A DNA stretch of 64,000 bases from positions 186,001 through 250,000 of the forward strand of contig NZ_FQYQ01000001.1 of the NCBI RefSeq assembly GCF_900141825.1. Reading direction: 5' to 3'. This document shows, one piece after another, positions 1 to 64,000 of the stretch. How positions within the stretch are numbered: position 1 is the stretch's first letter; every line of letters starts with the position of its first letter. Under the pieces are notes generated by a model. The model was not told the origin of the DNA, made no database searches, and saw nothing but the letters and a program-made list of their open reading frames with translations. The position numbers were made by a program, and so were the translations under genes. The stretch is from Pseudobutyrivibrio xylanivorans DSM 14809 (lineage in GTDB: Bacteria > Bacillota > Clostridia > Lachnospirales > Lachnospiraceae).

Positions 1-882
1 GTTTCTGATTTTCCACATCTTAAGACATTAAAGGGTCGTACCCTTATTCATACAGATGGCACCACACTTCTTGGTGCAGATGATAAATCTGGTATCGCAG
101 AGATTATGACTTTTGTTGAAGAAATTATGGGAAGCAATGAGTCTCATGGCAAGATTTGCATTGCTTTCACTCCAGATGAGGAGATTGGCGCAGGCGCAGA
201 TCATTTTGATGTAGAGGGCTTCGGAGCTGACTTCGCATATACGGTAGACGGTGGCGAAGAAAACGCAGTTGAGTATGAGAACTTTAATGCAGCAGGTGCT
301 GAGGTTAAGTTCAACGGCGTAAACATCCACCCAGGTGATGCAAAGGATATCATGGTTAATGCAGCACTTGTGGCTATGGAGTTCAATGCACTTCTTCCTC
401 CTACAGAGGTACCATCAATGACTGAGGGATATCAGGGATTCTTCCATCTTACAGATATGTCAGGTGATGTAGCAGAGGCTAATCTTTCTTATATCATCCG
501 TGACCATGATGCTGATAAGTTTGCTTACAAGAAGAAGATTATGGAGCATGCAGCTAATATCATTAATCAGAAGTATGGTGAGGGCACATGTGAGCTCACT
601 ATCAAGGATCAGTATCAGAACATGCTTGAGATGATCAAGCCACACATGTTCTTAATTGATTATGCATTTGATGCTTTAAAGGATGCTGGAGAGAATCCTA
701 AGGCTGTAGCTATCCGCGGCGGCACAGACGGTGCACGTCTTTCATTTATGGGATTACCTTGTCCAAACCTTGGAACAGGTGGATACAACTTCCACGGCCC
801 AATGGAGCATATTACAGCGGAGGGCATGGATACAGTTGTTCGCGTACTTCACGGCATCGTAAAGCGATTTGCGGAAAATTAA
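1..882 (+). CDS. pepT: Peptidase T (tripeptide aminopeptidase), 5' end missing
   Basis: Cytoplasmic M20-family metallopeptidase that removes the N-terminal residue of tripeptides. The reading frame is open from the first base, so the N-terminal part lies outside the window. Visible signatures are HTDGTTLLGADDKSG, which carries a di-zinc ligand Asp, and TPDEEIG, with the catalytic Glu pair, followed by the lid domain and the C-terminal GTDGARLSFMGLPCPNLGTGG and NFHGPMEH metal-site motifs. These match peptidase T rather than generic M20 dipeptidases. The visible 293 residues fit a family length of about 410. The yitT-like gene starts 66 bases downstream. Confidence 0.93.
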   Translation, partial: VSDFPHLKTLKGRTLIHTDGTTLLGADDKSGIAEIMTFVEEIMGSNESHGKICIAFTPDEEIGAGADHFDVEGFGADFAYTVDGGEENAVEYENFNAAGAEVKFNGVNIHPGDAKDIMVNAALVAMEFNALLPPTEVPSMTEGYQGFFHLTDMSGDVAEANLSYIIRDHDADKFAYKKKIMEHAANIINQKYGEGTCELTIKDQYQNMLEMIKPHMFLIDYAFDALKDAGENPKAVAIRGGTDGARLSFMGLPCPNLGTGGYNFHGPMEHITAEGMDTVVRVLHGIVKRFAEN

Positions 883-948
883 AAAGCGTTTAGATGAGTC
901 ACATAGGAATAGATAATAAGTGGCGGAGTAAATACTTAGGGGGAATAT

Positions 949-1815
949 ATGTCATCAGAAAAAAGAAAAGAGCTTTTAATTGATGTTTTAATGGATGCCT
1001 TGTCAGGCCTGTGCATAGGTATTGCACTGTATAATTTTGCGGCAGATGCAAAATTCCCATTGACAGGACTCACAGGTATCGCTATGATTTTCTATCAGTA
1101 CTGGGGATGGAAAATCGGTATTGCCACCATCATCATGAACATTCCACTTATCGTGTGGGCTTATAAGGTTTTGGGAAAGAAATTTTTGCTGAAATCCTTT
1201 AAGACTATGGCCATCGGTACAGTTATGATGGATTTTGTGTCACCACTGGTGCCAAAGGTTGATATAGGCAATCTGTTTTTGAACGCCGTAGTAGTTGGTG
1301 TGTTTACAGGTCTTGGTTATGCGCTTGTTTATATGCGCAATTCATCTACTGGTGGAGCTGACTTCATCATGATGATTATTAAGGCAAAGCATCCTCATAT
1401 GTCCCTTGGAAGAATCTTCTTCATCGTGGACACTGTAATTATTGTTATCGATACCATTGCATATGCTCATTCATTTGAGGCACTTTGCTATGGTTTTGTA
1501 ATAAGCTATATTGGCTCTCTTGTAGTTGATAAGGTAATGATTTCTGCCGATGCAGGTATGATGTGTATGATTGTTACCAACAAGGCTGAGGCCATCGCAG
1601 ACGCTATCGATAAAGCTGTGGAGCGTGGCACCACAATTTTTACCGCAAAGGGCGGTTATAAGGGAGATGAGAGACAGGTGCTTATGTGTGCCTGCTCAGA
1701 CAAGCAGATGTATCAGGTCAATCGCGTTGCAAAGAAGATTGATGTGGATGCATTTATTGTCATCATGGAATCTAAGGCCGTTTACGGCGAGGGGTTCAAG
1801 CGTTTTAAGGGTTAA
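949..1815 (+). CDS. YitT family membrane protein (DUF161 + DUF2179)
   Basis: Integral membrane protein of unknown transport role. Five or so hydrophobic helices fill residues 15-200, with the family glycine/serine pattern around NSSTGGADFIMMII. A soluble DUF2179 domain follows (about 215-288, with RGTTIFTAKGGYKGDERQVLMCA). The start has GGGGGA upstream. The gene lies between pepT and udk in the same direction with short gaps, so cotranscription is plausible. A second, more diverged YitT protein lies at 11570. Substrate unknown. Confidence 0.85.
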   Translation: MSSEKRKELLIDVLMDALSGLCIGIALYNFAADAKFPLTGLTGIAMIFYQYWGWKIGIATIIMNIPLIVWAYKVLGKKFLLKSFKTMAIGTVMMDFVSPLVPKVDIGNLFLNAVVVGVFTGLGYALVYMRNSSTGGADFIMMIIKAKHPHMSLGRIFFIVDTVIIVIDTIAYAHSFEALCYGFVISYIGSLVVDKVMISADAGMMCMIVTNKAEAIADAIDKAVERGTTIFTAKGGYKGDERQVLMCACSDKQMYQVNRVAKKIDVDAFIVIMESKAVYGEGFKRFKG

Positions 1816-1833
1816 AAGTAATAAGGAGTATTT

Positions 1834-2460
1834 ATGTCAGAGAAAATTTGCGTTCTTGGCGTAGCAGGAGGTTCTGCTTCAGGCAAGACTACTATCATCA
1901 ACAAATTACAGGATTTCTTTGGAGAGGATATTGCAGTAATTAGCCATGATGCTTATTACAAGGCTCATCCAGAGATGTCTTTTGAAGAGCGTAGCCAGCT
2001 TAACTATGATCATCCTGATTCTTTCGAATCAGACAGAATGGCAGAGGATGTTAGAAAGCTTATCAAGGGTCATGCCATTGATATGCCTGTTTATGATTAT
2101 GTTAATCACAACCGTTCAGACGAGACTGTACGTGTTGAGCCTAAGACTGTTATCGTTATGGAGGGTATTCTTATTCTTGAGAATAAGGAGCTCCGTGATT
2201 TGATGGATATTAAGATTTTCGTTGATACAGATGCTGATGAGCGTCTCATGCGTCGAATCCAGCGTGATATGATTGAGCGTGGTCGAAGTATTGAGTCAAT
2301 CATCGAGCAGTATTCAAAGACAGTTAAGCCAATGCATGAAGAGTTTGTTGAGCCTTCAAAGAAGCATGCTGATATCATTATCCCACGTGGTGGTGAGAAT
2401 GCAGCCGGCATTGAAATGCTTACAACATATATGACCAAGAAGTTACACGACGAGGAATAA
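1834..2460 (+). CDS. udk: Uridine kinase
   Basis: Phosphorylates uridine and cytidine to UMP and CMP in pyrimidine salvage. The Walker A loop GGSASGKTT sits at residues 10-18, followed by SHDAYYK and the YDHPDSF substrate segment, VYDYVNHNR, and the RRIQRDMIERGRS lid. The length of 208 residues is normal. An AAGGAG ribosome site precedes the ATG, and the gene follows the YitT gene by 18 bases. A strong terminator follows. Confidence 0.93.
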   Translation: MSEKICVLGVAGGSASGKTTIINKLQDFFGEDIAVISHDAYYKAHPEMSFEERSQLNYDHPDSFESDRMAEDVRKLIKGHAIDMPVYDYVNHNRSDETVRVEPKTVIVMEGILILENKELRDLMDIKIFVDTDADERLMRRIQRDMIERGRSIESIIEQYSKTVKPMHEEFVEPSKKHADIIIPRGGENAAGIEMLTTYMTKKLHDEE

Positions 2461-2492
2461 TCCTCATTTTGCTTGTGCAAAATGCTTTTTAC

Positions 2493-2541
2493 GCCACAGT
2501 GGATTTTGTCTATTTAGGAAAAAATCCCTGTGGCTTTTTTG
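2493..2541 (+). terminator. Rho-independent terminator after udk
   Basis: GCCACAG and CTGTGGC form the base of a hairpin extended by GGATTTT pairing with AAAATCC, followed by a run of T. It closes the pepT-yitT-udk unit. Confidence 0.85.
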
Positions 2542-2657
2542 TTTTCCTTTATTTGTGGAATACTTCTATGCTAGAATTGAATAGCAATAATTGACAAAAA
2601 ATTATCAATCTTTGACAGTTATTGAATTGTGGTAATTAAAGGGAGAAATAATTAAAG

Positions 2658-3422
2658 ATGGAAAAGAAGCCTATAGTGTTGGCTGTTGCTGGTAAAGGCG
2701 GAGTTGGTAAAACATCTCTTGCATCGGTGATGGTCAAGTTGTTAGTGGAAGCTTATCCAGACAAGAAAATCTTAGCAATCGATGCGGACCCTGCTGTTGG
2801 TTTGTCCACAGCACTTGGTGTAGAGCCAGAGCTTACTCTTGATGATATCAGGAAGGAAGCTGTGGAGGCTGCAGAGAATGGTGATGCCAAGGCTACTGTA
2901 GAGGTGCTGGGCGAAGCCAGATATCGTATTTTCGATGCTATGGTTGAGATGGATGGCTTTTCTTTTATTGCAATTGGAAGACCTGAGGCTGCAGGCTGCT
3001 ATTGCAAAATTAACACATATCTTAAAGAGGTCATCTCACAGGTGGCCGACAATTTCGATTATATCGTTATAGACGGCGAAGCTGGTATCGAGCAGATTAA
3101 TCGCCGTGTCATGGAAAAGGTTACACACCTTGTTCTTATTACCGATTCTAGTAAGAAGGGCTGTGGAGTAGTTAAGACAATCAAAGAAGTGGCAGACAAC
3201 CTTGTGATGTACGATAAGATTGGAGTAGTTGTAAATCGTGTACCATCTGAGGATGTCTTACAATTCATGGATTTAGGAGATATTCCACTTTTAGGCTGGA
3301 TTCCAGCAGATGCCAATCTTACAGAGCGCGATCTAAAAGGAGAATCCGTATTTTACATTCCAAGCGAAGCACCAATCGTAGAGGGCCTGCGTAGCTCTCT
3401 TAAGAAGATGGGCGTTTTATAA
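2658..3422 (+). CDS. CooC-like nickel-insertion ATPase
   Basis: SIMIBI-class (MinD/CooC-type) ATPase. The deviant Walker A GKGGVGKTS lies at residues 12-20 and the DADPAVGLS switch at 43-51. The CooC hallmark CYC (Cys114 and Cys116) is present; in CooC dimers this CxC binds nickel for loading carbon monoxide dehydrogenase. No CODH catalytic subunit is in the window. The downstream genes are 2-hydroxyacyl-CoA-dehydratase-like proteins, an ACS-like protein and HypA. The inference is metal maturation of something in this cluster. The protein is 254 residues, as expected for CooC. Confidence 0.8.
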   Translation: MEKKPIVLAVAGKGGVGKTSLASVMVKLLVEAYPDKKILAIDADPAVGLSTALGVEPELTLDDIRKEAVEAAENGDAKATVEVLGEARYRIFDAMVEMDGFSFIAIGRPEAAGCYCKINTYLKEVISQVADNFDYIVIDGEAGIEQINRRVMEKVTHLVLITDSSKKGCGVVKTIKEVADNLVMYDKIGVVVNRVPSEDVLQFMDLGDIPLLGWIPADANLTERDLKGESVFYIPSEAPIVEGLRSSLKKMGVL

Positions 3423-3431
3423 AAGTTAATA

Positions 3432-3622
3432 CAGCAACTTTTCAAAAACTTGGTAAGCGCGAGCAAGGTGCTAAAGGTCCGGGGGACCTTTGTTCAGCAC
3501 CGACCGGAGTGGAAACGGAGACAGCCCCATGCCGGGGAAGGAGGGTGCCCCTTTAGGGGAGTTCCCTTGCCCGAGTATGGGAGATGGCTTGCGGGAGCAT
3601 GAAAAACTTGGATAAGTTGCTG
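3432..3622 (+). ncRNA. Structured RNA element, copy 1 (leader of the dehydratase-like operon)
   Basis: A 191-base stretch closed by the perfect 9-bp pair CAGCAACTT and AAGTTGCTG. Inside, GGTGCT pairs with AGCACC around the hairpin AAAGGTCC-ggg-GGACCTTT, followed by GACCGGAG and GAGACA, then several G-rich/C-rich stems. A shorter relative lies at 7205-7288 with the same order of parts but a different stem sequence. This is much more GC-rich than the flanking DNA. I do not recognise it as a known riboswitch class. Confidence 0.6.
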
Positions 3623-3645
3623 AGAATAAAGGGAGAATTGAATAT

Positions 3646-4836
3646 ATGAAGGACTTAAAGCATCTTTATTACTTTGAGAATCTTCTAATGGACGCTGATA
3701 ATGATCTGGTTAGACAGGCCCAGGCTGAGGGCCGCGTCTGCGTAGGCTCAGTTTGTTATCAGATTCCAGAAGTGTTGATGAACTTAGGTAATGCTTTCAC
3801 AGTAAGACTTCGTGCGCCTCGTACAGGTTCCATGGAAATGGGAACCTACTACCTGACCAGTCTTTTATGTGAATATTCCAGAGCATTGCTTGAGCGTGCC
3901 ATCGAAGGCGGATACCAGTTTTTAGATTGCATTATGGCACCAGATGGATGCACCATGATCAACCGCTGTGTTGAGAACATGGAGCTCCTTAAGATGAATG
4001 ACAAGGAGCATTTCTTCTACCAGTACCTTGAGGTTCCAATGAAGGCTGATGAAAATGGATTAAACCTCTATATCGGTCAGTGCAGAAGCAAAATCCTTGA
4101 ACCATTACATGAGAAGTTTGGTATTGATATTAGTGATGAGGCTCTTAGAAAGGCAGTAGAAGAGCACAACAAAATCTGCCGTCTTATCACAGAGCTTGGA
4201 AACTTCCGTAAGGAAGAGAAGCCTCGCATCACAGGCTATGAATTCCACATTATTACAATGTGTACTTATGTGTGCCCTCACGATTTACTTATCGAGAAAT
4301 TAGAGGAGACACTTGAAGAGGTTAAGAATCGTCAGCCAGACGAGAAGTGGCCATTTAGAGCAAGAGTTGCTGTGGTTGGTTCTGAGATTGACGATATTGA
4401 TATGATTAAGCTTGTTGAAGATTCAGGAGCTTATGTATGTGCAGACAGATTCTGCTTTGGTTCATTGCCAGGACGTGAAGAGATTATCCTTAATGATGAT
4501 GAGGATGTTCTCACACAGATTTGCCGTCATTATATGATGAGCTGCATGTGCCCACGTCACATGGATACACCAAAGATGAATCGTAGACGCGAGTATGTAG
4601 ATGAAATTGCCAAGGAATATAAGGCAGATGGAATCATCTACGAGCAGATGAAATTCTGTGACCCATGGGCATATGAGAGAATGGTAGGAAGCCATGTTTT
4701 ACGCGACGAATATGGCTACCCAGTTCTTACAATTGACCGCCCATACGCAGTTGGAAATTCCGGACAGTTACGCACCCGTGTACAGGCCTTCGTGGAGAGC
4801 ATCGAGATTAAAAAGCTTCAAGGAGGTAGAAAGTAA
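3646..4836 (+). CDS. 2-hydroxyacyl-CoA dehydratase family protein, small subunit type
   Basis: Member of the HgdB/BcrC/FldC superfamily, whose subunits hold [4Fe-4S] or double-cubane clusters and receive electrons from an ATP-hydrolysing activator. The 396 residues contain many cysteines, including Cys32 and Cys37 (VCVGSVC), DCIMAPDGC, and the C-terminal SCMCPRH and MKFCDPWAYE segments. The last of these is typical of the family's third domain (QMKFCD-type cluster ligand). The stop codon overlaps the start of the next gene (TAATG), so translation is probably coupled. No CoA transferase or acyl-CoA dehydrogenase is nearby, so a fermentative dehydratase role is not supported. The substrate is unknown. 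Confidence 0.75.
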   Translation: MKDLKHLYYFENLLMDADNDLVRQAQAEGRVCVGSVCYQIPEVLMNLGNAFTVRLRAPRTGSMEMGTYYLTSLLCEYSRALLERAIEGGYQFLDCIMAPDGCTMINRCVENMELLKMNDKEHFFYQYLEVPMKADENGLNLYIGQCRSKILEPLHEKFGIDISDEALRKAVEEHNKICRLITELGNFRKEEKPRITGYEFHIITMCTYVCPHDLLIEKLEETLEEVKNRQPDEKWPFRARVAVVGSEIDDIDMIKLVEDSGAYVCADRFCFGSLPGREEIILNDDEDVLTQICRHYMMSCMCPRHMDTPKMNRRREYVDEIAKEYKADGIIYEQMKFCDPWAYERMVGSHVLRDEYGYPVLTIDRPYAVGNSGQLRTRVQAFVESIEIKKLQGGRK

Positions 4837-6386
4837 TGGGAAAAGCAGTCGGCAGCTCACAGCTCGGAAAGCTTTATAGTGGTGATAAAAAGGTTTTCAA
4901 GCATCGTGAATGGAGAGGAATAAAAGATACTTGGTACGATTACACCAGATGGCTTGGAATTATGGCCATGCTTGGTAAATTTATGCTTCATCCAAAGAAT
5001 GTTAAAGGATTCTTTAGATATCGCTGGATGCTCAATTATTTAGCAGTTCCAATGATGATTGATAAGCATTCAATGGGTCTTCGTGGCCCACAGCTTCGCA
5101 TCTGTCGTGAGGAGTACGACTTAGTAGCTTCAGACGTTGCAAAGCTTCTTACAAAGATTTTTTCTATGGATCAGAACCTTGGCGCAAAGCCTGAGAAGTC
5201 AAAGCATGTAGTCCTTATGGATGAGAACGAGATGACCAACATCATGTGTGGTTTCCCAAACCTCGAAGGACTTAGCTGGGAGACAGCAAGCTGTTATGTT
5301 TGCGTGCTTCTTCAAGGAGATGCCATGACACATTACCTTGATGTTGTTCAGGAATGTGGTATGCCTGGTGATGTTTGCCCTATGCCAGCATCCGAGGCAG
5401 GTATCTGTATCGATGGAGATATGCCAATCTTCGGCAAGTGTGCCGTTCAGTGTAACACTACCTGTGATGGTTCTCTTATGGGAAATGGTGTTATTTCAAG
5501 AGCTCTTGAGCGCAATGGAATTCCTGTTCATCAGCTGGCTACACCACTTCGTCATACTGAGCCAGGCGTTCAGGAGTACGCAGCACAGGAGGTTAGAAAC
5601 GCTATCGCATTTATCGAGGAGCAGACAGGCGAAAAATTCGACTGGGATTACTACTTTGAATGTGCTAAGCGCATCAACATCGGAGCCCGTGAGTGCTCAG
5701 AATGGCTTGAGCTTTCAAAGACAGATTATCCTCAGGTAATTGGAAACAACATCCTTCTTTACCGTGAGACAGAATATATGGCAATCGCTGGTAAGGTTCC
5801 AGCTTTCGCCGAGCTCGATAAGAAGATTACAAAAATGGCTACAGAAGCATACAAGAACAAGACAATGCTTGCTAAGGAATACCGCCATCGTGCAGTAATC
5901 TGGGGTGTTCAGTCACAGTTCTATACAGATTTTGTAGCATGGCTGTTAAATTGCTGGGGAATTCTTCCACTTTTTGATATGCTTACTATGGTTTCTCTTG
6001 ATCCTATTTCAGAGAACGACAGAGAGCAGGCATATTACGATATGGCTCACCAGTACGAGAACATGATTATGAGAAACCGTACCCACGGTGGTTACGAGGT
6101 TCTTCTTGATGATTTATGGCGCTACTGTGAGGAGTTCAACGCAGATATGGTTATCCTTTGGGAACACATTGCCTGCAAGGCTCTTGATGGTATGCACGGC
6201 ATGTTCGAGCAGCAGGCCAGAGAGCACGGCATCAAGCTTGTTTGGGTAAACCACGATCTTTATGACCCACGTGTTATCCCAAGAAAGAATCTTCGTCAGG
6301 ATGTAAACCGCTACATGCGTAGCGTACTTCGCGAGGAGCCATTGGATCCTACATTAGAGGATTACGATGATACTAATTTATGGTAG
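4836..6386 (+). CDS. 2-hydroxyacyl-CoA dehydratase family protein, large subunit type
   Basis: Second subunit of the same superfamily, 516 residues, longer than classical HgdA/HgdB (about 380-480). Cys-rich segments include ASCYVC near 150, the run CGMPGDVCPMPASEAGIC near 180, and CAVQCNTTC near 210, followed by an alpha/beta domain ending in the region WEHIACKALDGMHG. An N-terminal extension of about 90 basic and aromatic residues is unusual. It probably forms a heterodimer with the preceding protein and is reduced by the activator at 6399. What it reduces is not evident from sequence. Confidence 0.72.
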   Translation: MGKAVGSSQLGKLYSGDKKVFKHREWRGIKDTWYDYTRWLGIMAMLGKFMLHPKNVKGFFRYRWMLNYLAVPMMIDKHSMGLRGPQLRICREEYDLVASDVAKLLTKIFSMDQNLGAKPEKSKHVVLMDENEMTNIMCGFPNLEGLSWETASCYVCVLLQGDAMTHYLDVVQECGMPGDVCPMPASEAGICIDGDMPIFGKCAVQCNTTCDGSLMGNGVISRALERNGIPVHQLATPLRHTEPGVQEYAAQEVRNAIAFIEEQTGEKFDWDYYFECAKRINIGARECSEWLELSKTDYPQVIGNNILLYRETEYMAIAGKVPAFAELDKKITKMATEAYKNKTMLAKEYRHRAVIWGVQSQFYTDFVAWLLNCWGILPLFDMLTMVSLDPISENDREQAYYDMAHQYENMIMRNRTHGGYEVLLDDLWRYCEEFNADMVILWEHIACKALDGMHGMFEQQAREHGIKLVWVNHDLYDPRVIPRKNLRQDVNRYMRSVLREEPLDPTLEDYDDTNLW

Positions 6387-6398
6387 GAGAATAATAAT

Positions 6399-7187
6399 AT
6401 GAGATATTTTGGTGGATGTGATTCAGGATCTACATACACAAAGTGTGTAATCATTGATGAGACCGGAAAGATGGTAGCTGATGTGACTCTCAAGAGTCGA
6501 ATCAATGCAGTTCTTTCTTGTCAGGATGCTCTGGACCAGGCAGTGGCTCAGGTCCCAGATTTAAATAGTGCAGAGGATTTAACATACCTTGTAGGTACAG
6601 GATACGGCCGTAACAAGGTTCCATTTGCTGATGAGAACATTTCAGAGATTAGTTGTCATGCTATGGGTGTCCATGTTGCAGACCCTGAGGTAAAGGCTAT
6701 AATTGATATCGGCGGTCAGGACGTTAAGGGTATTGCTGTTGATACAGACGGTACAGTTTTGAACTTTGCTATGAACGATAAATGTGCAGCAGGTACAGGC
6801 CGTTTCTTCGAGGCAATGGCAAGAGCCTTCGAGATGGATTTAGACGAGTTCTCAAATCTTTCTCTCAAGGCAAAGAACGTTATTCCAATCACAGCTCAGT
6901 GTACAGTTTTTGCTGAGTCAGAGGTTATCTCACTTGTTGGTGAAGGTAAGCCTATGGATGAGATTGCTGCAGGTATCGAGCTTTCAGTTGCAAAGCGTTG
7001 CTTCGTAATGTCGAAGAAGGCAGGAGCTGTTGATAAGATTACACTTACAGGTGGTTGCGCAAAGAATGCAGGTCTTAAGGCAGCAATTGAGCAGGTTCTT
7101 AAGCTCAAGGTTATTGACCTTCCAGTGGACCCACAGCTTATGGGAGCACTTGGCGCAGCTGAGTTCGCAAGACAGAAAGGAATGTAG
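6399..7187 (+). CDS. Activator ATPase of the BcrA/BadF/HgdC family
   Basis: ASKHA-fold ATPase that, in known systems, is a homodimer sharing one [4Fe-4S] cluster and fires single electrons into its dehydratase or reductase partner at the cost of ATP. The phosphate motif GGCDSGSTYTK lies at residues 5-15 and the cluster ligands at Cys129 (NDKCAAGTGRF) and Cys168 (AQCTVFAESEV). IDIGGQDVKG and TGGCAKN complete the nucleotide site. The length of 262 residues is normal. It starts 12 bases after the large subunit, as expected for a dedicated partner. Confidence 0.88.
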   Translation: MRYFGGCDSGSTYTKCVIIDETGKMVADVTLKSRINAVLSCQDALDQAVAQVPDLNSAEDLTYLVGTGYGRNKVPFADENISEISCHAMGVHVADPEVKAIIDIGGQDVKGIAVDTDGTVLNFAMNDKCAAGTGRFFEAMARAFEMDLDEFSNLSLKAKNVIPITAQCTVFAESEVISLVGEGKPMDEIAAGIELSVAKRCFVMSKKAGAVDKITLTGGCAKNAGLKAAIEQVLKLKVIDLPVDPQLMGALGAAEFARQKGM

Positions 7188-7204
7188 TAAGCCTTCCCCT
7201 TGAG

Positions 7205-7288
7205 GGTTGCTAGGCTCCAGTGGAGCCTGTTTAGCAACGACCGAGCCGGGAGGCGAGACAAGGTGGCCTGAAAGGCCGGATGAGGTGT
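7205..7288 (+). ncRNA. Structured RNA element, copy 2 (short form)
   Basis: GTTGCT pairs with AGCAAC around the hairpin AGGCTCC-agt-GGAGCCT, followed by GACCGAG and GAGACA, then GGCC-tgaa-GGCC. The order of parts and the GTTYAGCAMCGACCG core match copy 1 at 3467-3523, while both stems differ by compensating changes. Its 3' end contains the ribosome site of the small gene at 7294, so it could control that gene's translation. Confidence 0.6.
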
Positions 7289-7293
7289 TAATT

Positions 7294-7452
7294 ATGTTAA
7301 AAGTTTTATTAATTATTGCAATAGTTTTCATCTGCTTATTCGTATTATCGCTGATTGTATATTTCTTCAATTTGGATATGAAGCTTACAAGCGCTATTCA
7401 GCCATTACTTGCTAAGCACTACGACAAGATAAAGAGAGATAGAAAGATATAA
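7294..7452 (+). CDS. Small single-span membrane protein
   Basis: A 52-residue protein with one hydrophobic helix (about residues 2-25, LLIIAIVFICLFVLSLIVYF) and a basic C-terminal tail (KHYDKIKRDRKI). A longer reading with a TTG start at 7207 would run through the structured element. The ATG at 7294 is preferred because GAGGTG lies six bases upstream. It ends 3 bases before the next start. No family recognised. It may be a membrane anchor or a partner of the neighbouring reductase. Confidence 0.6.
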   Translation: MLKVLLIIAIVFICLFVLSLIVYFFNLDMKLTSAIQPLLAKHYDKIKRDRKI

Positions 7453-7455
7453 TCA

Positions 7456-8175
7456 ATGAAGCTATATGATGAGACTATAAAGTGCATTATGTCTTCCCTT
7501 GAAGGGGCGCCATTAAAGCAGCTTGATATCGCAAATGCCAATTGGGCTGATGCAGGTGACCACAATCTTATCCTTCGAGCAGATATGGCTTATGAGCTGG
7601 GCGGTGGTACTTGTTCTGCAGTCAGTGCAATGGGTGTCACAGCAAACACCGAGCTTGTTCCATCTGATGAAGTTTATCTTCTTGGTCCTGATTTGTCAGA
7701 AATAAAGGTTGATCAGCCTTATGCCAGAATTGCTCTGGTGAGAGTAGCAGAGGACAGCCTTGGGGATGGTAATGTACTTTATAACGCTATTAGAAAAATT
7801 GAATATGTGAGATATCACATAAATCCAGAAGGGTATATGACTCGAATCTCAGCCTCAAATGGCAGAGAACCGGTTAGAGTCAGCAAGGAAGCCATTGAAA
7901 AAGGACTTGGCTTCGCCCAGGTAGGTAAGCTTTTCTTGGCTACCTACCATGAAAACAAAAATATTGAAGCTGTAAAGCTCATATTTATAACTCAGCCAGA
8001 TTTTGATTATAAGTCGTTGGCTGAGCAATCACGTCATCTTGAGGAGATCACTGGCACAATCGATCATATCTTCAAGAACGTGACAATGGACTGCGGAAGC
8101 TGTTCATTACAGCAGATTTGTGACGAAGTTGAGGGTCTTCGTGAGTTGCATTTTAAAGAAAGAAAGGGAGTATAA
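7456..8175 (+). CDS. Acetyl-CoA synthase (AcsB/CdhC)-like protein
   Basis: 239 residues. The segments AYELGGGTCSAVSAMG, DQPYARIALVRVAEDSLG, and the C-terminal MDCGSCSLQQICDEVEGLREL resemble a region of the acetyl-CoA synthase/CO dehydrogenase beta subunit. The protein is far shorter than a full AcsB (about 730), so it is a stand-alone domain. The four closely spaced Cys at the C-terminus suggest an Fe-S or metal site. The resemblance is from memory of the family and needs a profile search. The CooC-like and HypA-like proteins in the same cluster fit a nickel site. Confidence 0.5.
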   Translation: MKLYDETIKCIMSSLEGAPLKQLDIANANWADAGDHNLILRADMAYELGGGTCSAVSAMGVTANTELVPSDEVYLLGPDLSEIKVDQPYARIALVRVAEDSLGDGNVLYNAIRKIEYVRYHINPEGYMTRISASNGREPVRVSKEAIEKGLGFAQVGKLFLATYHENKNIEAVKLIFITQPDFDYKSLAEQSRHLEEITGTIDHIFKNVTMDCGSCSLQQICDEVEGLRELHFKERKGV

Positions 8176-8179
8176 GGAA

Positions 8180-11062
8180 ATGCCAGAAATGAGTAAAGCA
8201 GTCATTCCACCACACATGAATGACAAGGCACCAAGCGACAAGATTATCAAGCTTGGAAGAAAAATTACAGACGTAGCTGGACACAAGATGTTCGGCGTAA
8301 AGGTTGAAGATCCAGAGTACTGGGGTCTTGCAGAAATCGTTACAGAGGAGATGGCTGAGGTTGGTCTTACTATGAAGCTTCGCCATCATTACACATTTGA
8401 TGAAATGTGCAAAATGAATCCTGAGAAGGCAAAGGACAAGGAGGCTTTCCAGAAGCTTCTTGATGAGATGTCATATATTGGTCTCTTAGAGTACGATTAC
8501 GGCGATCACTACGATCACAATGGACGTACAGCTGAGCCTTCAGAGAGAAGATATTGTCTTCCAATGTTCGTTCCAGGTTCTGCTGAGCTTTTCAACATGG
8601 AAGAGTCAGTTCCTGGCGAGCGTTCAAATAACAGATTAAAGGAGCATCCAGCTCTTGCATCATTCTTCGAGAGAATGACATTCATGCCACTTGATGGCCT
8701 TACACACCTTATCCCACCAGGAGGCGCTGGTGTAGGTATGCACGTTATCCCTGTTGAGAAGGCTATCGAGTTTGAAAATGAGAAGTTAGACCTTGAGCAG
8801 ATTTCATACTGGCTCAAGAAATACGAAGGCCACATCGGTGTTGGTCAGTGCTCATGTCGTGTATCAAGAGCTTGTCTTGAGGAAGGCTGCGGCGATGACG
8901 AGATGAACTGGTGTATCGGTCTTGGTGATTTTGCTGATTACTGCCGTGAGACTGGCAAGGGTCATGACATCACATACGAGGAGGCTATGCGCATCGTTGA
9001 GCGTGCTGAGACTCTTGGTTATGTTCACCAGATTACAAACATCGATGGTGAGAACAAGATCTTCGGTCTTTGCAACTGTAATGTAAACATTTGTAATGCC
9101 CTTCGTACATCACAGCTTTTCAACACACCTAACATGTCACGTTCTGCTTACACAGCTCATGTTGAAGCTGAGAAGTGTGTTGCCTGCGGTAAGTGCGTAG
9201 AGTACTGCCCAGCTGGTGCTGTTAAGCTTGGCCAGAAGCTTTGCAAGAAGGACGGTACTGAGGTTGAGTATCCAAAGGTAGTTCTTCCAGACAGAGTTCA
9301 CTGGGGCAAGGAAAAGTACGATGAGGATTATCGTGATAACAACCGTAAGAACTGCTACGAGACAGGTACAGCTCCATGTAAGGTAGCTTGTCCTGCACAC
9401 GTTTCTGTTCAGGGTTATGTAAATATGGCTAAGGAAGGACGTTACGAGGACGCTCTTGCCCTTATCAAGAAGGACAATCCATTCCCAGCTATCTGTGGTC
9501 GTGTATGTAACAAGAGATGTGAGGCTGCTTGTACACGTGGTACAATCGACGCTCCTGTTGCTATCGACGACATTAAGAAGTTTATTGCTGAGCGTGACTT
9601 ACACGCTGAGACAAGATACATTCCACCAATCGACATCCCTTCAAACCGTTTAACACAGTGGGATGACAAGATTGCTATTATCGGTTCAGGCCCTGCAGGT
9701 CTTTCATGTGCTTACTACCTTGCAACAAAGGGTTATAAGCCAACAGTATTCGAGAAGAACAACCGTCCAGGTGGTATGCTTACATGGGGTATCCCTTCAT
9801 GGAAGCTTGAGAAGGACGTAGTTGAGGCTGAAATTGATGTTATCCGTCAGCTTGGGGTCGAGATTAAGTGCGGCGTTGAGGTTGGTAAGGACATCACTCT
9901 TGATGAGCTTCGTGCACAGGGTTACAAGGCATTCTATGTGGCAATCGGATGCCAGGGCGGAAAGATTCCACCAATCCCAGGTACAGATGCTAAGAAAGGT
10001 ATCGATATCGCTGTTACATTCCTTCACAAGGCTACAGAAGACCAGAACCAGAAGATGGATGGCAATGTAGTTGTTGTCGGTGGTGGTAATGTAGCTATCG
10101 ACTGTGTACGTACAGCTGCAAGATTTGGTGCTGGCAAGCCACAGATGTTCTGCTTAGAGCAGCGTGATGAGATGCCTGCAAACAATATCGAGATTTCAGA
10201 GACACTTGAAGAGGATATCGCAATCAACAATGGCTGGGGTCCAAAGGAAATCCTTAAGGATGAGCAGGGCAATGTAGCTGGTATCGTATTCAAGAAGTGT
10301 ACATCTGTTAAGGATGCAGAAGGAAAGTTCAATCCACAGTACGATGAGAACGATACAATGACAGTAGAGTGCAAGAACATCATCTTCGCTATCGGTCAGG
10401 GTATCGAGTGGGGCGGACTCCTCGGTGATGGAAAAGAAAAGGTTGAGTTCTGGCATGGCAACTACCCAGTGGCAGATCACCTTACATACCAAACAGCACA
10501 GCCAGATATCTTTGTTGGTGGTGACGTTTATTCAGGTCCTAAGTTTGCTATCGATGCAATCGAGGCTGGTAAGTGCGCTGCTGATTCACTTCACAGATTT
10601 GTACAGCCAGGCTGCTCTATGACAATCGGTAAGAACCGTCGTGATTTCATCGAGCTTGACAAAGACAATATTCTTGTGGAAGAATATGATACAGCAGGAC
10701 GAAATGAGCCTGCTATCGATACAAGCATTGATATGAAGCATTCATTCAGAGATGCTCACCTTACTCTTACAGAGGAGCAGGTTAAGGCAGAGGCTAGCCG
10801 TTGCCTTAAGTGTGGTGCGTCAGTGGTTGATGAGAATAAGTGTATCGGATGTGGTGTCTGCACAACTAAGTGTGCTTTTGATGCTATCCACCTTCACAGA
10901 ACTCATCCAGAGTGCACACACATGGTTCCTGCAGAGGATAAGTTCAAGCATATTGGTGCTTACGCACTTAAGCGTGCTGCAAAGGTTGCCTTCTCTAAGA
11001 AGACAGAGGCTGAGAAGCAGGCTGAGCGCGAACACAAGGAGTATAAGCGTAATCGTAAATAA
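8180..11062 (+). CDS. Multidomain Fe-S flavoprotein oxidoreductase (GltD/dihydropyrimidine-dehydrogenase-like)
   Basis: 960 residues. The ATG at 8180 is preferred over an earlier one at 8120 that would overlap the previous gene by 56 bases; GGGAG lies nine bases upstream. Order of parts: an alpha-helical N-terminus; two Cys-rich segments (CSCRVSRAC near 224 and CNCNVNIC near 298); a ferredoxin motif CVACGKCVEYC (333-343); the GltD-type Fe-S helical domain with CGRVCNKRCEAAC; an FAD site GSGPAGLSC near 500; an NAD(P) site GGGNVAIDC near 632; and a C-terminal ferredoxin CIGCGVCTTKC near 888. It probably passes electrons from NAD(P)H through flavin and Fe-S clusters to the reductase proteins encoded upstream. 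Confidence 0.8.
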   Translation: MPEMSKAVIPPHMNDKAPSDKIIKLGRKITDVAGHKMFGVKVEDPEYWGLAEIVTEEMAEVGLTMKLRHHYTFDEMCKMNPEKAKDKEAFQKLLDEMSYIGLLEYDYGDHYDHNGRTAEPSERRYCLPMFVPGSAELFNMEESVPGERSNNRLKEHPALASFFERMTFMPLDGLTHLIPPGGAGVGMHVIPVEKAIEFENEKLDLEQISYWLKKYEGHIGVGQCSCRVSRACLEEGCGDDEMNWCIGLGDFADYCRETGKGHDITYEEAMRIVERAETLGYVHQITNIDGENKIFGLCNCNVNICNALRTSQLFNTPNMSRSAYTAHVEAEKCVACGKCVEYCPAGAVKLGQKLCKKDGTEVEYPKVVLPDRVHWGKEKYDEDYRDNNRKNCYETGTAPCKVACPAHVSVQGYVNMAKEGRYEDALALIKKDNPFPAICGRVCNKRCEAACTRGTIDAPVAIDDIKKFIAERDLHAETRYIPPIDIPSNRLTQWDDKIAIIGSGPAGLSCAYYLATKGYKPTVFEKNNRPGGMLTWGIPSWKLEKDVVEAEIDVIRQLGVEIKCGVEVGKDITLDELRAQGYKAFYVAIGCQGGKIPPIPGTDAKKGIDIAVTFLHKATEDQNQKMDGNVVVVGGGNVAIDCVRTAARFGAGKPQMFCLEQRDEMPANNIEISETLEEDIAINNGWGPKEILKDEQGNVAGIVFKKCTSVKDAEGKFNPQYDENDTMTVECKNIIFAIGQGIEWGGLLGDGKEKVEFWHGNYPVADHLTYQTAQPDIFVGGDVYSGPKFAIDAIEAGKCAADSLHRFVQPGCSMTIGKNRRDFIELDKDNILVEEYDTAGRNEPAIDTSIDMKHSFRDAHLTLTEEQVKAEASRCLKCGASVVDENKCIGCGVCTTKCAFDAIHLHRTHPECTHMVPAEDKFKHIGAYALKRAAKVAFSKKTEAEKQAEREHKEYKRNRK

Positions 11063-11092
11063 TGATTACAGTGCAATTAGAAAGGGTAGTAT

Positions 11093-11437
11093 ATGCACGA
11101 ATTAGGGATAGTATTTCATGTCGCTAAGCAGGTAGAGGAAGTTGCCGAGCAAAATGGTGCTGAGCACATCAACGAGGTTGTTCTCTCAATTGGCGAGGTT
11201 TCTACAGTTATTCCAGATTATCTGATTGATTGTTGGTCTTGGAATGCAAAGAAGTACCCAAGATTAGAGGGAAGTAAGCTTACATGTGAAACAATTAAAG
11301 CTGTGACATTCTGCGAGGATTGCAAGCAGGAGTACGAGACAGTTGCTCACGGAAAGACTTGTCCACATTGTGGCAGTGACAACACATATCTCGTCACAGG
11401 AAATGAAGTTATATTAAAAGAAGTTATAGCGGATTAA
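11093..11437 (+). CDS. hypA: HypA/HybF nickel chaperone
   Basis: 114 residues beginning MHE; the N-terminal Met and His2 form the HypA nickel site. A zinc site of two CxxC motifs follows (CEDC near 74 and CPHC near 91). HypA normally delivers nickel to [NiFe] hydrogenase or urease, but neither enzyme nor any other hyp gene is in the window. Its place at the end of the CooC/ACS-like cluster, just before a terminator, suggests it serves a nickel protein encoded there. Confidence 0.88.
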   Translation: MHELGIVFHVAKQVEEVAEQNGAEHINEVVLSIGEVSTVIPDYLIDCWSWNAKKYPRLEGSKLTCETIKAVTFCEDCKQEYETVAHGKTCPHCGSDNTYLVTGNEVILKEVIAD

Positions 11438-11440
11438 TAG

Positions 11441-11472
11441 AAATCCCACGGCTGAGTGCCGTGGGATTTTTT
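11441..11472 (+). terminator. Terminator of the CooC-HypA cluster
   Basis: AAATCCCACGGC and GCCGTGGGATTT form a perfect 12-bp stem around ctgag... (loop tgagt), followed by T residues. Confidence 0.9.
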
Positions 11473-11569
11473 GTATGAATATGTGACCTTTATTGATATG
11501 AGGATTGTTGTTAGATATAATTTTCTTATATTTATTGATACTTCTGTGATTGCGAAAAAGAAGGTGCCT

Positions 11570-12403
11570 ATGAAGAAGACTCAAGGGATTATTCAATATA
11601 TTTTTATAATTGTGGGAGCGGTTATGGCAAGCTTTTCTGTTGCCTTGATTTTATTGCCAAATGATGCAATAGATTATGGTACGGCAGGTGTTGCCATCAT
11701 AATTAGCAAGCTTACAGGTTTATCACTTTCTCTTTGTGTGGCAGTTGTATTTATCCCATTTATACTTGCGGGTTTTGTGGTTCTAGGCAAGAAGTTTACG
11801 ATAAAGGCTGCTGTGGGATCTTTGTGCTATACATTAGGTCTATACTTCTTCGAGGAGATTCCTTTCGAGCTAAATACAGAGCATTTCCTAGCTGTAGCAT
11901 TTGGAGGAGCAATTCTTGGCGCTGGTTTATCTCTAATTCTTCGTAATGGTGGATGTATAGATGGTTCTGAGATTTTGGCTAACATCATCGTAAAGAAGCT
12001 TTCAGATAAGACTGGTCGCAACTATAGCATGACGCCAGTACTTTTAATTTTTAACGCTCTGGTATATGCCACTGTTTTTGCAGTAATAGATGTTACAGCA
12101 GCGCTTTTAAGCTTGCTTGTGTATGTGGTTGCTACAGCAATTATTGACCACTACACAGATCATTTTGAAGCAATCAAGCAAGTCACTATTATCACGCAGG
12201 ATCCGGATAATATTATTGCAGACATAAAGAAGCAGTTGAATAAGACATGCACAATTATGGATTCTCGAGGAGCCATTGCAGGAGAAAATAACACACTGAT
12301 TTGTTATATAAGTTATTTTGAACTTCCAGTAATGAAGGATATTATTTCATCTCACCCAGGCTCATTCAGTACTGTGTCTACTATTGATGAGATATTGAGG
12401 TAA
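11570..12403 (+). CDS. YitT family membrane protein, second copy
   Basis: 277 residues from the ATG at 11570. The longer frame from 11456 begins inside the preceding terminator and is rejected. Several hydrophobic helices, NGGCIDGSEILANIIVKK (the family's polar signature), and a C-terminal DUF2179 domain (ITQDPDNIIADIKKQLNKTCTIMDSRGAIAGENN). Diverged from the copy at 949. The stop overlaps the next start. Confidence 0.82.
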   Translation: MKKTQGIIQYIFIIVGAVMASFSVALILLPNDAIDYGTAGVAIIISKLTGLSLSLCVAVVFIPFILAGFVVLGKKFTIKAAVGSLCYTLGLYFFEEIPFELNTEHFLAVAFGGAILGAGLSLILRNGGCIDGSEILANIIVKKLSDKTGRNYSMTPVLLIFNALVYATVFAVIDVTAALLSLLVYVVATAIIDHYTDHFEAIKQVTIITQDPDNIIADIKKQLNKTCTIMDSRGAIAGENNTLICYISYFELPVMKDIISSHPGSFSTVSTIDEILR

Positions 12404-13176
12404 TGATTATGCATAAAATGATATGTGCCTTAATGCTTGCATTGGGTTTATTTTTAACAGGCTGCGGCAGCCAGAAGGTTGAGGAAGAACCTGTAGAGGT
12501 AGAAGAACCGGTGGCTAAAGTGGAGGCAAAAGAAGTGAGACAAGAAGAAATGAAGAAAGAGACAGTCGAGGATTTCTATTCTCTGGAATTTGATGAGAAC
12601 AGCGATATATTCGCCAGAATAAAAGGTAAATCTTACAAGGATAATTGCACTGTGCCAGTATCGGATTTACGATATTTACATGTTAAACATATAGGCTTTG
12701 ATGGCGAGGTCCATGATGGCGAGATTATATGCAACAAATTCATAGCAGATGATTTACTGGAAATATTTGAAGCCCTTTATGAAGCTGAGTACCCAATTGA
12801 GAAAATTAGACTTGTAGATGAGTACAACGCAGATGATGAAAGCTCCATGGCTGACAATAATTCATCCAGCTTTAACTTTAGATTTATCAGCTACACTACA
12901 AAGATTTCAAAGCATGGCTATGGTCTTGCCATGGACATCAATACTCTGTACAATCCATATGTGAAAACCGTTAATGGTCAGCTTTCTGTGGAGCCAGCAA
13001 ATGCCAAAGCTTACGTTGATCGCACACAGGATTTTCCATACAAGATTGATGAGAATGATTTAGCTTACAAGCTCTTTACTGAACATGGCTTTGAGTGGGG
13101 AGGCGCCTGGAAAAAGTCTAAGGACTATCAGCATTTCGAAGTGCCCGACTCAGTGGTAAAGAAGCTTTACAACTAA
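12403..13176 (+). CDS. M15-type peptidase-like lipoprotein
   Basis: A signal peptide with lipobox LTGC places the mature protein on the outer face of the membrane. A Glu/Val/Lys-rich linker (residues 28-60) precedes a domain with HGYGLAMDINTLYNPYV and a closing YQHFEV. These are the His-x6-Asp and His ligands of zinc D-Ala-D-Ala carboxypeptidase/endolysin-type M15 enzymes. It likely trims peptidoglycan stem peptides. An alternative start is the ATG at 12409. The TAATG overlap with the YitT gene implies coupling. Confidence 0.75.
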   Translation: MIMHKMICALMLALGLFLTGCGSQKVEEEPVEVEEPVAKVEAKEVRQEEMKKETVEDFYSLEFDENSDIFARIKGKSYKDNCTVPVSDLRYLHVKHIGFDGEVHDGEIICNKFIADDLLEIFEALYEAEYPIEKIRLVDEYNADDESSMADNNSSSFNFRFISYTTKISKHGYGLAMDINTLYNPYVKTVNGQLSVEPANAKAYVDRTQDFPYKIDENDLAYKLFTEHGFEWGGAWKKSKDYQHFEVPDSVVKKLYN

Positions 13177-13190
13177 GGAGAATAGACATA

Positions 13191-14405
13191 ATGAATAAAA
13201 TTACATCTACTATCTATTGGCTTGCAGTTGCAGCCTGTGGATTAGTGTTGTTGAAATACACCAGCTATGTGGAACCACAGTGGGGTTTCTTTGGCATAGC
13301 GGTGTCTATTGGTTGTGGAATATGTATTTATAAGTCCCTTAAAAATGAGGCTTACGTGGGACAGACACTGGCTGTTGCAAAGAATAATAACAGAAATCCA
13401 GTCTACGATTATCTTAGACTGGTAGCAGTGCTTTTGGTTATCATCATCCATGTCCTTAATCAGGATCTTAGACTGGCAGCAGATATGGCAGGCACAGGCA
13501 TTTACAACACCATGAACTACATCCGTTGCTGGAGTGGTAATTGTAATACTTTTTTCATCATGATTTCTGGGGCGTTGTTGCTTGTTGATAAGAATGAATC
13601 AGTACTTACATTTTACAAAAAGCGACTCCTGCGAATCGCTATTCCCCTTATAGTTTACTATTTATGGTATCTTTGGCAGTATGAGAAGATTGGCGTGCTC
13701 ACATGGAAAGAGATTGCCATAAAGATACTTTCGGCAGATGTTTATACAGATAATGTGCCACACTTCTGGCTTGTGTATGAGATAGTGGCGATTTATGTGG
13801 TAGTACCATTTCTTAGAATAATGCTTAGGAACTTGTCATATACAATGCTGACACAGCTTGTGGTTATCTCCTATGTACTGTCAATTTTCATGAAGGTTTT
13901 TCCAAATCAGATTGGAACGCTTATACCTCTTTCAGGCTGGTGTGCAGTTGCGATAATAGGTTATTGGTATAGTAGGGATGAATCCCGAAAGTTGGATACA
14001 TGGATGATAATTGCCGGAATCATAGTAAGTATTGTTGAATACTTCAAGATAGACCCAAATCTGGCATATCAGGAATCCATGACAGGGCTTACTCAATATT
14101 TCATAATCACTGTACTTGCAGTATTTGCCATTTGCTTTAAGCTTCAAAAACATCTTATGAGTTTTTATCTTTTGAGACTTGTCAGCAAATACAGCTATGG
14201 AATACTTTTGATTCATATGTGGGCATTGTATTTCGTGGTGAGAAACATCATTCATGTTTCATCGGTTATGTATAAAGGTGCTGGATTTATTGCTTTGATA
14301 GTAGCTACCCTGATTATTTCTACAGTGGCAGCGTACCTGATAGATAATTTATTTATTGATATTTTCAATACATTCATAGCCCTTTTGGACAGAAAGAAAA
14401 ATTAA
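13191..14405 (+). CDS. Membrane acyltransferase (acyltransferase 3 family)
   Basis: 404 residues with about ten membrane helices. The family N-terminal motif is present: RNPVYDYLRLVAVLLVIIIHVLNQD has the catalytic-type His in helix 1 after a DxLR segment. Related enzymes O-acetylate peptidoglycan or exopolysaccharide. It follows the M15 lipoprotein by 14 bases, which fits a cell-envelope role, and is followed by a terminator. The acceptor cannot be read from sequence. Confidence 0.82.
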   Translation: MNKITSTIYWLAVAACGLVLLKYTSYVEPQWGFFGIAVSIGCGICIYKSLKNEAYVGQTLAVAKNNNRNPVYDYLRLVAVLLVIIIHVLNQDLRLAADMAGTGIYNTMNYIRCWSGNCNTFFIMISGALLLVDKNESVLTFYKKRLLRIAIPLIVYYLWYLWQYEKIGVLTWKEIAIKILSADVYTDNVPHFWLVYEIVAIYVVVPFLRIMLRNLSYTMLTQLVVISYVLSIFMKVFPNQIGTLIPLSGWCAVAIIGYWYSRDESRKLDTWMIIAGIIVSIVEYFKIDPNLAYQESMTGLTQYFIITVLAVFAICFKLQKHLMSFYLLRLVSKYSYGILLIHMWALYFVVRNIIHVSSVMYKGAGFIALIVATLIISTVAAYLIDNLFIDIFNTFIALLDRKKN

Positions 14406-14414
14406 TAAAAAGGT

Positions 14415-14453
14415 AAATACCCTCGGGTGGCTGAAGCCCGAGGGTATTTTGGT
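14415..14453 (+). terminator. Terminator after the acyltransferase gene
   Basis: Perfect 13-bp stem AAATACCCTCGGG / CCCGAGGGTATTT followed by TGGTTT. Confidence 0.88.
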
Positions 14454-14529
14454 TTGCATATTCACACAAGAACATGCAGATATAGGGAGAAAATATATGA
14501 TCGGCCCGAATGACCTGGATGTAATCTAA

Positions 14530-14961
14530 TTAAAAGAAACAGCAGATGTTGCACAGCAGATTAAGAATAATCATGCTTGCACACCAGCGAACAACGCCGA
14601 AATAGGGGCGATTGTAGCCATAGTAATAACGTTTGTATTCATACCAGTTGTCATAATCCTGCTGATTCTGATTTTGGTTGCCATAATTGCCATATGGTCC
14701 GTAATTATTGTAAGGTCCGTAGTTGGCAGATTGACTGTTGCTATAGTAATCCTGATAAAATGGTCCGCCGTTTTGGCGTTCATCCATTATGCGATTATAT
14801 GCTGCCTGAATTTCTTTGAATTTTTCTTCAGCAGCCTCCTTATTTGGATTGTTTATGTTGGCATCAGGATGGTATTTTCTACTGAGACTTCTGTAAGCTT
14901 TTTTGATTTCGTCTTCAGAGGCATTCCTTGATACTCCTAAAATGCTATAAGGATCTGTCAT
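14530..14961 (-). CDS. J-domain protein with C-terminal membrane segment
   Basis: The J domain occupies residues 1-70 with the HPD motif in [10 protein letters not shown], so it should stimulate an Hsp70 ATPase. A low-complexity Tyr/Asn/Gly-rich stretch ([20 protein letters not shown] and onwards) leads to a hydrophobic C-terminus ending ICCFF. It lacks the DnaJ zinc finger and is only 143 residues. The start overlaps the stop of the DUF5685 gene by 4 bases, so the two are translated as a unit. Confidence 0.82.
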
Positions 14962-15815
14962 TTACGATTCTCCTTGGAATTATTCTTTCTTTTTTCTTTA
15001 AGCTGAAGATATTCATATCTGGTCCAAACCCCTGAGTAAATAATGTTTCTCAGAATATCTACATTATCGACTATTGGAAGTCTCTCAAAGGATTTCGCAC
15101 ATTCTGTCATCAGTGATGTGAGATTGATTTTTACAAAGCACTCAAACTCCTTTGGCGATTCCTTTTTCAAAAATAGGAGAGGATTATAGCTTCCTCTTTT
15201 TTCATCTTTTTTTATGTCATCATAGGCATCAATTAAATAAATGAATTTGCCCATGTAATAACCCATACAATGAAGTGTCTGTCCCCATGAATCCTGCTTC
15301 CAATTGAAAAGCTCACCCAGCATTTCACCTGTAAAGCCAGAAACAAGGTCAATGTTTGTTTCCCCTGATTTTTCGGCGATTGACAGTTTTTTGATATAAT
15401 CCTCAACTGCTTTGACCTGTCTAGGATACTGAGCACTAATTCTTTCATAGTCTTTTTTCAGGGAGCTGGCAGCCATGCCGGACAGCTTTGAACCATCATC
15501 GGCATAATTATCCATAAGGCTATGGTAGGAAAGTATAATATCCATAGATGCTGCATATTCCATAGCTTCACTGGAAAATCCAGTTTTCTTTTTTGCAGGA
15601 TGAATCATGCATCTGAAATCTTCCTGATTAAGCATGGGCTCATACAGGCTTTGAAGCAGAATTGCTAAAAAGCATAAATCGAAATTAAGAAGCATTTTAC
15701 CTTTCACACCGGCCTGCTTGCCTAATTCCTTGCACAAGCCACAGTAGAAGCTTTGATATGTGTGCTTGTCCTCTTGGGATAGCTGACTTCGATCTGCGTT
15801 AATATATCCAAACAA
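14958..15815 (-). CDS. DUF5685 family protein
   Basis: 285 residues, largely helical, with the family's N-terminal [16 protein letters not shown] and YCGLCKELG (CxxC). Function unknown; related genes in Clostridia often sit beside J-domain genes, as here. Part of the leftward trio 16257-14530. Confidence 0.72.
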
Positions 15816-15819
15816 TCCT

Positions 15820-16257
15820 TTAAACCTTCTTTATAAACTGTGTGCGACATCTATTACAGGTAACCTGAATTTTACCTCTGCCTCTAGGTACACGAAGCTT
15901 TTGCTTGCAACTAGGGCATTTGAAAATCTTATAAGTTCTTCGCTGGTCCATTTCATAACGGGCTTTTGCGAAGCTATTTCTAATATTTGGTGTAAGTCTC
16001 ATAAAAAAGCCGCGAATCTTGGCAGTTTTTTGAAGAAACATCTGATTCTCGAAATAACGTTTCTGATAATTTTTTGAGAACATTCTCCAAACGCTGTAGA
16101 TAATGCATGCCATTGCAAGAAGGTAGGCTATATTCGAATGAGTGATCATTGTTACCAGCATAAGAATCAGGGCAATCCATGTAAAGGTTCTGCCAAGGGC
16201 ATCTACGCCAGTTCTTCCAGCAAATAATCGTGCTAGTCTATATCTGAAATTGTTCAT
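15820..16257 (-). CDS. Membrane protein with C-terminal zinc ribbon
   Basis: 145 residues from the ATG at 16257, chosen because AAGGAGG lies six bases upstream; a longer form from 16275 lacks a site. Two hydrophobic helices (about 27-60), a basic linker, and a zinc-ribbon tail with CPSC and CNRC. No family name recognised. First gene of the leftward trio, divergent from the DtxR-Fur pair. Confidence 0.7.
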   Translation of the reverse strand: MNNFRYRLARLFAGRTGVDALGRTFTWIALILMLVTMITHSNIAYLLAMACIIYSVWRMFSKNYQKRYFENQMFLQKTAKIRGFFMRLTPNIRNSFAKARYEMDQRRTYKIFKCPSCKQKLRVPRGRGKIQVTCNRCRTQFIKKV

Positions 16258-16377
16258 GAGCTTCCTCCTTAACAATTAGCTTATCTGCACTTTAATGGTT
16301 TCTAAACGGACCGTCAACACTTTGGATAAGGATTTAAGAAAAGTTTAATAAATGCTTTAGAAAGCTTGATAAATTGA

Positions 16378-16401
16378 TAAAGTTAGAGTAAACTAACTTT
16401 A
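16378..16401 (+). promoter_or_regulatory. Candidate metalloregulator operator
   Basis: Perfect 9-bp inverted arms TAAAGTTAG and CTAACTTTA with a 6-base spacer. They lie 102 bases before the DtxR-family start and about 120 bases from the divergent gene. The TTAG/CTAA core recalls DtxR/IdeR boxes. Autoregulation is inferred. Confidence 0.55.
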
Positions 16402-16503
16402 GTTTAACGAGTTGCACAGGAGTTGGAAATATGGTACTCTTAATTTGCGGTGAGTTGTGTGCAATCGATTCACCAAAGGTTCCAAACACAGGAGGTTTTT
16501 ATT

Positions 16504-16884
16504 TTGAGAACATTTGTAAATGAGTCTTCAGAGAACTATTTAGAGACAATTCTTGTACTCAGCAAGAAGTTACCAGTTGTTCGCTCTGTAGACATTGCTA
16601 ACGAGCTAAATTTTAAAAAATCATCAGTCAGCATAGCTATGAAGAATCTTCGTGAGAAGAATCACATCACAGTTACTGACGCTGGATATATTTATTTAAC
16701 AGATGAAGGAAAGGCCATCGCTGAGATGATTCTCGAGCGCCATGAGCTTATTACTGATATTCTTGTGAAGCTTGGTGTAGATGAGGAGATTGCATCTGAG
16801 GATGCATGCCGCATTGAGCACGTAATCAGTAAGGAAAGCTTTAAGGCTGTTCGTGATTATGCGAAGGATAAGATTTTAAAGTAA
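16504..16884 (+). CDS. DtxR/MntR-family metal-dependent repressor
   Basis: 126 residues. The TTG at 16504 is chosen because GGAGG lies eight bases upstream; an ATG at 16450 has no ribosome site. Winged helix at about 10-65 (VRSVDIANELNFKKSSVSIAMKNLREK), followed by the dimerisation/metal helix ERHELITDILVKLGVDEEIASEDACRIEHVIS, whose Glu, His and Cys positions match MntR/IdeR ligands. There is no SH3 domain, as in MntR. Cotranscribed with the Fur gene two bases downstream. The metal is probably iron or manganese. Confidence 0.85.
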   Translation: MRTFVNESSENYLETILVLSKKLPVVRSVDIANELNFKKSSVSIAMKNLREKNHITVTDAGYIYLTDEGKAIAEMILERHELITDILVKLGVDEEIASEDACRIEHVISKESFKAVRDYAKDKILK

Positions 16885-16886
16885 TT

Positions 16887-17354
16887 ATGGATATTGCAGT
16901 AAATAATAACGAACAAAGAGATATAATCGTGCAGCAGCTTCGAGAGGCTGGCTGTCGTATTACAAAGCAGCGCCTTGTGGTGTTGGATATTATCCTTAAT
17001 TCTGACCCTTCATGCGTGAAGGAGATTTACCGCGAGGCCATCAAAATCGATAAAAATATAGGTACTGCCACAGTTTATCGTATGGTAAATACCCTCGAGG
17101 AAATTGGAGTACTTAATCGCAAGAATATGTATCAGGTGGATTGTACAGCCTGCGAGCAGCATTGTGCTGATGAGGACTGTGATCCAAATTGTCCTGGAGG
17201 AAGCTGTCTTGCCTGTGAGACTAATGTAGTTGTCACTTTAGATGATGATTCCAAGATAGTTTTAAACAGGGCAGATTTACAGGACATTTTGTACGAGGGA
17301 TTGAAGGCAAAAGGCCGAATTTCTGACCAGAAGATATCTAGACTTGCGTTATAA
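16887..17354 (+). CDS. Fur-family regulator with cysteine-rich centre
   Basis: 155 residues. The Fur winged helix is clear (LREAGCRITKQRLVVLDIIL and NIGTATVYRMVNTLEEIG). The regulatory part is odd: where Fur, Zur and PerR carry a His-rich metal site, this protein has seven Cys between residues 86 and 110 (CTACEQHC, CDPNC, CLAC) and almost no His. This could be a thiol metal or Fe-S sensing site. Metal specificity cannot be assigned. Confidence 0.8.
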   Translation: MDIAVNNNEQRDIIVQQLREAGCRITKQRLVVLDIILNSDPSCVKEIYREAIKIDKNIGTATVYRMVNTLEEIGVLNRKNMYQVDCTACEQHCADEDCDPNCPGGSCLACETNVVVTLDDDSKIVLNRADLQDILYEGLKAKGRISDQKISRLAL

Positions 17355-17369
17355 AAAGGTGTATTATAA

Positions 17370-17403
17370 AAGGGCTGTCAAACCGTTGACAGCCCTTAGT
17401 TTA
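17370..17403 (+). terminator. Terminator after the Fur-family gene
   Basis: AAGGGCTGTCAA and TTGACAGCCCTT form a perfect stem around ACCG, then TAGTTTATTT. Confidence 0.85.
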
Positions 17404-17426
17404 TTTATTAGAAGAGGAGATATAAA

Positions 17427-19190
17427 ATGACTCAGTCACGTACACACAACTGTAACGAGCTTCGTCTCTCAGATGCAGGCAAGCAGGTTACTTTAGTTGG
17501 TTGGTTCGAAAACATTAGAAAGGTGTCTAAGAATCTTGGATTCGTTATCCTTCGTGATTTCTATGGCACTACACAGATAGTTGTTGAGACAGAAGAGATG
17601 ATGGCTGTTATCGATTCTGTTAATAAGGAATCTACAATCTCTGTTACTGGAGAGGTTCGTGAGCGTTCTTCTAAGAACACAGAGCTTCCAACTGGTGAGA
17701 TTGAGGTCGTTCCTACATCAATTGAGATTCTTGGAAAGTGTACTCACAACGAGCTTCCATTCGAGATTAATCGTTCAAAGGAAGCAGATGAGAACACTCG
17801 TCTTAAATATCGTTATCTTGATCTTCGTAATCCAGAGGTTAAGAGCAAGATTATCCTTCGTAGCAAGATCGTTGCAGAGCTTCGTGCTTCTATGATTGCT
17901 CACGATTTCATGGAGATTACTACTCCAATCCTTACATGTTCATCACCTGAGGGTGCTCGTGATTACCTTGTTCCAGCTCGTAATCACCCAGGAAAGTTCT
18001 ATGCACTTCCACAGGCACCACAGCAGTTCAAGCAGATTCTTATGGCATCTGGTTTTGACAGATACTTCCAGATTGCTCCATGTTTCCGTGATGAGGATGC
18101 TCGTGCAGACCGTTCTCCAGGAGAGTTCTATCAGCTTGATATGGAGATGGCATTTGCTTCTCAGGAAGATGTCTTCGCAGTTATCGAGGATGTACTTCCA
18201 CCTATCTTTGCTAAGTATGGCGTTTACAATTCAGCTTCTACAGCTCCATTTGTACGCATTCCATATCTTGAGTCAATGGACAAGTACGGAAGTGATAAAC
18301 CAGATCTTCGTATCGACCTTGTTCTTCAGGACGCTACAGAGGTTATGGCTGATTGCGGCTTTGGTCCATTTGAGGGCAATGTTGTTAAGGCTATCGTTGT
18401 TGATAACCTTACAGCTACACGTAAGCAGATTGATGCTATGATTGCTGAGGTCGAGGTTGCTACAGCTCAGAAGACATACTGGTTCAAGCTTGATGAGAAC
18501 GGCGAAATCGTTGGTGGTATTGCTAAGTTCCTTCAGGAGCGTAAGCAGGCAGTCATCGATGCACTTGGCCTTAAGCCAGGAGATTTTGTTGGTCTTGCAG
18601 CAGGTCCACTTCTCGTTGCTCAAAAGACTGCTGGTGTATTCAGAAAGCTTCTTGGTGCAGCTGCAGAAGGCCACATGAAGAAGGATACATACGAGTTCTG
18701 CTGGATTGTTGATTTCCCTATGTACGAAATCGGCGAGGAATCAGGCGAGCTTGAGTTCTGCCACAATCCATTCTCTATGCCACAGGGCGGTATGGATTCA
18801 CTTAAGAATCAGGAGCCACTTGATATCTTAGCTTACCAGTACGATTTAGTATGTAACGGTGTTGAGCTTTCATCAGGTGCTATCAGAAATCATGATCCAG
18901 AAATCATGATTGAGGCATTCAAGCTTGTTGGTCTTGGTGAGGATGATGTAAAGGCTAAGTTCCCAGCTATGTACAACGCATTCACATATGGTGCACCACC
19001 ACACGGTGGTATCGCTCCTGGTGTAGACCGTATGGTTATGCTTATTGCAGGAGAGGAAGCTATCCGCGAGGTTATTCCTTTCCCAATGAACAAGAACGCA
19101 CAGGATATCATGATGGACGCTCCTGCTACTGTAGATCAGAAGCAGCTTGACGATGTTCACATCGCTATCGTGATGCCTAAGGAAGATTAA
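17427..19190 (+). CDS. aspS: Aspartyl-tRNA synthetase
   Basis: Charges tRNA-Asp. 587 residues, the bacterial length. An OB-fold anticodon domain (1-105) is followed by the class II core with motif 2 FRDEDARADRSPGEFYQLDMEM, the bacterial GAD insertion (about 300-420), and motif 3 GAPPHGGIAPGVDRMVMLIAG. The GAGGAG ribosome site is nine bases upstream. Stands alone between two terminators. Confidence 0.97.
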   Translation: MTQSRTHNCNELRLSDAGKQVTLVGWFENIRKVSKNLGFVILRDFYGTTQIVVETEEMMAVIDSVNKESTISVTGEVRERSSKNTELPTGEIEVVPTSIEILGKCTHNELPFEINRSKEADENTRLKYRYLDLRNPEVKSKIILRSKIVAELRASMIAHDFMEITTPILTCSSPEGARDYLVPARNHPGKFYALPQAPQQFKQILMASGFDRYFQIAPCFRDEDARADRSPGEFYQLDMEMAFASQEDVFAVIEDVLPPIFAKYGVYNSASTAPFVRIPYLESMDKYGSDKPDLRIDLVLQDATEVMADCGFGPFEGNVVKAIVVDNLTATRKQIDAMIAEVEVATAQKTYWFKLDENGEIVGGIAKFLQERKQAVIDALGLKPGDFVGLAAGPLLVAQKTAGVFRKLLGAAAEGHMKKDTYEFCWIVDFPMYEIGEESGELEFCHNPFSMPQGGMDSLKNQEPLDILAYQYDLVCNGVELSSGAIRNHDPEIMIEAFKLVGLGEDDVKAKFPAMYNAFTYGAPPHGGIAPGVDRMVMLIAGEEAIREVIPFPMNKNAQDIMMDAPATVDQKQLDDVHIAIVMPKED

Positions 19191-19205
19191 TAAAGAGTTA
19201 GTGAA

Positions 19206-19239
19206 GAGATCTAGTCTTTGACTAGGTCTCTTTTTTTTC
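19206..19239 (+). terminator. Terminator after aspS
   Basis: GAGATCTAGTC / GACTAGGTCTC stem (one G-T pair) followed by eight T. Confidence 0.88.
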
Positions 19240-19361
19240 TTCATCCAGCTTGTTACATTGTATATGGCCATGTCACTGGTCAAGAGCAAGCCCTTCGGGA
19301 GCTTTGCTCTCTTGACTCAGCTCCATGAGCCATATAAATGGTAATCAAGCCGGATGAAGAA
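19237..19361 (+). repeat. Long imperfect hairpin (about 125 bases)
   Basis: TTCTTCATCC at the left end pairs with GGATGAAGAA region at the right, continuing through GTATATGGC/GCCATATA and CATG/CATG to an inner hairpin GTCAAGAG...CTCTTGAC capped by CCCTTCGGG. The left arm begins inside the T-run of the aspS terminator. No coding frame. It could be a structured transcript or a small non-autonomous element. Confidence 0.6.
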
Positions 19362-19366
19362 ATAGT

Positions 19367-19384
19367 CTGTGGCTGCCGCCACAG
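19367..19384 (+). repeat. CTGTGG hairpin, left flank of the palindrome array
   Basis: CTGTGGC-tgcc-GCCACAG followed by CACA. A near copy at 19746 lies at the other end of the array. Confidence 0.55.
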
Positions 19385-19491
19385 CACATATAACAGGTGA
19401 AAAATTAGAACTGTGGCATTAGTTTTGTGAAGGTACAGTTTAATTCAGAAGAAGCTCAAATAACACTGTAAAATCATAAATCAAATGTTAT

Positions 19492-19741
19492 TTACGGAAT
19501 TTCAGGCTTCATTCATTGCTTTTTCCGTAGCTGTAATCCTTAATTCCAAGGCAATTACGTAACATATAGCTATTTACAGCTTTTGTTACGTAGGATTTAA
19601 ACAAATATTTTTCTCAGAACGTCTAATTCTATGAAATCCCTACGTAAAATATTGTCATAGCAGTATGTTCTTCCGTAATCAGACTAAAAGTAAGAAAAAC
19701 GACTACGTAATAAATCGCCCTAAATACAATATGTTCCGTAA
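19492..19741 (+). repeat. Phased array of eight 8-bp ACGT/CCGT palindromes
   Basis: Sites at 19492 (TTACGGAA), 19523 (TTCCGTAG), 19555 (TTACGTAA), 19586 (TTACGTAG), 19640 (CTACGTAA), 19671 (TTCCGTAA), 19703 (CTACGTAA) and 19734 (TTCCGTAA). Spacing start to start is 31, 32, 31, then 54, then 31, 32, 31. That is close to three turns of B-DNA, so the sites would face the same side. A degenerate GAACGTCT at 19617 partly fills the gap. The spacers share no sequence. A further CTACGTAA at 19837 overlaps the 3' end of the next gene. The rest of 19191-19826 holds no gene. Confidence 0.65.
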
Positions 19742-19745
19742 TGTA

Positions 19746-19762
19746 CTGTGGTGGTGCCACAG
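19746..19762 (+). repeat. CTGTGG hairpin, right flank of the palindrome array
   Basis: CTGTGGTGGTGCCACAG, followed by CACAAGCCTGATGAAGAA. The tail resembles the AAGCCGGATGAAGAA that precedes the left-flank copy. Confidence 0.55.
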
Positions 19763-19776
19763 CACAAGCCTGATGA

Positions 19777-19811
19777 AGAAAAAAAGGAACTTAGCCAAAA
19801 GACTAAGTCCC
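19777..19811 (-). terminator. Terminator of the ECF S-component gene
   Basis: On the minus strand GGGACTTAGTC and GGCTAAGTTCC form a stem followed by eight T. Confidence 0.8.
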
Positions 19812-19826
19812 TAAATAATGCCTGTT

Positions 19827-20387
19827 CTACACCAACCTACGTAATACAGGATATACAATTGTACTAATGATTACCCCGAAAACTCCCTGAATGATATTAG
19901 GTACGATGCCTGCAAAAGAGGCAACAACACCTGCAGAGATGGATGTTTTATTTACAATGGCCAACATGAATATTTCGAAGAGAAAATATCCAAGCACCAT
20001 GACAGCCTCGCCTGCGATTCCAGAAATGATTAGGGTAGGTAACTCAGTTTTATTACTGAGGATTCTGGAGATTGCTTTGAAAACAAAGTATCCAACGAGA
20101 GCTGTCAGTGCCTTGATAACAAATGTGGCTGGAACATAAATGAAATAGCCACCAATTAAATCTGAAAGTGCAGAACCAATCCCAGCGGCCAACGCTCCCC
20201 ACAGAGGCCCTAAGAGAAGTCCTGATAATAATACAAATCCGTCTCCTGGATGAATGTAGCCCATGGTGGGTGTTGGTACTTTGATAATCATAGTGCCTAC
20301 ACATGTTAGTGCTGCCATAAGTGCAGCGATTATAACTTTTCTTGTATGAATTCTGTTTGCTGAGTAATGTGTTGCCTGGCTATCCAT
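19827..20387 (-). CDS. ECF transporter S component, probably for a B6 vitamer
   Basis: 186 residues with five to six hydrophobic helices and the S-component pattern: a cytoplasmic N-terminus with RKVIIAALMAALTCVGTMI, then GYIHPGDGFVLLSGLLLGPLWGALAAGIGSALSDLI. These proteins capture a vitamin and use shared EcfAAT ATPases encoded elsewhere. The divergent neighbour is a MocR/PdxR-type regulator, which suggests a pyridoxine-type substrate; this is inference from context. AAGGAGG precedes the start. Confidence 0.75.
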   Translation of the reverse strand: MDSQATHYSANRIHTRKVIIAALMAALTCVGTMIIKVPTPTMGYIHPGDGFVLLSGLLLGPLWGALAAGIGSALSDLIGGYFIYVPATFVIKALTALVGYFVFKAISRILSNKTELPTLIISGIAGEAVMVLGYFLFEIFMLAIVNKTSISAGVVASFAGIVPNIIQGVFGVIISTIVYPVLRRLV

Positions 20388-20505
20388 GATGTTCCTCCTT
20401 GTGTCTGGTAAAAAATTACTTTTCTTTTTTTTATGTTGGGGCTATAATACCACCAAACTGATACCTAAAAAATGGACAAAAATAAATAAAAAATAGGGGA
20501 CAGAT

Positions 20506-21810
20506 ATGAAAGTATACGAAAAGGTCTACAATTACTACATTGAAGAAATGAAGAAGGGTTCTCTGAAAAATGGGGATAAAATTCCATCGTTAAGGGAAAC
20601 AGAGCGAATTTTAGATGTGAGCAGAACCTCTGTAGAAACAGGTTACATGCAGCTTGCAGCAGATGGATACATTTATTCTGTGGAAAAGGTAGGTTTTTTT
20701 GTTTCAGAGATGGCAGAGCAGCTTTCTGCCATAAATAAATCAAGTCAGAAGCAATTCAAAGAGCCGTTTGAAAAAAAGAAATCAACCAAACCTGTGGCAA
20801 AATATGATCTTGCCACAATCGGAGAGGACAAAAGAAGTTCATGCCTGGATTTGTGGAGACGCTACATGAAATCAGCCCTACGACAGGAGGAAAGGTTGCT
20901 TACCTATGCCAAAAATCAAGGTGAGGATGATCTTCGCGAGGAAATTGCCAGTTATGTTAGGAAGAATAGAAATATTATCTGCTCCCCAGAAGATATAGTA
21001 ATTGGTGCAGGTTTCCAGAGCCTTCTAATCATATTAATGGGGCTTATAGATGGAGAAAAGAGCATATCGTTCCCAACCAGAAATTTCTCAGATGGAGCAG
21101 CCGTATTTAGTAATGGTGGATATGAAGTTAGATATAGAAACAAGGAAAGTCATGTTATTTATGTTACTCCTTCCTATATGACTAAATGGGGAGAAATAAT
21201 GACTATGAAGCGTCGTCGCGAGCTTATAGAGCATGCTCAGAAAAATGACCATTTAATAATCGAGGATGATTATCAGAATGAGTTCGTATTTTCCAGCAAA
21301 CCTACACCAAGCTTGTATGCTATGACTGGTGGAGACAGGGTGGCATTCCTTGGTTCCTTTTCAAGAATATTGTTGCCTAGCGTCCGTATAAGTTTCCTGA
21401 TACTTCCCAAGGAATATCGTGACCGATACTTAAAAAATCAAAATCTCTATAACCAGACAGCTTCGAAAGCTGAGCAGATTGCTCTGACCCAGTTCCTTAG
21501 AGATGGCCATCTAAACAGACATATAAAAAAGACCTCAAGATTGTATGAGGATAAAAGAATTAAATTCTACAATCTGCTAAAGAAATACTTTAAGGATGAT
21601 TCGGAAATCTATATGGGAAACAGTGGAATGGAAATAGGACTTGTTATTCATAAGCCGAACCTTTCTGCAAAAATCAAGGATTCTGGAGTGGAGGTTCATA
21701 TTGTCGAGGAGTCAAAAGAATCCACTACACTACTATTATCATGCGGTATTATTGAAGAAAGCGAAATGGAGGCTGCTATAAAGAAATTATATATAGGTTT
21801 ACAAAAATAG
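20506..21810 (+). CDS. MocR/PdxR-like GntR regulator with aminotransferase domain
   Basis: 434 residues. GntR winged helix at 1-70 (NGDKIPSLRETERILDVSRTSVETGYMQLAADGYI), then a fold-type I PLP domain with IIEDDYQNEFVF and GSFSRILLPSVRISFL. The usual PLP lysine context (S/G-S-F-S-K) reads GSFSRILLPS, so Arg may replace the Schiff-base Lys. PdxR proteins sense PLP and control B6 genes; here the target would be the divergent S component. GGGGA lies just upstream of the ATG. Confidence 0.8.
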   Translation: MKVYEKVYNYYIEEMKKGSLKNGDKIPSLRETERILDVSRTSVETGYMQLAADGYIYSVEKVGFFVSEMAEQLSAINKSSQKQFKEPFEKKKSTKPVAKYDLATIGEDKRSSCLDLWRRYMKSALRQEERLLTYAKNQGEDDLREEIASYVRKNRNIICSPEDIVIGAGFQSLLIILMGLIDGEKSISFPTRNFSDGAAVFSNGGYEVRYRNKESHVIYVTPSYMTKWGEIMTMKRRRELIEHAQKNDHLIIEDDYQNEFVFSSKPTPSLYAMTGGDRVAFLGSFSRILLPSVRISFLILPKEYRDRYLKNQNLYNQTASKAEQIALTQFLRDGHLNRHIKKTSRLYEDKRIKFYNLLKKYFKDDSEIYMGNSGMEIGLVIHKPNLSAKIKDSGVEVHIVEESKESTTLLLSCGIIEESEMEAAIKKLYIGLQK

Positions 21811-21875
21811 TTTAGTGTGGTAGAGTGATAAAGTAATAAAGCAATGGAACTAAAAAGAACGAGGAGAGTATAAAT

Positions 21876-22712
21876 ATGAGGAGAAAGATTATTGCATTAC
21901 TTTTATCAGCTTCTATGATGGTAGCTTCTTTTGTAGCTTGTGGTTCGAATGGAACACCTGTTACTGGTGAAACAGCTCCGGATGTAGAGACTGAGGAATC
22001 TACAGAGAGTGATGTGTCTTACATACAGCAAAAAGGCACTCTGTTGGTTGGTATCACAGATTTTGCGCCAATGGATTACAAGAGTGATGAAGGAGAGTGG
22101 ATTGGATTCGATGCAGATTTGGCAAAGAAGGTCGCTGAGAGTTTAGGAGTAGAAGTAGAGTTTGTTGAGATTGATTGGGACAACAAAATTTTAGAGCTTC
22201 AGAATAAATCAATCGATGTTGTATGGAACGGTATGACACTTACACCAGAGGTTACCAGCTCAATGGAATGCTCGAAGGCATATCTTAACAATGCACAGGT
22301 TGTTGTAGTCTCTGCTGATAAAGCAGATTCCATTAAGACAGCAGAGGATGCTTCGGAGCTTAGCTTTGCAGTTGAATCTGGTTCTGCTGGTGAGGCAGCT
22401 GCGGAGGAAAATAGTTATAATTATGTAGCTGTTAAATCTCAGGCTGATGCAGTTATGGAAGTTGCTGCTGGTACATCAGATGCCTGCATAATTGACCTTC
22501 TTATGGCTGGAGCAATGATTGGTGAAGGAACAAGTTATCCCGATCTTGCACACACAGTTGAGCTTACAACAGAAGAGTACGGTATTGGATGCCGTAAGGA
22601 TTCTGATTTAGCAAACTATATTAATGAGCAGCTTAAGGCACTTTACGATGATGGAACAATGGAAAGCATTGGAACTGAGTACGGTGTACAGGAAGCAATA
22701 GTAGCTCAGTAA
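21876..22712 (+). CDS. Amino-acid ABC transporter binding lipoprotein
   Basis: 278 residues with lipobox VACG and a type 3 solute-binding domain: GTLLVGITDFAPMDYKSDEGEWIGFDADLAKKVAESLGVEVEFVEIDW, IDVVWNGMTLTPE and the CIIDLLMAGAMIG hinge. It captures a polar amino acid outside the cell. First of a three-gene set with a permease and an ATPase within 30 bases of each other. Confidence 0.9.
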   Translation: MRRKIIALLLSASMMVASFVACGSNGTPVTGETAPDVETEESTESDVSYIQQKGTLLVGITDFAPMDYKSDEGEWIGFDADLAKKVAESLGVEVEFVEIDWDNKILELQNKSIDVVWNGMTLTPEVTSSMECSKAYLNNAQVVVVSADKADSIKTAEDASELSFAVESGSAGEAAAEENSYNYVAVKSQADAVMEVAAGTSDACIIDLLMAGAMIGEGTSYPDLAHTVELTTEEYGIGCRKDSDLANYINEQLKALYDDGTMESIGTEYGVQEAIVAQ

Positions 22713-22726
22713 TTAAGGATAAAAAT

Positions 22727-23383
22727 ATGTTTACAACAGTTACGATGTCTTTATTTGAGGGTTTCTTAGGAACCCTCAAATTGTTTAGTTTAACACTTTT
22801 ATTTTCACTACCACTTGGACTTATCATAAGCTTTGGTTCTATGAGTAAGAGCCCTATTATCAGATGGCCTATTAGATTTATTATCTGGGTTGTCAGAGGA
22901 ACTCCACTTATGCTTCAGCTTTTGGTTATCTTTTATGGTCCAGGCATCTTCTTTGGTACCAATCTTTGGGGTTCAGGAGATGGTGGAAGATTCACTGCTG
23001 CTTTAGTGGCTTTTGTTTTCAACTACGCTTGCTACTTTAGTGAAATCTTTAGGGGCGGAATTCAGTCTATCCATAAGGGACAGTATGAGGCTGCGGCAGT
23101 GCTTGGTCTGACCAAGTCTCAGACATTCTTTAGGATTGTACTTATTCAGGTAGTGAAGAGAATTGTTCCACCTATTTCAAACGAGGTAATCACACTTGTA
23201 AAGGATACTTCTCTTGCAAGAGTTATCGCTTTCTACGAGATTATTTGGGAAGGCGAGCGTTTCATCAAGAGTGCCGGTATTATCTGGCCATTATTCTATA
23301 CAGGTGCATTCTACCTGATATTCAGCGGATTGCTTACACTGCTCTTCGGATACATAGAAAAGAAATTAGATTATTTTAAATAG
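22727..23383 (+). CDS. Amino-acid ABC transporter permease (HisMQ type)
   Basis: 218 residues, five helices, with the EAA loop QYEAAAVLGLTKSQTFFRIVLIQVVKRIVPP that contacts the ATPase. Single permease, so it likely acts as a homodimer with the neighbouring ATPase. Confidence 0.92.
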   Translation: MFTTVTMSLFEGFLGTLKLFSLTLLFSLPLGLIISFGSMSKSPIIRWPIRFIIWVVRGTPLMLQLLVIFYGPGIFFGTNLWGSGDGGRFTAALVAFVFNYACYFSEIFRGGIQSIHKGQYEAAAVLGLTKSQTFFRIVLIQVVKRIVPPISNEVITLVKDTSLARVIAFYEIIWEGERFIKSAGIIWPLFYTGAFYLIFSGLLTLLFGYIEKKLDYFK

Positions 23384-23392
23384 AGGACGAAA

Positions 23393-24145
23393 ATGTCTAT
23401 TTTAGAAGTAAATAACATAAAAAAGAAATTTGATAATACAGAGATTCTCAAAGGAATCAGCTTCAGCATGGAAAAGGGTGAGACCCTTTCTATACTGGGA
23501 AGCTCAGGGTCAGGAAAGACTACGTTGCTTCGATGTCTGAATTTCCTGGAGACTCCTAATGAGGGCACTATTACTGTTAATGATAACTGCCTGTTTGACG
23601 CTAAAAATGGACCATTAAGAGATGGTGATTTGAGGGAAAAGAGGCTTCACTTTGGAATGGTATTTCAGCAGTTTAATCTGTTCCCACAGTATACAGCACT
23701 GGAAAATGTCACCCTTGCACCAAAGCTGGAGAACAGAGGAAAATCACAGGATGAAATCATAGAAAATGGCAAGCTGTTTTTAGATAAGATGGGACTTTCC
23801 GATAGAATGAACAATTACCCTCATCAGCTTTCAGGTGGACAGCAGCAGCGTGTAGCTATAGCAAGAGCATTGGCACTTCGCCCTGATATACTCTGCTTTG
23901 ACGAGCCCACCAGCGCTTTGGACCCAGAGCTTACAGGTGAGGTACTCAAGGTTATCAAGGAGCTTGCTGAGCAGCACACAACAATGATTATTGTTACCCA
24001 TGAAATCGGATTTGCCAGGGATGTTTCCGACAAAATCATCTTTATGGATGATGGCGTTATCGCTGATGAAGGCACCCCTGATCAGGTCATAGATAATCCT
24101 TCAAATGAGAGGACGAGACAGTTTTTGGCTAATTATTTAAAGTAG
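23393..24145 (+). CDS. Amino-acid ABC transporter ATPase (GlnQ type)
   Basis: 250 residues. Walker A GSSGSGKTT (about 36-44), Q-loop VFQQFNLFPQYT, signature LSGGQQQRVAIARAL, Walker B ILCFDEPTSALDP, and the H-loop THE. Energises uptake by the two preceding proteins. A sodium symporter follows 19 bases later, possibly cotranscribed. Confidence 0.95.
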   Translation: MSILEVNNIKKKFDNTEILKGISFSMEKGETLSILGSSGSGKTTLLRCLNFLETPNEGTITVNDNCLFDAKNGPLRDGDLREKRLHFGMVFQQFNLFPQYTALENVTLAPKLENRGKSQDEIIENGKLFLDKMGLSDRMNNYPHQLSGGQQQRVAIARALALRPDILCFDEPTSALDPELTGEVLKVIKELAEQHTTMIIVTHEIGFARDVSDKIIFMDDGVIADEGTPDQVIDNPSNERTRQFLANYLK

Positions 24146-24164
24146 TTTAGGAAGGGAGATTTGT

Positions 24165-25679
24165 ATGGCAACATTAGGTATCGTAATTGCGATAGTGATT
24201 TATCTGGCAGCGCTTCTAATTATGGGAGCTACCTTTGCAAAGGAAAATCACACAGTCGGAGATTATTATTTAGGTGGACGTAAGCTTGGCCCCTTTGTAA
24301 CAGCTATGAGCGCGGAGGCTTCTGATATGTCCTCATGGCTTCTTATGGGACTTCCAGGTGTAGCCTACGCAACAGGTATTTGCGATGTTTTCTGGACAGC
24401 GCTTGGACTTGGAATTGGAACTTACGTTAACTGGTTACTGGTGGCGAAGAGACTTCGAAAGTATTCTGAAAAGAATAATTCAGTTACTATACCGGATTTC
24501 TTTGAAAATCGTTTCAGAGATAAGAGTCATACATTGATGCTTATTTCCTCTTTAATCATAGTAGTATTCTTTGTACCATATGTTGGTTCAGGATTTGCAG
24601 CCTGCGGAAAGCTTTTTTCATCATTGTTTGGACTTGATTATACAATCGCAATGCTTGCTTCAGCAGCTGTAATCATTGGATATACAGCTACAGGTGGATT
24701 TATGGCTGCCAGTGTTACAGACTTTATCCAGTCGATTATTATGACAATTGCTCTTATAGCAGTTGTATGCTTCGGACTTTCAACAGTAGATGGAATTGCT
24801 ACAGTAAGCACTTATTCTAACTCATTAGATGGATATATCAGCCTTACAGCAATGCATGATTTCGAGTCAGCAAGCCGCGTTTCATATGGTGGAATCATCA
24901 CCATCATTTCAACAATGGCATGGGGACTTGGATATTTTGGAATGCCACATATTCTTCTTAGATTTATGGCTATAGAGGACCCAGAAAAGATTAAGCTTAG
25001 CCGCCGTATTTCTACTGTATGGGTATTTATAGCAATGGGCGTTGCTATCTTCATCGGTGTTATGACAAGAACAATGGTACACGAAGGGGCAATAGGAGAG
25101 CTTGTAGATTCGGAGCGAGCAATCGTTATTATTGCACAGACGCTGGCGGAGCATAGCTTTATAGCATCTCTTTTGGCAGGTGTAATCTTAGCAGGAATTC
25201 TTGCCTGCACAATGTCTACATGTGATTCACAGATGCTTGCAGCTTCATCATCAGTATCTGAGAACATTTTACATGAGACCTTTGGAATCAATCTATCTGA
25301 GCATATGCAGATGGTTATGGCAAGGGTGGTACTTGTTATCATTGCTGCTATTGGTGTCATCATAGCAAGAGACCCTAACAGCTCAGTATTTGGTATCGTG
25401 TCATTTGCATGGGCAGGGTTTGGAGCTGCTTTTGGACCAATCATGCTTCTTGCATTGTTTTGGAAGAGAGCCAATAAATACGGTGCTATTGCAGGTATGA
25501 TTGGCGGTGGTGTAATGATATTTGTATGGAAGTTTGGTATAAAGCCAATGGGTGGAATCTTTGGTATTTACGAGCTTTTGCCAGCATTTATCGTAGCGCT
25601 GATTCTTTGTGTTGTAGTAAGTCTTCTTACACCTGCTCCAGAAAAGGAGATAGTAGAGGAGTTTGAATCCATAAGATAA
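24165..25679 (+). CDS. putP: Sodium/proline symporter (SSS family)
   Basis: 504 residues, 12-13 helices. DYYLGGRKLGPFVTAMSAEASDMSSWLLMGLPGVAYATG is the PutP sodium- and proline-site region. The length is that of PutP. Specificity for proline is by family resemblance only. AAGGGAG lies upstream of the ATG, and a bidirectional terminator follows. Confidence 0.85.
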   Translation: MATLGIVIAIVIYLAALLIMGATFAKENHTVGDYYLGGRKLGPFVTAMSAEASDMSSWLLMGLPGVAYATGICDVFWTALGLGIGTYVNWLLVAKRLRKYSEKNNSVTIPDFFENRFRDKSHTLMLISSLIIVVFFVPYVGSGFAACGKLFSSLFGLDYTIAMLASAAVIIGYTATGGFMAASVTDFIQSIIMTIALIAVVCFGLSTVDGIATVSTYSNSLDGYISLTAMHDFESASRVSYGGIITIISTMAWGLGYFGMPHILLRFMAIEDPEKIKLSRRISTVWVFIAMGVAIFIGVMTRTMVHEGAIGELVDSERAIVIIAQTLAEHSFIASLLAGVILAGILACTMSTCDSQMLAASSSVSENILHETFGINLSEHMQMVMARVVLVIIAAIGVIIARDPNSSVFGIVSFAWAGFGAAFGPIMLLALFWKRANKYGAIAGMIGGGVMIFVWKFGIKPMGGIFGIYELLPAFIVALILCVVVSLLTPAPEKEIVEEFESIR

Positions 25680-25688
25680 AATAAAAAA

Positions 25689-25741
25689 TTAAGAGCCGGT
25701 TAGGTACCCTTTTAAAATGGTATCCAACTGGCTCTTATTTT
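25689..25741. terminator. Bidirectional terminator between putP and the EAL gene
   Basis: AAGAGCCGGTTAGGTACC pairs with GGTATCCAACTGGCTCTT. T-rich on the plus side (TATTTTTG) and AATTTTTTATT on the minus side, so it can stop both converging genes. Confidence 0.85.
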
Positions 25742-27633
25742 TGTTCTTTACATTTTTCTATAAATTCTTCATAAGGAATTGGTTTTGAATAATAGTATCC
25801 TTGTAAATAGTTACAGCCAATGTCTCGCATAATCTTAGCCATTTGTGCAGTTTCAATTCCTTCAGCTGTAATTTCAAATCCGCATTTTTTAAAAGCTTCG
25901 ATTTCGGTTGGTAGTATAGTGCCAGGATTCTTACAGTAATCCCACACCAAACTCATATCCAGCTTGATGTTGATAAATGGAGTATTTCGTAAACGAACTA
26001 TATTCGAATATCCCACTCCATAATCATCCAATACAAACTTAAAGCCTAGTTCAGTGAGGGATGATATTTGTCGTTGCATCTGGTAATCATCTATCATTGC
26101 TTCTTCAGTAATTTCTAAATGAATGAAATCTGAGCCGATACCACTTTCATGGATGAAGGAACTAAGGCTTTGCTCCAAATCGTTTCTCAAAAACTGAATA
26201 GGAGATAAGTTTATATTAATAAATGATAGTCCCAATTCTTTAAAGGAAGCTGCACTTACCAAATCACAACATTTTTTGAACATCTGCTTTCCAAGCTGAT
26301 TGATTTTACCATTTTTTTCAGCAATAGGTATGAAGGCTGATGGTGATAGGATTTTACCTTCAGAATTCTTTATACGTGCTAATGCTTCGGCTCCTACATA
26401 TTTTCCGGTTTGACTATCAACTATTGGCTGGAAAAATACTTCGACTGTGTTGTTTTCTATAGCATAATCAAGAGAACGCTTAATATCTGTTTCTTCGGTA
26501 AAGAATGCAACGTCTGCTTTATCAATGGTAAGCAACTCAGTATCAAGAGAATCATTAGCATTAAAAAAAGCTTTATTGAAGGCACGCAAAACTACATCTG
26601 ACGGTATTTTCTTTTCAGGGAAATTAATATGGGTTCCGCATATATCCCAGTAAATTTCTGTATCTTTTGAAATCCAAGGCTGTTTAAAACGATAAAGCAG
26701 TTTTGCATATATCTCTCCCCAGTCAGTCTTGTCTTTGCTAAACATTATAAAACAGCCGGCATCATTATAAAAAATAAGATACTTTGGAAATTCTTTTCTT
26801 AAATAGTTTTGAACAAGATAAATTCCCTGATTGGCTTGCTGGATACCATAAAGCACTCGTTTGTCTGAAAAATTTTTTATACCAAAAACCAGAGCGTTAA
26901 TTGGACTATTTTTATTTTGCTCAACGACATATTCCCTAAGAGCCACTTTATTGAAAAGGAAGGTTCTTTCAATTAAGTGCAAATCAGGATTCTCAAAGCC
27001 CAGAAATAAAACGGTATACGCTGCTAGAGTAAATAAATTCTCTAGCATAAACTTTGGTAAAGAGTAGCGGAAAACAAGCCCTATTGAAAGGACAATATTA
27101 CAACCTAATAGAATTTCCCATTCTCTTACGCGTATAAGATATTTACGTCTTTTGACAATAATGGCAAAAGAAAACAGAATATATGTTGAATAGAATAAAT
27201 AGAGCAAATTATACAATGGACCACTGTGATAGCCTGTTTCATCTATATAGTAAAGCCATTTGGTCCAAGGGGTGATTAAAACGAAAATTATAGCTAAATT
27301 GACAGGTAGTTCTACCAGATAACGCCTTTTTAGATTGTTGGTTAAATCTACGTTCAAGATGTTAGCCGCAAAAAAGTGGAATGAGAGTGCTCCTGCAAAA
27401 AAGAAAATAAAATAAGCACTGTTAAGGAAGTATAATAACCAGTCTGGAAAGTTCGTATAATCCATATCTGCCCAACTGGAAAGCACATCAAAAGCCATTG
27501 TAGAACTGATTACAATGGTTAGATATATAAATATTTTATTTTTTCTTACTGGCAATCTTGGAAGCGAAATGTAATGACCAATCATTACGGCCAATATCGC
27601 TAAGCTAGGAGCCGCATAACTTAAATCCCACAT
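25735..27633 (-). CDS. Membrane-bound EAL-domain c-di-GMP phosphodiesterase
   Basis: 632 residues: about seven membrane helices (1-215), a region at 230-370 resembling a decayed GGDEF domain, and an EAL domain (about 385-630). The EAL domain keeps the metal and catalytic residues: EALARI, the Asn of NINLSP, LEITEEAM, DDYGVGYSN, IKLD and AEGIET. It should linearise c-di-GMP in response to a signal sensed in the membrane. The second EAL protein at 29260 has a different sensor. Its stop lies within the bidirectional terminator. Confidence 0.85.
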   Translation of the reverse strand: MWDLSYAAPSLAILAVMIGHYISLPRLPVRKNKIFIYLTIVISSTMAFDVLSSWADMDYTNFPDWLLYFLNSAYFIFFFAGALSFHFFAANILNVDLTNNLKRRYLVELPVNLAIIFVLITPWTKWLYYIDETGYHSGPLYNLLYLFYSTYILFSFAIIVKRRKYLIRVREWEILLGCNIVLSIGLVFRYSLPKFMLENLFTLAAYTVLFLGFENPDLHLIERTFLFNKVALREYVVEQNKNSPINALVFGIKNFSDKRVLYGIQQANQGIYLVQNYLRKEFPKYLIFYNDAGCFIMFSKDKTDWGEIYAKLLYRFKQPWISKDTEIYWDICGTHINFPEKKIPSDVVLRAFNKAFFNANDSLDTELLTIDKADVAFFTEETDIKRSLDYAIENNTVEVFFQPIVDSQTGKYVGAEALARIKNSEGKILSPSAFIPIAEKNGKINQLGKQMFKKCCDLVSAASFKELGLSFININLSPIQFLRNDLEQSLSSFIHESGIGSDFIHLEITEEAMIDDYQMQRQISSLTELGFKFVLDDYGVGYSNIVRLRNTPFINIKLDMSLVWDYCKNPGTILPTEIEAFKKCGFEITAEGIETAQMAKIMRDIGCNYLQGYYYSKPIPYEEFIEKCKEQK

Positions 27634-27872
27634 AAAAAACCTTTCTGTTTGTGTAAACTACCATGCTCATAATACTCCTATATTGTGAAGATTTAGTAGA
27701 ATAATTGGTATTTAATTGAGAAATAATCCACAAATTGCTTAAAGTAAAGTTGAACACAATTTAAACGATGCAAATAACAATTTTTGACCATAAACAAATC
27801 AATTTATAAATAGAATTAATGTCTTTTATGGAATAACATATGTTGAGAAATTTAAGGTATTGAGAGGGCATA

Positions 27873-29243
27873 ATGAAAAGTACATCAGTTTCAAAAAAGC
27901 AGACTATCGATTTTACGGAAGGGAAGCCAGCTAGTCTGATTTTACAGTTTTTCTGGCCATTGCTTATGACCAGTATGTGTCAGCAGTTATATAACTTTGT
28001 TGACTCAGTAATTGTTGGAAGAGGTATCAGTGATAACGCTCTTGCAGCAGTAGGTAATATGGGTTCACTATTCTTTTTGATAGTGGGATTTTCCTTTGGA
28101 TTGGCAAATGGATTTGGTATCCTGATAGCTCAAAGCTTTGGAGCTAAGGATTTTGATGAATTACATCACAGACTGGCAGGAACAATTCAGCTTGGTGCGA
28201 TTCTTGCAGTAGTACTTACTATCTTTAGCGTATTATTCTTACCAAATGCATTAACGTATTTACGAACCGATCCAATAATCTTTCAGGATAGCTTAAAGTA
28301 TGGCTACATTCTTTTTGGCGGATTGTTTGTAGGAATCACCTACAATATCTCAGCAGCTATACTTCGTTCACTAGGAGATAGCCAGACACCACTTGTTTCT
28401 ATTATTGTATCTTCTGTTACAAACCTTTGCTTAGATAGCTTATTTATCTTTGTGTTTAAAATGGGAGTTGAAGGAGCAGCGATTGCTACCATCATAGCTC
28501 AGGTGGTTTCCGTTGGAATCTGTCTTAAAAAACTTTTTTCTTTGGAGATGATTAGATTATCAAAAGCAGATTTTGCCAATAATCAAAGGGTATGGCTCCT
28601 GCTTATTTCTAATGGACTTCCAATGGCACTTATGAATTCTATTACAGCTATTGGATGCATGGTTGTTCAGTATTTTGTAAATGGATACGGAGTAGTATAT
28701 ACCGCGGCATATGCTGCCTGCGGTAAGTATTTGAATCTATTTATGAATCCAGCAGCTACAATGGCGAATGCTATCAGTGCATACACCAGCCAGAATTATG
28801 GCGCAAAGAAATTTGAAAGAATCACAGATGGTATCAGGTTTGGTCTGAAGATGGTAACAGGCTTTTATGTGGTGCTGGGAGGAGTAATGATATTATTCCC
28901 AGCAAACCTTGCCAGAGTTTTACTTTCAGGTAAAGATCAGATTGAGCTTGTGTGTATTTTCCTTCCAGCATGTGGAATAATGCTTATTTTCCTTAATATT
29001 TTGTTTATAGTAAGAGCAGTAGTTCAGGGAATGGGAAAGCCAATGCTACCAATGGTATCTGGAATAATGGAGATGATTTTAAGAACTGCGGTTATTTCGA
29101 TATTAATGAGCCGTATAGGATTTAGAGCAACCGCCTTTGCGGAGATAAGTGCATGGATAGGAGCTTTAGTGATTAACGCATATGCGATGTTTAAATACTT
29201 GCTCCCAGAAGTAAAAATTAGAAGAGTTTTGGAAGTTGAATAA
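27873..29243 (+). CDS. MATE family efflux transporter
   Basis: 456 residues, twelve helices in two homologous halves; the family start PASLILQFFWPLLMTSMCQQLYNFVDSVIVGRGISDNALAAVG is intact. Exports a cationic or flavin-like compound by ion antiport; substrate unknown. A second MATE at 59283 is related but belongs to the sulfur-type cluster. Confidence 0.9.
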   Translation: MKSTSVSKKQTIDFTEGKPASLILQFFWPLLMTSMCQQLYNFVDSVIVGRGISDNALAAVGNMGSLFFLIVGFSFGLANGFGILIAQSFGAKDFDELHHRLAGTIQLGAILAVVLTIFSVLFLPNALTYLRTDPIIFQDSLKYGYILFGGLFVGITYNISAAILRSLGDSQTPLVSIIVSSVTNLCLDSLFIFVFKMGVEGAAIATIIAQVVSVGICLKKLFSLEMIRLSKADFANNQRVWLLLISNGLPMALMNSITAIGCMVVQYFVNGYGVVYTAAYAACGKYLNLFMNPAATMANAISAYTSQNYGAKKFERITDGIRFGLKMVTGFYVVLGGVMILFPANLARVLLSGKDQIELVCIFLPACGIMLIFLNILFIVRAVVQGMGKPMLPMVSGIMEMILRTAVISILMSRIGFRATAFAEISAWIGALVINAYAMFKYLLPEVKIRRVLEVE

Positions 29244-29260
29244 CTTCCAAAACTCTTATT
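29222..29260. terminator. Bidirectional terminator between the MATE and SBP-EAL genes
   Basis: Perfect 16-bp stem AAGAGTTTTGGAAGTT / AACTTCCAAAACTCTT that contains the last codons of the MATE gene. It is followed by ATTTAAATTAATT. Confidence 0.85.
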
Positions 29261-31455
29261 TAAATTAATTCTTCAAAATCAATTACGCTAAGTGGTTTGT
29301 GGAAGTAGTAGCCCTGCATCTGGGTACAGCCGTTGCTCTTTAAGAACTGAGCCTGCTCTATTGTCTCGACACCTTCAGCTAATGGCTCCATTCCAAGGAG
29401 CTGAATCATTTTGATGAGATAGGTCAGTATAATACTGCCTTTCTCTTCAAAGCCTTCTGATGAGAGGAAACGCAAATCAAGCTTTATTCGGTCAACAGGT
29501 AATTCCTTTAGCATATTCAGCGATGAATAACCGCTTCCGAAATCATCCATTTCAACATGGAATCCAATAGCACGAAGATTTTCCGTGGTTTTAATAAGAA
29601 GAGTGGAATCCTTCACGTAGGCGGACTCAGTTATTTCTATATGGAGCTGATTAGGAGATAATTCGTATTTACGAATCAAATCCAAAAACAGCATATGTAT
29701 ATCAGGATTTTCTGAAATGTCACTTCTAGATACATTTACAGAAACAGAAACATGCTTTCCTATTCTGTTCCAGCGCTGAAGATCCTGGCATACCTTTTCC
29801 CATACATAACAGTCTAGCTCATAAATCTTTCCCGAGTTTTCCAAAACAGGAATAAACTCCATAGGATTAATCCAGCCCAGACCGCTGTGAGCCCAGCGAC
29901 AGAGTGCCTCTGCACCAATTATTTTTCCTGTTTCAAAGTCTACCTGTGGCTGATACCAGACCTGTATTTCCCTTTGCGCTATTGCAGAGGAAAGATGACC
30001 AACTATTTCTACAGTGCGCTTCTTGGTTTCCCACTGATTAAGGTTATAGATTTCAAATCCTGTTTTGCCTAATTCACGTATCTTTCGTTCAGCTATTCTT
30101 GCAAAATCTATCATGTGGTCTACGTCAACATTTTGAATATCATCCGGTGTAAGTACATAAATACCACTACAAATTTGTACTTTGTAATCCTTACCCTGAC
30201 TAATCAAAAAATTATTTACAGGTTCTACTATATTTTGTTCGTCTTCGTAGAATCTCTCATTTCCCTCGATTTGGCGAAGAACTACAAACTGGTCAGAAGT
30301 GACTCGGCCAATGGCTTCATTTTTTGATAGGTTTTCCATAGAAAGCTTAGCCCAATATTTAAGCAGCTTATCGCCAGTTTCCTTTCCGAAGCTGTCATTT
30401 ACAAACTTAAAATCAAGAATGTTGTTATAGGAAATGAAGTATGGTACAGAAGGATTATCTCTCAGAATTTCTTCTACGCGTTTTCTGAAACCATTCATGC
30501 TGTAAACACCTGTCAATTCGTCATGGTCTATAAGAAGGCGCATTTTCTCTTCCTGCATAAGATTGATAGAACGCTGTCTAAAAATCATGGTTCCTATTAC
30601 AGCGATAAACAAAAGGGTGCCAAGAACAATGAATGCACCATACTGATACATGTAATCAAAAATATCATATTTATACAGACGACGAGTTGTATAATCTAAA
30701 ATAATGGCTTCTGCCTTGGTCTCTTCAAGAAGTGTTATGCCCTTATTCAGTCTATTTATTATTTTCTGTCCCTCAGGAGTATCTAAAGTGCCAGCCTTAA
30801 ATCCCATGGAGAACATGGCAGATGGCTGAACATGTAAATTAATATAGGAAGGCTTTTGTAGAACATAGCTCCAGACATAGGAGTTATTAAGAAGTGCATC
30901 AACTTCTGAATTCTTTAGTCCTTTTACGCTGTCATCAATATCCTCGTACAATACTACCTTGATTCCGGGGTGGAGATTTTGAACAGTTTCAGCCACACCT
31001 CTAAGAGAGGCTGGCATACCTACTCGAGCTGCGGTAATATCAGGAAGGGCCGCGTTTTTTGTAGTTACAAGTGTAAATGGAGTTTCCAATATATCATTAG
31101 TTACTATAGCGTCCCTTCCGGAGGTACTTTTGATAGAATCTCCAAATGGCATAACAATGTCATATTTATCGTTATCAAGTGCGTCTTTTATATTATTTTC
31201 AGCGATATTTTCTATTACTATATCGTATCCGGCTTTGTCGGCTACCTCGCGTATCAAATCTACACCGATACCAACAGTTTCCTGAGTACTTTCATCTATA
31301 TAAAATATTGGACAACGATTAGTAGGAACACCAACTACAAGCTTATCTCTGTCAGAGGCAGCCTCAGAGCTTACAAAAAGCACAACAAAACAAAGCACAC
31401 CAAATGTGCTTAGGAACACTTTTTTTAAAATTTTGCTGATATGTGGCCGCTTCAC
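29260..31455 (-). CDS. Solute-binding-domain GGDEF-EAL protein
   Basis: 731 residues. A signal anchor (10-30), an extracytoplasmic type 3 solute-binding domain (about 35-260, KLVVGVPTNRCPIFYIDESTQETVGIGVDLIREVADKAG), a membrane helix near 275, a GGDEF domain with SDQF in place of GGDEF (so no cyclase activity expected), and an EAL domain (about 480-731) with EALCRW, VNVSRSD, HIEITES, DDFGSGYSS and IKLD retained. It probably couples an external small molecule, perhaps an amino acid, to c-di-GMP breakdown. Confidence 0.88.
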   Translation of the reverse strand: MKRPHISKILKKVFLSTFGVLCFVVLFVSSEAASDRDKLVVGVPTNRCPIFYIDESTQETVGIGVDLIREVADKAGYDIVIENIAENNIKDALDNDKYDIVMPFGDSIKSTSGRDAIVTNDILETPFTLVTTKNAALPDITAARVGMPASLRGVAETVQNLHPGIKVVLYEDIDDSVKGLKNSEVDALLNNSYVWSYVLQKPSYINLHVQPSAMFSMGFKAGTLDTPEGQKIINRLNKGITLLEETKAEAIILDYTTRRLYKYDIFDYMYQYGAFIVLGTLLFIAVIGTMIFRQRSINLMQEEKMRLLIDHDELTGVYSMNGFRKRVEEILRDNPSVPYFISYNNILDFKFVNDSFGKETGDKLLKYWAKLSMENLSKNEAIGRVTSDQFVVLRQIEGNERFYEDEQNIVEPVNNFLISQGKDYKVQICSGIYVLTPDDIQNVDVDHMIDFARIAERKIRELGKTGFEIYNLNQWETKKRTVEIVGHLSSAIAQREIQVWYQPQVDFETGKIIGAEALCRWAHSGLGWINPMEFIPVLENSGKIYELDCYVWEKVCQDLQRWNRIGKHVSVSVNVSRSDISENPDIHMLFLDLIRKYELSPNQLHIEITESAYVKDSTLLIKTTENLRAIGFHVEMDDFGSGYSSLNMLKELPVDRIKLDLRFLSSEGFEEKGSIILTYLIKMIQLLGMEPLAEGVETIEQAQFLKSNGCTQMQGYYFHKPLSVIDFEELI

Positions 31456-31628
31456 CGATGATCCCCCTACAAGTTATTATTTTCATGTATAAACTACACC
31501 AAATCTAATATATCAAAGGTTTGAGAAAAATCTGTGATTGCAAGAAAAGTTATATCTTGTTATAATACTCCCTACGAGTGTTTAACAGTTTAAAGCGTTA
31601 AGCAAGTAAAGATGTGGAGGTAATATTT

Positions 31629-32999
31629 TTGGAACAGGAAAAACGCGGTAGCTTTTCAGGCAAAATAGGTTTTGTGCTCTCGACCGCGGGGGCGTCAGTA
31701 GGTTTAGGAAATATTTGGAGATTTCCTTATTTGTGTGCTAAATACGGTGGAGGAATTTTCCTTATTGTATATGTACTTTTGGCTCTTACATTTGGTTATA
31801 CAATGATAGTTGCAGAGACAGCTATTGGTAGAGCTACAAATAAAAGTCCTGTAGGTGCATTTAGAGGACTGAGTCATAATAATAAGCTTATGAAGCTTGG
31901 TGGATGGATTAATGCAATTATCCCAATTTTAATTGTGCCATACTATTCTGTAATCGGTGGATGGGTTTGCAAATATCTCTTCGAATATATTCGTGGTGAT
32001 GTAAATGCTATTGCAGGTGAAAACTTTTTTACAAGCTTTATCACTGATGGTGCTGAGACAGAATTGTGGTTTATTGTGTTTGCAATTTTAGTTTTAGTTG
32101 TAATATATCTTGGAGTTGAAAATGGCATTGAGCGTGTGTCTAAGATTGTGATGCCAATTCTTGTGTTATTAGCCCTTGTTATTTGCGTGTACTCAGTTAC
32201 AAGACCAGGTGCTATAAGCGGTGTAAAGTATCTTTTCATTCCAAACTTTAAGCATTTTTCTATTATGACAGTAGTAACTGCCATGGGGCAGATGTTCTAT
32301 TCTCTTTCAATTGCCATGGGTATTCTCATTACTTTTGGGTCTTATGTAAAAAAGGAAGTAAGCATTGAGGAATCCACAAAGCAGGTAGAGATTTTTGATA
32401 CAGCTATAGCTGTTATTGCCAGTCTTATGATTATCCCTGCCGTATTTGCGTTTTCAGGTGGAGATGAGAGCATGCTAAAGGCTGGTCCATCACTTATGTT
32501 TATCACCATGCCAAAGATTTTTGCAAGCATGGGATTTGGCAGAGTAATCGGAATCGCATTTTTTGCTTTAGTACTTTTTGCAGCAGTGACAAGTGCTATC
32601 GCTCTTACAGAGAGTGCAGTTTCCACATTCTCAGATGAGTTCAAATGGGACAGACATCGTGGAGTAAATATCATGGCTGTAATCATGCTTGTACTTGGCA
32701 GTCTTTCTTCACTTGGATATGGCCCGCTTGCAAATGTTAAAATCATTGGAATGCAGTTTTTGGATTTCTTTGATTTCCTTACTAATTCTATAATGATGCC
32801 AATTGCGGCTCTTGCCATCTGTGTTTTAATCACAAAATTCATGACAGTAGAGAAGCTGGAGGCTGAAGTGGAGCAGGAAAATCATCCGTTCAAGAGAAAG
32901 GGTGTGTTCAGATTTATGATTAAATTCCTTTGTCCACTTTTTGTAGTAATCATTCTTGTGAGTGCAGTGTTAAATGTATTTGGGATAATTAGTATGTAA
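31629..32999 (+). CDS. Sodium-dependent neurotransmitter-type (NSS) symporter
   Basis: 456 residues from the TTG at 31629, chosen because GGAGG at 31616 lies eight bases upstream; the GTG at 31614 would put that site inside the gene. About eleven helices, as in bacterial MhsT. The family N-terminus GKIGFVLSTAGASVGLGNIWRFPYLCAKYGGGIFLIVYV carries the sodium-site residues. It likely imports a hydrophobic amino acid such as tryptophan; specificity not determined. Confidence 0.9.
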   Translation: MEQEKRGSFSGKIGFVLSTAGASVGLGNIWRFPYLCAKYGGGIFLIVYVLLALTFGYTMIVAETAIGRATNKSPVGAFRGLSHNNKLMKLGGWINAIIPILIVPYYSVIGGWVCKYLFEYIRGDVNAIAGENFFTSFITDGAETELWFIVFAILVLVVIYLGVENGIERVSKIVMPILVLLALVICVYSVTRPGAISGVKYLFIPNFKHFSIMTVVTAMGQMFYSLSIAMGILITFGSYVKKEVSIEESTKQVEIFDTAIAVIASLMIIPAVFAFSGGDESMLKAGPSLMFITMPKIFASMGFGRVIGIAFFALVLFAAVTSAIALTESAVSTFSDEFKWDRHRGVNIMAVIMLVLGSLSSLGYGPLANVKIIGMQFLDFFDFLTNSIMMPIAALAICVLITKFMTVEKLEAEVEQENHPFKRKGVFRFMIKFLCPLFVVIILVSAVLNVFGIISM

Positions 33000-33009
33000 T
33001 TTTAGTATG

Positions 33010-33036
33010 GAGTCGCCAGTTTTGGCGGCTCTTTTC
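33010..33036 (+). terminator. Terminator after the NSS symporter gene
   Basis: GAGTCGCCA and TGGCGGCTC form a stem around GTTT, followed by TTTT. Confidence 0.8.
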
Positions 33037-33111
33037 GGTTTGATTATACTAACTTTCTGTTGCATTAATAGAGATTATAGGCTAAAATCCTAGTGCAAGA
33101 GGTAAAAGAGC

Positions 33112-33420
33112 ATGAGTAATAAGACAGGTTTTAATCGAATACTTGCCTGCGTAGCAGTTTTTGCTACTGTTCTTGTTGTGCTTGTTTCTGGATTGCTTCT
33201 TTCAGAAAATGCCGGACATCAGTGTAATGATGCAGAGCATTGTCCAGTTTGCTCACTTATTCTTCAGTGCGAGCAGAATATCAAAACTATTGGTTCAGGA
33301 TTAATTGCTGTAGCCACAGTTATTTATGTCGCAAAGACTATGACTGAGTTAGTTACAGCTTTTGAATATCGGTCTGTTCAGACTACATTAGTTTCCCAAA
33401 AGGTAAGATTAGATTCTTGA
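33112..33420 (+). CDS. Small membrane protein with exposed Cys/His motif, metal-uptake associated
   Basis: 102 residues, two hydrophobic helices (about 9-31 and 58-80). The loop between them holds His36, Cys38, His43, Cys44, Cys47 and Cys53 (HQC...HCPVC...C), a likely zinc-binding loop. It precedes the metal ABC transporter by 75 bases in the same direction. It may pass metal to the binding protein or sense it. No named family recalled. Confidence 0.65.
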   Translation: MSNKTGFNRILACVAVFATVLVVLVSGLLLSENAGHQCNDAEHCPVCSLILQCEQNIKTIGSGLIAVATVIYVAKTMTELVTAFEYRSVQTTLVSQKVRLDS

Positions 33421-33495
33421 ATTTTGTACGCTTTGCCTGTCAGGCAGGTTTTATTTTGATGCAAATTTTTAGCGTATTTATGAAAGGATTTAATT

Positions 33496-34515
33496 ATGAA
33501 AAAGTTAATATCGTATGTACTCACAGGTGCTTTGGCACTTTCTGTTTTAGTGGGCTGTGGTTCTGGCAGTGCTCAGATTGAGGAGGAGACAGTAGCTACA
33601 GGAGCAGAGACTCAGGAGAAATCTATCTCTGTTGTGACAACTATCTTCCCAGAATATGACTGGGTTCGTGAGATTGCAGGAGGTAATGCAGATGTGGATG
33701 TTACCATGCTTTTAGACAATGGAGTGGATCTTCACAGCTATCAGCCAACAGCTGAGGATATTATGAAAATCGCTACCTGTGATGTGTTTATCTATGTAGG
33801 TGGAGAATCTGACGAGTGGGTGGAGGACGCCCTAAAGGAAGCTACAAACAAGGATATGAAGGTGGTAAATCTTCTTGAGTCACTTGGCTCTGAGGTAAAG
33901 GAAGAGGAAGTAGTAGAAGGTATGGAAGCTGAGGAGGAAGAGGAAGAAGAAGCAGAAGAAGGCGAAGAAGAGGAAATCGAGTATGACGAACACGTTTGGC
34001 TTTCTTTAAAAAATACACAGACTCTTGTGAATGCTATAGCAGATGCAATGTCCGCTGTGGATCAGGAAAACGCTGATTCCTATAAGGCTAATGCAGATAG
34101 CTACAACAGCAAGCTTGCTGATTTGGACAGTCAATATACTAAGGTCACAGGTGAAGCTGGTGTGGATACAGTGCTTTTTGGAGACAGATTCCCATTCAGA
34201 TATCTTGTGGATGATTACAACCTCAGCTACTACGCAGCCTTCGTAGGCTGCTCTGCAGAGACAGAGGCCAGCTTTGAGACTATCAAATTCCTTTCAGACA
34301 AGGTTAATGAGCTAGGACTTAAGACAGTATTTACTATCGAAAACTCAGATCAAAAGATTGCAAAAACTATTATCGAAAATACAAATTCAAAAGATGCTCA
34401 GATTCTTACATTGAATTCAATGCAGTCTACGACTTCGCAGGATGTAGCAGATGGTGCAACCTATCTAAGTATTATGGAAGAGAACCTTAAGGTTCTACAG
34501 GAAGGATTGAAATAA
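33496..34515 (+). CDS. Zinc/manganese ABC transporter binding lipoprotein (ZnuA/AdcA type)
   Basis: 339 residues with lipobox LVGCG. Cluster A-I metal-binding fold with His80 (VDLHSYQPT) and His166 (DEHVWLS) as ligands; the third position is GDRFPFRYL. Residues 135-164 are a run of Glu, where classical ZnuA has a His-rich loop. The downstream ATPase and permease complete the transporter. Zinc is the more likely metal, given the Cys/His protein upstream. Confidence 0.88.
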   Translation: MKKLISYVLTGALALSVLVGCGSGSAQIEEETVATGAETQEKSISVVTTIFPEYDWVREIAGGNADVDVTMLLDNGVDLHSYQPTAEDIMKIATCDVFIYVGGESDEWVEDALKEATNKDMKVVNLLESLGSEVKEEEVVEGMEAEEEEEEEAEEGEEEEIEYDEHVWLSLKNTQTLVNAIADAMSAVDQENADSYKANADSYNSKLADLDSQYTKVTGEAGVDTVLFGDRFPFRYLVDDYNLSYYAAFVGCSAETEASFETIKFLSDKVNELGLKTVFTIENSDQKIAKTIIENTNSKDAQILTLNSMQSTTSQDVADGATYLSIMEENLKVLQEGLK

Positions 34516-34518
34516 AAT

Positions 34519-35151
34519 ATGTCAGTACTATCAGCCAAGGACCTTGCTGTGGGATATGACCACAGCCCTGTTCTTGAAAATATTAATTTCACAATAGAAG
34601 CAGGAGACTATTTTTGTATTGTAGGGGAAAACGGTTCCGGCAAAACCACCTTGATGAAGACTATTTTGGGGCTTCAGACACCAGTTTCAGGAAAGGTGGA
34701 GTTTGGAGAGGGAATAGAAAAGGACAGCATAGGTTATTTGCCTCAGCAATCGGATGTACAAAGAGATTTTCCAGCTACAGTATACGAGATTGTGCTTTCT
34801 GGCTGTCAAAACACCCTTGGTAACAGATTTTTCTACAGTAAAGCTCAGAAGGAAATGGCTCTAACTAATATTAAAAGAATGGGAATACTGACTCTAAAAA
34901 ATCGCTGCTATCGTGAATTGTCAGGGGGACAACAGCAGAGAGTTCTTCTGGCAAGAGCGTTATGTGCTACACAAAAGCTTCTTTTGTTAGATGAGCCAGT
35001 GGCAGGTCTTGACCCACAGGTCACAGAGGAGATGTACGAGCTTATAGAAGATTTGAATAAGCAGGGGCACACAATCATTATGATTAGTCATGATATTGAA
35101 AATGTGAAGCGCTACGCTACGAAGATATTTAACGTTACGGAGGTGGTATAA
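34519..35151 (+). CDS. Metal ABC transporter ATPase (ZnuC type)
   Basis: 210 residues. Walker A GENGSGKTT, Q-loop YLPQQS, signature LSGGQQQRVLLARAL, Walker B LLLDEPVAGLDP, H-loop SHD. It starts 3 bases after the binding protein and overlaps the permease start by one base. Confidence 0.93.
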   Translation: MSVLSAKDLAVGYDHSPVLENINFTIEAGDYFCIVGENGSGKTTLMKTILGLQTPVSGKVEFGEGIEKDSIGYLPQQSDVQRDFPATVYEIVLSGCQNTLGNRFFYSKAQKEMALTNIKRMGILTLKNRCYRELSGGQQQRVLLARALCATQKLLLLDEPVAGLDPQVTEEMYELIEDLNKQGHTIIMISHDIENVKRYATKIFNVTEVV

Positions 35152-35981
35152 TGGAAAAATTAATAATGTACCTGGGCTTCCCCTTCGTCCGTTACGCCCT
35201 CATTGTGGGGGTGTTAATCGCCCTTTGCTCATCCCTCCTAGGCGTGACCTTAGTTTTAAAGCGATACTCATACATTGGAGATGGCCTTTCACATGTGGCA
35301 TTTGGCGCTCTTGCCATCGCAACAGTGTTAAATCTTACAAATAAGATGATAATCATTTTGCCTCTTACAATCCTCGCAGCTATATTACTTTTAAAGAATG
35401 GCAATAATTCCAAGGTTAAGGGAGATGCAGCCATTGCCATGATTTCTGTGGGAGCCCTGGCTTTTGGTTATCTATTGATGAATGTATTTCCATCTTCGGC
35501 AAATGTATCAGGGGATGTGTGCTCCACACTATTTGGCTCCACATCTATCCTTACACTGACAAAAGAAGAAGTAATAATCTGCGGCATTCTTTCAGTTTGT
35601 GTGCTGGTAGTATTTGTACTGTTTTACAATAGAATTTTTGCAGTTACCTTTGATGAGAACTTCGCAAATGCGGTAGGAACAAAGGTGAATTTTTACAATC
35701 TTCTTATCGCTACTATAACAGCAGTAATTATAGTACTTGCCATGAATCTGGTAGGTTCATTGCTTATATCAGCCCTTGTTATCTTCCCGGCACTTTCTGC
35801 AATGAGCGTGATAAAAAGCTTCAGGGGGGTAACAATCTTTTCTGCAGCATCTTCAGTGATATGTGCTTTTATTGGAATAATTATTTCCATTTTGGGAGGC
35901 ACACCAGTAGGTTCCACAATTGTGGCAGTTGATGTTGTTATGTTTTTAATTTGTTTTGTTATAGGAAAGGTGAAGGGATAG
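35151..35981 (+). CDS. Metal ABC transporter permease (ZnuB type)
   Basis: 276 residues, about eight helices. ABC-3 family with LKRYSYIGDGLSHVAFGALAIA near the N-terminus and the conserved NLVGSLLISALVIFPALSAM coupling region. Third gene of the metal uptake operon. Confidence 0.92.
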   Translation: MEKLIMYLGFPFVRYALIVGVLIALCSSLLGVTLVLKRYSYIGDGLSHVAFGALAIATVLNLTNKMIIILPLTILAAILLLKNGNNSKVKGDAAIAMISVGALAFGYLLMNVFPSSANVSGDVCSTLFGSTSILTLTKEEVIICGILSVCVLVVFVLFYNRIFAVTFDENFANAVGTKVNFYNLLIATITAVIIVLAMNLVGSLLISALVIFPALSAMSVIKSFRGVTIFSAASSVICAFIGIIISILGGTPVGSTIVAVDVVMFLICFVIGKVKG

Positions 35982-35986
35982 GAACT

Positions 35987-36517
35987 ATGAGGAAGATTGA
36001 AGTGTTAATTCTGACAGGGGCTTTAACATTTGGATTGATGGCATGTGGAAAATCAACAGCTGTTAACACAGAGGTTGTGGATGCAGCAGTTGTGGAAGAT
36101 ATTTCAGAAGAGGAGACAGAGGACATACAGGAGGAGGTCCCAGAGGAAGAGATTCCTCTGGCTGACCCTTCTGTGGACTTGGATCTTACAGCAATGTCTT
36201 CCACAATGATTTATGCAGAGGTATCCAATATGATGATGGAGCCCTTAGAGTATGCAGGAAAGACTGTAAAAATGGAGGGCATCTGTGGCACATATCAGGA
36301 CCCTGATACAGGAAAAATGTATTACGCTTGTGTTATCCAGGATGCTACTCAGTGTTGTTCTCAGGGACTGGAGTTTGTTTTGGATGAAGATAAGTATTCG
36401 GTCGAGGATTATCCTGCTCAGGGGGATGAAATAGAGGTGAAAGGAACTTTTGCTACCTACGAGGAAAACGGCGGTCAGTACCTTACTATGCTTGATTCAC
36501 AGTTGATTGATAAATAA
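35987..36517 (+). CDS. Lipoprotein, metal-operon associated
   Basis: 176 residues from the ATG at 35987, with AAGGGATAGGA upstream; an in-frame ATG at 35951 lies inside the permease gene. Lipobox LMACG, an acidic linker (about 25-60), then a small beta-rich domain: MEGICGTYQDPDTGKMYYACVIQDATQCCSQGLEFVL and VEVKGTFATYEENGGQYLTMLDSQL. The domain looks like an OB-fold and has a CC pair. Last gene of the metal ABC operon; exact role unknown. Confidence 0.68.
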   Translation: MRKIEVLILTGALTFGLMACGKSTAVNTEVVDAAVVEDISEEETEDIQEEVPEEEIPLADPSVDLDLTAMSSTMIYAEVSNMMMEPLEYAGKTVKMEGICGTYQDPDTGKMYYACVIQDATQCCSQGLEFVLDEDKYSVEDYPAQGDEIEVKGTFATYEENGGQYLTMLDSQLIDK

Positions 36518-36537
36518 TAGTATGCTCCATTTAATTG

Positions 36538-36565
36538 TTGCCAACTTATTTTATTTCGCTATACT
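36538..36565 (+). promoter_or_regulatory. Sigma-A promoter for larE
   Basis: TTGCCA and TATACT separated by 16 bases, 36 bases before the larE start. Confidence 0.5.
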
Positions 36566-36600
36566 TAGAGGAAAAGAAATAAATTTAGAGGTAAGGTTAA

Positions 36601-37413
36601 ATGGTTTTATTAGAAAAATATGAAGCATTAAAGAACTACTTCAAGGAGCTGGGCTCTGTGGCAATCGCATTTTCCAGCGGAGTAGATTCTACATTTTTGC
36701 TTTTTACAGCTCATGAGGCACTTGGCGATAATGTAATAGCAGTGACAGCTTCATCATGCTCATTTCCAAAGCGTGAATTGAATGAAGCTAAGGATTACTG
36801 CAAATCTATTGGTGTAAGACATTTTATTGTGGAATCAGAGGAGCTTGAGATAGAGGGCTTTTCTCACAATCCACCAAATAGATGCTATCTGTGCAAGCAT
36901 GAGCTTTTTACAAAGATTTTTGATTTGGCAAAGAAAGAGGGCATCGCATATGTAGCTGAGGGCTCAAATCTTGATGACAACGGAGATTACAGACCAGGTC
37001 TTCAGGCTGTTAAGGAGCTTGGTGCAAAAAGTCCTCTCAGGGAGGTAGGGTTTACAAAGCAGGAAATCAGAGAGCTTTCAGCTCATTTTGGATTGCCTAC
37101 TGCAAACAAGCAGTCTTTCGCCTGCCTTTCAAGCCGCTTCCCATATGGAGAGACCATTACAGAAAAGAAGCTTGGTATGGTTGATAAGGCAGAGCAGCTT
37201 CTTTTAGATATGGGATTTAATCAGTTTAGAGTCCGTATACATGGGGAAAATGTGGCACGTATAGAATTGCAGCCTAAGGATTTCGAAAGAATGCTTGATG
37301 AAGAATTACGTCTGCGTATTTATGATACTTTCAAGGATTATGGTTTTGCGTACGTTGCGCTGGATTTACGCGGTTATCGTACTGGTAGTATGAACGAGAC
37401 ACTTAATATATAA
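36601..37413 (+). CDS. larE: LarE-type ATP-dependent sacrificial sulfur transferase
   Basis: 270 residues. PP-loop SGVDST at 26-31, PNRCYLCKHELF near 93-103, and FACLSSRFPYGE with Cys175. This corresponds to the Cys that donates its sulfur in lactobacillar LarE. LarE adds sulfur to a pyridinium precursor of the nickel-pincer cofactor. LarB and LarC are absent from the window, so cofactor synthesis is either completed elsewhere or this member does another sulfur transfer. The ATG is preceded by AGAGGTAAGG. Confidence 0.85.
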   Translation: MVLLEKYEALKNYFKELGSVAIAFSSGVDSTFLLFTAHEALGDNVIAVTASSCSFPKRELNEAKDYCKSIGVRHFIVESEELEIEGFSHNPPNRCYLCKHELFTKIFDLAKKEGIAYVAEGSNLDDNGDYRPGLQAVKELGAKSPLREVGFTKQEIRELSAHFGLPTANKQSFACLSSRFPYGETITEKKLGMVDKAEQLLLDMGFNQFRVRIHGENVARIELQPKDFERMLDEELRLRIYDTFKDYGFAYVALDLRGYRTGSMNETLNI

Positions 37414-37445
37414 TATTACTAGAATGTTTTACCATAGGAGGGTTT

Positions 37446-38354
37446 ATGGATTACAGTCGGTACGTAAAAAAAGATTTTGAAGGAATAAGCGCATTTAGTT
37501 TATCAATGGGAGCAAAGGCAAGAAGCTACAATGCACATTGGCATTCCCATGGGGAAATAATACTTGTCGCGTCGGGTGAAAATAATGTATTTAAGGTAAA
37601 TCGGGACACATATCACCTTTCACCAGGAGATTTTGTACTTGTATGGCCACGAGAAATGCACGAGGTAATTGATGCTGATTTGGAAAATACAATGATTATC
37701 AGATTTAGCAATGCCTTTGTTAATTCTTTGTTTGATCTGCAAAGAATTATGCATTTTTACAGAAATCTACATGTAATCTGTATTAATACACATCGTGAGC
37801 TGGTGGCAAATCTCACGGCTATTGCCTATAGAATGAAGGATTACTTTCTTTCTGATGTTCCAGACAAGGAGCTTAGATGTTGCATGCTTCTCATGCAGTT
37901 TATGCTTACCCTTGATGAGCATAAAAATGAGTTTGTACCTGAATTGGACGAATTAGAAAAGAATGGCTTCACAGATGATATTTATCGCAGAATGATAGTT
38001 GTTACTGATTATATTAAACATAATCTTACAGCAGATGACCTATCTCAAGCTAATATGGCAAAGATGGCTGGAATAAGTAAGGACTATTTCTCGAGAGTTT
38101 TTAAGACTACTACTGGAATGAATTACAGCAAATGGCTGAATATGATCAGGCTTGAAAAGGCAACGGAGCTGCTTGCCACTGACAATCGCCCTCTTACAGA
38201 GATAGCTATGCTTTCAGGATTCCAAAGTATCCCTAGCTTTAACAGGGTTTTTAGGGCTGAAAAGGGCATGTCACCAGGAGAGTATCGAAGCCTGTTTGAG
38301 AAAAGTAATAAACATTTTGCAAAATATGATAATCTTCATGTCAAAAATCGATAG
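37446..38354 (+). CDS. AraC-family transcriptional regulator
   Basis: 302 residues. N-terminal cupin (HWHSHGEIILVASGENNVFKVNRDTYHLSPGDFVLVWPREMHEV) and a C-terminal pair of helix-turn-helix motifs (LSQANMAKMAGISKDYFSRVFKTTTGMNYSKWL and LTEIAMLSGFQSIPSFNRVFRAEKGMSPGEYR). It likely senses a carbohydrate. Its target is unclear: no sugar operon adjoins it. Confidence 0.9.
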   Translation: MDYSRYVKKDFEGISAFSLSMGAKARSYNAHWHSHGEIILVASGENNVFKVNRDTYHLSPGDFVLVWPREMHEVIDADLENTMIIRFSNAFVNSLFDLQRIMHFYRNLHVICINTHRELVANLTAIAYRMKDYFLSDVPDKELRCCMLLMQFMLTLDEHKNEFVPELDELEKNGFTDDIYRRMIVVTDYIKHNLTADDLSQANMAKMAGISKDYFSRVFKTTTGMNYSKWLNMIRLEKATELLATDNRPLTEIAMLSGFQSIPSFNRVFRAEKGMSPGEYRSLFEKSNKHFAKYDNLHVKNR

Positions 38355-38446
38355 GTATATAATCTCATTTAGCAATATAATTTAGTTGACGACATAAAGA
38401 TTGCATTTAATCTTTATTCTGAATATTTATCACCACATTACGTGAA

Positions 38447-38477
38447 AGAAGCTTGGTTCAGCCCCAAGCTTCTTTTG
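38447..38477 (+). terminator. Terminator after the AraC gene
   Basis: AGAAGCTTGG and CCAAGCTTCT around TTCAGCC, then TTT. Confidence 0.8.
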
Positions 38478-38510
38478 CTATTTTAGGACAAAATTTGATA
38501 AATTCCATCG

Positions 38511-38549
38511 TAATTAAAGAGGAGGTTTGGGTTAGCCCCAAACCTCCTC
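38511..38549 (-). terminator. Terminator of the MetE-like gene
   Basis: GAGGAGGTTTGG / CCAAACCTCCTC is a perfect 12-bp stem that includes the stop codon region of the leftward gene. T-rich on the minus strand. Confidence 0.8.
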
Positions 38550-39647
38550 AGCTATTTCTTTTACTAATTTAAGTTTTGACCACTGTTCTTCTTCAGTAAG
38601 CTTGTTTCCGATTTCACAGGAAGCAAAGCCACACTGAGGGCTCAAATATAATCTATCAAGAGAAATATATTTTGCTGCTTCGTGAATACGTTTTTTGATT
38701 GTTTCCTTGTCTTCAAGCTTTGGTGACTTAGTAGTGATAAGACCAAGGACAATCTTCTTGTCAGGTGATACCTTTTGAAGTGGAGCAAAACCACCAGAGC
38801 GGGCATCATCATATTCAAGGAATAAAGCATCCACATTTTCCTTCGCAAAAACGTAGTCAGCCACGGAATCATAAGGACCACTTGTGAAGAAGGTAGAGTG
38901 GTAGTTGCCTCGGCAAATGTGAGAGGTGATTACCATGTCAGCTGGCTTATTCTCTAGTGCAAGATTGTTGACCAAAAGGAGCTGACTCTTTACCTCCTCG
39001 ATGTCAATTCCAAGAGAGGCATATCTTTGCTTTGCAGCATCGCCTACAATAGCGCCCCAGGTGCAGTCATCAAACTGAAGATTGCGGCAGCCTGCCTCAT
39101 AAAACTGCTTAATAATATCCTGGTATGCCTTGCCTATATCACTTATCAGCTCTTCGTTAGTCTCATAAAATTTTCTTGTAGTTTCATAATTTTGAGGAAT
39201 AATCATCTGCTGGAAGGTCTGGGCAGGAGCGGGGATTGTGTATTTGGCAACTGTGTTTTCATCCTCAAACTGCTTTAGGAATTTGAAATATTCCACAAAA
39301 GGATGAGGCTTTGCCTTGATTTTTCCCACAAGGTAGGTGTCATCTAAAAGGGCAAGCTCCCCATTAAAGCTCACTCCACCACCATTATTTTCATGGGCAA
39401 CACCCTCAAGTCCCCACATGAAATCAAGGTGCCAGAAGCTTCTTCTGAATTCTCCATCTGTGATTACGTGAAAACCAAGCTCCTTCTGCTTGGCAACAAC
39501 CTTTTCAATCTCCTTGTTTACCACATGATTATAGGCAGATTCTGCAATCTTTCCCTCAAGAAAATTAGCCTTGGCATCTTTAAGAGCCTGAGGTCTAAGA
39601 AAGCTTCCCACAAAATCATATCTGTAAGGTGTCTGTACTGTGCTCAT
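38532..39647 (-). CDS. MetE C-terminal-domain-like methyltransferase
   Basis: 371 residues from the ATG at 39647 (GGGAGAC upstream; a TTG at 39665 contains this site and is rejected). It has the single TIM barrel of cobalamin-independent methionine synthase, with the zinc ligands in ITSHICRGNYH (His and Cys), FLEYDDARSGGF (Glu), and a C-terminal LSPQCGFAS (Cys). The N-terminal barrel of MetE is absent. Such short members transfer methyl groups to thiols with donors other than folate. The promoter has a motif shared with two other sulfur-type genes, and a LysR gene is divergent. Confidence 0.85.
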   Translation of the reverse strand: MSTVQTPYRYDFVGSFLRPQALKDAKANFLEGKIAESAYNHVVNKEIEKVVAKQKELGFHVITDGEFRRSFWHLDFMWGLEGVAHENNGGGVSFNGELALLDDTYLVGKIKAKPHPFVEYFKFLKQFEDENTVAKYTIPAPAQTFQQMIIPQNYETTRKFYETNEELISDIGKAYQDIIKQFYEAGCRNLQFDDCTWGAIVGDAAKQRYASLGIDIEEVKSQLLLVNNLALENKPADMVITSHICRGNYHSTFFTSGPYDSVADYVFAKENVDALFLEYDDARSGGFAPLQKVSPDKKIVLGLITTKSPKLEDKETIKKRIHEAAKYISLDRLYLSPQCGFASCEIGNKLTEEEQWSKLKLVKEIAEEVWG

Positions 39648-39691
39648 TATTATGTCTCCCTTCAAAAAGTCGCGTGTGTATGTTGAAATGG

Positions 39692-39720
39692 ATTATATGC
39701 CTAGTGAGTAAATAGGTAAA
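39692..39720 (-). promoter_or_regulatory. Promoter and candidate operator of the MetE-like gene
   Basis: On the minus strand TTTACC and TATAAT are 17 bases apart. The spacer is almost exactly filled by CCTATTTACTCACTAGG (39716 to 39700), whose reverse complement matches CCTAGTNAGTNNRTAGG, also seen at 42351 and 48328. A repressor there would block polymerase. Confidence 0.6.
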
Positions 39721-39805
39721 ATACGAAAAATAGGGGTAACGTCATAGATAAAATCTATAATAAAGGATATAATTAGAAAAAATCTATGTTAACAGGAGAG
39801 GGAAA

Positions 39806-40702
39806 ATGACTCTAAAACAGCTTAGATACGCCGTCACCGTAGCAGATACAGGAAATATTACAGAGGCAGCGAAGAAGCTTTTTATAGCTCAGCCAAGTCT
39901 TACGGCTGCCATCAGAGAGCTTGAAAATGAATACAATATCACTATTTTTACACGCTCAAATAAGGGAATAGAGGTGACACCAGATGGGGATGAATTCCTA
40001 GGCTACGCCCGTCAGGTTCTTGAACAGACAAATCTTATAGATGAAAGATATACAGGTAAAAGCACAGGAAAGCAACGCTTTTGTGTGTCTGCGCAGCATT
40101 ATTCCTTTGCTGTGGAGGCATTTGTGGAGCTTCTGAAAAAATATGGTGGGGAAAAGTACGAATTTCATATGAGGGAGTCACAGACCTACGACATTATTGA
40201 TGATGTGGCACATCTTAGAAGTGAGATAGGTGTGCTTTATTTAAACAGCTTTAATGAGACCGTAATCAGAAAAACGCTCAGGGATAACAATCTTACCTTC
40301 ACTACACTATTTAAGGCCAAGCCACATGTGTTTATCGGAAAAAACAGTCCTCTGGCAAATAAAAAATCTATCACATTAGATGATTTAAAGCCATATCCAA
40401 GACTTTCCTATGAACAGGGTAGTCACAATTCCTTTTATTTTTCCGAGGAGATATTAAGTACGGTGGATTGTGACAAGGAGATTATAGTAAAGGATAGAGC
40501 CACTCTATTTAACATGCTTATAGGTCTTGATGGCTACACCATCTGTAGCGGAGTAATCAGTGAGGAACTTAATGGACCAAGCATCATAGCAAGGCCACTG
40601 AAGGTGGATGACTATATGGAAATAGGCTATATACTTCCAAGCGGAATCAATATATCACAGCTTGCAGATAGTTATATTTCCTTGCTAAAGAATTTGACAT
40701 AA
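39806..40702 (+). CDS. LysR-family transcriptional regulator
   Basis: 298 residues. N-terminal helix-turn-helix LKQLRYAVTVADTGNITEAAKKLFIAQPSLTAAIRELENEY, then a two-lobed effector domain. Divergent from the MetE-like gene, so it may control it. TATAAT occurs twice upstream (39756 and 39768). The effector is unknown; a sulfur or methionine metabolite is a reasonable guess. Confidence 0.9.
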   Translation: MTLKQLRYAVTVADTGNITEAAKKLFIAQPSLTAAIRELENEYNITIFTRSNKGIEVTPDGDEFLGYARQVLEQTNLIDERYTGKSTGKQRFCVSAQHYSFAVEAFVELLKKYGGEKYEFHMRESQTYDIIDDVAHLRSEIGVLYLNSFNETVIRKTLRDNNLTFTTLFKAKPHVFIGKNSPLANKKSITLDDLKPYPRLSYEQGSHNSFYFSEEILSTVDCDKEIIVKDRATLFNMLIGLDGYTICSGVISEELNGPSIIARPLKVDDYMEIGYILPSGINISQLADSYISLLKNLT

Positions 40703-40797
40703 TCCAAAATCTGTCCCCTATTATATATTAATAATTGTGTCTTTTTTAGACCCCAGAAATAAAGTACTATCTATAGCAATATCCCGGCCGGATTTTA

Positions 40798-40809
40798 TCG
40801 TATATACGA
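40798..40809 (+). promoter_or_regulatory. 12-bp palindrome upstream of pdxS
   Basis: TCGTATATACGA, a perfect palindrome, within TATCGTATATACGAATTGAATT. The same core with AATTAAATT follows at 48532. It lies 35 bases before the pdxS start. A DNA-binding site is inferred. Confidence 0.5.
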
Positions 40810-40843
40810 ATTGAATTATTACTAATCTTTGGAGGATAATGCA

Positions 40844-41728
40844 ATGAGTGAAAGTACTACAGAAAGATATGAGCTGAATAAACAGTTGGCACAGATGCTT
40901 AAGGGCGGTGTAATCATGGATGTTACAAATGCTGCTCAGGCAAGGATTGCAGAACAGGCAGGAGCTTGTGCAGTCATGGCACTTGAGAGAATACCAGCAG
41001 ATATAAGAGCTGTCGGTGGAGTAGCCAGAATGAGTGACCCAAGGCTTATAAAGGAAATTCAGGACGCTGTCTCTATTCCTGTTATGGCGAAGTGCCGAAT
41101 CGGACATTTTGCAGAGGCTGATATTCTTGAGGCATTGGAGATTGATTATATTGATGAAAGTGAAGTACTTTCACCTGCAGATAATATATATCATATAGAA
41201 AAGAAGAACTATAAGGTTCCTTTTGTTTGCGGTGCAAAGGATTTAGGAGAAGCACTAAGACGAATTGCAGAAGGCGCTTCGATGATTAGAACTAAGGGCG
41301 AGCCAGGCACGGGAGATGTAGTGCAGGCTGTAAGCCACATGCGTCTCATCAATTCTCAGATTAGAGAGGTGGTATCAAAAAGAGAGGACGAGCTTTATGA
41401 GGCAGCAAAGCATCTAGCTGTGCCATACGAGCTTGTAAAATATGTTCATGAAAACGGAAAGCTTCCAGTTGTTAATTTTGCAGCAGGTGGTGTAGCCACT
41501 CCAGCAGATGCAGCACTTATGATGAAGCTTGGCGCTGAGGGTGTGTTTGTAGGCTCTGGTATTTTCAAGTCTGGAGATCCTGTAAAGAGAGCTACAGCAA
41601 TTGTTCAGGCGGTAGCCAATTTTAATGATTCAAAGCTTTTGGCTGAGCTTTCAGAGGATTTGGGTGAAGCCATGGTGGGAATCAATGAAAGTGAGATTCA
41701 GCTTTTAATGTCAAAGCGTGGAGCTTAA
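40844..41728 (+). CDS. pdxS: Pyridoxal 5'-phosphate synthase, PdxS subunit
   Basis: Makes PLP from ribose 5-phosphate, glyceraldehyde 3-phosphate and ammonia. 294 residues from the ATG at 40844 (GGAGG eight bases upstream). Features: [36 protein letters not shown] (active-site Asp), [13 protein letters not shown] (active-site Lys), and [20 protein letters not shown]. Coexpressed with pdxT 14 bases downstream. Confidence 0.97.
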
Positions 41729-41742
41729 AAAGGAGGCATATT

Positions 41743-42318
41743 ATGGGAGAAAAACCTCTTACAATAGGTGTCCTCGCTTTGCAGGGGGCATTTATAGAGC
41801 ATATAAATGTTTTAAAAAGCTTAGGTGCTGATGTTTACGAGATTAGACAAAAATCAGATTTAAAGGCAAGACACTATGATGGCCTGGTTTTGCCAGGAGG
41901 AGAAAGCACCACTCAAAGTAATCTTCTAAAGAAGGTGGGATTGTTTGATGAGATACAAAGACTGATAGAGGAAGGTATGCCAGTGCTGGCAACCTGTGCT
42001 GGTGCTATCCTTCTTTCGGAAAATGTGGTTGGAGGTGAGAGGCATCTGGCTACTCTTCCTGTCACCATAAAAAGAAATGCCTATGGCAGACAATTGGGGA
42101 GCTTTATCACATCAGGTTCATTTGGCACCATTGAAAATGTACCTATGAATTTTATCAGAGCGCCATATTTTGAAAGCGTAAATGATCCAGAGGTAAAGAT
42201 CCTCTCTAAGATAGATGACAAAATAGTGGCTGTTCAATATAAGAATCAGCTTGCAATGTCTTTCCATCCAGAGGTGTCTGAGGACAAAAGAATTCACAAG
42301 TATTTCCTGGGGATTTGA
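41743..42318 (+). CDS. pdxT: Pyridoxal 5'-phosphate synthase, PdxT glutaminase subunit
   Basis: 191 residues. Class I glutaminase that feeds ammonia to PdxS. LPGGESTTQSNLL, the nucleophile loop PVLATCAGAILLS with Cys near 84, and the C-terminal SFHPEVSEDKRIHKYF with the His-Glu pair are all intact. Confidence 0.96.
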   Translation: MGEKPLTIGVLALQGAFIEHINVLKSLGADVYEIRQKSDLKARHYDGLVLPGGESTTQSNLLKKVGLFDEIQRLIEEGMPVLATCAGAILLSENVVGGERHLATLPVTIKRNAYGRQLGSFITSGSFGTIENVPMNFIRAPYFESVNDPEVKILSKIDDKIVAVQYKNQLAMSFHPEVSEDKRIHKYFLGI

Positions 42319-42367
42319 CAAACGGCAGGAAAGCAAATATTATATAGCTACCTAGTTAGTCGATAGG
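42315..42367 (+). promoter_or_regulatory. Promoter and candidate operator of the rhodanese-TtcA gene
   Basis: TTGACA (42315) and TATTAT (42338) are 17 bases apart. CCTAGTTAGTCGATAGG follows at 42351, at about the transcription start. This is one of three CCTAGTNAGTNNRTAGG sites. Confidence 0.65.
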
Positions 42368-42428
42368 AGAATAAAGCAGATGCTAGTCATCTGCTTTTGC
42401 TATGCAATAAGGTAGTAGAGGATTATTA

Positions 42429-43595
42429 ATGAAAGAAATATCATATAAAGAATTATCAGATTTACAGGAAGGCAGCTACATCCTTGTAGATATCCGAAAC
42501 GAAGGCAGCCTGAAATATGGCATGATACCAGATGCCGTTAGCATTACACATGAGCTGTTTGAAACTGATTTAGATGGTGTTATGGCTCGTTTAGATAAAG
42601 CAAAGCAGGTTGTTTTGTATTGCACCAGAGGTCAGATTTCGGTGGAGGATGCTGAAATCCTTTGCGACAATGGCTTTGATGCGGTCAGCCTAAAGGGTGG
42701 CTATAATAGCTATCTTTCCGCACTTATGGAGCAGCAGGATGCAGAAGGCGAAGCTGAGCTTCACGCTCAGACTGCTGAAATAGAGAAGAGTATTAGAAAG
42801 AAATTTCATAAGACATTGTTTTCTCCTTTTGCCAGAGCTTGTAAGGAATATGAACTTATCAAAGAGGGAGATCACATCTGCGTTTGTATTTCCGGTGGTA
42901 AGGATTCCATGCTTATGGCAAAGCTGTTTCAGGAAATACAGCGTCATCAGAAGGTAAACTTCGAGCTTACATTCCTTGTTATGGATCCTGGCTACAGCGC
43001 TGTAAACCGCCAGCTTATTGAGAGCAACGCAAAGCTTATGGGAATCCCTATTGTCATTTACGAGAGTGATATTTTTGATGCTGTAGATACAGTAGAAAAG
43101 AATCCTTGCTATCTCTGTGCAAGAATGAGACGTGGTCATTTGTATTCAAAGGCAAAGGAGCTTGGATGTAACAAGATTGCATTGGGACACCACTATGATG
43201 ATGTTATAGAGACTATCCTCATGGGTATGCTTTACGGTGCTCAGGTGCAGACGATGATGCCAAAGCTTCATTCTACCAATTTCGAGGGTATGGAGCTCAT
43301 TCGTCCACTTTATCTTGTGCGTCAGGATGATATCATCGCTTGGCAGCGTTACAATGGACTACACTTTTTACAGTGTGCATGTCATTTCACAGAGACCTGT
43401 GACAGCTGTTCGGTGGATGGCACCAGCGCCTCAAAGCGTCTTGAGACAAGAAATCTCATTGCAGAGCTCAAAAAGACTAATCCGTATGTGGAGTCAAATA
43501 TCTTCCGCAGCGTGGAAAATGTAAATCTGGCTACAGTAATTGCTTACAAGCAGGATGGTGTGAAGCATCATTTCCTTGATACCTATGATGAGTAA
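42429..43595 (+). CDS. Rhodanese-TtcA-like fusion (sulfur transfer to RNA)
   Basis: 388 residues. The N-terminal rhodanese domain (1-100) carries the persulfide Cys65 in LYCTRGQIS. The C-terminal PP-loop domain has SGGKDS at 155-160, CYLC at 227-230, GHHYDDVIET, and LQCACHF. This is the TtcA pattern of ATP-activated tRNA thiolation with a Cys-bound Fe-S cluster. The fusion would pass persulfide sulfur directly to the tRNA-modifying site. Exact target base not determined. Confidence 0.82.
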   Translation: MKEISYKELSDLQEGSYILVDIRNEGSLKYGMIPDAVSITHELFETDLDGVMARLDKAKQVVLYCTRGQISVEDAEILCDNGFDAVSLKGGYNSYLSALMEQQDAEGEAELHAQTAEIEKSIRKKFHKTLFSPFARACKEYELIKEGDHICVCISGGKDSMLMAKLFQEIQRHQKVNFELTFLVMDPGYSAVNRQLIESNAKLMGIPIVIYESDIFDAVDTVEKNPCYLCARMRRGHLYSKAKELGCNKIALGHHYDDVIETILMGMLYGAQVQTMMPKLHSTNFEGMELIRPLYLVRQDDIIAWQRYNGLHFLQCACHFTETCDSCSVDGTSASKRLETRNLIAELKKTNPYVESNIFRSVENVNLATVIAYKQDGVKHHFLDTYDE

Positions 43596-43621
43596 TAAAT
43601 AGATAAGAAAAAAGATTGATT

Positions 43622-43657
43622 AAGGTCTAGCTACTTTTGGCTAGGCCTTTATTTTTT
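43622..43657 (+). terminator. Terminator after the rhodanese-TtcA gene
   Basis: AAGGTCTAGC and GGCTAGGCCTT around TACTTTT, followed by TATTTTTT. Confidence 0.82.
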
Positions 43658-43711
43658 CATAACATTTTGAAAAAAGAATAGAGCAAAATAGATAAAAATT
43701 AACATTGAAAA

Positions 43712-43740
43712 TTAAAATATTTTAACAAACATTGTATAAT
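43712..43740 (+). promoter_or_regulatory. Possible promoter of the arabinanase gene
   Basis: TATAAT at 43735 with a weak TTAAAA 17 bases upstream, in a very AT-rich stretch. The 120-base leader to the start codon shows no clear structure. Confidence 0.35.
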
Positions 43741-43861
43741 AAGATGTATTTTTAACATGCAATGTTGAAAAATTGTATAAAATAGGTTATAAAATTGACT
43801 TAAGAAATATATATATAAAATAGTTTAGTTAATGCTAAACTAAAAGTAGAAGGGGGAACAA

Positions 43862-46800
43862 ATGAAGAAAATGAAAAAAGCCGTGGCATTGGGATTATCT
43901 ATTGCTATGGCTACTTCAGGCGCGCAGCTAACTGGCCTAGGGGCAATGAAGGCAGAGGCTGCTTCAAACATTTCAAGAGTGTCAGTACATGATCCATCTA
44001 TTTTTGCAGAAGATGGCAAATACTATGTATTTGGCTCACATATTGCCACAGCGTCTTCGGATGATTTAGTCAACTGGACACAGGTTTCAAGAGATTATCA
44101 GGATGTTAGCGGCAATGTAATTTATGGAAATTTAAGAGAAAATCTTGCAGAGTCATTTAAGTGGGCAGGATATGACGACGGCGACTGTGCCGGTGGAAAT
44201 TATGCAGTTTGGGCTCCAGATGTAATCTACAATCCAGATTATGTTTGGGAAGATGGAAGCAAGGGAGCGTACATGCTTTATTACAGTGCTTCATCTACAT
44301 GGCGCCGTTCTTGCATTGGCTATATGGTATCGAAGAGCTATGATGGTGGATACCAGTATGGTGGAACAGTAGTATATTCAGGCTTCACAAACACAGGAAG
44401 TGTAAATTACGATGGTAATAGCAAGAGAGATACAACCTATACTAATGACTATTTACCTTTTAATGATTTAATTGCAGATGGTGTAATTGATGGGGATGTA
44501 TCCACATGGAAATGCTTTAATAAGGACGGTAGCTGGAACAATAATTATGCTCCAAATGCCATTGACCCAACTCTTTTCTTTGATGCCACAGGTGAGCATT
44601 TATATATGGTATATGGCTCATGGTCAGGTGGATTATTTATCCTGGAGCTTGATAAGACAACAGGTGAAGCAATCTATCCTGGAACAGATGGAGTAGAGGA
44701 AACAAGTGGTAATTATGTGGATAGATATTTTGGTGTTCATATTGCAGGTGGAAATCACCAGTCTGGCGAGGGTCCATACATTGAATACGATAAGAATACC
44801 GGCTATTACTACATGTACGAAACATATGGTGGACTTACAACAACTGGCGGATATAACATGCGTCTCTTCCGCTCTAAAAATGTTTTTGGTCCATATGTTG
44901 ATCCAGCTGGAAATGAGGCCGGTGGAAGTGGTGTAAATTGCTATAAATATGGCGTAAAGCTGATTGGTAATTATCAGTTCTATGGACAGCCTGGTTATAG
45001 AGCAGCCGGTCATAACTCAGCAATGATTACCGATGATGGAAAGTATTATCTTTTCTATCATCAGAGATTTTTAGATTCATACCGTGGTGAAGGACATGAG
45101 GTTAGAGTTAGACAGCAGTTCTTAAATGAAGATGACTGGCTCGTAACAGCAGTATACGAAAATCGTAATGAGCAGATTCAGAAGTATACAAAGGACGATG
45201 TAGTAGGAAGCTATGAGTTTGTAAATCATGGAAATGCTGAAAAGGATGGCAGCATGATTTCTACTGAATCAGTTATTTTAAATGAAGATGGTACTATTTC
45301 AGGTGACAAAACAGGCTCTTGGACAATGGCAGATGCTGCTGATTATACATATGTAACATTAAATATAGGTGATGCTACTTATAAGGGCGTTTTCTTTGAG
45401 CAGTCAAATGATAATGATGAAAAGACAATGACCTTTACAGCAATTGGAAATAATAATCTGGCTGTGTGGGGAAGCAAATTTGAAGAGTCAGAAGACCTGG
45501 TGGTTGGCAAGGTTATCGATCAGCTGGCAGGAATGCTTCCAGATACAACAAGAGAGAACCTCTCTCTTCCAAAGACTCTTTCAGGTGCAACAATCACATG
45601 GAACTCAGACACACCATCTGTATTATCAAACGAGGGTGTAGTATCAGTTCCATCAGTAGATACAAAGGTAAAGCTTACAGCAACAATTACTTGCGGTGCC
45701 GAGTCTAGGACTGCAGAGTATGAGATAATGGTATACGATGGCCCAAATATTATTGCAGGATATGATTTTGAAAATGTAGATGGGACAAGTGTTTCAGCTA
45801 CTGGTGCCTCAGTAGTAGGTGGAAATGCAACATTAATGGGAACAGCTTCTGTAATCAATGATGAGACTAGAGGGGAGGTTCTGAAAGTTGAGAATAGTGA
45901 AGGGAATAAGCAGGTTAATTATTTATCTTTGCCAAATGATCTATTCAAGGATATTGATAAGTCTGGCTATACTGTAAGCATGTGGGTAAATATTGATGCT
46001 TCTACCTGGGAGCACAGTGCTCTTTTTGAAGCAGATATGGTTTCAGGTGGTGCAGCTACAGGCAATTATCCTATGACAAGAATCGGTGCTAATCTGATAG
46101 GAAGAATCAATGCAAATGATTATTCTGACGCGGTTCCAGGAGTTGCCTATGGAGAATTAACAGGTAAATGGCAGCTGGTAACATATACAGTGGATACAAA
46201 GGGTATCAAGGTTTATTTAAATGGTAACCAGATTGTATACGACAAGAAGGATATCTCTAATTGCTTCAGTGGCAAAAATGCAGCAATTCAGAATGCTAAT
46301 CATATAATGGTTGGTGCAGGTGATATTTGGTCAGATGAGGATTGTAGAAATGCTTTATTTGATGATGTTCGTATATACGATACTGCACTGACAGCATCTG
46401 AGATAAGTAGTCTTTATGATGCAACATATATGGATAATAAAGAAGATGAGCCAAAAGAGCCAGAGCATAAGGTTAAGCCTATAGCAGAGGAGGAGCCTGA
46501 TGTTGAGGGAATGACAAAGCTTTATATTAGACTAGAGGACGATGAGTTCTATGAGGAAGCAAATGTATATGCTGTAGACGCTGATGGAAATCCAGTAGGT
46601 TTTGGTGAGGAACCAGGAAAAGCAATGGTTCACATAGGAAATGGCTGGTATTCAGTAAACGTTCCAAATGAACTTTTAGCCTCAGAGGCTGATGAAGAAA
46701 AAATAGATTCTGAGAGTGAGGAAACAAAGTCTGAGGAAATTCCAACAGAGGAAACAATTCTTGATAAAGTGGAAGAGGTTCTTGAGGAATTAGTAGATGA

Positions 46801-47536
46801 AATAAAATCAGCATTCTCACCAATTGAGGTAAAAGCGGCTGAGTCCAATATTTTTGCAGATGGAGTGACATTAAGTGTTAATAATGGAAAGGGCTACAGT
46901 ATAGCCGATGCAAATTCATTATTTATAAAGTTAAGGCCAAGTGCCGAAGAGCTTAAACAGGAAGAATCAGAGGAACCGGCAGAAGTACCAGTGGAGGAAC
47001 CTGCACATTCTGAGCCAGCTCCAGTACCACAGCCTGCAGCAGGCAATCAGACTGCTCAGCCAGCACCATCTAATCAGAGCAGCTCATCTAATCAGAGCAG
47101 CTCATCAAGCTCAAATAGCGCATCTACCGCAGTGTCAGCTCAGCCTGCAGCTAATAATACAGTTACAACAGTTGCAGAAGCTCAGGTGCCATTAGCAGGT
47201 GACACTAAGATTGCTAGTAACAAGGCAAACAAGGTAACTAAGACTAAAGCAACAAAGGCAACAACAGATACAACCGAAGAAAAACTCTCAGAAGAAGCAA
47301 ACACAGAAGAGACAGAAGAAAATGATACTGCTGAAAACACAGAGGAAGCTTCAGTGGCTTCCGGGGAGTCAGAAAAGTCAGTAACAGAGGAAGCTATTGA
47401 GGATGAGGAGGTAGCAAAAGCTGCCCTTGAAGAGGAGATAAACTCAAATGGTTTTGGAATTGTCCCTATAGTAATAATAATCTTAATAGCCTTCGGTGGT
47501 GCTACGACAGCTTACTTACTTAGAAAAAATAAATAA
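43862..47536 (+). CDS. Cell-surface GH43 arabinanase with LamG domain
   Basis: 1224 residues. A signal peptide (1-33, cleaved after AEA), a GH43 five-blade propeller (about 38-420), an Ig-like domain (about 545-630), a LamG/concanavalin domain (about 635-860), a Glu/Pro/Ser-rich wall-spanning stretch, and a C-terminal helix followed by RKNK. The general base Asp is in VHDPSIF, the second Asp in AIDPTLF, and the acid Glu in SGEGPYIEY, so it should be active on arabinan. There is no LPxTG; a membrane anchor is likely. It fits a plant-fibre habitat such as the rumen or gut. Confidence 0.88.
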   Translation: MKKMKKAVALGLSIAMATSGAQLTGLGAMKAEAASNISRVSVHDPSIFAEDGKYYVFGSHIATASSDDLVNWTQVSRDYQDVSGNVIYGNLRENLAESFKWAGYDDGDCAGGNYAVWAPDVIYNPDYVWEDGSKGAYMLYYSASSTWRRSCIGYMVSKSYDGGYQYGGTVVYSGFTNTGSVNYDGNSKRDTTYTNDYLPFNDLIADGVIDGDVSTWKCFNKDGSWNNNYAPNAIDPTLFFDATGEHLYMVYGSWSGGLFILELDKTTGEAIYPGTDGVEETSGNYVDRYFGVHIAGGNHQSGEGPYIEYDKNTGYYYMYETYGGLTTTGGYNMRLFRSKNVFGPYVDPAGNEAGGSGVNCYKYGVKLIGNYQFYGQPGYRAAGHNSAMITDDGKYYLFYHQRFLDSYRGEGHEVRVRQQFLNEDDWLVTAVYENRNEQIQKYTKDDVVGSYEFVNHGNAEKDGSMISTESVILNEDGTISGDKTGSWTMADAADYTYVTLNIGDATYKGVFFEQSNDNDEKTMTFTAIGNNNLAVWGSKFEESEDLVVGKVIDQLAGMLPDTTRENLSLPKTLSGATITWNSDTPSVLSNEGVVSVPSVDTKVKLTATITCGAESRTAEYEIMVYDGPNIIAGYDFENVDGTSVSATGASVVGGNATLMGTASVINDETRGEVLKVENSEGNKQVNYLSLPNDLFKDIDKSGYTVSMWVNIDASTWEHSALFEADMVSGGAATGNYPMTRIGANLIGRINANDYSDAVPGVAYGELTGKWQLVTYTVDTKGIKVYLNGNQIVYDKKDISNCFSGKNAAIQNANHIMVGAGDIWSDEDCRNALFDDVRIYDTALTASEISSLYDATYMDNKEDEPKEPEHKVKPIAEEEPDVEGMTKLYIRLEDDEFYEEANVYAVDADGNPVGFGEEPGKAMVHIGNGWYSVNVPNELLASEADEEKIDSESEETKSEEIPTEETILDKVEEVLEELVDEIKSAFSPIEVKAAESNIFADGVTLSVNNGKGYSIADANSLFIKLRPSAEELKQEESEEPAEVPVEEPAHSEPAPVPQPAAGNQTAQPAPSNQSSSSNQSSSSSSNSASTAVSAQPAANNTVTTVAEAQVPLAGDTKIASNKANKVTKTKATKATTDTTEEKLSEEANTEETEENDTAENTEEASVASGESEKSVTEEAIEDEEVAKAALEEEINSNGFGIVPIVIIILIAFGGATTAYLLRKNK

Positions 47537-47543
47537 TCCCTCA

Positions 47544-47580
47544 TGGAATAAGGCACAGGTCGTTTGACCTGTGCCATTCC
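47544..47580. terminator. Bidirectional terminator between arabinanase and nucleotidase genes
   Basis: GGCACAGGTC / GACCTGTGCC around GTTT, extended by GGAAT / ATTCC. Confidence 0.85.
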
Positions 47581-47584
47581 TGCT

Positions 47585-48181
47585 TTATTTCACTAATTCT
47601 CTAATAGTTTTCCAGTCTATACATCTGTGATAGTTATCATTTGGAAGTTCTGTATTGCGGTTCCATGGGCGGTCAAATACCATTACCTTTAAAGCTGGTA
47701 AATGATCAAAAAATTTGAACGCAAGAGGTGAATCCTCTATAGCATAATCAAAGTGCATCTTATAATACTCTTCCAGCTTTAAGCTAAATTCACTGTCTTT
47801 AATAAAGCTGTCACGTCCATATTTATCGAGACAGTAGAGCTTTACTCGCTGAAGATTATGTTCGTCAAGCCACTGACGTGAAGCCTCATAGGCGCTGTAT
47901 GGCCTGCCTGTGATTATAGATACATTATGGCCTTCATCTAGCCACCTATTAATTGTTTCAGAAGCACCGGGTGTCTCATCGTAAGTTAATAGTACTTCAG
48001 GAGTATGAGCCTTTATCATCATTTCCTGATACTGCTCCTCAGTTAATGAAAAAGATTTTTGTAAGTTGAAAAATTGTATATTCTCGTAAGGTATATCCTT
48101 ATCAAACATTTCCTTTACAAGCCCTGAAAAGTGAAGGGCAGTCTCACAAAGACAATCGTCAAAATCTACGTAAATATTCAT
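47585..48181 (-). CDS. HAD-family 5'-nucleotidase-like phosphatase
   Basis: 198 residues. The HAD nucleophile motif is DFDDCLCET at residues 6-14, motif II lies in SIITGRP, and the acidic motif is EDSPLAF. It is closest in style to 5'(3')-deoxyribonucleotidases (DFDDxL start). It probably dephosphorylates nucleotides. Alone, converging on the arabinanase gene. Confidence 0.78.
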   Translation of the reverse strand: MNIYVDFDDCLCETALHFSGLVKEMFDKDIPYENIQFFNLQKSFSLTEEQYQEMMIKAHTPEVLLTYDETPGASETINRWLDEGHNVSIITGRPYSAYEASRQWLDEHNLQRVKLYCLDKYGRDSFIKDSEFSLKLEEYYKMHFDYAIEDSPLAFKFFDHLPALKVMVFDRPWNRNTELPNDNYHRCIDWKTIRELVK

Positions 48182-48289
48182 GTGCGTTCTCCATTTATCA
48201 GTTTAATAGCATCACAATGATACCATAACATTCCATAGCTATAAACTCATTTTATAGCCGGCTCTAATTTTCTTTAGTAACTAGGAGTA

Positions 48290-48344
48290 TTGACTTATAT
48301 TCGGCTGTCACATATAATTCCTATCAACCTAGTAAGTGAGTAGG
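48290..48344 (+). promoter_or_regulatory. Strong promoter and candidate operator ahead of the Cys-rich mini-ORF
   Basis: TTGACT (48290) and TATAAT (48313) are 17 bases apart. CCTAGTAAGTGAGTAGG at 48328-48344 covers the expected start of transcription and matches the sites at 39700 and 42351. Confidence 0.68.
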
Positions 48345-48388
48345 AAATAAAAAATACTTACAAAAATAATTTGAAAGGAACAGACTAA

Positions 48389-48520
48389 ATGAGAACAACA
48401 ATTTCTACAGCTATGATGAATACTTGTATGTGTAAGGCCTGCTGTCAGACTTCTATTTGTTGTACTTGTAAAACAGTCTGTATGAATAAAACTAAAAAAA
48501 GATTTAGGCAAAAGCAATAG
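48389..48520 (+). CDS. Cys-rich 43-residue peptide, possible leader peptide
   Basis: Reads MRTTISTAMMNTCMCKACC and continues to RFRQKQ. Eight Cys fall at residues 13, 15, 18, 19, 24, 25, 27 and 31; the tail is basic. AAAGGAA lies upstream and a strong promoter lies 70 bases before. A terminator follows 38 bases after the stop, and then YezD. It could be a cysteine-sensing leader peptide, a metal-binding peptide or a modified-peptide precursor. The promoter motif and the sulfur-type genes downstream favour the first. Confidence 0.6.
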   Translation: MRTTISTAMMNTCMCKACCQTSICCTCKTVCMNKTKKRFRQKQ

Positions 48521-48531
48521 GTTTTAAAATA

Positions 48532-48543
48532 TCGTATATACGA
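48532..48543 (+). promoter_or_regulatory. 12-bp palindrome between the mini-ORF and its terminator
   Basis: TCGTATATACGA within ATATCGTATATACGAATTAAATT, the same as the site upstream of pdxS. Confidence 0.45.
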
Positions 48544-48558
48544 ATTAAATTTTTTAAG

Positions 48559-48604
48559 AAGACTTAAGACCAAAGCTTTTAGCTAAGGACCTTAAGTCTT
48601 TTTT
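48559..48604 (+). terminator. Terminator or attenuator before the tRNA-like sequence
   Basis: Perfect 10-bp stem AAGACTTAAG / CTTAAGTCTT followed by TTTT. Placed between the Cys-rich mini-ORF and YezD. Confidence 0.8.
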
Positions 48605-48675
48605 GGTGTCATAGCCGCTGGAAAGGCATAGGCGAGGCATCGCTGAAGTTGGTGGTTCGAATCCATCTGGCACCA
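48605..48675 (+). ncRNA. tRNA-like sequence without a normal anticodon loop
   Basis: 71 bases with a 7-bp acceptor (GGTGTCA / TGGCACC), a D-arm GCC-GCTGGAAA-GGC, and a T-arm GGTGG-TTCGAAT-CCATC (TTCGAAT loop). The overall size and arms resemble clostridial tRNA-Cys. The region for the anticodon arm pairs only as GGCGA-GGCA-TCGCT with a 4-base loop, so no seven-base loop and no anticodon can form. It is probably a pseudo-tRNA or a tRNA mimic acting in the YezD leader. Confidence 0.6.
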
Positions 48676-48696
48676 GTGAGGGTGAAAGGAGAGAAT

Positions 48697-48840
48697 ATGG
48701 CAGAAGTTAAAGAAGTAACTGAAAATCAACTGGCAAAAATCAAAGATTACATCGAGTCCATAAAATATGGCTCCGTAAACATCATCATTCAGGATGGCAA
48801 AATCATCCAGATAGACAAAAGTGAAAAAATAAGGCTATAA
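48697..48840 (+). CDS. yezD: YezD family protein (DUF2292)
   Basis: 47 residues from the ATG at 48697 (AAAGGAGAG upstream). MAEVKEVTENQLAKIKDYI and YGSVNIIIQDGKIIQIDKSEKIR match YezD, a small protein found with sulfate and cysteine assimilation genes. Its role is unknown. It ends 14 bases before the first leader element and 123 bases before metK. Confidence 0.8.
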   Translation: MAEVKEVTENQLAKIKDYIESIKYGSVNIIIQDGKIIQIDKSEKIRL

Positions 48841-48854
48841 AGAAAAGATTTAGA

Positions 48855-48920
48855 ACTGACTAGACAACTAGAGGTTCAGGAACACGGTTTCATTCGCTGT
48901 GCTCTTGAGCCTCTTTTTTT
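48855..48920 (+). promoter_or_regulatory. Hairpin-terminator leader element, copy A (metK)
   Basis: ACTGACTAGACAACTAGAGG has a small hairpin CTAG-acaa-CTAG directly followed by a terminator whose stem starts with the GAGGTTCAG and ends in CTTGAGCCTC, then seven T. Copies B, C and D share the core CTGACYAGAAAACTRGAGG. Copies B and D have CCAG/CTGG-type stems where A and C have CTAG/CTAG, so the hairpin covaries. The placement before metK suggests transcription attenuation in response to a SAM or methionine signal. Confidence 0.65.
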
Positions 48921-48963
48921 CTATAAAAAAACAAAAAAGAAACAAAAAGGAGAAAAAAAGAAC

Positions 48964-50208
48964 ATGGGAAAGTTATTCACATCAGAATCAGTAACAGAGG
49001 GACATCCAGACAAAATTGCAGACCAAATTTCTGATGCAATCCTTGATGAGCTACTTGCTCAGGATCCATATTCTAGAGTCGCTGCTGAGACAACAGTAGC
49101 AACAGGACTAGCTCTTGTTGTAGGAGAGATTACAACAAAGGCTTATGTGGACATTGCAAAGGTTGCCAAGGAAACAATCAGAGAGATTGGTTATGTAAAT
49201 AACGTTGATGGATATAATGCAGATTCAATTGCAGTACTTACATCAATTGATGAGCAGTCAGCAGATATTGCACTTGGAGTTGATAAGGCATTTGAATCAA
49301 AACAGGAAGGAGTGACGGAAGATTTTGGAACAGGAGCAGGTGACCAGGGAATCATTTTTGGATACGCGACAGATGAGACACCAGAATATTTACCACCAGC
49401 TATTTCGTTTGCTCATCGTCTTACTAGACAACTTACAAAGGTTCGAAAGGATGGAACACTTCCATACCTTAGACCAGATGGAAAATCACAGGTAACTGTG
49501 GAATTTGCAGAGGATGGACAGACTGTAAAGAGAGTACATACCATCGTAATTTCAACACAGCATGCAGAGGATGTAACTCTTGAGCAGATTCGTAAAGACG
49601 TAATTGAATACGTCATAAAGCCGGTAATTCCAGAAGAACTCCTAGACGAAAACACCATATATTATGTAAATCCAACTGGAAGATTTGTTATCGGTGGTCC
49701 ACAGGGAGATGCAGGACTGACAGGACGTAAGATTATCGTGGATACCTATGGTGGCACAGGTCGTCACGGCGGCGGTGCTTTCTCAGGAAAGGATCCAACA
49801 AAGGTTGACCGTTCTGCAGCCTACGCAGCTCGCTGGGTAGCAAAGAATCTTGTGGCTGCAGGATTAGCAAAGAGACTTGAAGTAGAGCTTGCATACGCAA
49901 TCGGAGTAGCAAGGCCAGTATCAATTGCCGTAGACACATTTGGAACAGGAGTGATTGATGATGAAAAAATTGTTGAAATTATTGAAAGAGTATTTGATCT
50001 CAGACCAGCAGCAATCATCGATGCCCTTAATCTTCGTAGGCCAATCTACAAGCAGACTGCTGCTTATGGACATTTCGGCAGGACCGATGTGGACTTACCT
50101 TGGGAGCATTTAGATAAGGTGGAGGAGATAAAGAGCTACCTTAATGAGATAAAAGTTGATTTGGCTGTTCAGTATATTTCTGAGGCTAAGGAAGCAGTAC
50201 AAGTATAA
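48964..50208 (+). CDS. metK: S-adenosylmethionine synthetase
   Basis: 414 residues, slightly longer than the common 385-400. Converts methionine and ATP to SAM. Signatures: [33 protein letters not shown] and [23 protein letters not shown]. It heads an operon with the nitrogenase-like genes (next start 18 bases on) and would feed the two radical SAM enzymes. It may be a second, pathway-specific copy in the genome. Confidence 0.95.
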
Positions 50209-50225
50209 GGAAGGTATAAGGAAAA

Positions 50226-51101
50226 ATGGCAGAGAAAATCGGAAAACATATCGCTATCTATGGCAAGGGTGGAATTGGAAAATCTACAACAACATCAAAT
50301 ATTAGTGCAGCACTTGCAGAGGCTGGATATAGAGTAATTCAGATTGGATGCGATCCAAAGAGTGATTCAACAAACACACTTAGAGGAAATAACTACCTTC
50401 CAACTGTTCTTGATAGCTTAAGAGAAGGTAACAAAATCCATTTGGATGATATTTCTGTAAAGGGATTTGGCGGAGTACTTTGTATTGAATCTGGTGGACC
50501 AGTTCCTGGTGTAGGCTGTGCAGGACGAGGAATCAATGCAGCTGTAAATCTTCTTCAGGAGCTTAATCTTTTTGAAGAGTTCAAGCCAGACTACGTTCTT
50601 TATGATGTACTTGGCGACGTTGTATGTGGAGGTTTTGCAGTTCCAATCAGAGATGGAATTACAGACAGAGCTTATGTTGTATCATCATCAGATTTCATGG
50701 CTTTATATGCAGCCAACAATCTTTTCAAGGCCATTAACAAGTACGCACCTACAGGTGGTGCAAAGCTTGGTGGTGTTATTGCAAATAGTATGAAGCCTGG
50801 ATACCATCGTGAAATCGTAGAGGATTTTGTAGCAAAGACTGGTACAAGCATTGCAGGATACGTAAATCGTTCTATCGATGTACAGCAGTCAGAGCTTTAT
50901 GGTAAGACTGTTATTGAGGCAAAGCCAAATAGTGCTCAGGCTGACATTTATAGAAATCTTGCAAAATATATTGCAGAAAATGAGAATCTTGTGGTTCCAA
51001 ATCCACTTGGCTCTGCTGAGCTTAGAGACTGGGCAAGAAACTGGGGAGATCGTATTTACGATATTGAAAGCGGAGTGGTAGGCGTCGCAGAAGCAATTTA
51101 G
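50226..51101 (+). CDS. Nitrogenase-like reductase component (NifH family)
   Basis: 291 residues. Walker [10 protein letters not shown] (13-21), the [4Fe-4S] ligands Cys98 (GVGCAGRG) and Cys134 (DVVCGGFA), and the switch DPKSDST. A homodimeric ATPase that delivers low-potential electrons to a D-K partner. The partner genes follow immediately. NifE, NifN, NifB and nitrogen-regulation genes are absent, so dinitrogen fixation is unlikely. Confidence 0.9.
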
Positions 51102-51126
51102 TACCCCAGAAAGGAGAACGGGAAGT

Positions 51127-52521
51127 ATGAGTTCTATAGATGATAGAAAAGCATTAACAAGAGAAAAACGTCTTAGCTCTCTTAGTCATTTTCATGGAAC
51201 ACTGGAAGGACTGATTGATGAAACCTCTGGAGAAGAGATAAAGCAGAGAATCAGAACCTTCTCACAGATACATGATGATGAAACTATCTATGCATTTGAT
51301 GTTCTTTCAAAGATTGAGGATGCTGCGATTATAGTAAATGGCTCAGTGGGATGTGGTGCTCTTGGAATATCTCAGTCTAATGTAAAGGACTTTAGCTGGT
51401 ACTCTACAAATCTTGTTGAGAGGGACACAATACTTGGCGGTGATGATAAGCTTAGAGAAGCTATTTTAAGAGCCTACGAAGAGAAGCATCCAAAGGTGAT
51501 ATTAATTATTGGAACACCGGTTGTAGCCATAAATAATGATGATATTAATTCGGTTATTTTGGAGCTTGAGGATGAGATAGGTATTCCTATTATCAGCATT
51601 TATACAGATGGTTTTAAGACCAAGACTCCAGTCACAGGTTACGATATCGTGACACACAGCTTGTTAAAATATCTGATTTCTAAAAATGTTGAGCTTAAGG
51701 ATAACTTCATTAATATAATTTCATTTTCGGAAGACATCGAAGACGTGGCAGCTATAGCCGAAATTTTCCATGAGCTTGATATTAAATTCCAGGTGATTCC
51801 TAGATTCTCAAGCGTAGATGAAATCAGAAGAGCATCAAGAGCGAGAGCCTCAGTTGTTCTTAATCCAGAAGAGGGAGACTATCTGGCAAGAGAGCTTGAG
51901 GAGCTTTATGAGATACCTTATATAGAGACAGAAGCTCCAATAGGATTTAGAGGAACAAAGAATTTTCTACTCAAGATTGCAGCATTCTTAAATATAGAAC
52001 AGGAAGTTGTTGATTATATCGAGAAGGTAGAGTCTGAGCTTGCTCAGGCAGTTGTAAAGGATGTGCTTGGAGATAGAAAAATCTTCATAGACGCATCACT
52101 TAGCAGGGTGCCGGCATATGCAAGATTATTCACTAATTTAGGTGGAGAAGTGGTAGGTTTTTCATCACCATTTGTGGATTTAGAGAATAGGAAGCAGCTT
52201 AAAAGACTGGATTTTCTACAGAAAAACACAGTTGCAATCATTGGAAATGGCCAGCAGTTTGAAAAGGCAAATGAATTATCAAAAAATCAGATAGATATTT
52301 TCTTCAGTGAAAATTCAGGAAGTTCATTTGCTACGGATGAGGGTGCTGTAGTTATTTCTACAAAGAATAAGGTAACTTACGGCTTTAAGGGAGTTGAAGT
52401 TATTGTAAATTCAATTAGGAAGGTAATTGGGTTCCAAAATAAATACAGACAGAATAGCAGTTATAAGGATAGCTGGAAGAAACGAAGTGGAAACTGGTAT
52501 GTAAAGCAGGAGGTAAGTTAG
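51127..52521 (+). CDS. Nitrogenase-like alpha component (NifD family), single-Cys variant
   Basis: 464 residues in the nitrogenase component 1 fold. GSVGCG at 72-77 matches the P-cluster segment GPVGCG of NifD, and NNDDIN matches the GDDI turn. Cys76 is the only Cys in the whole protein. The Cys that binds FeMo-co and two of the three NifD P-cluster Cys are missing, and no obvious cofactor His is seen. With three Cys in the K protein, the pair would hold one four-Cys cluster at their interface, as in the dark protochlorophyllide reductase class. The substrate site must differ from nitrogenase. Confidence 0.8.
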   Translation: MSSIDDRKALTREKRLSSLSHFHGTLEGLIDETSGEEIKQRIRTFSQIHDDETIYAFDVLSKIEDAAIIVNGSVGCGALGISQSNVKDFSWYSTNLVERDTILGGDDKLREAILRAYEEKHPKVILIIGTPVVAINNDDINSVILELEDEIGIPIISIYTDGFKTKTPVTGYDIVTHSLLKYLISKNVELKDNFINIISFSEDIEDVAAIAEIFHELDIKFQVIPRFSSVDEIRRASRARASVVLNPEEGDYLARELEELYEIPYIETEAPIGFRGTKNFLLKIAAFLNIEQEVVDYIEKVESELAQAVVKDVLGDRKIFIDASLSRVPAYARLFTNLGGEVVGFSSPFVDLENRKQLKRLDFLQKNTVAIIGNGQQFEKANELSKNQIDIFFSENSGSSFATDEGAVVISTKNKVTYGFKGVEVIVNSIRKVIGFQNKYRQNSSYKDSWKKRSGNWYVKQEVS

Positions 52522-53958
52522 ATGGCAAATATTATTAAGAATCCAAGAAATGGATGTGCCCTTCATGGAGCTTTACAGACAGTTCAGGAAATTCAGGGAG
52601 TAGTTCCTGTGGTTCATGCCAATGCAAGCTGTGGAGTAATCAATTATTTGGCCAATTCCAAAACATCGGGTGGAAATCCAAGATTTTCCGGCTATTCAAC
52701 ACCAGGAACAGCAGCTCAGGAACGTCATGTTATTTTCGGTGGAGCGTCACGACTTAGAGAGCAGATTAAAAACACAGTAAAGGTTGTTGATGGTTCTCTT
52801 TATATAATCCTCAATAGCTGTGAGTCAGCTATGGTAGGTGATGACGTAGATGCCATGACAAGAGAGATTGTTGAACAAGGCGAGCCAGTTGTAGATACAT
52901 TGATAGCTGGATTTAACGGTAGTGCTTATTACGGATATGAACATGTGTTAGCTGACATTTTCAAATCATTTTATGAGCTTAAAAAGAATGAAGGTGAAAA
53001 GAATCCACGTCTTGTAAATATATTCGGAATTATTCCCCAGAAGGATCCCTATTGGCAGGGGAATCTTGAGGAGATAACAAGAATTCTAAATGGTGTTGGA
53101 TTGGAAACAAATATCTTCTTTGGTGCTGATGGGGGCACTGAGGATATAGAAAATGCAAGGAACGCTGCTCTTTCAATTACATTTGGAAGATGGGGGGAAC
53201 TACCTGCAAAGGTATTGAATGAAAAATTTGAGATTCCAGTAATTCAAAGGGCAGCATTACCTATAAATGCTGATGATGAGAGAGCACTTATTGAAGGAAT
53301 TGAAGAGTATATCACTATCGATCAGGAGACAAAAGAGCACTTTTTAGAGAAGGAACAGAAATACGAGCTAAATTACTGGTCGAGAGTCAGAGATGAAATT
53401 ATTGAGAATGATCTTGGAAGAACTGTAGCTATTGTTGGCGAAGAGGAGCATGTAATCAGATTAGGGAAGCTGGTTCAGGAGGTTTTTGGCGCAGAGGTAG
53501 TTGCAGCGGTATTAACAGATGCATTGAAAAAGGATGAAGAACATACTTTGGATAATGAAGAAGTTCTTAATTCTATAGCAAAGAACATTTATAAGACATC
53601 TGACCAGAAGGACATCAACGATATTATCAGACAGTCAAAGGCAGAATTGGTTATTGGAAGTTCTTTAGAACAGCATGTTGCTGATAAACATGGTATTCCA
53701 CTTGTGGAAGCATCATATCCTGTTTATCACAAAACAATTCTTAATCATTCATCCATAGGTGTGCGAGGTATAGTTGGGGTTATTGCTGAATATATAACAG
53801 CAGTTAAGCAGGCTGATAAAGAAAAAGAAGAAAAACTCCAGAACAAGCTGAAGGAGTTAAAGGGACAAAATGTCTGGCAGGAGCATTCTTATAAGAAGAG
53901 TCACAACGTGAAGCAGGTCGGTCTGGTTTCACAGGGTGCAGTTAGAGAATCTATTTAA
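52522..53958 (+). CDS. Nitrogenase-like beta component (NifK family), three-Cys variant
   Basis: 478 residues. Cys12 (NGCALHGAL), Cys37 (NASCGVINYL) and Cys100 (NSCESAMVGDDVD) line up with the three P-cluster Cys of NifK; there are no others. Starts one base after the NifD-like stop, so coupled translation is likely. The Arg/Lys-rich tail after residue 440 is an extension. It forms a heterotetramer with the alpha component, by homology. Confidence 0.82.
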   Translation: MANIIKNPRNGCALHGALQTVQEIQGVVPVVHANASCGVINYLANSKTSGGNPRFSGYSTPGTAAQERHVIFGGASRLREQIKNTVKVVDGSLYIILNSCESAMVGDDVDAMTREIVEQGEPVVDTLIAGFNGSAYYGYEHVLADIFKSFYELKKNEGEKNPRLVNIFGIIPQKDPYWQGNLEEITRILNGVGLETNIFFGADGGTEDIENARNAALSITFGRWGELPAKVLNEKFEIPVIQRAALPINADDERALIEGIEEYITIDQETKEHFLEKEQKYELNYWSRVRDEIIENDLGRTVAIVGEEEHVIRLGKLVQEVFGAEVVAAVLTDALKKDEEHTLDNEEVLNSIAKNIYKTSDQKDINDIIRQSKAELVIGSSLEQHVADKHGIPLVEASYPVYHKTILNHSSIGVRGIVGVIAEYITAVKQADKEKEEKLQNKLKELKGQNVWQEHSYKKSHNVKQVGLVSQGAVRESI

Positions 53959-53986
53959 ACACGGTTAATTAAAAAGGAGGATTATT

Positions 53987-55255
53987 ATGTCTAGGGCTAT
54001 TACTAGAGAGGAATTATTTAAAGAGATTGAGTTGAGCAACATTATTGCAAATGAAGGTATATATATTTCACCAGAAGTAATCAGCACACTTGATTTTGAA
54101 AATCATGTTCAGGAGCAGATGAGAACATGCTTTGATATGAATCATGAGACTTACACAAAAACAAAGCTGCCTACTTCTATTCGTCTATCAAGTAACTTTA
54201 GATTAGGACTTCCTTATAGACATAATTCAAGATTTTCTGTTCAGCATGAAAATGGAAAGTATTATCTTTTAGAGGGAAACAATCAGATTGATGAAGTTAC
54301 TTTTGTGGAAAAGCCAAAATTCTACAATCATAAAACTTCTGATGGTGTAGATATGAAGACCATCGCTAACGAGGTTGGTAAGACAAAGGTAACAGTTGCC
54401 TACAGTAACGAATGTGCTCTCAAGGATAAGGGACTTGACTGCAAATTCTGTAACATCAACGCAACTAAGAGCAGATTTGCGGATTTACAGGGAATCTCTT
54501 GGAAGACACCATATCAGATTGCAGAAACATACGCAAAGGCAAGAGAAGAGGGATATGAATCTATCACTATTACAGGTGGATTTGTTCCAGAGCGTCGTGA
54601 AGTAGAATACTATATTGATGTGGCTGAGACTATTCAGGATTTAACAGGTCTTCAGGACTTTGGTGGAACAGCCTGCGTAGGTGCACCTAGTGATCTTTCA
54701 GTAATCGAAAAATATAAGGAAGCAGGCTATAGGGCTATTTCTACTAACCTTGAGGTATGGGACGAGAACTTCTTCAAGACAATCTGCCCTGGTAAGGAAC
54801 AGATTTGTGGTGGAAGACAGAATTGGATTAACGCTCTTAAGCATGAGGTTGAAGTATTCGGTAAAGGAAATGTTCGCTCATTTTTTGTTGCAGGTATTGA
54901 ACCAAAATCTACACTTCTTGAAGGTATTGAATATCTTACAGAGCTCGGTATAGTGGCAATACCACTTCATTGGATTCCAAATCCAGGTTCTGCACTTGAA
55001 GGACATAGAGCTCCAACTCCAGAGTGGTATTTGGATTTATATCAGAAGACATATACATTGCTTAAGAAGAATGGTCTTACTCATAGAGATTTGTATCATT
55101 CAGCAAACGTTGAGAATTCAATCTTTGATTACTTCTATGATTTAGATGGTGATCATCTTGATATTCCAAAGCACGAGGCTGACAGAGTTCACTTTGTTGG
55201 AGAAGATAGCACAGTAGATAATAGAGAAGAAGAATTAATAGAGAAAACAGCATAA
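53987..55255 (+). CDS. Radical SAM enzyme, copy 1 (CX8CX2C cluster motif)
   Basis: 422 residues. The radical SAM barrel starts near 135 with NECALKDKGLDCKFC: Cys143, Cys152 and Cys155, a CX8CX2C spacing instead of CX3CX2C. ITGGFVPERREVEYY fits the GGE region. The later parts (GIEPKSTLLEGIEYLTELGIVAIPLHWIPNPGS and HRAPTPEWYLDLY) resemble the BioB/HydE/HydG group. The N-terminal 130 residues have no recalled relative. It follows nifK-like by 28 bases. The role may be metallocofactor building or attack on the sulfur compound. A close paralogue is at 60788. Confidence 0.72.
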   Translation: MSRAITREELFKEIELSNIIANEGIYISPEVISTLDFENHVQEQMRTCFDMNHETYTKTKLPTSIRLSSNFRLGLPYRHNSRFSVQHENGKYYLLEGNNQIDEVTFVEKPKFYNHKTSDGVDMKTIANEVGKTKVTVAYSNECALKDKGLDCKFCNINATKSRFADLQGISWKTPYQIAETYAKAREEGYESITITGGFVPERREVEYYIDVAETIQDLTGLQDFGGTACVGAPSDLSVIEKYKEAGYRAISTNLEVWDENFFKTICPGKEQICGGRQNWINALKHEVEVFGKGNVRSFFVAGIEPKSTLLEGIEYLTELGIVAIPLHWIPNPGSALEGHRAPTPEWYLDLYQKTYTLLKKNGLTHRDLYHSANVENSIFDYFYDLDGDHLDIPKHEADRVHFVGEDSTVDNREEELIEKTA

Positions 55256-55256
55256 G

Positions 55257-55312
55257 GCTGACCAGAAAACTGGAGGCTTCCTCAAAAAGAGGGAGCCTCT
55301 TTGCTTTGTAGG
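55257..55312 (+). promoter_or_regulatory. Hairpin-terminator leader element, copy B (binding protein 1)
   Basis: GCTGACCAGAAAACTGGAGG with hairpin CCAG-aaaa-CTGG, then the terminator stem GAGGCTTCCTC / GAGGGAGCCTC and TTTGCTTT. It begins directly after the radical SAM stop and ends before the ribosome site of the next gene. Confidence 0.65.
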
Positions 55313-55320
55313 AGGAAAAT

Positions 55321-56409
55321 ATGAAAAAGAATTACATAAAGAAATTTTTGGCTATAACAGCAGCATTATCTATGACCGTAGGATTTGTAGGTTGTGGAAA
55401 TGAAGGGGCTGATACTATAGAGGCTGGTTCAAAATTAAAGTCGGATGAGGAAACGAAAGTAGAAATCGATCCTGAAAATTTCAATATTGATGATGTAGGA
55501 GAATTTACTATCAGAGTAGGTGTGAATTCTGGTGACGGAAATCAATATCTAAAGATTTTAGATAATCACACAGGCTATCTGAAGGATAGAGGTATTAATC
55601 TTGAAACTACAGAGTTTGCAGCTGGTATTAATACAATTGATGCCATTACTACAGATCAATTAGATGTAGGTCTTTTTGCAGATTATGCAGGTGTAAATAG
55701 AATTGGTAATACCTTAGCAGATACACAGCTTAGAGCTTTTGCCACCATCAGAAAATCTAATGCATATAACCTTTATGTAAATCCAGATACTATTAAGGAG
55801 CCAAAGGATTTGGAAGGGCATACAGCAATCTCAATGGCAGGTGTTGTATTTGAATATGATTATGGAAAATTATTCGAAACCTATGATATTGATAAGTCAA
55901 AGGTAGAATTAGTAAACGTATCAAGTACACAGGAGGCAATTGCATTAGCTGCTACAAACGGAGCAGACAGCTATTGGGTAAATGATCAGATTGCTCCTAA
56001 GTTTGAAGAGGTTGGTTGGAAGCCTCTTGTAAATATTTCTGATGTTGACGCAACTATGTATACATTCTTAGTAGCAAACAATTCATATTTGGAGGAGCAC
56101 AAGGCAGAGGTTGCAAAGTTTTTAAAGGTTAGTGACGAAGCCTTTGATTATATTGATGAGAACCTTGATGAGTTTGCAGGCTGGGTTCAGGCTGATATAG
56201 GTCTTGATAAAGATTTGGTTATAAGAGGCTGGAAGGAAGCTACACATAATTACACATTCCCACAGGATGCTTATGAAGATCTGCTCAAGGTTGAAGACTG
56301 GTGTTATAAGAATGGTAATTTCCCAACAGAATACGATTTTACTGATTACATTAACACAGATGCCTTGGCTTTGGTTTCACCAGACGAGGTAACCTGGCAG
56401 GCAAAATAG
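55321..56409 (+). CDS. NitT/TauT-type ABC binding lipoprotein, copy 1
   Basis: 362 residues, lipobox FVGCG. Solute-binding domain of the NMT1/SsuA/TauA type: FTIRVGVNSGDGNQYLKIL, AAGINTIDAITTDQLDVGLFADY, and NVSSTQEAIALAATNGADSYWVNDQ. The family transports sulfonates, taurine, nitrate-type ions and thiamine precursors; the setting here favours an organosulfur ligand. The paralogue at 62125 is similar throughout but differs in the pocket. Confidence 0.82.
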   Translation: MKKNYIKKFLAITAALSMTVGFVGCGNEGADTIEAGSKLKSDEETKVEIDPENFNIDDVGEFTIRVGVNSGDGNQYLKILDNHTGYLKDRGINLETTEFAAGINTIDAITTDQLDVGLFADYAGVNRIGNTLADTQLRAFATIRKSNAYNLYVNPDTIKEPKDLEGHTAISMAGVVFEYDYGKLFETYDIDKSKVELVNVSSTQEAIALAATNGADSYWVNDQIAPKFEEVGWKPLVNISDVDATMYTFLVANNSYLEEHKAEVAKFLKVSDEAFDYIDENLDEFAGWVQADIGLDKDLVIRGWKEATHNYTFPQDAYEDLLKVEDWCYKNGNFPTEYDFTDYINTDALALVSPDEVTWQAK

Positions 56410-56418
56410 GAGGTCCCT

Positions 56419-57180
56419 ATGAAGAATATTACGAGAAAAATTATTAAAAGCGGAATCATTTCCTGGGCGGTACTATTTGTGATTTGGGGAATAGTGTCAC
56501 TGTTTTACGCAGAATCATTTTTTCCAAGTCCAGTAGAGACTTTTGTAGGTTTTAAAGAAATCGTGCTAAATGGAAAGCTTTGGGAGGATATAAGTATTAG
56601 TGTTCAGCGTGTGCTTTTAGGCTGGAGTAGAGCACTACTAATTGGAATTCCTGTGGGACTGCTGATTGGTAGATTCAGAATTGTGAACTGGTTTATAGAG
56701 CCATTTATAAATTTCTTCAGATTTGTACCAGCTATTGGTTTTTTGACTCTCTTTCTGATGTGGTTTGGTGTAGGTGAAGAATCAAAACTGATTTTGATTA
56801 CTTATGCATCTATTTTTCCAATCATTATAAACACAATAGCTGGTGTAAATACTATCAATCCAGTGAAGTATCAGGCAGCAGAGTCACTTGGAGCAAACAG
56901 ATTTCAGTCCTTTATCACTGTAACTGTTCCAGGAGCAGTACCTAGTATTTTGACAGGCGCAAGACTTGGTCTTAGTACAGCCATTATTTCCATTGTAGGA
57001 GCTGAAATGCTGGCAGCTAATAGTGGACTTGGTTATCTGGTTTATACATCACGACTTTATTACAGAACTGATTGGATTTTTGTAGGAATCGTAACTCTTG
57101 GTGTTTTAGGATTTTTTGCTGATAAATTTCTTAGATTCGTAGCAAAAAAATCACTTAAGCATTATGGCGTTACAGGATAG
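56419..57180 (+). CDS. NitT/TauT-type ABC permease
   Basis: 253 residues, six helices, SsuC/TauC style. FFPSPVETFVGFKEI at the start and the EAA loop KYQAAESLGANRFQSFITVTVPGAVPSILTGARLGLSTAIISIVGAEM. It starts 9 bases after the binding protein. Confidence 0.9.
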   Translation: MKNITRKIIKSGIISWAVLFVIWGIVSLFYAESFFPSPVETFVGFKEIVLNGKLWEDISISVQRVLLGWSRALLIGIPVGLLIGRFRIVNWFIEPFINFFRFVPAIGFLTLFLMWFGVGEESKLILITYASIFPIIINTIAGVNTINPVKYQAAESLGANRFQSFITVTVPGAVPSILTGARLGLSTAIISIVGAEMLAANSGLGYLVYTSRLYYRTDWIFVGIVTLGVLGFFADKFLRFVAKKSLKHYGVTG

Positions 57181-57189
57181 GAGGAGCTT

Positions 57190-58107
57190 ATGTCTAATAA
57201 TACTAAAATTAAAATTGAACATATCAGCAAAAAATATGATGTAGAGAACAAAGCTCTTTTATTCACAAAGGGTAACAGTGCCCATGATAATTTCGTAGGC
57301 CACGAGACAGATTTCGTATTAAAGGATGTAAATCTTGAAATAAAAGAGGGAGAATTTCACATATTCTTAGGAGCCAGCGGATGTGGAAAAACCACACTTT
57401 TAAATATTGTAGCAGGCTTTTTAAATAAGACAGAAGGTTCCGTAAAGCTTGATGACAAAGAAATTTCAGGACCTGGTTCTGAGAGAGGTGTAGTTTTCCA
57501 AAATGCTGACTCGGCTATATTCCCATGGCTTACAGTTCAAAAAAATGTGGAGTATGGCCTTAGGATGAGAGGTGTAAAAAAGGAGGAGCGTAAAAAAATT
57601 GCATTAGATGCTATCGAGCTTGTAGGGCTAAAAGGACATGAGCATAAATACCCTGATGAACTTTCAGGTGGTATGAAGCAAAGAGTCCAGATTGCCAGAA
57701 GTATTGCTGCCAATCCAGAGGTTTTAATTATGGATGAGCCATTTGGAGCTCTTGATGCTCAGACAAGACGAACACTTCAGGACGAGCTTATTAACATTTG
57801 GAAAAAGACTGGAAAGACAATTCTTTTTGTTACTCACGATATAGCAGAAGCAGTTTATTTAGGTGAGAATATCAGTATTTTCTCGGTGGCTCCAGATGCA
57901 AGTATCGTTGATAAAATTACCGTTCCTTATAAGTATCCAAGAGATGTTAATGATCAAAGAGTAGGGGAGTTTATAAAATACACTACTGAGCAGCTTGAGA
58001 ATGCTATAAGAGCATCAAAGGCAAAGCACGAAGGCTTACAGAAGGCAGAAAATGAGGAAGAAGCTGTTGAAAATGAAGTAGCAGAGGCTAATTCTGTAGC
58101 CGTATAA
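57190..58107 (+). CDS. NitT/TauT-type ABC ATPase
   Basis: 305 residues, SsuB/TauB style. Walker A GASGCGKTT, signature LSGGMKQRVQIARSI, Walker B LIMDEPFGALDAQTRR, H-loop THD. A small insertion follows residue 25, and the C-terminal 40 residues are an acidic extension. Completes the transporter with the two preceding genes; the second binding protein at 62125 may share it. Confidence 0.92.
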   Translation: MSNNTKIKIEHISKKYDVENKALLFTKGNSAHDNFVGHETDFVLKDVNLEIKEGEFHIFLGASGCGKTTLLNIVAGFLNKTEGSVKLDDKEISGPGSERGVVFQNADSAIFPWLTVQKNVEYGLRMRGVKKEERKKIALDAIELVGLKGHEHKYPDELSGGMKQRVQIARSIAANPEVLIMDEPFGALDAQTRRTLQDELINIWKKTGKTILFVTHDIAEAVYLGENISIFSVAPDASIVDKITVPYKYPRDVNDQRVGEFIKYTTEQLENAIRASKAKHEGLQKAENEEEAVENEVAEANSVAV

Positions 58108-58131
58108 GGGAAGAGACAGGAGGATAATATT

Positions 58132-58563
58132 ATGGCAAATTTTAAAGATATAAAGGATTATATTTATGAGAATAAGAGCTTGGTTCTTTCTACTGTAGAT
58201 GAGGCAGGAAACCCACAGCTCAGACATATCGGTGGATACTCTATCGATGGTAAGGACATTGTTTTTCAAACTACAAAAAATACTGATAAGACAAAGGATA
58301 TTGCTCACAACAATAATGTGGCTCTTTTATTTCAGCATGAGGGACAGCAGGCTCCAAAGAATGTAACCATTTATGGACGTGCATTAGAGCTGGATGAGCT
58401 TGATGCAAAGAAGGCAGCCAGCCTTATTAAAGAGAGACGTCCGCAGCTCAATTATGATCCACAGGTAAATGTGATTTTTAAAGTAGAGACGGAATCAGTA
58501 AAGGTTCTTGATTTTCAGGCAGACCCAAAGCAGCTAGTAGTTCCAGCAAGCCAGCTGGTATAA
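58132..58563 (+). CDS. Pyridoxamine 5'-phosphate oxidase-family flavoprotein
   Basis: 143 residues, a split-barrel fold with the DEAGNPQLRHIGGYSIDGKDIVFQT pattern and the NVALLFQHEG strand. Members bind FMN, F420 or haem and reduce or oxidise small substrates. In this operon it could act on the imported compound or detoxify a product. Exact function unknown. Confidence 0.78.
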   Translation: MANFKDIKDYIYENKSLVLSTVDEAGNPQLRHIGGYSIDGKDIVFQTTKNTDKTKDIAHNNNVALLFQHEGQQAPKNVTIYGRALELDELDAKKAASLIKERRPQLNYDPQVNVIFKVETESVKVLDFQADPKQLVVPASQLV

Positions 58564-58572
58564 GGTGGTGGC

Positions 58573-59286
58573 ATGAAAAAAGTATTGATTGTGAGTGCAT
58601 TGCCTCAGGAAACAGAATTCATAGACGAATATTTGAGAGACAATACTGACTGGATTAAACAGGATGAGGGAGAATACGTAAATACGATAAAAGATATTTA
58701 TGTTTATGTGAAGGTCTTAGGCGTAGGAAAAGTCAATGCTGCATTTCAAACAGCAGATGCAATAAATGATGTTAATCCGGACTTAATCGTAAATGTTGGT
58801 GTGGCAGGAGGCTTAGCTGATGATTTGGACAGAGGGTCAGTAGCAATTGGTACAGATTATGTGCAGGTAGATATGAGAACATTGATACCTGAAAACAGTC
58901 CAGTTATTGATCCTACTCCAAGGTATCTTCTCGAGGGAATAATTCAGGTGGCAAAGGCTAGCGAGATTAGTTTCAGAGCAGGAAGGATTGCAACAGGCGA
59001 TTTTGTTCTCTATGAGAGAAAAAAGAGAAGAGCTATAAAAAAGGAATTCAAGCCGATTGCATTTGATATGGAAACAGCCGCTGTAGCCCAGGTGGCAACT
59101 GCCAAGAAAATCGATTTTATTGGCATTAGAAGTTTTTCTGATATGGCAAATAAAAAGACCATTGGTTTATTAAGTAAGAAAAAGCAGATAGACAGTGCTG
59201 AGCTTAAATTAAGACGGGAGATGTTTAAGCTTCCAGCAAAATTAGTTATTGATTATCTGGAACAGGAGGATGGTAAGACAGCATGA
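58573..59286 (+). CDS. MTA/SAH nucleosidase-like purine nucleosidase
   Basis: 237 residues of the PNP/UDP family. VNVGVAGGL, ATGDFVLYERK, FDMETAAVAQVA and the catalytic Asp in RSFSDMAN are in place. It would cleave methylthioadenosine, S-adenosylhomocysteine and the 5'-deoxyadenosine left by radical SAM reactions. This fits its place between two radical SAM genes and downstream of metK. Starts after a GGTGG site. Confidence 0.85.
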   Translation: MKKVLIVSALPQETEFIDEYLRDNTDWIKQDEGEYVNTIKDIYVYVKVLGVGKVNAAFQTADAINDVNPDLIVNVGVAGGLADDLDRGSVAIGTDYVQVDMRTLIPENSPVIDPTPRYLLEGIIQVAKASEISFRAGRIATGDFVLYERKKRRAIKKEFKPIAFDMETAAVAQVATAKKIDFIGIRSFSDMANKKTIGLLSKKKQIDSAELKLRREMFKLPAKLVIDYLEQEDGKTA

Positions 59287-60635
59287 AAAGAGATATGACA
59301 TCTGGAAATGTTACTGTTTCACTGCTGTATTTTATTATTCCCTTGACTCTTGGTAATATTCTGCAACAGCTGTACAACGCGGTGGATACCTATATCGTAG
59401 GGAGGTATGTAGGGAGCATGGCGTTGTCAGCTGTTGGCTCTGTAAGTAATCTTATTTTCATTTTTAACGCCATAGTGCTTGGCTTAAAGGCAGGAATCTC
59501 AGTAATCTGCTCAGAAAGCTATGGCAGAAGAGATGAAAAGGATTTCAATATCAGCAGAGAAGTAGGTTTTTTACTTATAGTAGCAACAGGAGTCATATGT
59601 ACTGTAATTGGTATAACAAAGGCTACAAATATCATGGAATTTATAAAGGTTCCGGACGTGATTTTTCAGGATGCATATGGTTATTTAAGAATAATATTGA
59701 TAGGTTATCCTTTTGTATTTCTCTTTAATTATGGCATTGCAATCACGCAGGCAAGGGGAAATTCTAATATTACTTTTATCGCATTACTTTCAAGCACTAT
59801 ATGTAACATTTTACTTGATTTGGTATTGATTTGTATTTTTGGCTTAGGTGTAAACGGCGCTGCAATTGCTACTATAATTTCGCAGGCTCTTTCAATGATA
59901 ATCGTATTTACGAATTTGATAGCTACCGTGCCGCGTTCAAAATTTTCTTTTGAAGCTGGTGTGGTATCAGAAAAGCTAAAGGACATTCTCAGAGTTTCAT
60001 TTCCATCTATTTTGCAGCAGGGAATACTTTCCCTGGGAATCATTTTAGTATCAGCTCTAATAAATCAATGTGGTACAGCGATGATTGCAGGGGTAGCCAT
60101 TGGTGGAAAAATCGATGGAATAATATCGCTCCCGATTATTACCATTGCAGAGGCGTTGGCTGTATTTACAGCTCAAAATATTGGAGCAGGTAAACCTGAG
60201 AGAATAGAAGAAGGCGTAAAGGCAGCAATTAAGCTTTGTGTGATTATGGTAAGTTTCTATTCTGTACTGATTTATTATCAGGGTCGTGAAATAATAAAGC
60301 TTTTCTTAGATGAATATGATGAAGCCATCGTTTCCGAGGGAATGAATTATATGGTTTCCATTTTGATAATGATGGTATTTATGATTTTCTTTAGATGTTT
60401 TATAGGAGTATATACAGGTAAGAAGGAGATGAAATTTGTCCTATTAGCCTTTACTTTAAATATTATCTGCAGAGTGTCATTTGCCTATGCTACATTTCCA
60501 GGATTAGGAAAATGGTCAGTGTATATTGCTAATCCATTAAGTGTATTGGTGGGAGCTATAGTGATTATGAGCGTTTATGGAATACAAAAATATGGAGAGC
60601 ATTTTCAGGTGAATGCAAAACTGGAAATTAATTAA
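59283..60635 (+). CDS. MATE family efflux transporter, sulfur-type cluster
   Basis: 450 residues, twelve helices, start GNVTVSLLYFIIPLTLGNILQQLYNAVDTYIVGRYVGS. The start overlaps the nucleosidase stop by four bases (ATGA). It may export a waste product of the pathway, or be an added resistance function. Confidence 0.88.
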   Translation: MKRDMTSGNVTVSLLYFIIPLTLGNILQQLYNAVDTYIVGRYVGSMALSAVGSVSNLIFIFNAIVLGLKAGISVICSESYGRRDEKDFNISREVGFLLIVATGVICTVIGITKATNIMEFIKVPDVIFQDAYGYLRIILIGYPFVFLFNYGIAITQARGNSNITFIALLSSTICNILLDLVLICIFGLGVNGAAIATIISQALSMIIVFTNLIATVPRSKFSFEAGVVSEKLKDILRVSFPSILQQGILSLGIILVSALINQCGTAMIAGVAIGGKIDGIISLPIITIAEALAVFTAQNIGAGKPERIEEGVKAAIKLCVIMVSFYSVLIYYQGREIIKLFLDEYDEAIVSEGMNYMVSILIMMVFMIFFRCFIGVYTGKKEMKFVLLAFTLNIICRVSFAYATFPGLGKWSVYIANPLSVLVGAIVIMSVYGIQKYGEHFQVNAKLEIN

Positions 60636-60696
60636 GTGACAGGAGGATTTAGAAAAGATATCCTAGTTTCTTGATTTACAGATGAAAATAAAAAAT

Positions 60697-60757
60697 ACTG
60701 ACTAGAAAACTAGAGGTTTAAAACAGGTTATAAAACCATGTTTTAAACCTCTTTTTT
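60697..60757 (+). promoter_or_regulatory. Hairpin-terminator leader element, copy C (radical SAM 2)
   Basis: CTGACTAGAAAACTAGAGG with hairpin CTAG-aaaa-CTAG, then the terminator stem AGAGGTTTAAAACA / TGTTTTAAACCTCT and TTTTTT. Confidence 0.65.
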
Positions 60758-60787
60758 ATATAAACAAACAGTAAAAGGAGGAGAACC

Positions 60788-62056
60788 ATGTCAAGAGCAA
60801 TAACAAGAGAAGAATTGTACAGGGAAATTGATCTTGGTAACCAGATTTCAAGTGAGGGCATCTATATTAGTCCGGAAGTAATTGCAACACTTGATTTTGA
60901 AAATGAAATTCAGGAACAGGTGCGAACATGTTTTGATATGAATCATGAAACCTATACCAAGACAAAGCTGCCAACATCTGTAAGATTATCTAGCAATTTC
61001 AGAGTAGGGCTACCTTACAAACACAATTCGAGATTTTCTATTCAGCATGAGAATGGGAAATATTATCTTTTGGAAAAGGGCAATCAGCTTGATGAAATTA
61101 CATTTGTTGAGAAGCCTAAATTTCACAATTTTAAAACATCAGATGGCATTCCAATGAAGACCATTGCCGCTGATGTTGGAAAATCCAAAATTTCTGTTGC
61201 CTACAGTAACGAGTGTGCATTAAAGGATAAGGGATTGGATTGTAAATTCTGCAACATTAACGCTACAAAGAGCCGTTTTGCAGATTTGCAGGGAATATCA
61301 TGGAAAACACCTGTACAGATTGCGGAAACATATGCAAAGGCAAGAGAAGAAGGATATCAGGCTATTACCATTACAGGTGGATTTATTCCAGAGCGACGTG
61401 AGGTAGAGTATTACATCGATGTTGCTGAGGCTATTCAGGATTATACAGGTCTAAAGGAATTTGGAGGTGCAGCTTGTGTTGGTGCTCCAGCAGATTTATC
61501 TGTAATAGAGAAATATAAGGAAGCTGGTTACAGTGCAATTTCATCCAACATGGAGGTGTGGGATGAGAACATCTTCAAGACAATTTGCCCTGGCAAGGAA
61601 CAAATCTGTGGCGGTAGACAAAATTGGATAAATGCCCTAAAGCATGAGGTTGAAGTATTTGGAAGAGGAAATGTTCGCTCATTCTTTGTGGCTGGAATTG
61701 AACCTAAATCAACACTACTTGAAGGTATTGAATATTTGACAGAACTTGGTGTTGTAGCAATTCCACTTCATTGGCTGCCTAATCCTGGCTCAGAGCTTGA
61801 GGGACATAGAGCTCCAGATCCAGACTGGTATTTAGATTTATATCAAAAGACATACACGCTTCTCAGAAAAAATGGAATCACTCATAGAGATTTATATAGC
61901 TCAGTTAATGGAGAAAACAGTATCTTTGATAACTTCTATGATTTGGATGGAGATCATCTTGATATTCCAAGGCACGAGGAGGACAGAGTTCACTTTGTGA
62001 ATGAAGGCGATACGGTAGAAAATATAGACACCATTAAGGAAATAAAAACAGCATAG
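60788..62056 (+). CDS. Radical SAM enzyme, copy 2 (CX8CX2C cluster motif)
   Basis: 422 residues, the same length as copy 1 with most positions identical by eye. Cys143, Cys152 and Cys155 in NECALKDKGLDCKFC are retained, as are TGGFIPERREVEYY and GIEPKSTLLEGIEYL. Differences cluster near 10-25, 95-130 and the C-terminal tail. Has its own leader element. Perhaps adapted to a related substrate paired with binding protein 2. Confidence 0.72.
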   Translation: MSRAITREELYREIDLGNQISSEGIYISPEVIATLDFENEIQEQVRTCFDMNHETYTKTKLPTSVRLSSNFRVGLPYKHNSRFSIQHENGKYYLLEKGNQLDEITFVEKPKFHNFKTSDGIPMKTIAADVGKSKISVAYSNECALKDKGLDCKFCNINATKSRFADLQGISWKTPVQIAETYAKAREEGYQAITITGGFIPERREVEYYIDVAEAIQDYTGLKEFGGAACVGAPADLSVIEKYKEAGYSAISSNMEVWDENIFKTICPGKEQICGGRQNWINALKHEVEVFGRGNVRSFFVAGIEPKSTLLEGIEYLTELGVVAIPLHWLPNPGSELEGHRAPDPDWYLDLYQKTYTLLRKNGITHRDLYSSVNGENSIFDNFYDLDGDHLDIPRHEEDRVHFVNEGDTVENIDTIKEIKTA

Positions 62057-62108
62057 GCTGACCAAAAAGACTGGAGGCTTTCTTTTTTGAAAAGAAGGTC
62101 TCCTTTTA
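62057..62108 (+). promoter_or_regulatory. Hairpin-terminator leader element, copy D (binding protein 2)
   Basis: GCTGACCAAAAAGACTGGAGG with a CCA...CTGG pairing, followed by a less perfect terminator (CTTTCTTTTTTGAAAAGAAGG) and TTTT. It begins right after the stop of radical SAM copy 2, as copy B does after copy 1. Confidence 0.6.
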
Positions 62109-62124
62109 TATTAGGAGGTATGGT

Positions 62125-63213
62125 ATGAAAAAGAATTACTTGAAGAAAATACTTGCAGTGACAATGACTATTGCAGTTAGTGCAGGATTTGCAGGTTGTG
62201 GCAACGAAGGTGTGGATACTATTGAGGCAGGTTCTGCTTTGAAAAATGAAGTGAATGAAGAAGCAAGCATTGATGCAGACTCATTTAATATAGATGATGT
62301 GGGCGAAATTACACTTAGGGTTGGAGTGTGCTCAGGAGATCCTAATCAATATCTAAAAGTTTTAGATAATCATACTAATTTCTTAAAAGACAGGGGGATT
62401 AATTTAGAGACTACTGAATTTGCAGCAGGAATAAATACTATTGATGCTATTACAATTGACCAGCTGGATATAGGTAATTTTGCAGATTATGCGGGTATTA
62501 ATAGAATTGGTAATACATTGGCTGAAACAGATTTAAGAGCTTTTACTATGACAGGTATCAATAAAACTTCCGTTTTGTATGTCAATCCTGAGCACATAAA
62601 AACAGCCAAAGATTTAGAGGGGGCAGTTCTTATTTCACATGCAGGTGTAGTCGTTGAATACGATTATGGTAAATTGGCTGAGACATATGATTTGGATCCA
62701 GACAAACTGGAATATACAAATGTATCGAGTTCTCAGGAGGCACTTGCTCTTGCAACATCAAATTCAGGTGATGCTTATTGGGCTGGGAAACAGGTTCAAC
62801 CAAAATTTGAAGAGGCTGGTTGGGTACCATTCACAAGCATAGTGGATGTAGGGGCTCCAATGTATTGCTTCCTTGTAGCAAATAATAAGTTCCTTGAGGA
62901 GCATAAGGCAGAGGTGGCAAAATATTTGGCAGTCAGTGAAGAAGGATTTGCATATATAACAGAACATTTAGATGAATTTGCAGGATGGGTAGAGGCAGAC
63001 CTTGGTCTTAGAAAGGACTTGGTAATCTCGGGATGGCAGGAAAGCACCCATGATTATGGATTTCCTCAGGAGGCATATGAGGATTTGTACAGTGTTGAAG
63101 AATGGTGCTACAAAAATGGGAATTTCCCAACACAGTACGACCCAGCAGATTTCATCAACACCGATGCGCTAGCTTTATATAAGCCAGATGCTGTTACCTG
63201 GGAGAGAAAATAG
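62125..63213 (+). CDS. NitT/TauT-type ABC binding lipoprotein, copy 2
   Basis: 362 residues, lipobox FAGCG. The same fold and length as copy 1, with matching N-terminal signal and AAGINTIDAITIDQLDIGNFADY. Differences in the pocket segments (MTGINKTSVLYVNPEHI and SIVDVGAPMYCFL) suggest another ligand. No own permease or ATPase follows; the set at 56419-58107 is the likely partner. Confidence 0.82.
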   Translation: MKKNYLKKILAVTMTIAVSAGFAGCGNEGVDTIEAGSALKNEVNEEASIDADSFNIDDVGEITLRVGVCSGDPNQYLKVLDNHTNFLKDRGINLETTEFAAGINTIDAITIDQLDIGNFADYAGINRIGNTLAETDLRAFTMTGINKTSVLYVNPEHIKTAKDLEGAVLISHAGVVVEYDYGKLAETYDLDPDKLEYTNVSSSQEALALATSNSGDAYWAGKQVQPKFEEAGWVPFTSIVDVGAPMYCFLVANNKFLEEHKAEVAKYLAVSEEGFAYITEHLDEFAGWVEADLGLRKDLVISGWQESTHDYGFPQEAYEDLYSVEEWCYKNGNFPTQYDPADFINTDALALYKPDAVTWERK

Positions 63214-63245
63214 CAACAGGAGGATGTAGGAATAGGTTATTCAAC

Positions 63246-63302
63246 TATAGTTGCAACTATACTTCTATGGAGTTATAATAATTATACTTCCAAAGAAGTA
63301 TA
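63246..63302 (+). promoter_or_regulatory. Palindromes upstream of the DUF3990 gene
   Basis: TATAGTTGCAACTATA (63246-63261) is a perfect 16-bp palindrome. TATACTTC-caaa-GAAGTATA (63283-63302) is a second inverted repeat, ending at the ribosome site AGGAG. Both fit autoregulatory operators or a structured leader. Confidence 0.55.
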
Positions 63303-63311
63303 GGAGTGAAA

Positions 63312-63965
63312 ATGAATAAGATTACTTTATATCATGGCTCGGATAAAATTATATCTGAGCCTAAAATTAATTTAGGGAAAAAATATAATGATTATGGTCA
63401 GGGATTATATTGCACTAGACATTTAGAGCTTGCAAAAGAATGGGCAGTAGATGAAGGAAGAGATGGTTTTGTAAACATCTATGAACTAGATATAAAGGGG
63501 CTGAAAGTACTAGATCTTAATAGTGAAGATTATAGTATTTTACATTGGCTTACAGTTCTACTAGAGCATAGAGTTTTAAATGTCAATGCCCCTGTCGCCA
63601 TAGAAGGAATGGAATATTTGAAGAGGCATTACCATATATCTCTGGATGATTATGATGTAGTTTTGGGATATAGGGCTGATGATTCTTATTTTTCATTTGC
63701 TAGGGCTTTCATATCAAATTCTATAAGCATAGCTCAGCTTGAAAAGGCAATGTATCTTGGAAATTTAGGTACTCAGTATTTTATTAAAAGCAAAAATGCA
63801 TTCTCAAAATTGAATTTTATTGAGGCATTGCCAGTGGATAGTACTGAATTTTTTTCTAAAAAAAATCAAAGAGATACTAAAGCTAGAGCTGATTATGAAA
63901 AAATAACTAATGCTATGGACAGAGATGGAGTTTATATTTTGGATTTGATAAGAAAGGAGAAGTAA
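63312..63965 (+). CDS. DUF3990 protein, ADP-ribosyltransferase-like, possible toxin
   Basis: 217 residues from the ATG at 63312, with AGGAG five bases upstream; the GTG at 63306 overlaps that site. YHGSDKIISEPKINLGKKYNDYGQGLYCTRHLELAKEWA is the DUF3990 signature and recalls the NAD site of ADP-ribosyltransferases. Such genes often lie next to small partner genes; one starts one base after the stop. No target known. Confidence 0.7.
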   Translation: MNKITLYHGSDKIISEPKINLGKKYNDYGQGLYCTRHLELAKEWAVDEGRDGFVNIYELDIKGLKVLDLNSEDYSILHWLTVLLEHRVLNVNAPVAIEGMEYLKRHYHISLDDYDVVLGYRADDSYFSFARAFISNSISIAQLEKAMYLGNLGTQYFIKSKNAFSKLNFIEALPVDSTEFFSKKNQRDTKARADYEKITNAMDRDGVYILDLIRKEK

Positions 63966-63966
63966 G

Positions 63967-64000
63967 ATGGCACATCCTTATAATAAAATGTATTTATCAG
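63967..64000 (+). CDS. Start of a gene cut by the window end
   Basis: ATG at 63967 after AAAGGAGAAG, reading MAHPYNKMYLS to the last base. It may be the partner of the DUF3990 gene. Too short to assign. Confidence 0.4.
   Translation, partial: MAHPYNKMYLS

Follow-up and report, generated by a model that had tools for sequence, protein, structure and literature searches.

The 64,000-nucleotide stretch of Pseudobutyrivibrio xylanivorans DSM 14809 DNA analysed here (the window) harbours a gene cluster in which profile searches recovered a set matching the published isethionate reductase (Isr) genes: nitrogenase-like H, D and K genes, a radical SAM B gene and an Ssu-like transporter (Table 1). 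D and K both match the Pfam family Oxidored_nitro (204 and 212.5 bits, respectively), and the H protein carries C98 and C134 along with the ATP motif GKGGIGKS, all recognised by eye. The two B copies match NF045502 well above its cut-off of 125 (453 bits for the first, 457 for the second); this model is titled merely 'radical SAM protein' (kind: domain). The transporter genes lie above the cut-offs of their Pfam families and below those of the NCBIfam Ssu/Tau models. Rfam models at gathering thresholds yielded a tRNA alone in the window, and a tblastn search of plasmids with D gave 11 records, none of them closely related (25.8-36.0% identity).

Table 1. Genes of the nitrogenase-like cluster and its flank, with window coordinates.
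Feature	Position	Strand	Remarks
Cluster S-adenosylmethionine synthetase (metK)	48964..50208	+	Branch distinct from housekeeping copy at G000:C40
IsrH-type Fe protein, 291 aa	50226..51101	+	Cys98 and Cys134 in NifH-like cluster motifs (by eye)
IsrD-type nitrogenase-like subunit, 464 aa	51127..52521	+	Cys76 codon 51352-51354; C-terminal NWYVKQEVS
IsrK-type nitrogenase-like subunit, 478 aa	52522..53958	+	Cys12 52555-52557; Cys37 52630-52632; Cys100 52819-52821
IsrB-type radical SAM protein, module type I	53987..55255	+	NF045502 variant_rSAM; CX8CX2C motif
SsuA/NMT1-type substrate-binding protein	55321..56409	+	Above Pfam cut-off, under NCBIfam one
TauC/SsuC/SaoP-like permease	56419..57180	+	Under NCBIfam cut-offs
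TauB/SsuB-like transporter ATPase	57190..58107	+	NCBIfam matches shown are under cut-offs
PNPOx-like small protein	58132..58563	+	Profile match
MTA/SAH nucleosidase-like protein, presumed to clear 5'-deoxyadenosine	58573..59286	+	Under equivalog cut-offs
MatE-family membrane protein adjoining cluster	59283..60635	+	Membership uncertain
Second radical SAM B copy, type I	60788..62056	+	84% identity to first
Second NMT1-type binding protein	62125..63213	+	After second B

Cysteine pattern of the D and K subunits

A preliminary description of this DNA had claimed a D protein with a single cysteine and a K protein with three, all at P-cluster-type positions, and the absence of the cofactor cysteine of NifD. 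Both reading frames and all four residues were confirmed, and alignment to solved chains places D C76 (in the context NGSVGCGALG) at NifD-88 and K C12, C37 and C100 at NifK-70, NifK-95 and NifK-153, the latter three aligning also with the three cysteines of MarK, from methylthio-alkane reductase (Mar). P131 of D stands at the Cys154-type position and N246 at the Cys275-type position, the latter bearing out the loss of the cofactor cysteine; the Cys62 region falls outside this alignment. We take the four retained cysteines to be those that ligate the K-side cubane of the P-cluster in nitrogenase.

Across 68 aligned D rows, positions 51, 76, 131 and 246 are all cysteine in 46, cysteine is confined to position 76 in 21, and one truncated row has it at 76, 131 and 246. 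The groups were named Isr-like and Mar-like by position 246, so that 'Mar-like' is a label known from Cys at that residue alone; the four-column count, made without this criterion, gives the same split. Among the 21 single-cysteine rows, which represent 20 genomes (L005 and L084 share one) and some near-identical strains, position 51 is Asp in 20 and Ser in one, position 131 Pro in 20 and Ser in one, and position 246 Asn in 18, Asp in two and Lys in one. Judging from the split across the 68 rows, the single-cysteine pattern of D is not due to chance. Positions 12, 37 and 100 of K are all cysteine in 55 of 56 rows, the remaining row being truncated, and the only invariant cysteines are C76 in D (10 sequences) and C12, C37 and C100 in K (11 sequences). 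D also has invariant residues other than cysteine, such as G162-F163-K164 and K166, within a segment aligned to what is presumably the nitrogenase cavity, and it ends in a tail, NWY[VI]KQEV, present in all 21 Isr-like rows and in none of the 47 others.

Profile searches found neither nifB nor nifEN in the window's genome, which is 99.92% complete; the best nifB match (28.9 bits, cut-off 343.65) covers profile positions 327-436 only. Since the cofactor cysteine is lost, no other cysteine is conserved and nifB and nifEN were not found, we infer that D and K would share one cluster of the [4Fe-4S] type in a 1:3 split, without a FeMo-co-like cofactor. Ligands and genome content support these two proposals of the preliminary description, and its image of a mirrored protochlorophyllide reductase (DPOR) also stands: DPOR has three cysteines on N and an Asp on B, and here there is one cysteine on D and three on K. 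The idea of the shared cluster is not new, as it was proposed for IsrDK, with the same comparison to DPOR, in the published description of that enzyme (PMC11423573).

A fold was predicted for a D-stop-K read-through fusion from 23 aligned rows (pLDDT 77.5, pTM 0.72), the alignment leaving out the D rows of L085-L087 and including read-through rows of L012, L013 and L020. Each half of the model matches nitrogenase-like folds; superposition of the whole on natural NifEN fusions gave an rmsd of 25.5-26.1 Å, so that the packing of D against K is not reproduced by the fold.

Radical SAM genes and the cluster SAM synthetase

Isr-type D and strong variant_rSAM matches occur in the same 16 of 29 genomes of the genus, and in the same five of 391 genomes of the class (at most four or five candidates per genome scored); among 150 family genomes, strong K and strong B coincide in G000 and G029 alone. 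Isr-type D proteins from outside the genus are 35-51% identical to the window's D. Eleven of the 16 isr-positive genomes of the genus have two B genes for a single D, and in nine of these the pair consists of different types (44-59% identity), around which gene order also differs. The pairs in the window's genome and in G154 are recent copies (84-85% identity), which makes them weak evidence for different substrates; the other five genomes show one B only, two of them at contig ends. B genes commonly adjoin transporter genes, the sets often being incomplete: of 13 type I B genes, no more than 6 are followed within 4.5 kb by binding protein, permease and ATPase together, and behind the second B of the window comes a binding protein only, with no second permease or ATPase after it in the window. 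An arylsulfotransferase-like gene adjoins B in genome G470.

The cluster metK is present in 16/16 isr-positive genomes of the genus (in pieces in three), 14 of which have an additional metK above cut-off elsewhere, and it branches apart from eight sampled housekeeping copies, with which it shares 64.6-66.2% identity. The nucleosidase (MTAN) is found in 14 of the 16 clusters. Neither metK nor MTAN was found within the 27.9 kb seen of genome G509, where Isr-type D/K are present, nor MTAN in the 19 kb locus of G151. The cluster metK, the nucleosidase and the two B genes per D suggest that B spends SAM and sets the substrate. A substrate may bind directly in D/K, as the preliminary description suggested, yet its handling may also sit partly or wholly in B, since B is essential in the Isr system of Rhodobacter capsulatus, as published (PMC11423573), and is here often duplicated and commonly beside transporter genes.

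A proposed desulfonation system and its alternatives

Very probably, D and K form the catalytic component of an IsrBHDK-type sulfonate desulfonation system for O2-free sulfur assimilation. As judged from its family and from R. capsulatus, the Ssu/Tau-like ABC transporter would import a sulfonate, which may be isethionate or another small one, while IsrH, by its family an ATP-dependent [4Fe-4S] Fe protein, would deliver electrons to IsrDK. Each D/K half would lack a FeMo-co-like cofactor and contain one [4Fe-4S] cluster, with D-C76 and K-C12/C37/C100 as its ligands; by analogy with R. capsulatus genetics, IsrDK and the radical SAM protein B would together break the C-S bond to give sulfite. Sulfite would then pass to a sulfite reductase, possibly the product of a gene of the NIR_SIR family in the same genome (C10:271611-272486, 21.6 kb past the window end). 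Genes of sulfate/sulfite assimilation type lie on the same contig, ~25 kb or less from the D/K cluster. What we newly suggest is that B may act as the substrate-specific partner and bulk SAM consumer, with SAM supplied by MetK and 5'-deoxyadenosine cleared by the nucleosidase, and that several B modules can share a single HDK unit.

Tentatively, and with less conviction than for the system as such, we picture a modular desulfonation machine, in which one single-[4Fe-4S] HDK engine would work with interchangeable, sulfonate-specific radical SAM/transporter cartridges, one SAM from the dedicated MetK being spent per turnover with clearing by the nucleosidase, and the NWY[VI]KQEV tail of D serving for docking. 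If so, a nitrogenase scaffold would need no more than one simple cluster and would draw on radical partners that can be exchanged; these partners, and not its own cavity, would set its substrate range. We know of no other nitrogenase-like enzyme whose range is set in this way.

In a rather unlikely but serious variant, DK would merely relay electrons at the expense of ATP: H and DK would feed low-potential electrons to radical SAM proteins that do all the C-S chemistry, with no substrate in DK. One Isr-type D per genus genome, together with two diverged B genes in nine of 16, would suit such a relay, as would the D tail if it were a docking peptide and the occurrence of clusters that lack HDK and contain metK and related radical SAM proteins; the invariant G162-F163-K164 and K166, in the stretch aligned with the presumed cavity, speak against it. 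So does the published account of Mar, according to which known nitrogenase-like enzymes act on their substrate in the DK-type component (PMC12552129).

We consider it unlikely that B is a NifB-like maturase that builds or modifies a DK cofactor once, DK alone then reducing the sulfonate. NifB does so for nitrogenase, MarB is assumed to do likewise for Mar (PMC12552129), and the fold predicted for B can be superposed on NifB too (Z 16.2, rmsd 3.5, 221 residues), although it comes closest to lipoyl synthase (Z 18.7, rmsd 3.5, 239 residues) and to HydE (Z 18.1, rmsd 4.1, 245 residues), with NifB modestly lower. A maturase, however, has no obvious need for several diverged copies, a SAM synthetase of its own and a nucleosidase; metK and MTAN are both absent from 8/8 control loci classed as Mar-like by Cys246, and the cofactor cysteine is lost from D. 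That the cluster has a SAM synthetase and a nucleosidase, and that its B genes are multiplied and often linked to transporters, favours turnover over maturation and bears on a question left open by the authors of the Isr study, namely whether the radical SAM protein is a maturase or a partner in each turnover (PMC11423573).

It seems quite improbable that the true substrates are imported organosulfur compounds other than sulfonates: the binding protein does match the SsuA model weakly (63.9 bits, cut-off 163.5) and the arylsulfotransferase-like gene stands beside B in G470, but the transporter families are Ssu/Tau-like, the genome contains the NIR_SIR gene and the published Isr acts on isethionate (PMC11423573). 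Mar, or another large-cluster enzyme, is very hard to reconcile with the data, for although no solved structures come nearer in sequence than MarD and MarK (124.8 and 164.6 bits) and the K half of the model matches a MarK-type fold (Z 36.9, rmsd 2.1, 418 residues), two P-cluster cysteines and the [Fe8S9C]-binding cysteine are missing in 21/21 Isr-like rows and the genome lacks nifB.

Comparison with known nitrogenase-like enzymes

Measured against nitrogenase (NifDK), the window system lacks the sets of P-cluster and FeMo-co cysteines, NifE/N and NifB. It resembles DPOR (BchLNB) in having, as inferred here, one subunit-bridging [4Fe-4S] cluster and no large cofactor; the split of the ligands is reversed, with three cysteines on the K-type and one on the D-type subunit, and DPOR has, to our knowledge, no radical SAM partner. 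Mar (MarHDK, PDB 9d9u and 9fmg; PMC12552129) has the same fold, is closest in sequence among solved structures and shares the three cysteines of K, and the reductive C-S cleavage published for it would be common to both. Mar as described there has MarB, a P-cluster and an [Fe8S9C] cluster whose ligands are Cys270 and His429, whereas D of the window is without the P-cluster and [Fe8S9C]-type cysteines of Mar and its genome without nifB; the full six P-cluster cysteines, the Cys270-type cofactor ligand and a NifB-type maturase (MarB) were not found.

The isethionate reductase IsrBHDK of R. capsulatus (Morimoto et al., 2024; PMC11423573) has, in its published description, one cysteine in IsrD, at the NifD-88 position, with Cys62 and Cys154 lost (Pro or Ser at 154), three in IsrK, and neither the FeMo-co cysteine (NifD-275) nor the FeMo-co histidine (NifD-442); the purified IsrDK complex shows an Fe-S band at ~410 nm, and sulfite release from isethionate was concluded from genetics. 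Common to this system and the window's are the single P-cluster-type cysteine of D (NifD-88), the three of K (C12, C37, C99/100), the absence of the FeMo-co cysteine, an H protein with both cluster cysteines, an adjoining radical SAM gene and an Ssu-type transporter. B lies downstream of K in the window and upstream of H in R. capsulatus, and is present in two copies, unlike in the Isr system described there; the Cys62 position of D is Asp51 in our alignment versus the Arg reported for IsrD (PMC11423573). The metK, MTAN-like and PNPOx-like genes do not appear in the R. capsulatus gene tables, which list induced and conserved genes and not the whole locus. Within the literature searched (mostly open access), we found no published account of an association with several B genes, metK or a nucleosidase, and the cluster metK, the nucleosidase and two B genes per D appear to be new relative to the published Isr. 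The link to Isr, based on the residues and gene complement described for that system, would place this recently described type of sulfonate-splitting enzyme in rumen Pseudobutyrivibrio.

Probable cluster ligands of the D and K proteins

As the preliminary description had it, the nitrogenase-like subunits D and K contain one and three cysteines, respectively (these are their total counts), all at P-cluster-type positions, and D lacks the cofactor cysteine of NifD; each of these points is borne out. In a profile alignment of ten Isr-like D sequences (cysteine only at position 76) with solved chains, C76 pairs with the conserved GC of MarD, a subunit of methylthio-alkane reductase (Mar), and of a nitrogenase alpha chain; the Cys154-type cysteine falls on P131, and the cofactor cysteine on N246. 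The three cysteines of MarK pair with K C12, C37 and C100. Across 68 aligned D sequences, cysteine occupies all four of columns 51, 76, 131 and 246 in 46 and column 76 only in 21; the remaining row is truncated and has cysteine at the last three. Of the 21 Isr-like rows, 20 have Asp at position 51 (window codon 51277-51279), the Cys62 equivalent in the present alignment, whereas the isethionate reductase (Isr) paper (PMC11423573) gives Arg, so that the alignments differ at this point; Asp51 is a possible extra cluster ligand. The extreme C-terminus of D (residues 456-464, NWY[VI]KQEV[SK]) is common to 21/21 Isr-like rows and found in 0/47 others, and may, as a candidate docking peptide, link the system's parts. 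In G150, a genome with Isr-type D, K is broken across two frames (L074, around 11600-11650), reflecting either gene decay or an error in the sequence.

A FeMo-co or L-cluster in DK is very unlikely, because the cofactor cysteine is lost and because the window's genome (99.92% complete) has only D and K above the Oxidored_nitro cut-off and no nifB-grade match, the sole one scoring 28.9 bits (cut-off 343.65) and spanning profile positions 327-436. We infer that D C76 and K C12, C37 and C100 together hold one [4Fe-4S] cluster, these four matching the ligands of the K-side half of a P-cluster. The earlier proposal of such a cluster shared 1:3 had read the residues well.

The gene block and its radical SAM proteins

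In the window, one co-directional block surrounds D and K. Five named records were found for K, all from Pseudobutyrivibrio (60-99% identity), and the D of P. ruminis CF1b (L040) is 99.8% identical to the window's, which places the window in a Pseudobutyrivibrio genome. A DUF3990 protein adjoins the radical SAM cluster in the window (63306-63965) and in locus L117 (15669-16956), there followed by an HTH protein; L118 carries ORFs of the same sizes (8407-9694).

Co-directional genes around D and K, in window coordinates
Gene	Position
metK	48964-50208
H (Isr-type Fe protein)	50226-51101
D	51127-52521
K	52522-53958
B (radical SAM), first	53987-55255
Substrate-binding protein	55321-56409
Permease	56419-57180
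ATPase	57190-58107
PNPOx-like	58132-58563
Nucleosidase	58573-59286
MatE protein	59283-60635
B, second	60788-62056
Second NMT1-type binding protein	62125-63213

Among 29 genus genomes, strong matches (at least 430 bits) to variant_rSAM, the radical SAM family NF045502 matched by B proteins, are found in 16, and these are precisely the genomes that have an Isr-type D (isr-positive); a seventeenth D match, in G156, is weak (3.8e-7). Isr-type D and strong B likewise fall in the same five genomes of a class-wide draw of 391 (up to 4 or 5 candidates scored per genome), and of 150 family genomes drawn, only the window's genome and G029 contain a strong K or a strong B. The cysteine motif is CX8CX2C in 34 and CX9CX2C in 7 of 42 B-family proteins, divergent paralogs included, the one exception being masked there. 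The best structural match of the B model (pLDDT 89.0) is lipoyl synthase (Z 18.7, rmsd 3.5, 239 residues), with HydE tied within 1 (Z 18.1, rmsd 4.1, 245 residues) and NifB at Z 16.2 (rmsd 3.5, 221 residues). In a profile comparison of sequences, two biotin synthases (E 2.2e-4 and 4.2e-3) were the sole solved relatives at E 0.01.

Two B genes accompany one D in 11 of the 16 isr-positive genus genomes. In nine of these the two are of different ortholog types (44-59% identical), and the window's genome and G154 carry recent duplicates (84-85%). Beyond the genus, strong B matches number four in G470 and three in G492; both genomes show one Isr-type D in the four candidates scored. With SBP for substrate-binding protein, gene orders are B-SBP-permease-ATPase for type I, SBP-B-permease-MTAN-ATPase for type II (SBP checked in L079, seen in G169; MTAN, MTA/SAH nucleosidase), SBP-permease-ATPase-B-MATE for type III and SBP-dehydrogenase-B-permease-ATPase for type IV. 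Many modules lack genes or run off the stretch; counting a B gene seen in two loci once, the full set follows within 4.5 kb for 6/13 of type I, the type II B gene is followed within 4.5 kb by permease and ATPase in 6/7 cases, and the module is complete in 4/5 of type III and 2/2 of type IV. Both type IV modules contain a 231-aa ORF (L075 5045-5740; L080 14454-15149, a short-chain dehydrogenase), whose product may act on the carbon product. In G470 an arylsulfotransferase-like protein lies between K and a B gene (L120 16671-18128), and equal-length ORFs (485 aa) in two other Isr loci (L122 15284-16741, L042 17451-18908) are perhaps the same protein, which might extend the substrates to sulfate esters.

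Cluster-borne metK and nucleosidase, and likely sulfur genes nearby

metK lies inside the cluster in all 16 isr-positive genus genomes (fragmented in G158, G162 and G165). A further metK over cut-off lies elsewhere in 14 of them; no second was found in G165 (81% complete) or G174 (87% complete). The window copy is 64.6-66.2% identical to eight sampled housekeeping copies, and the cluster copies group together, apart from the latter, in a midpoint-rooted tree without support values. By distances read from tables, metK is within about 7.4 kb of an over-cut-off variant_rSAM in 20/20 genus genomes having one, including four without Isr-type D. The nucleosidase is present in 14 of the 16 clusters and missing from those of G151 and of G165, whose contig ends. 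G162 carries two nucleosidases, one with each B module, which share 97% and 46% identity with that of the window. As a control, eight Mar-like loci (cofactor-type cysteine; about 20 kb) contained neither metK nor MTAN at E 1e-8. G509 has Isr-type D/K, yet neither gene within the 27.9 kb seen.

H, D and K are absent from the stretch seen of five clusters, in L116 (G159), L117 (G173), L118 (G163), L119 (G156) and L129 (G539). Their metK groups with the isr-cluster copies in the tree and shares 82-93% identity with that of the window. These clusters also encode an ABC transporter, small proteins, one of which matches PNPOx below the cut-off, and one or two variant_rSAM proteins that are divergent and bear the long cysteine motif; they are possibly a nitrogenase-free relative of the system. 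A metK of another type, sharing about 51% identity with that of the window, lies outside the radical SAM clusters seen (G171:C21:72386-73516, G177:C1:1540285-1541415).

Directly past the window, G000:C10:250787-279744 (L136, L137; G000, the window's genome) is likely a sulfur assimilation region. A 291-aa protein 21.6 kb beyond the window end (G000:C10:271611-272486) combines NIR_SIR (101.6 bits), NIR_SIR_ferr and 4Fe-4S domains and lies after a Cys/Met-metabolism PLP enzyme and before a thioredoxin-like ORF. Closer to the window are a solute-binding protein, an FAD-binding protein, and a PAPS-reductase-domain protein with an EF-Tu-type GTPase, these two CysD/CysN-like by eye; additional ORFs resemble siroheme genes. 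The solute-binding, PAPS-reductase-domain, GTPase, FAD, PLP and NIR_SIR assignments were domain-tested, the rest made by eye.

Role of B and comparison with isethionate reductase

The Isr authors could not choose between bond cleavage and enzyme activation as the task of IsrB (PMC11423573). It is not obvious why a maturase should require a SAM supply of its own, a nucleosidase and multiple diverged B copies. The simplest reading is that B would consume SAM at each turnover and recognise the substrate, with HDK as supplier of ATP-driven electrons or of a shared reductive step. The full modular, SAM-spending reading is offered tentatively, as possible rather than probable.

In Rhodobacter capsulatus IsrBHDK, as described by Morimoto et al. 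(2024, PMC11423573), IsrD has a single Cys74 at the NifD-88 position, IsrK has Cys12, Cys37 and Cys99, FeMo-co ligands are absent, and the four cysteines may hold a cluster such as [4Fe-4S], the NB cluster of dark-operative protochlorophyllide reductase being noted. Isethionate-dependent growth is lost in B, H or DK mutants and likewise in an SsuCAB transporter mutant, isethionate lyase rescues the DK mutant, and the co-purifying IsrDK complex has a broad band at ~410 nm that dithionite lowers (PMC11423573). The window shares this residue pattern and has a gene set of the same kind, and Mar subunits are the closest solved relatives of its D/K, in agreement with the published closeness of IsrD to MarD (PMC11423573). 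Judged by published residue positions and gene content, the D/K system very probably belongs to the Isr kind. The 1+3 cysteine pattern and the single-cluster idea are already in print; the cluster metK, the nucleosidase and the multiplied B genes go beyond the published Isr system, and this accessory architecture is the part worth following.
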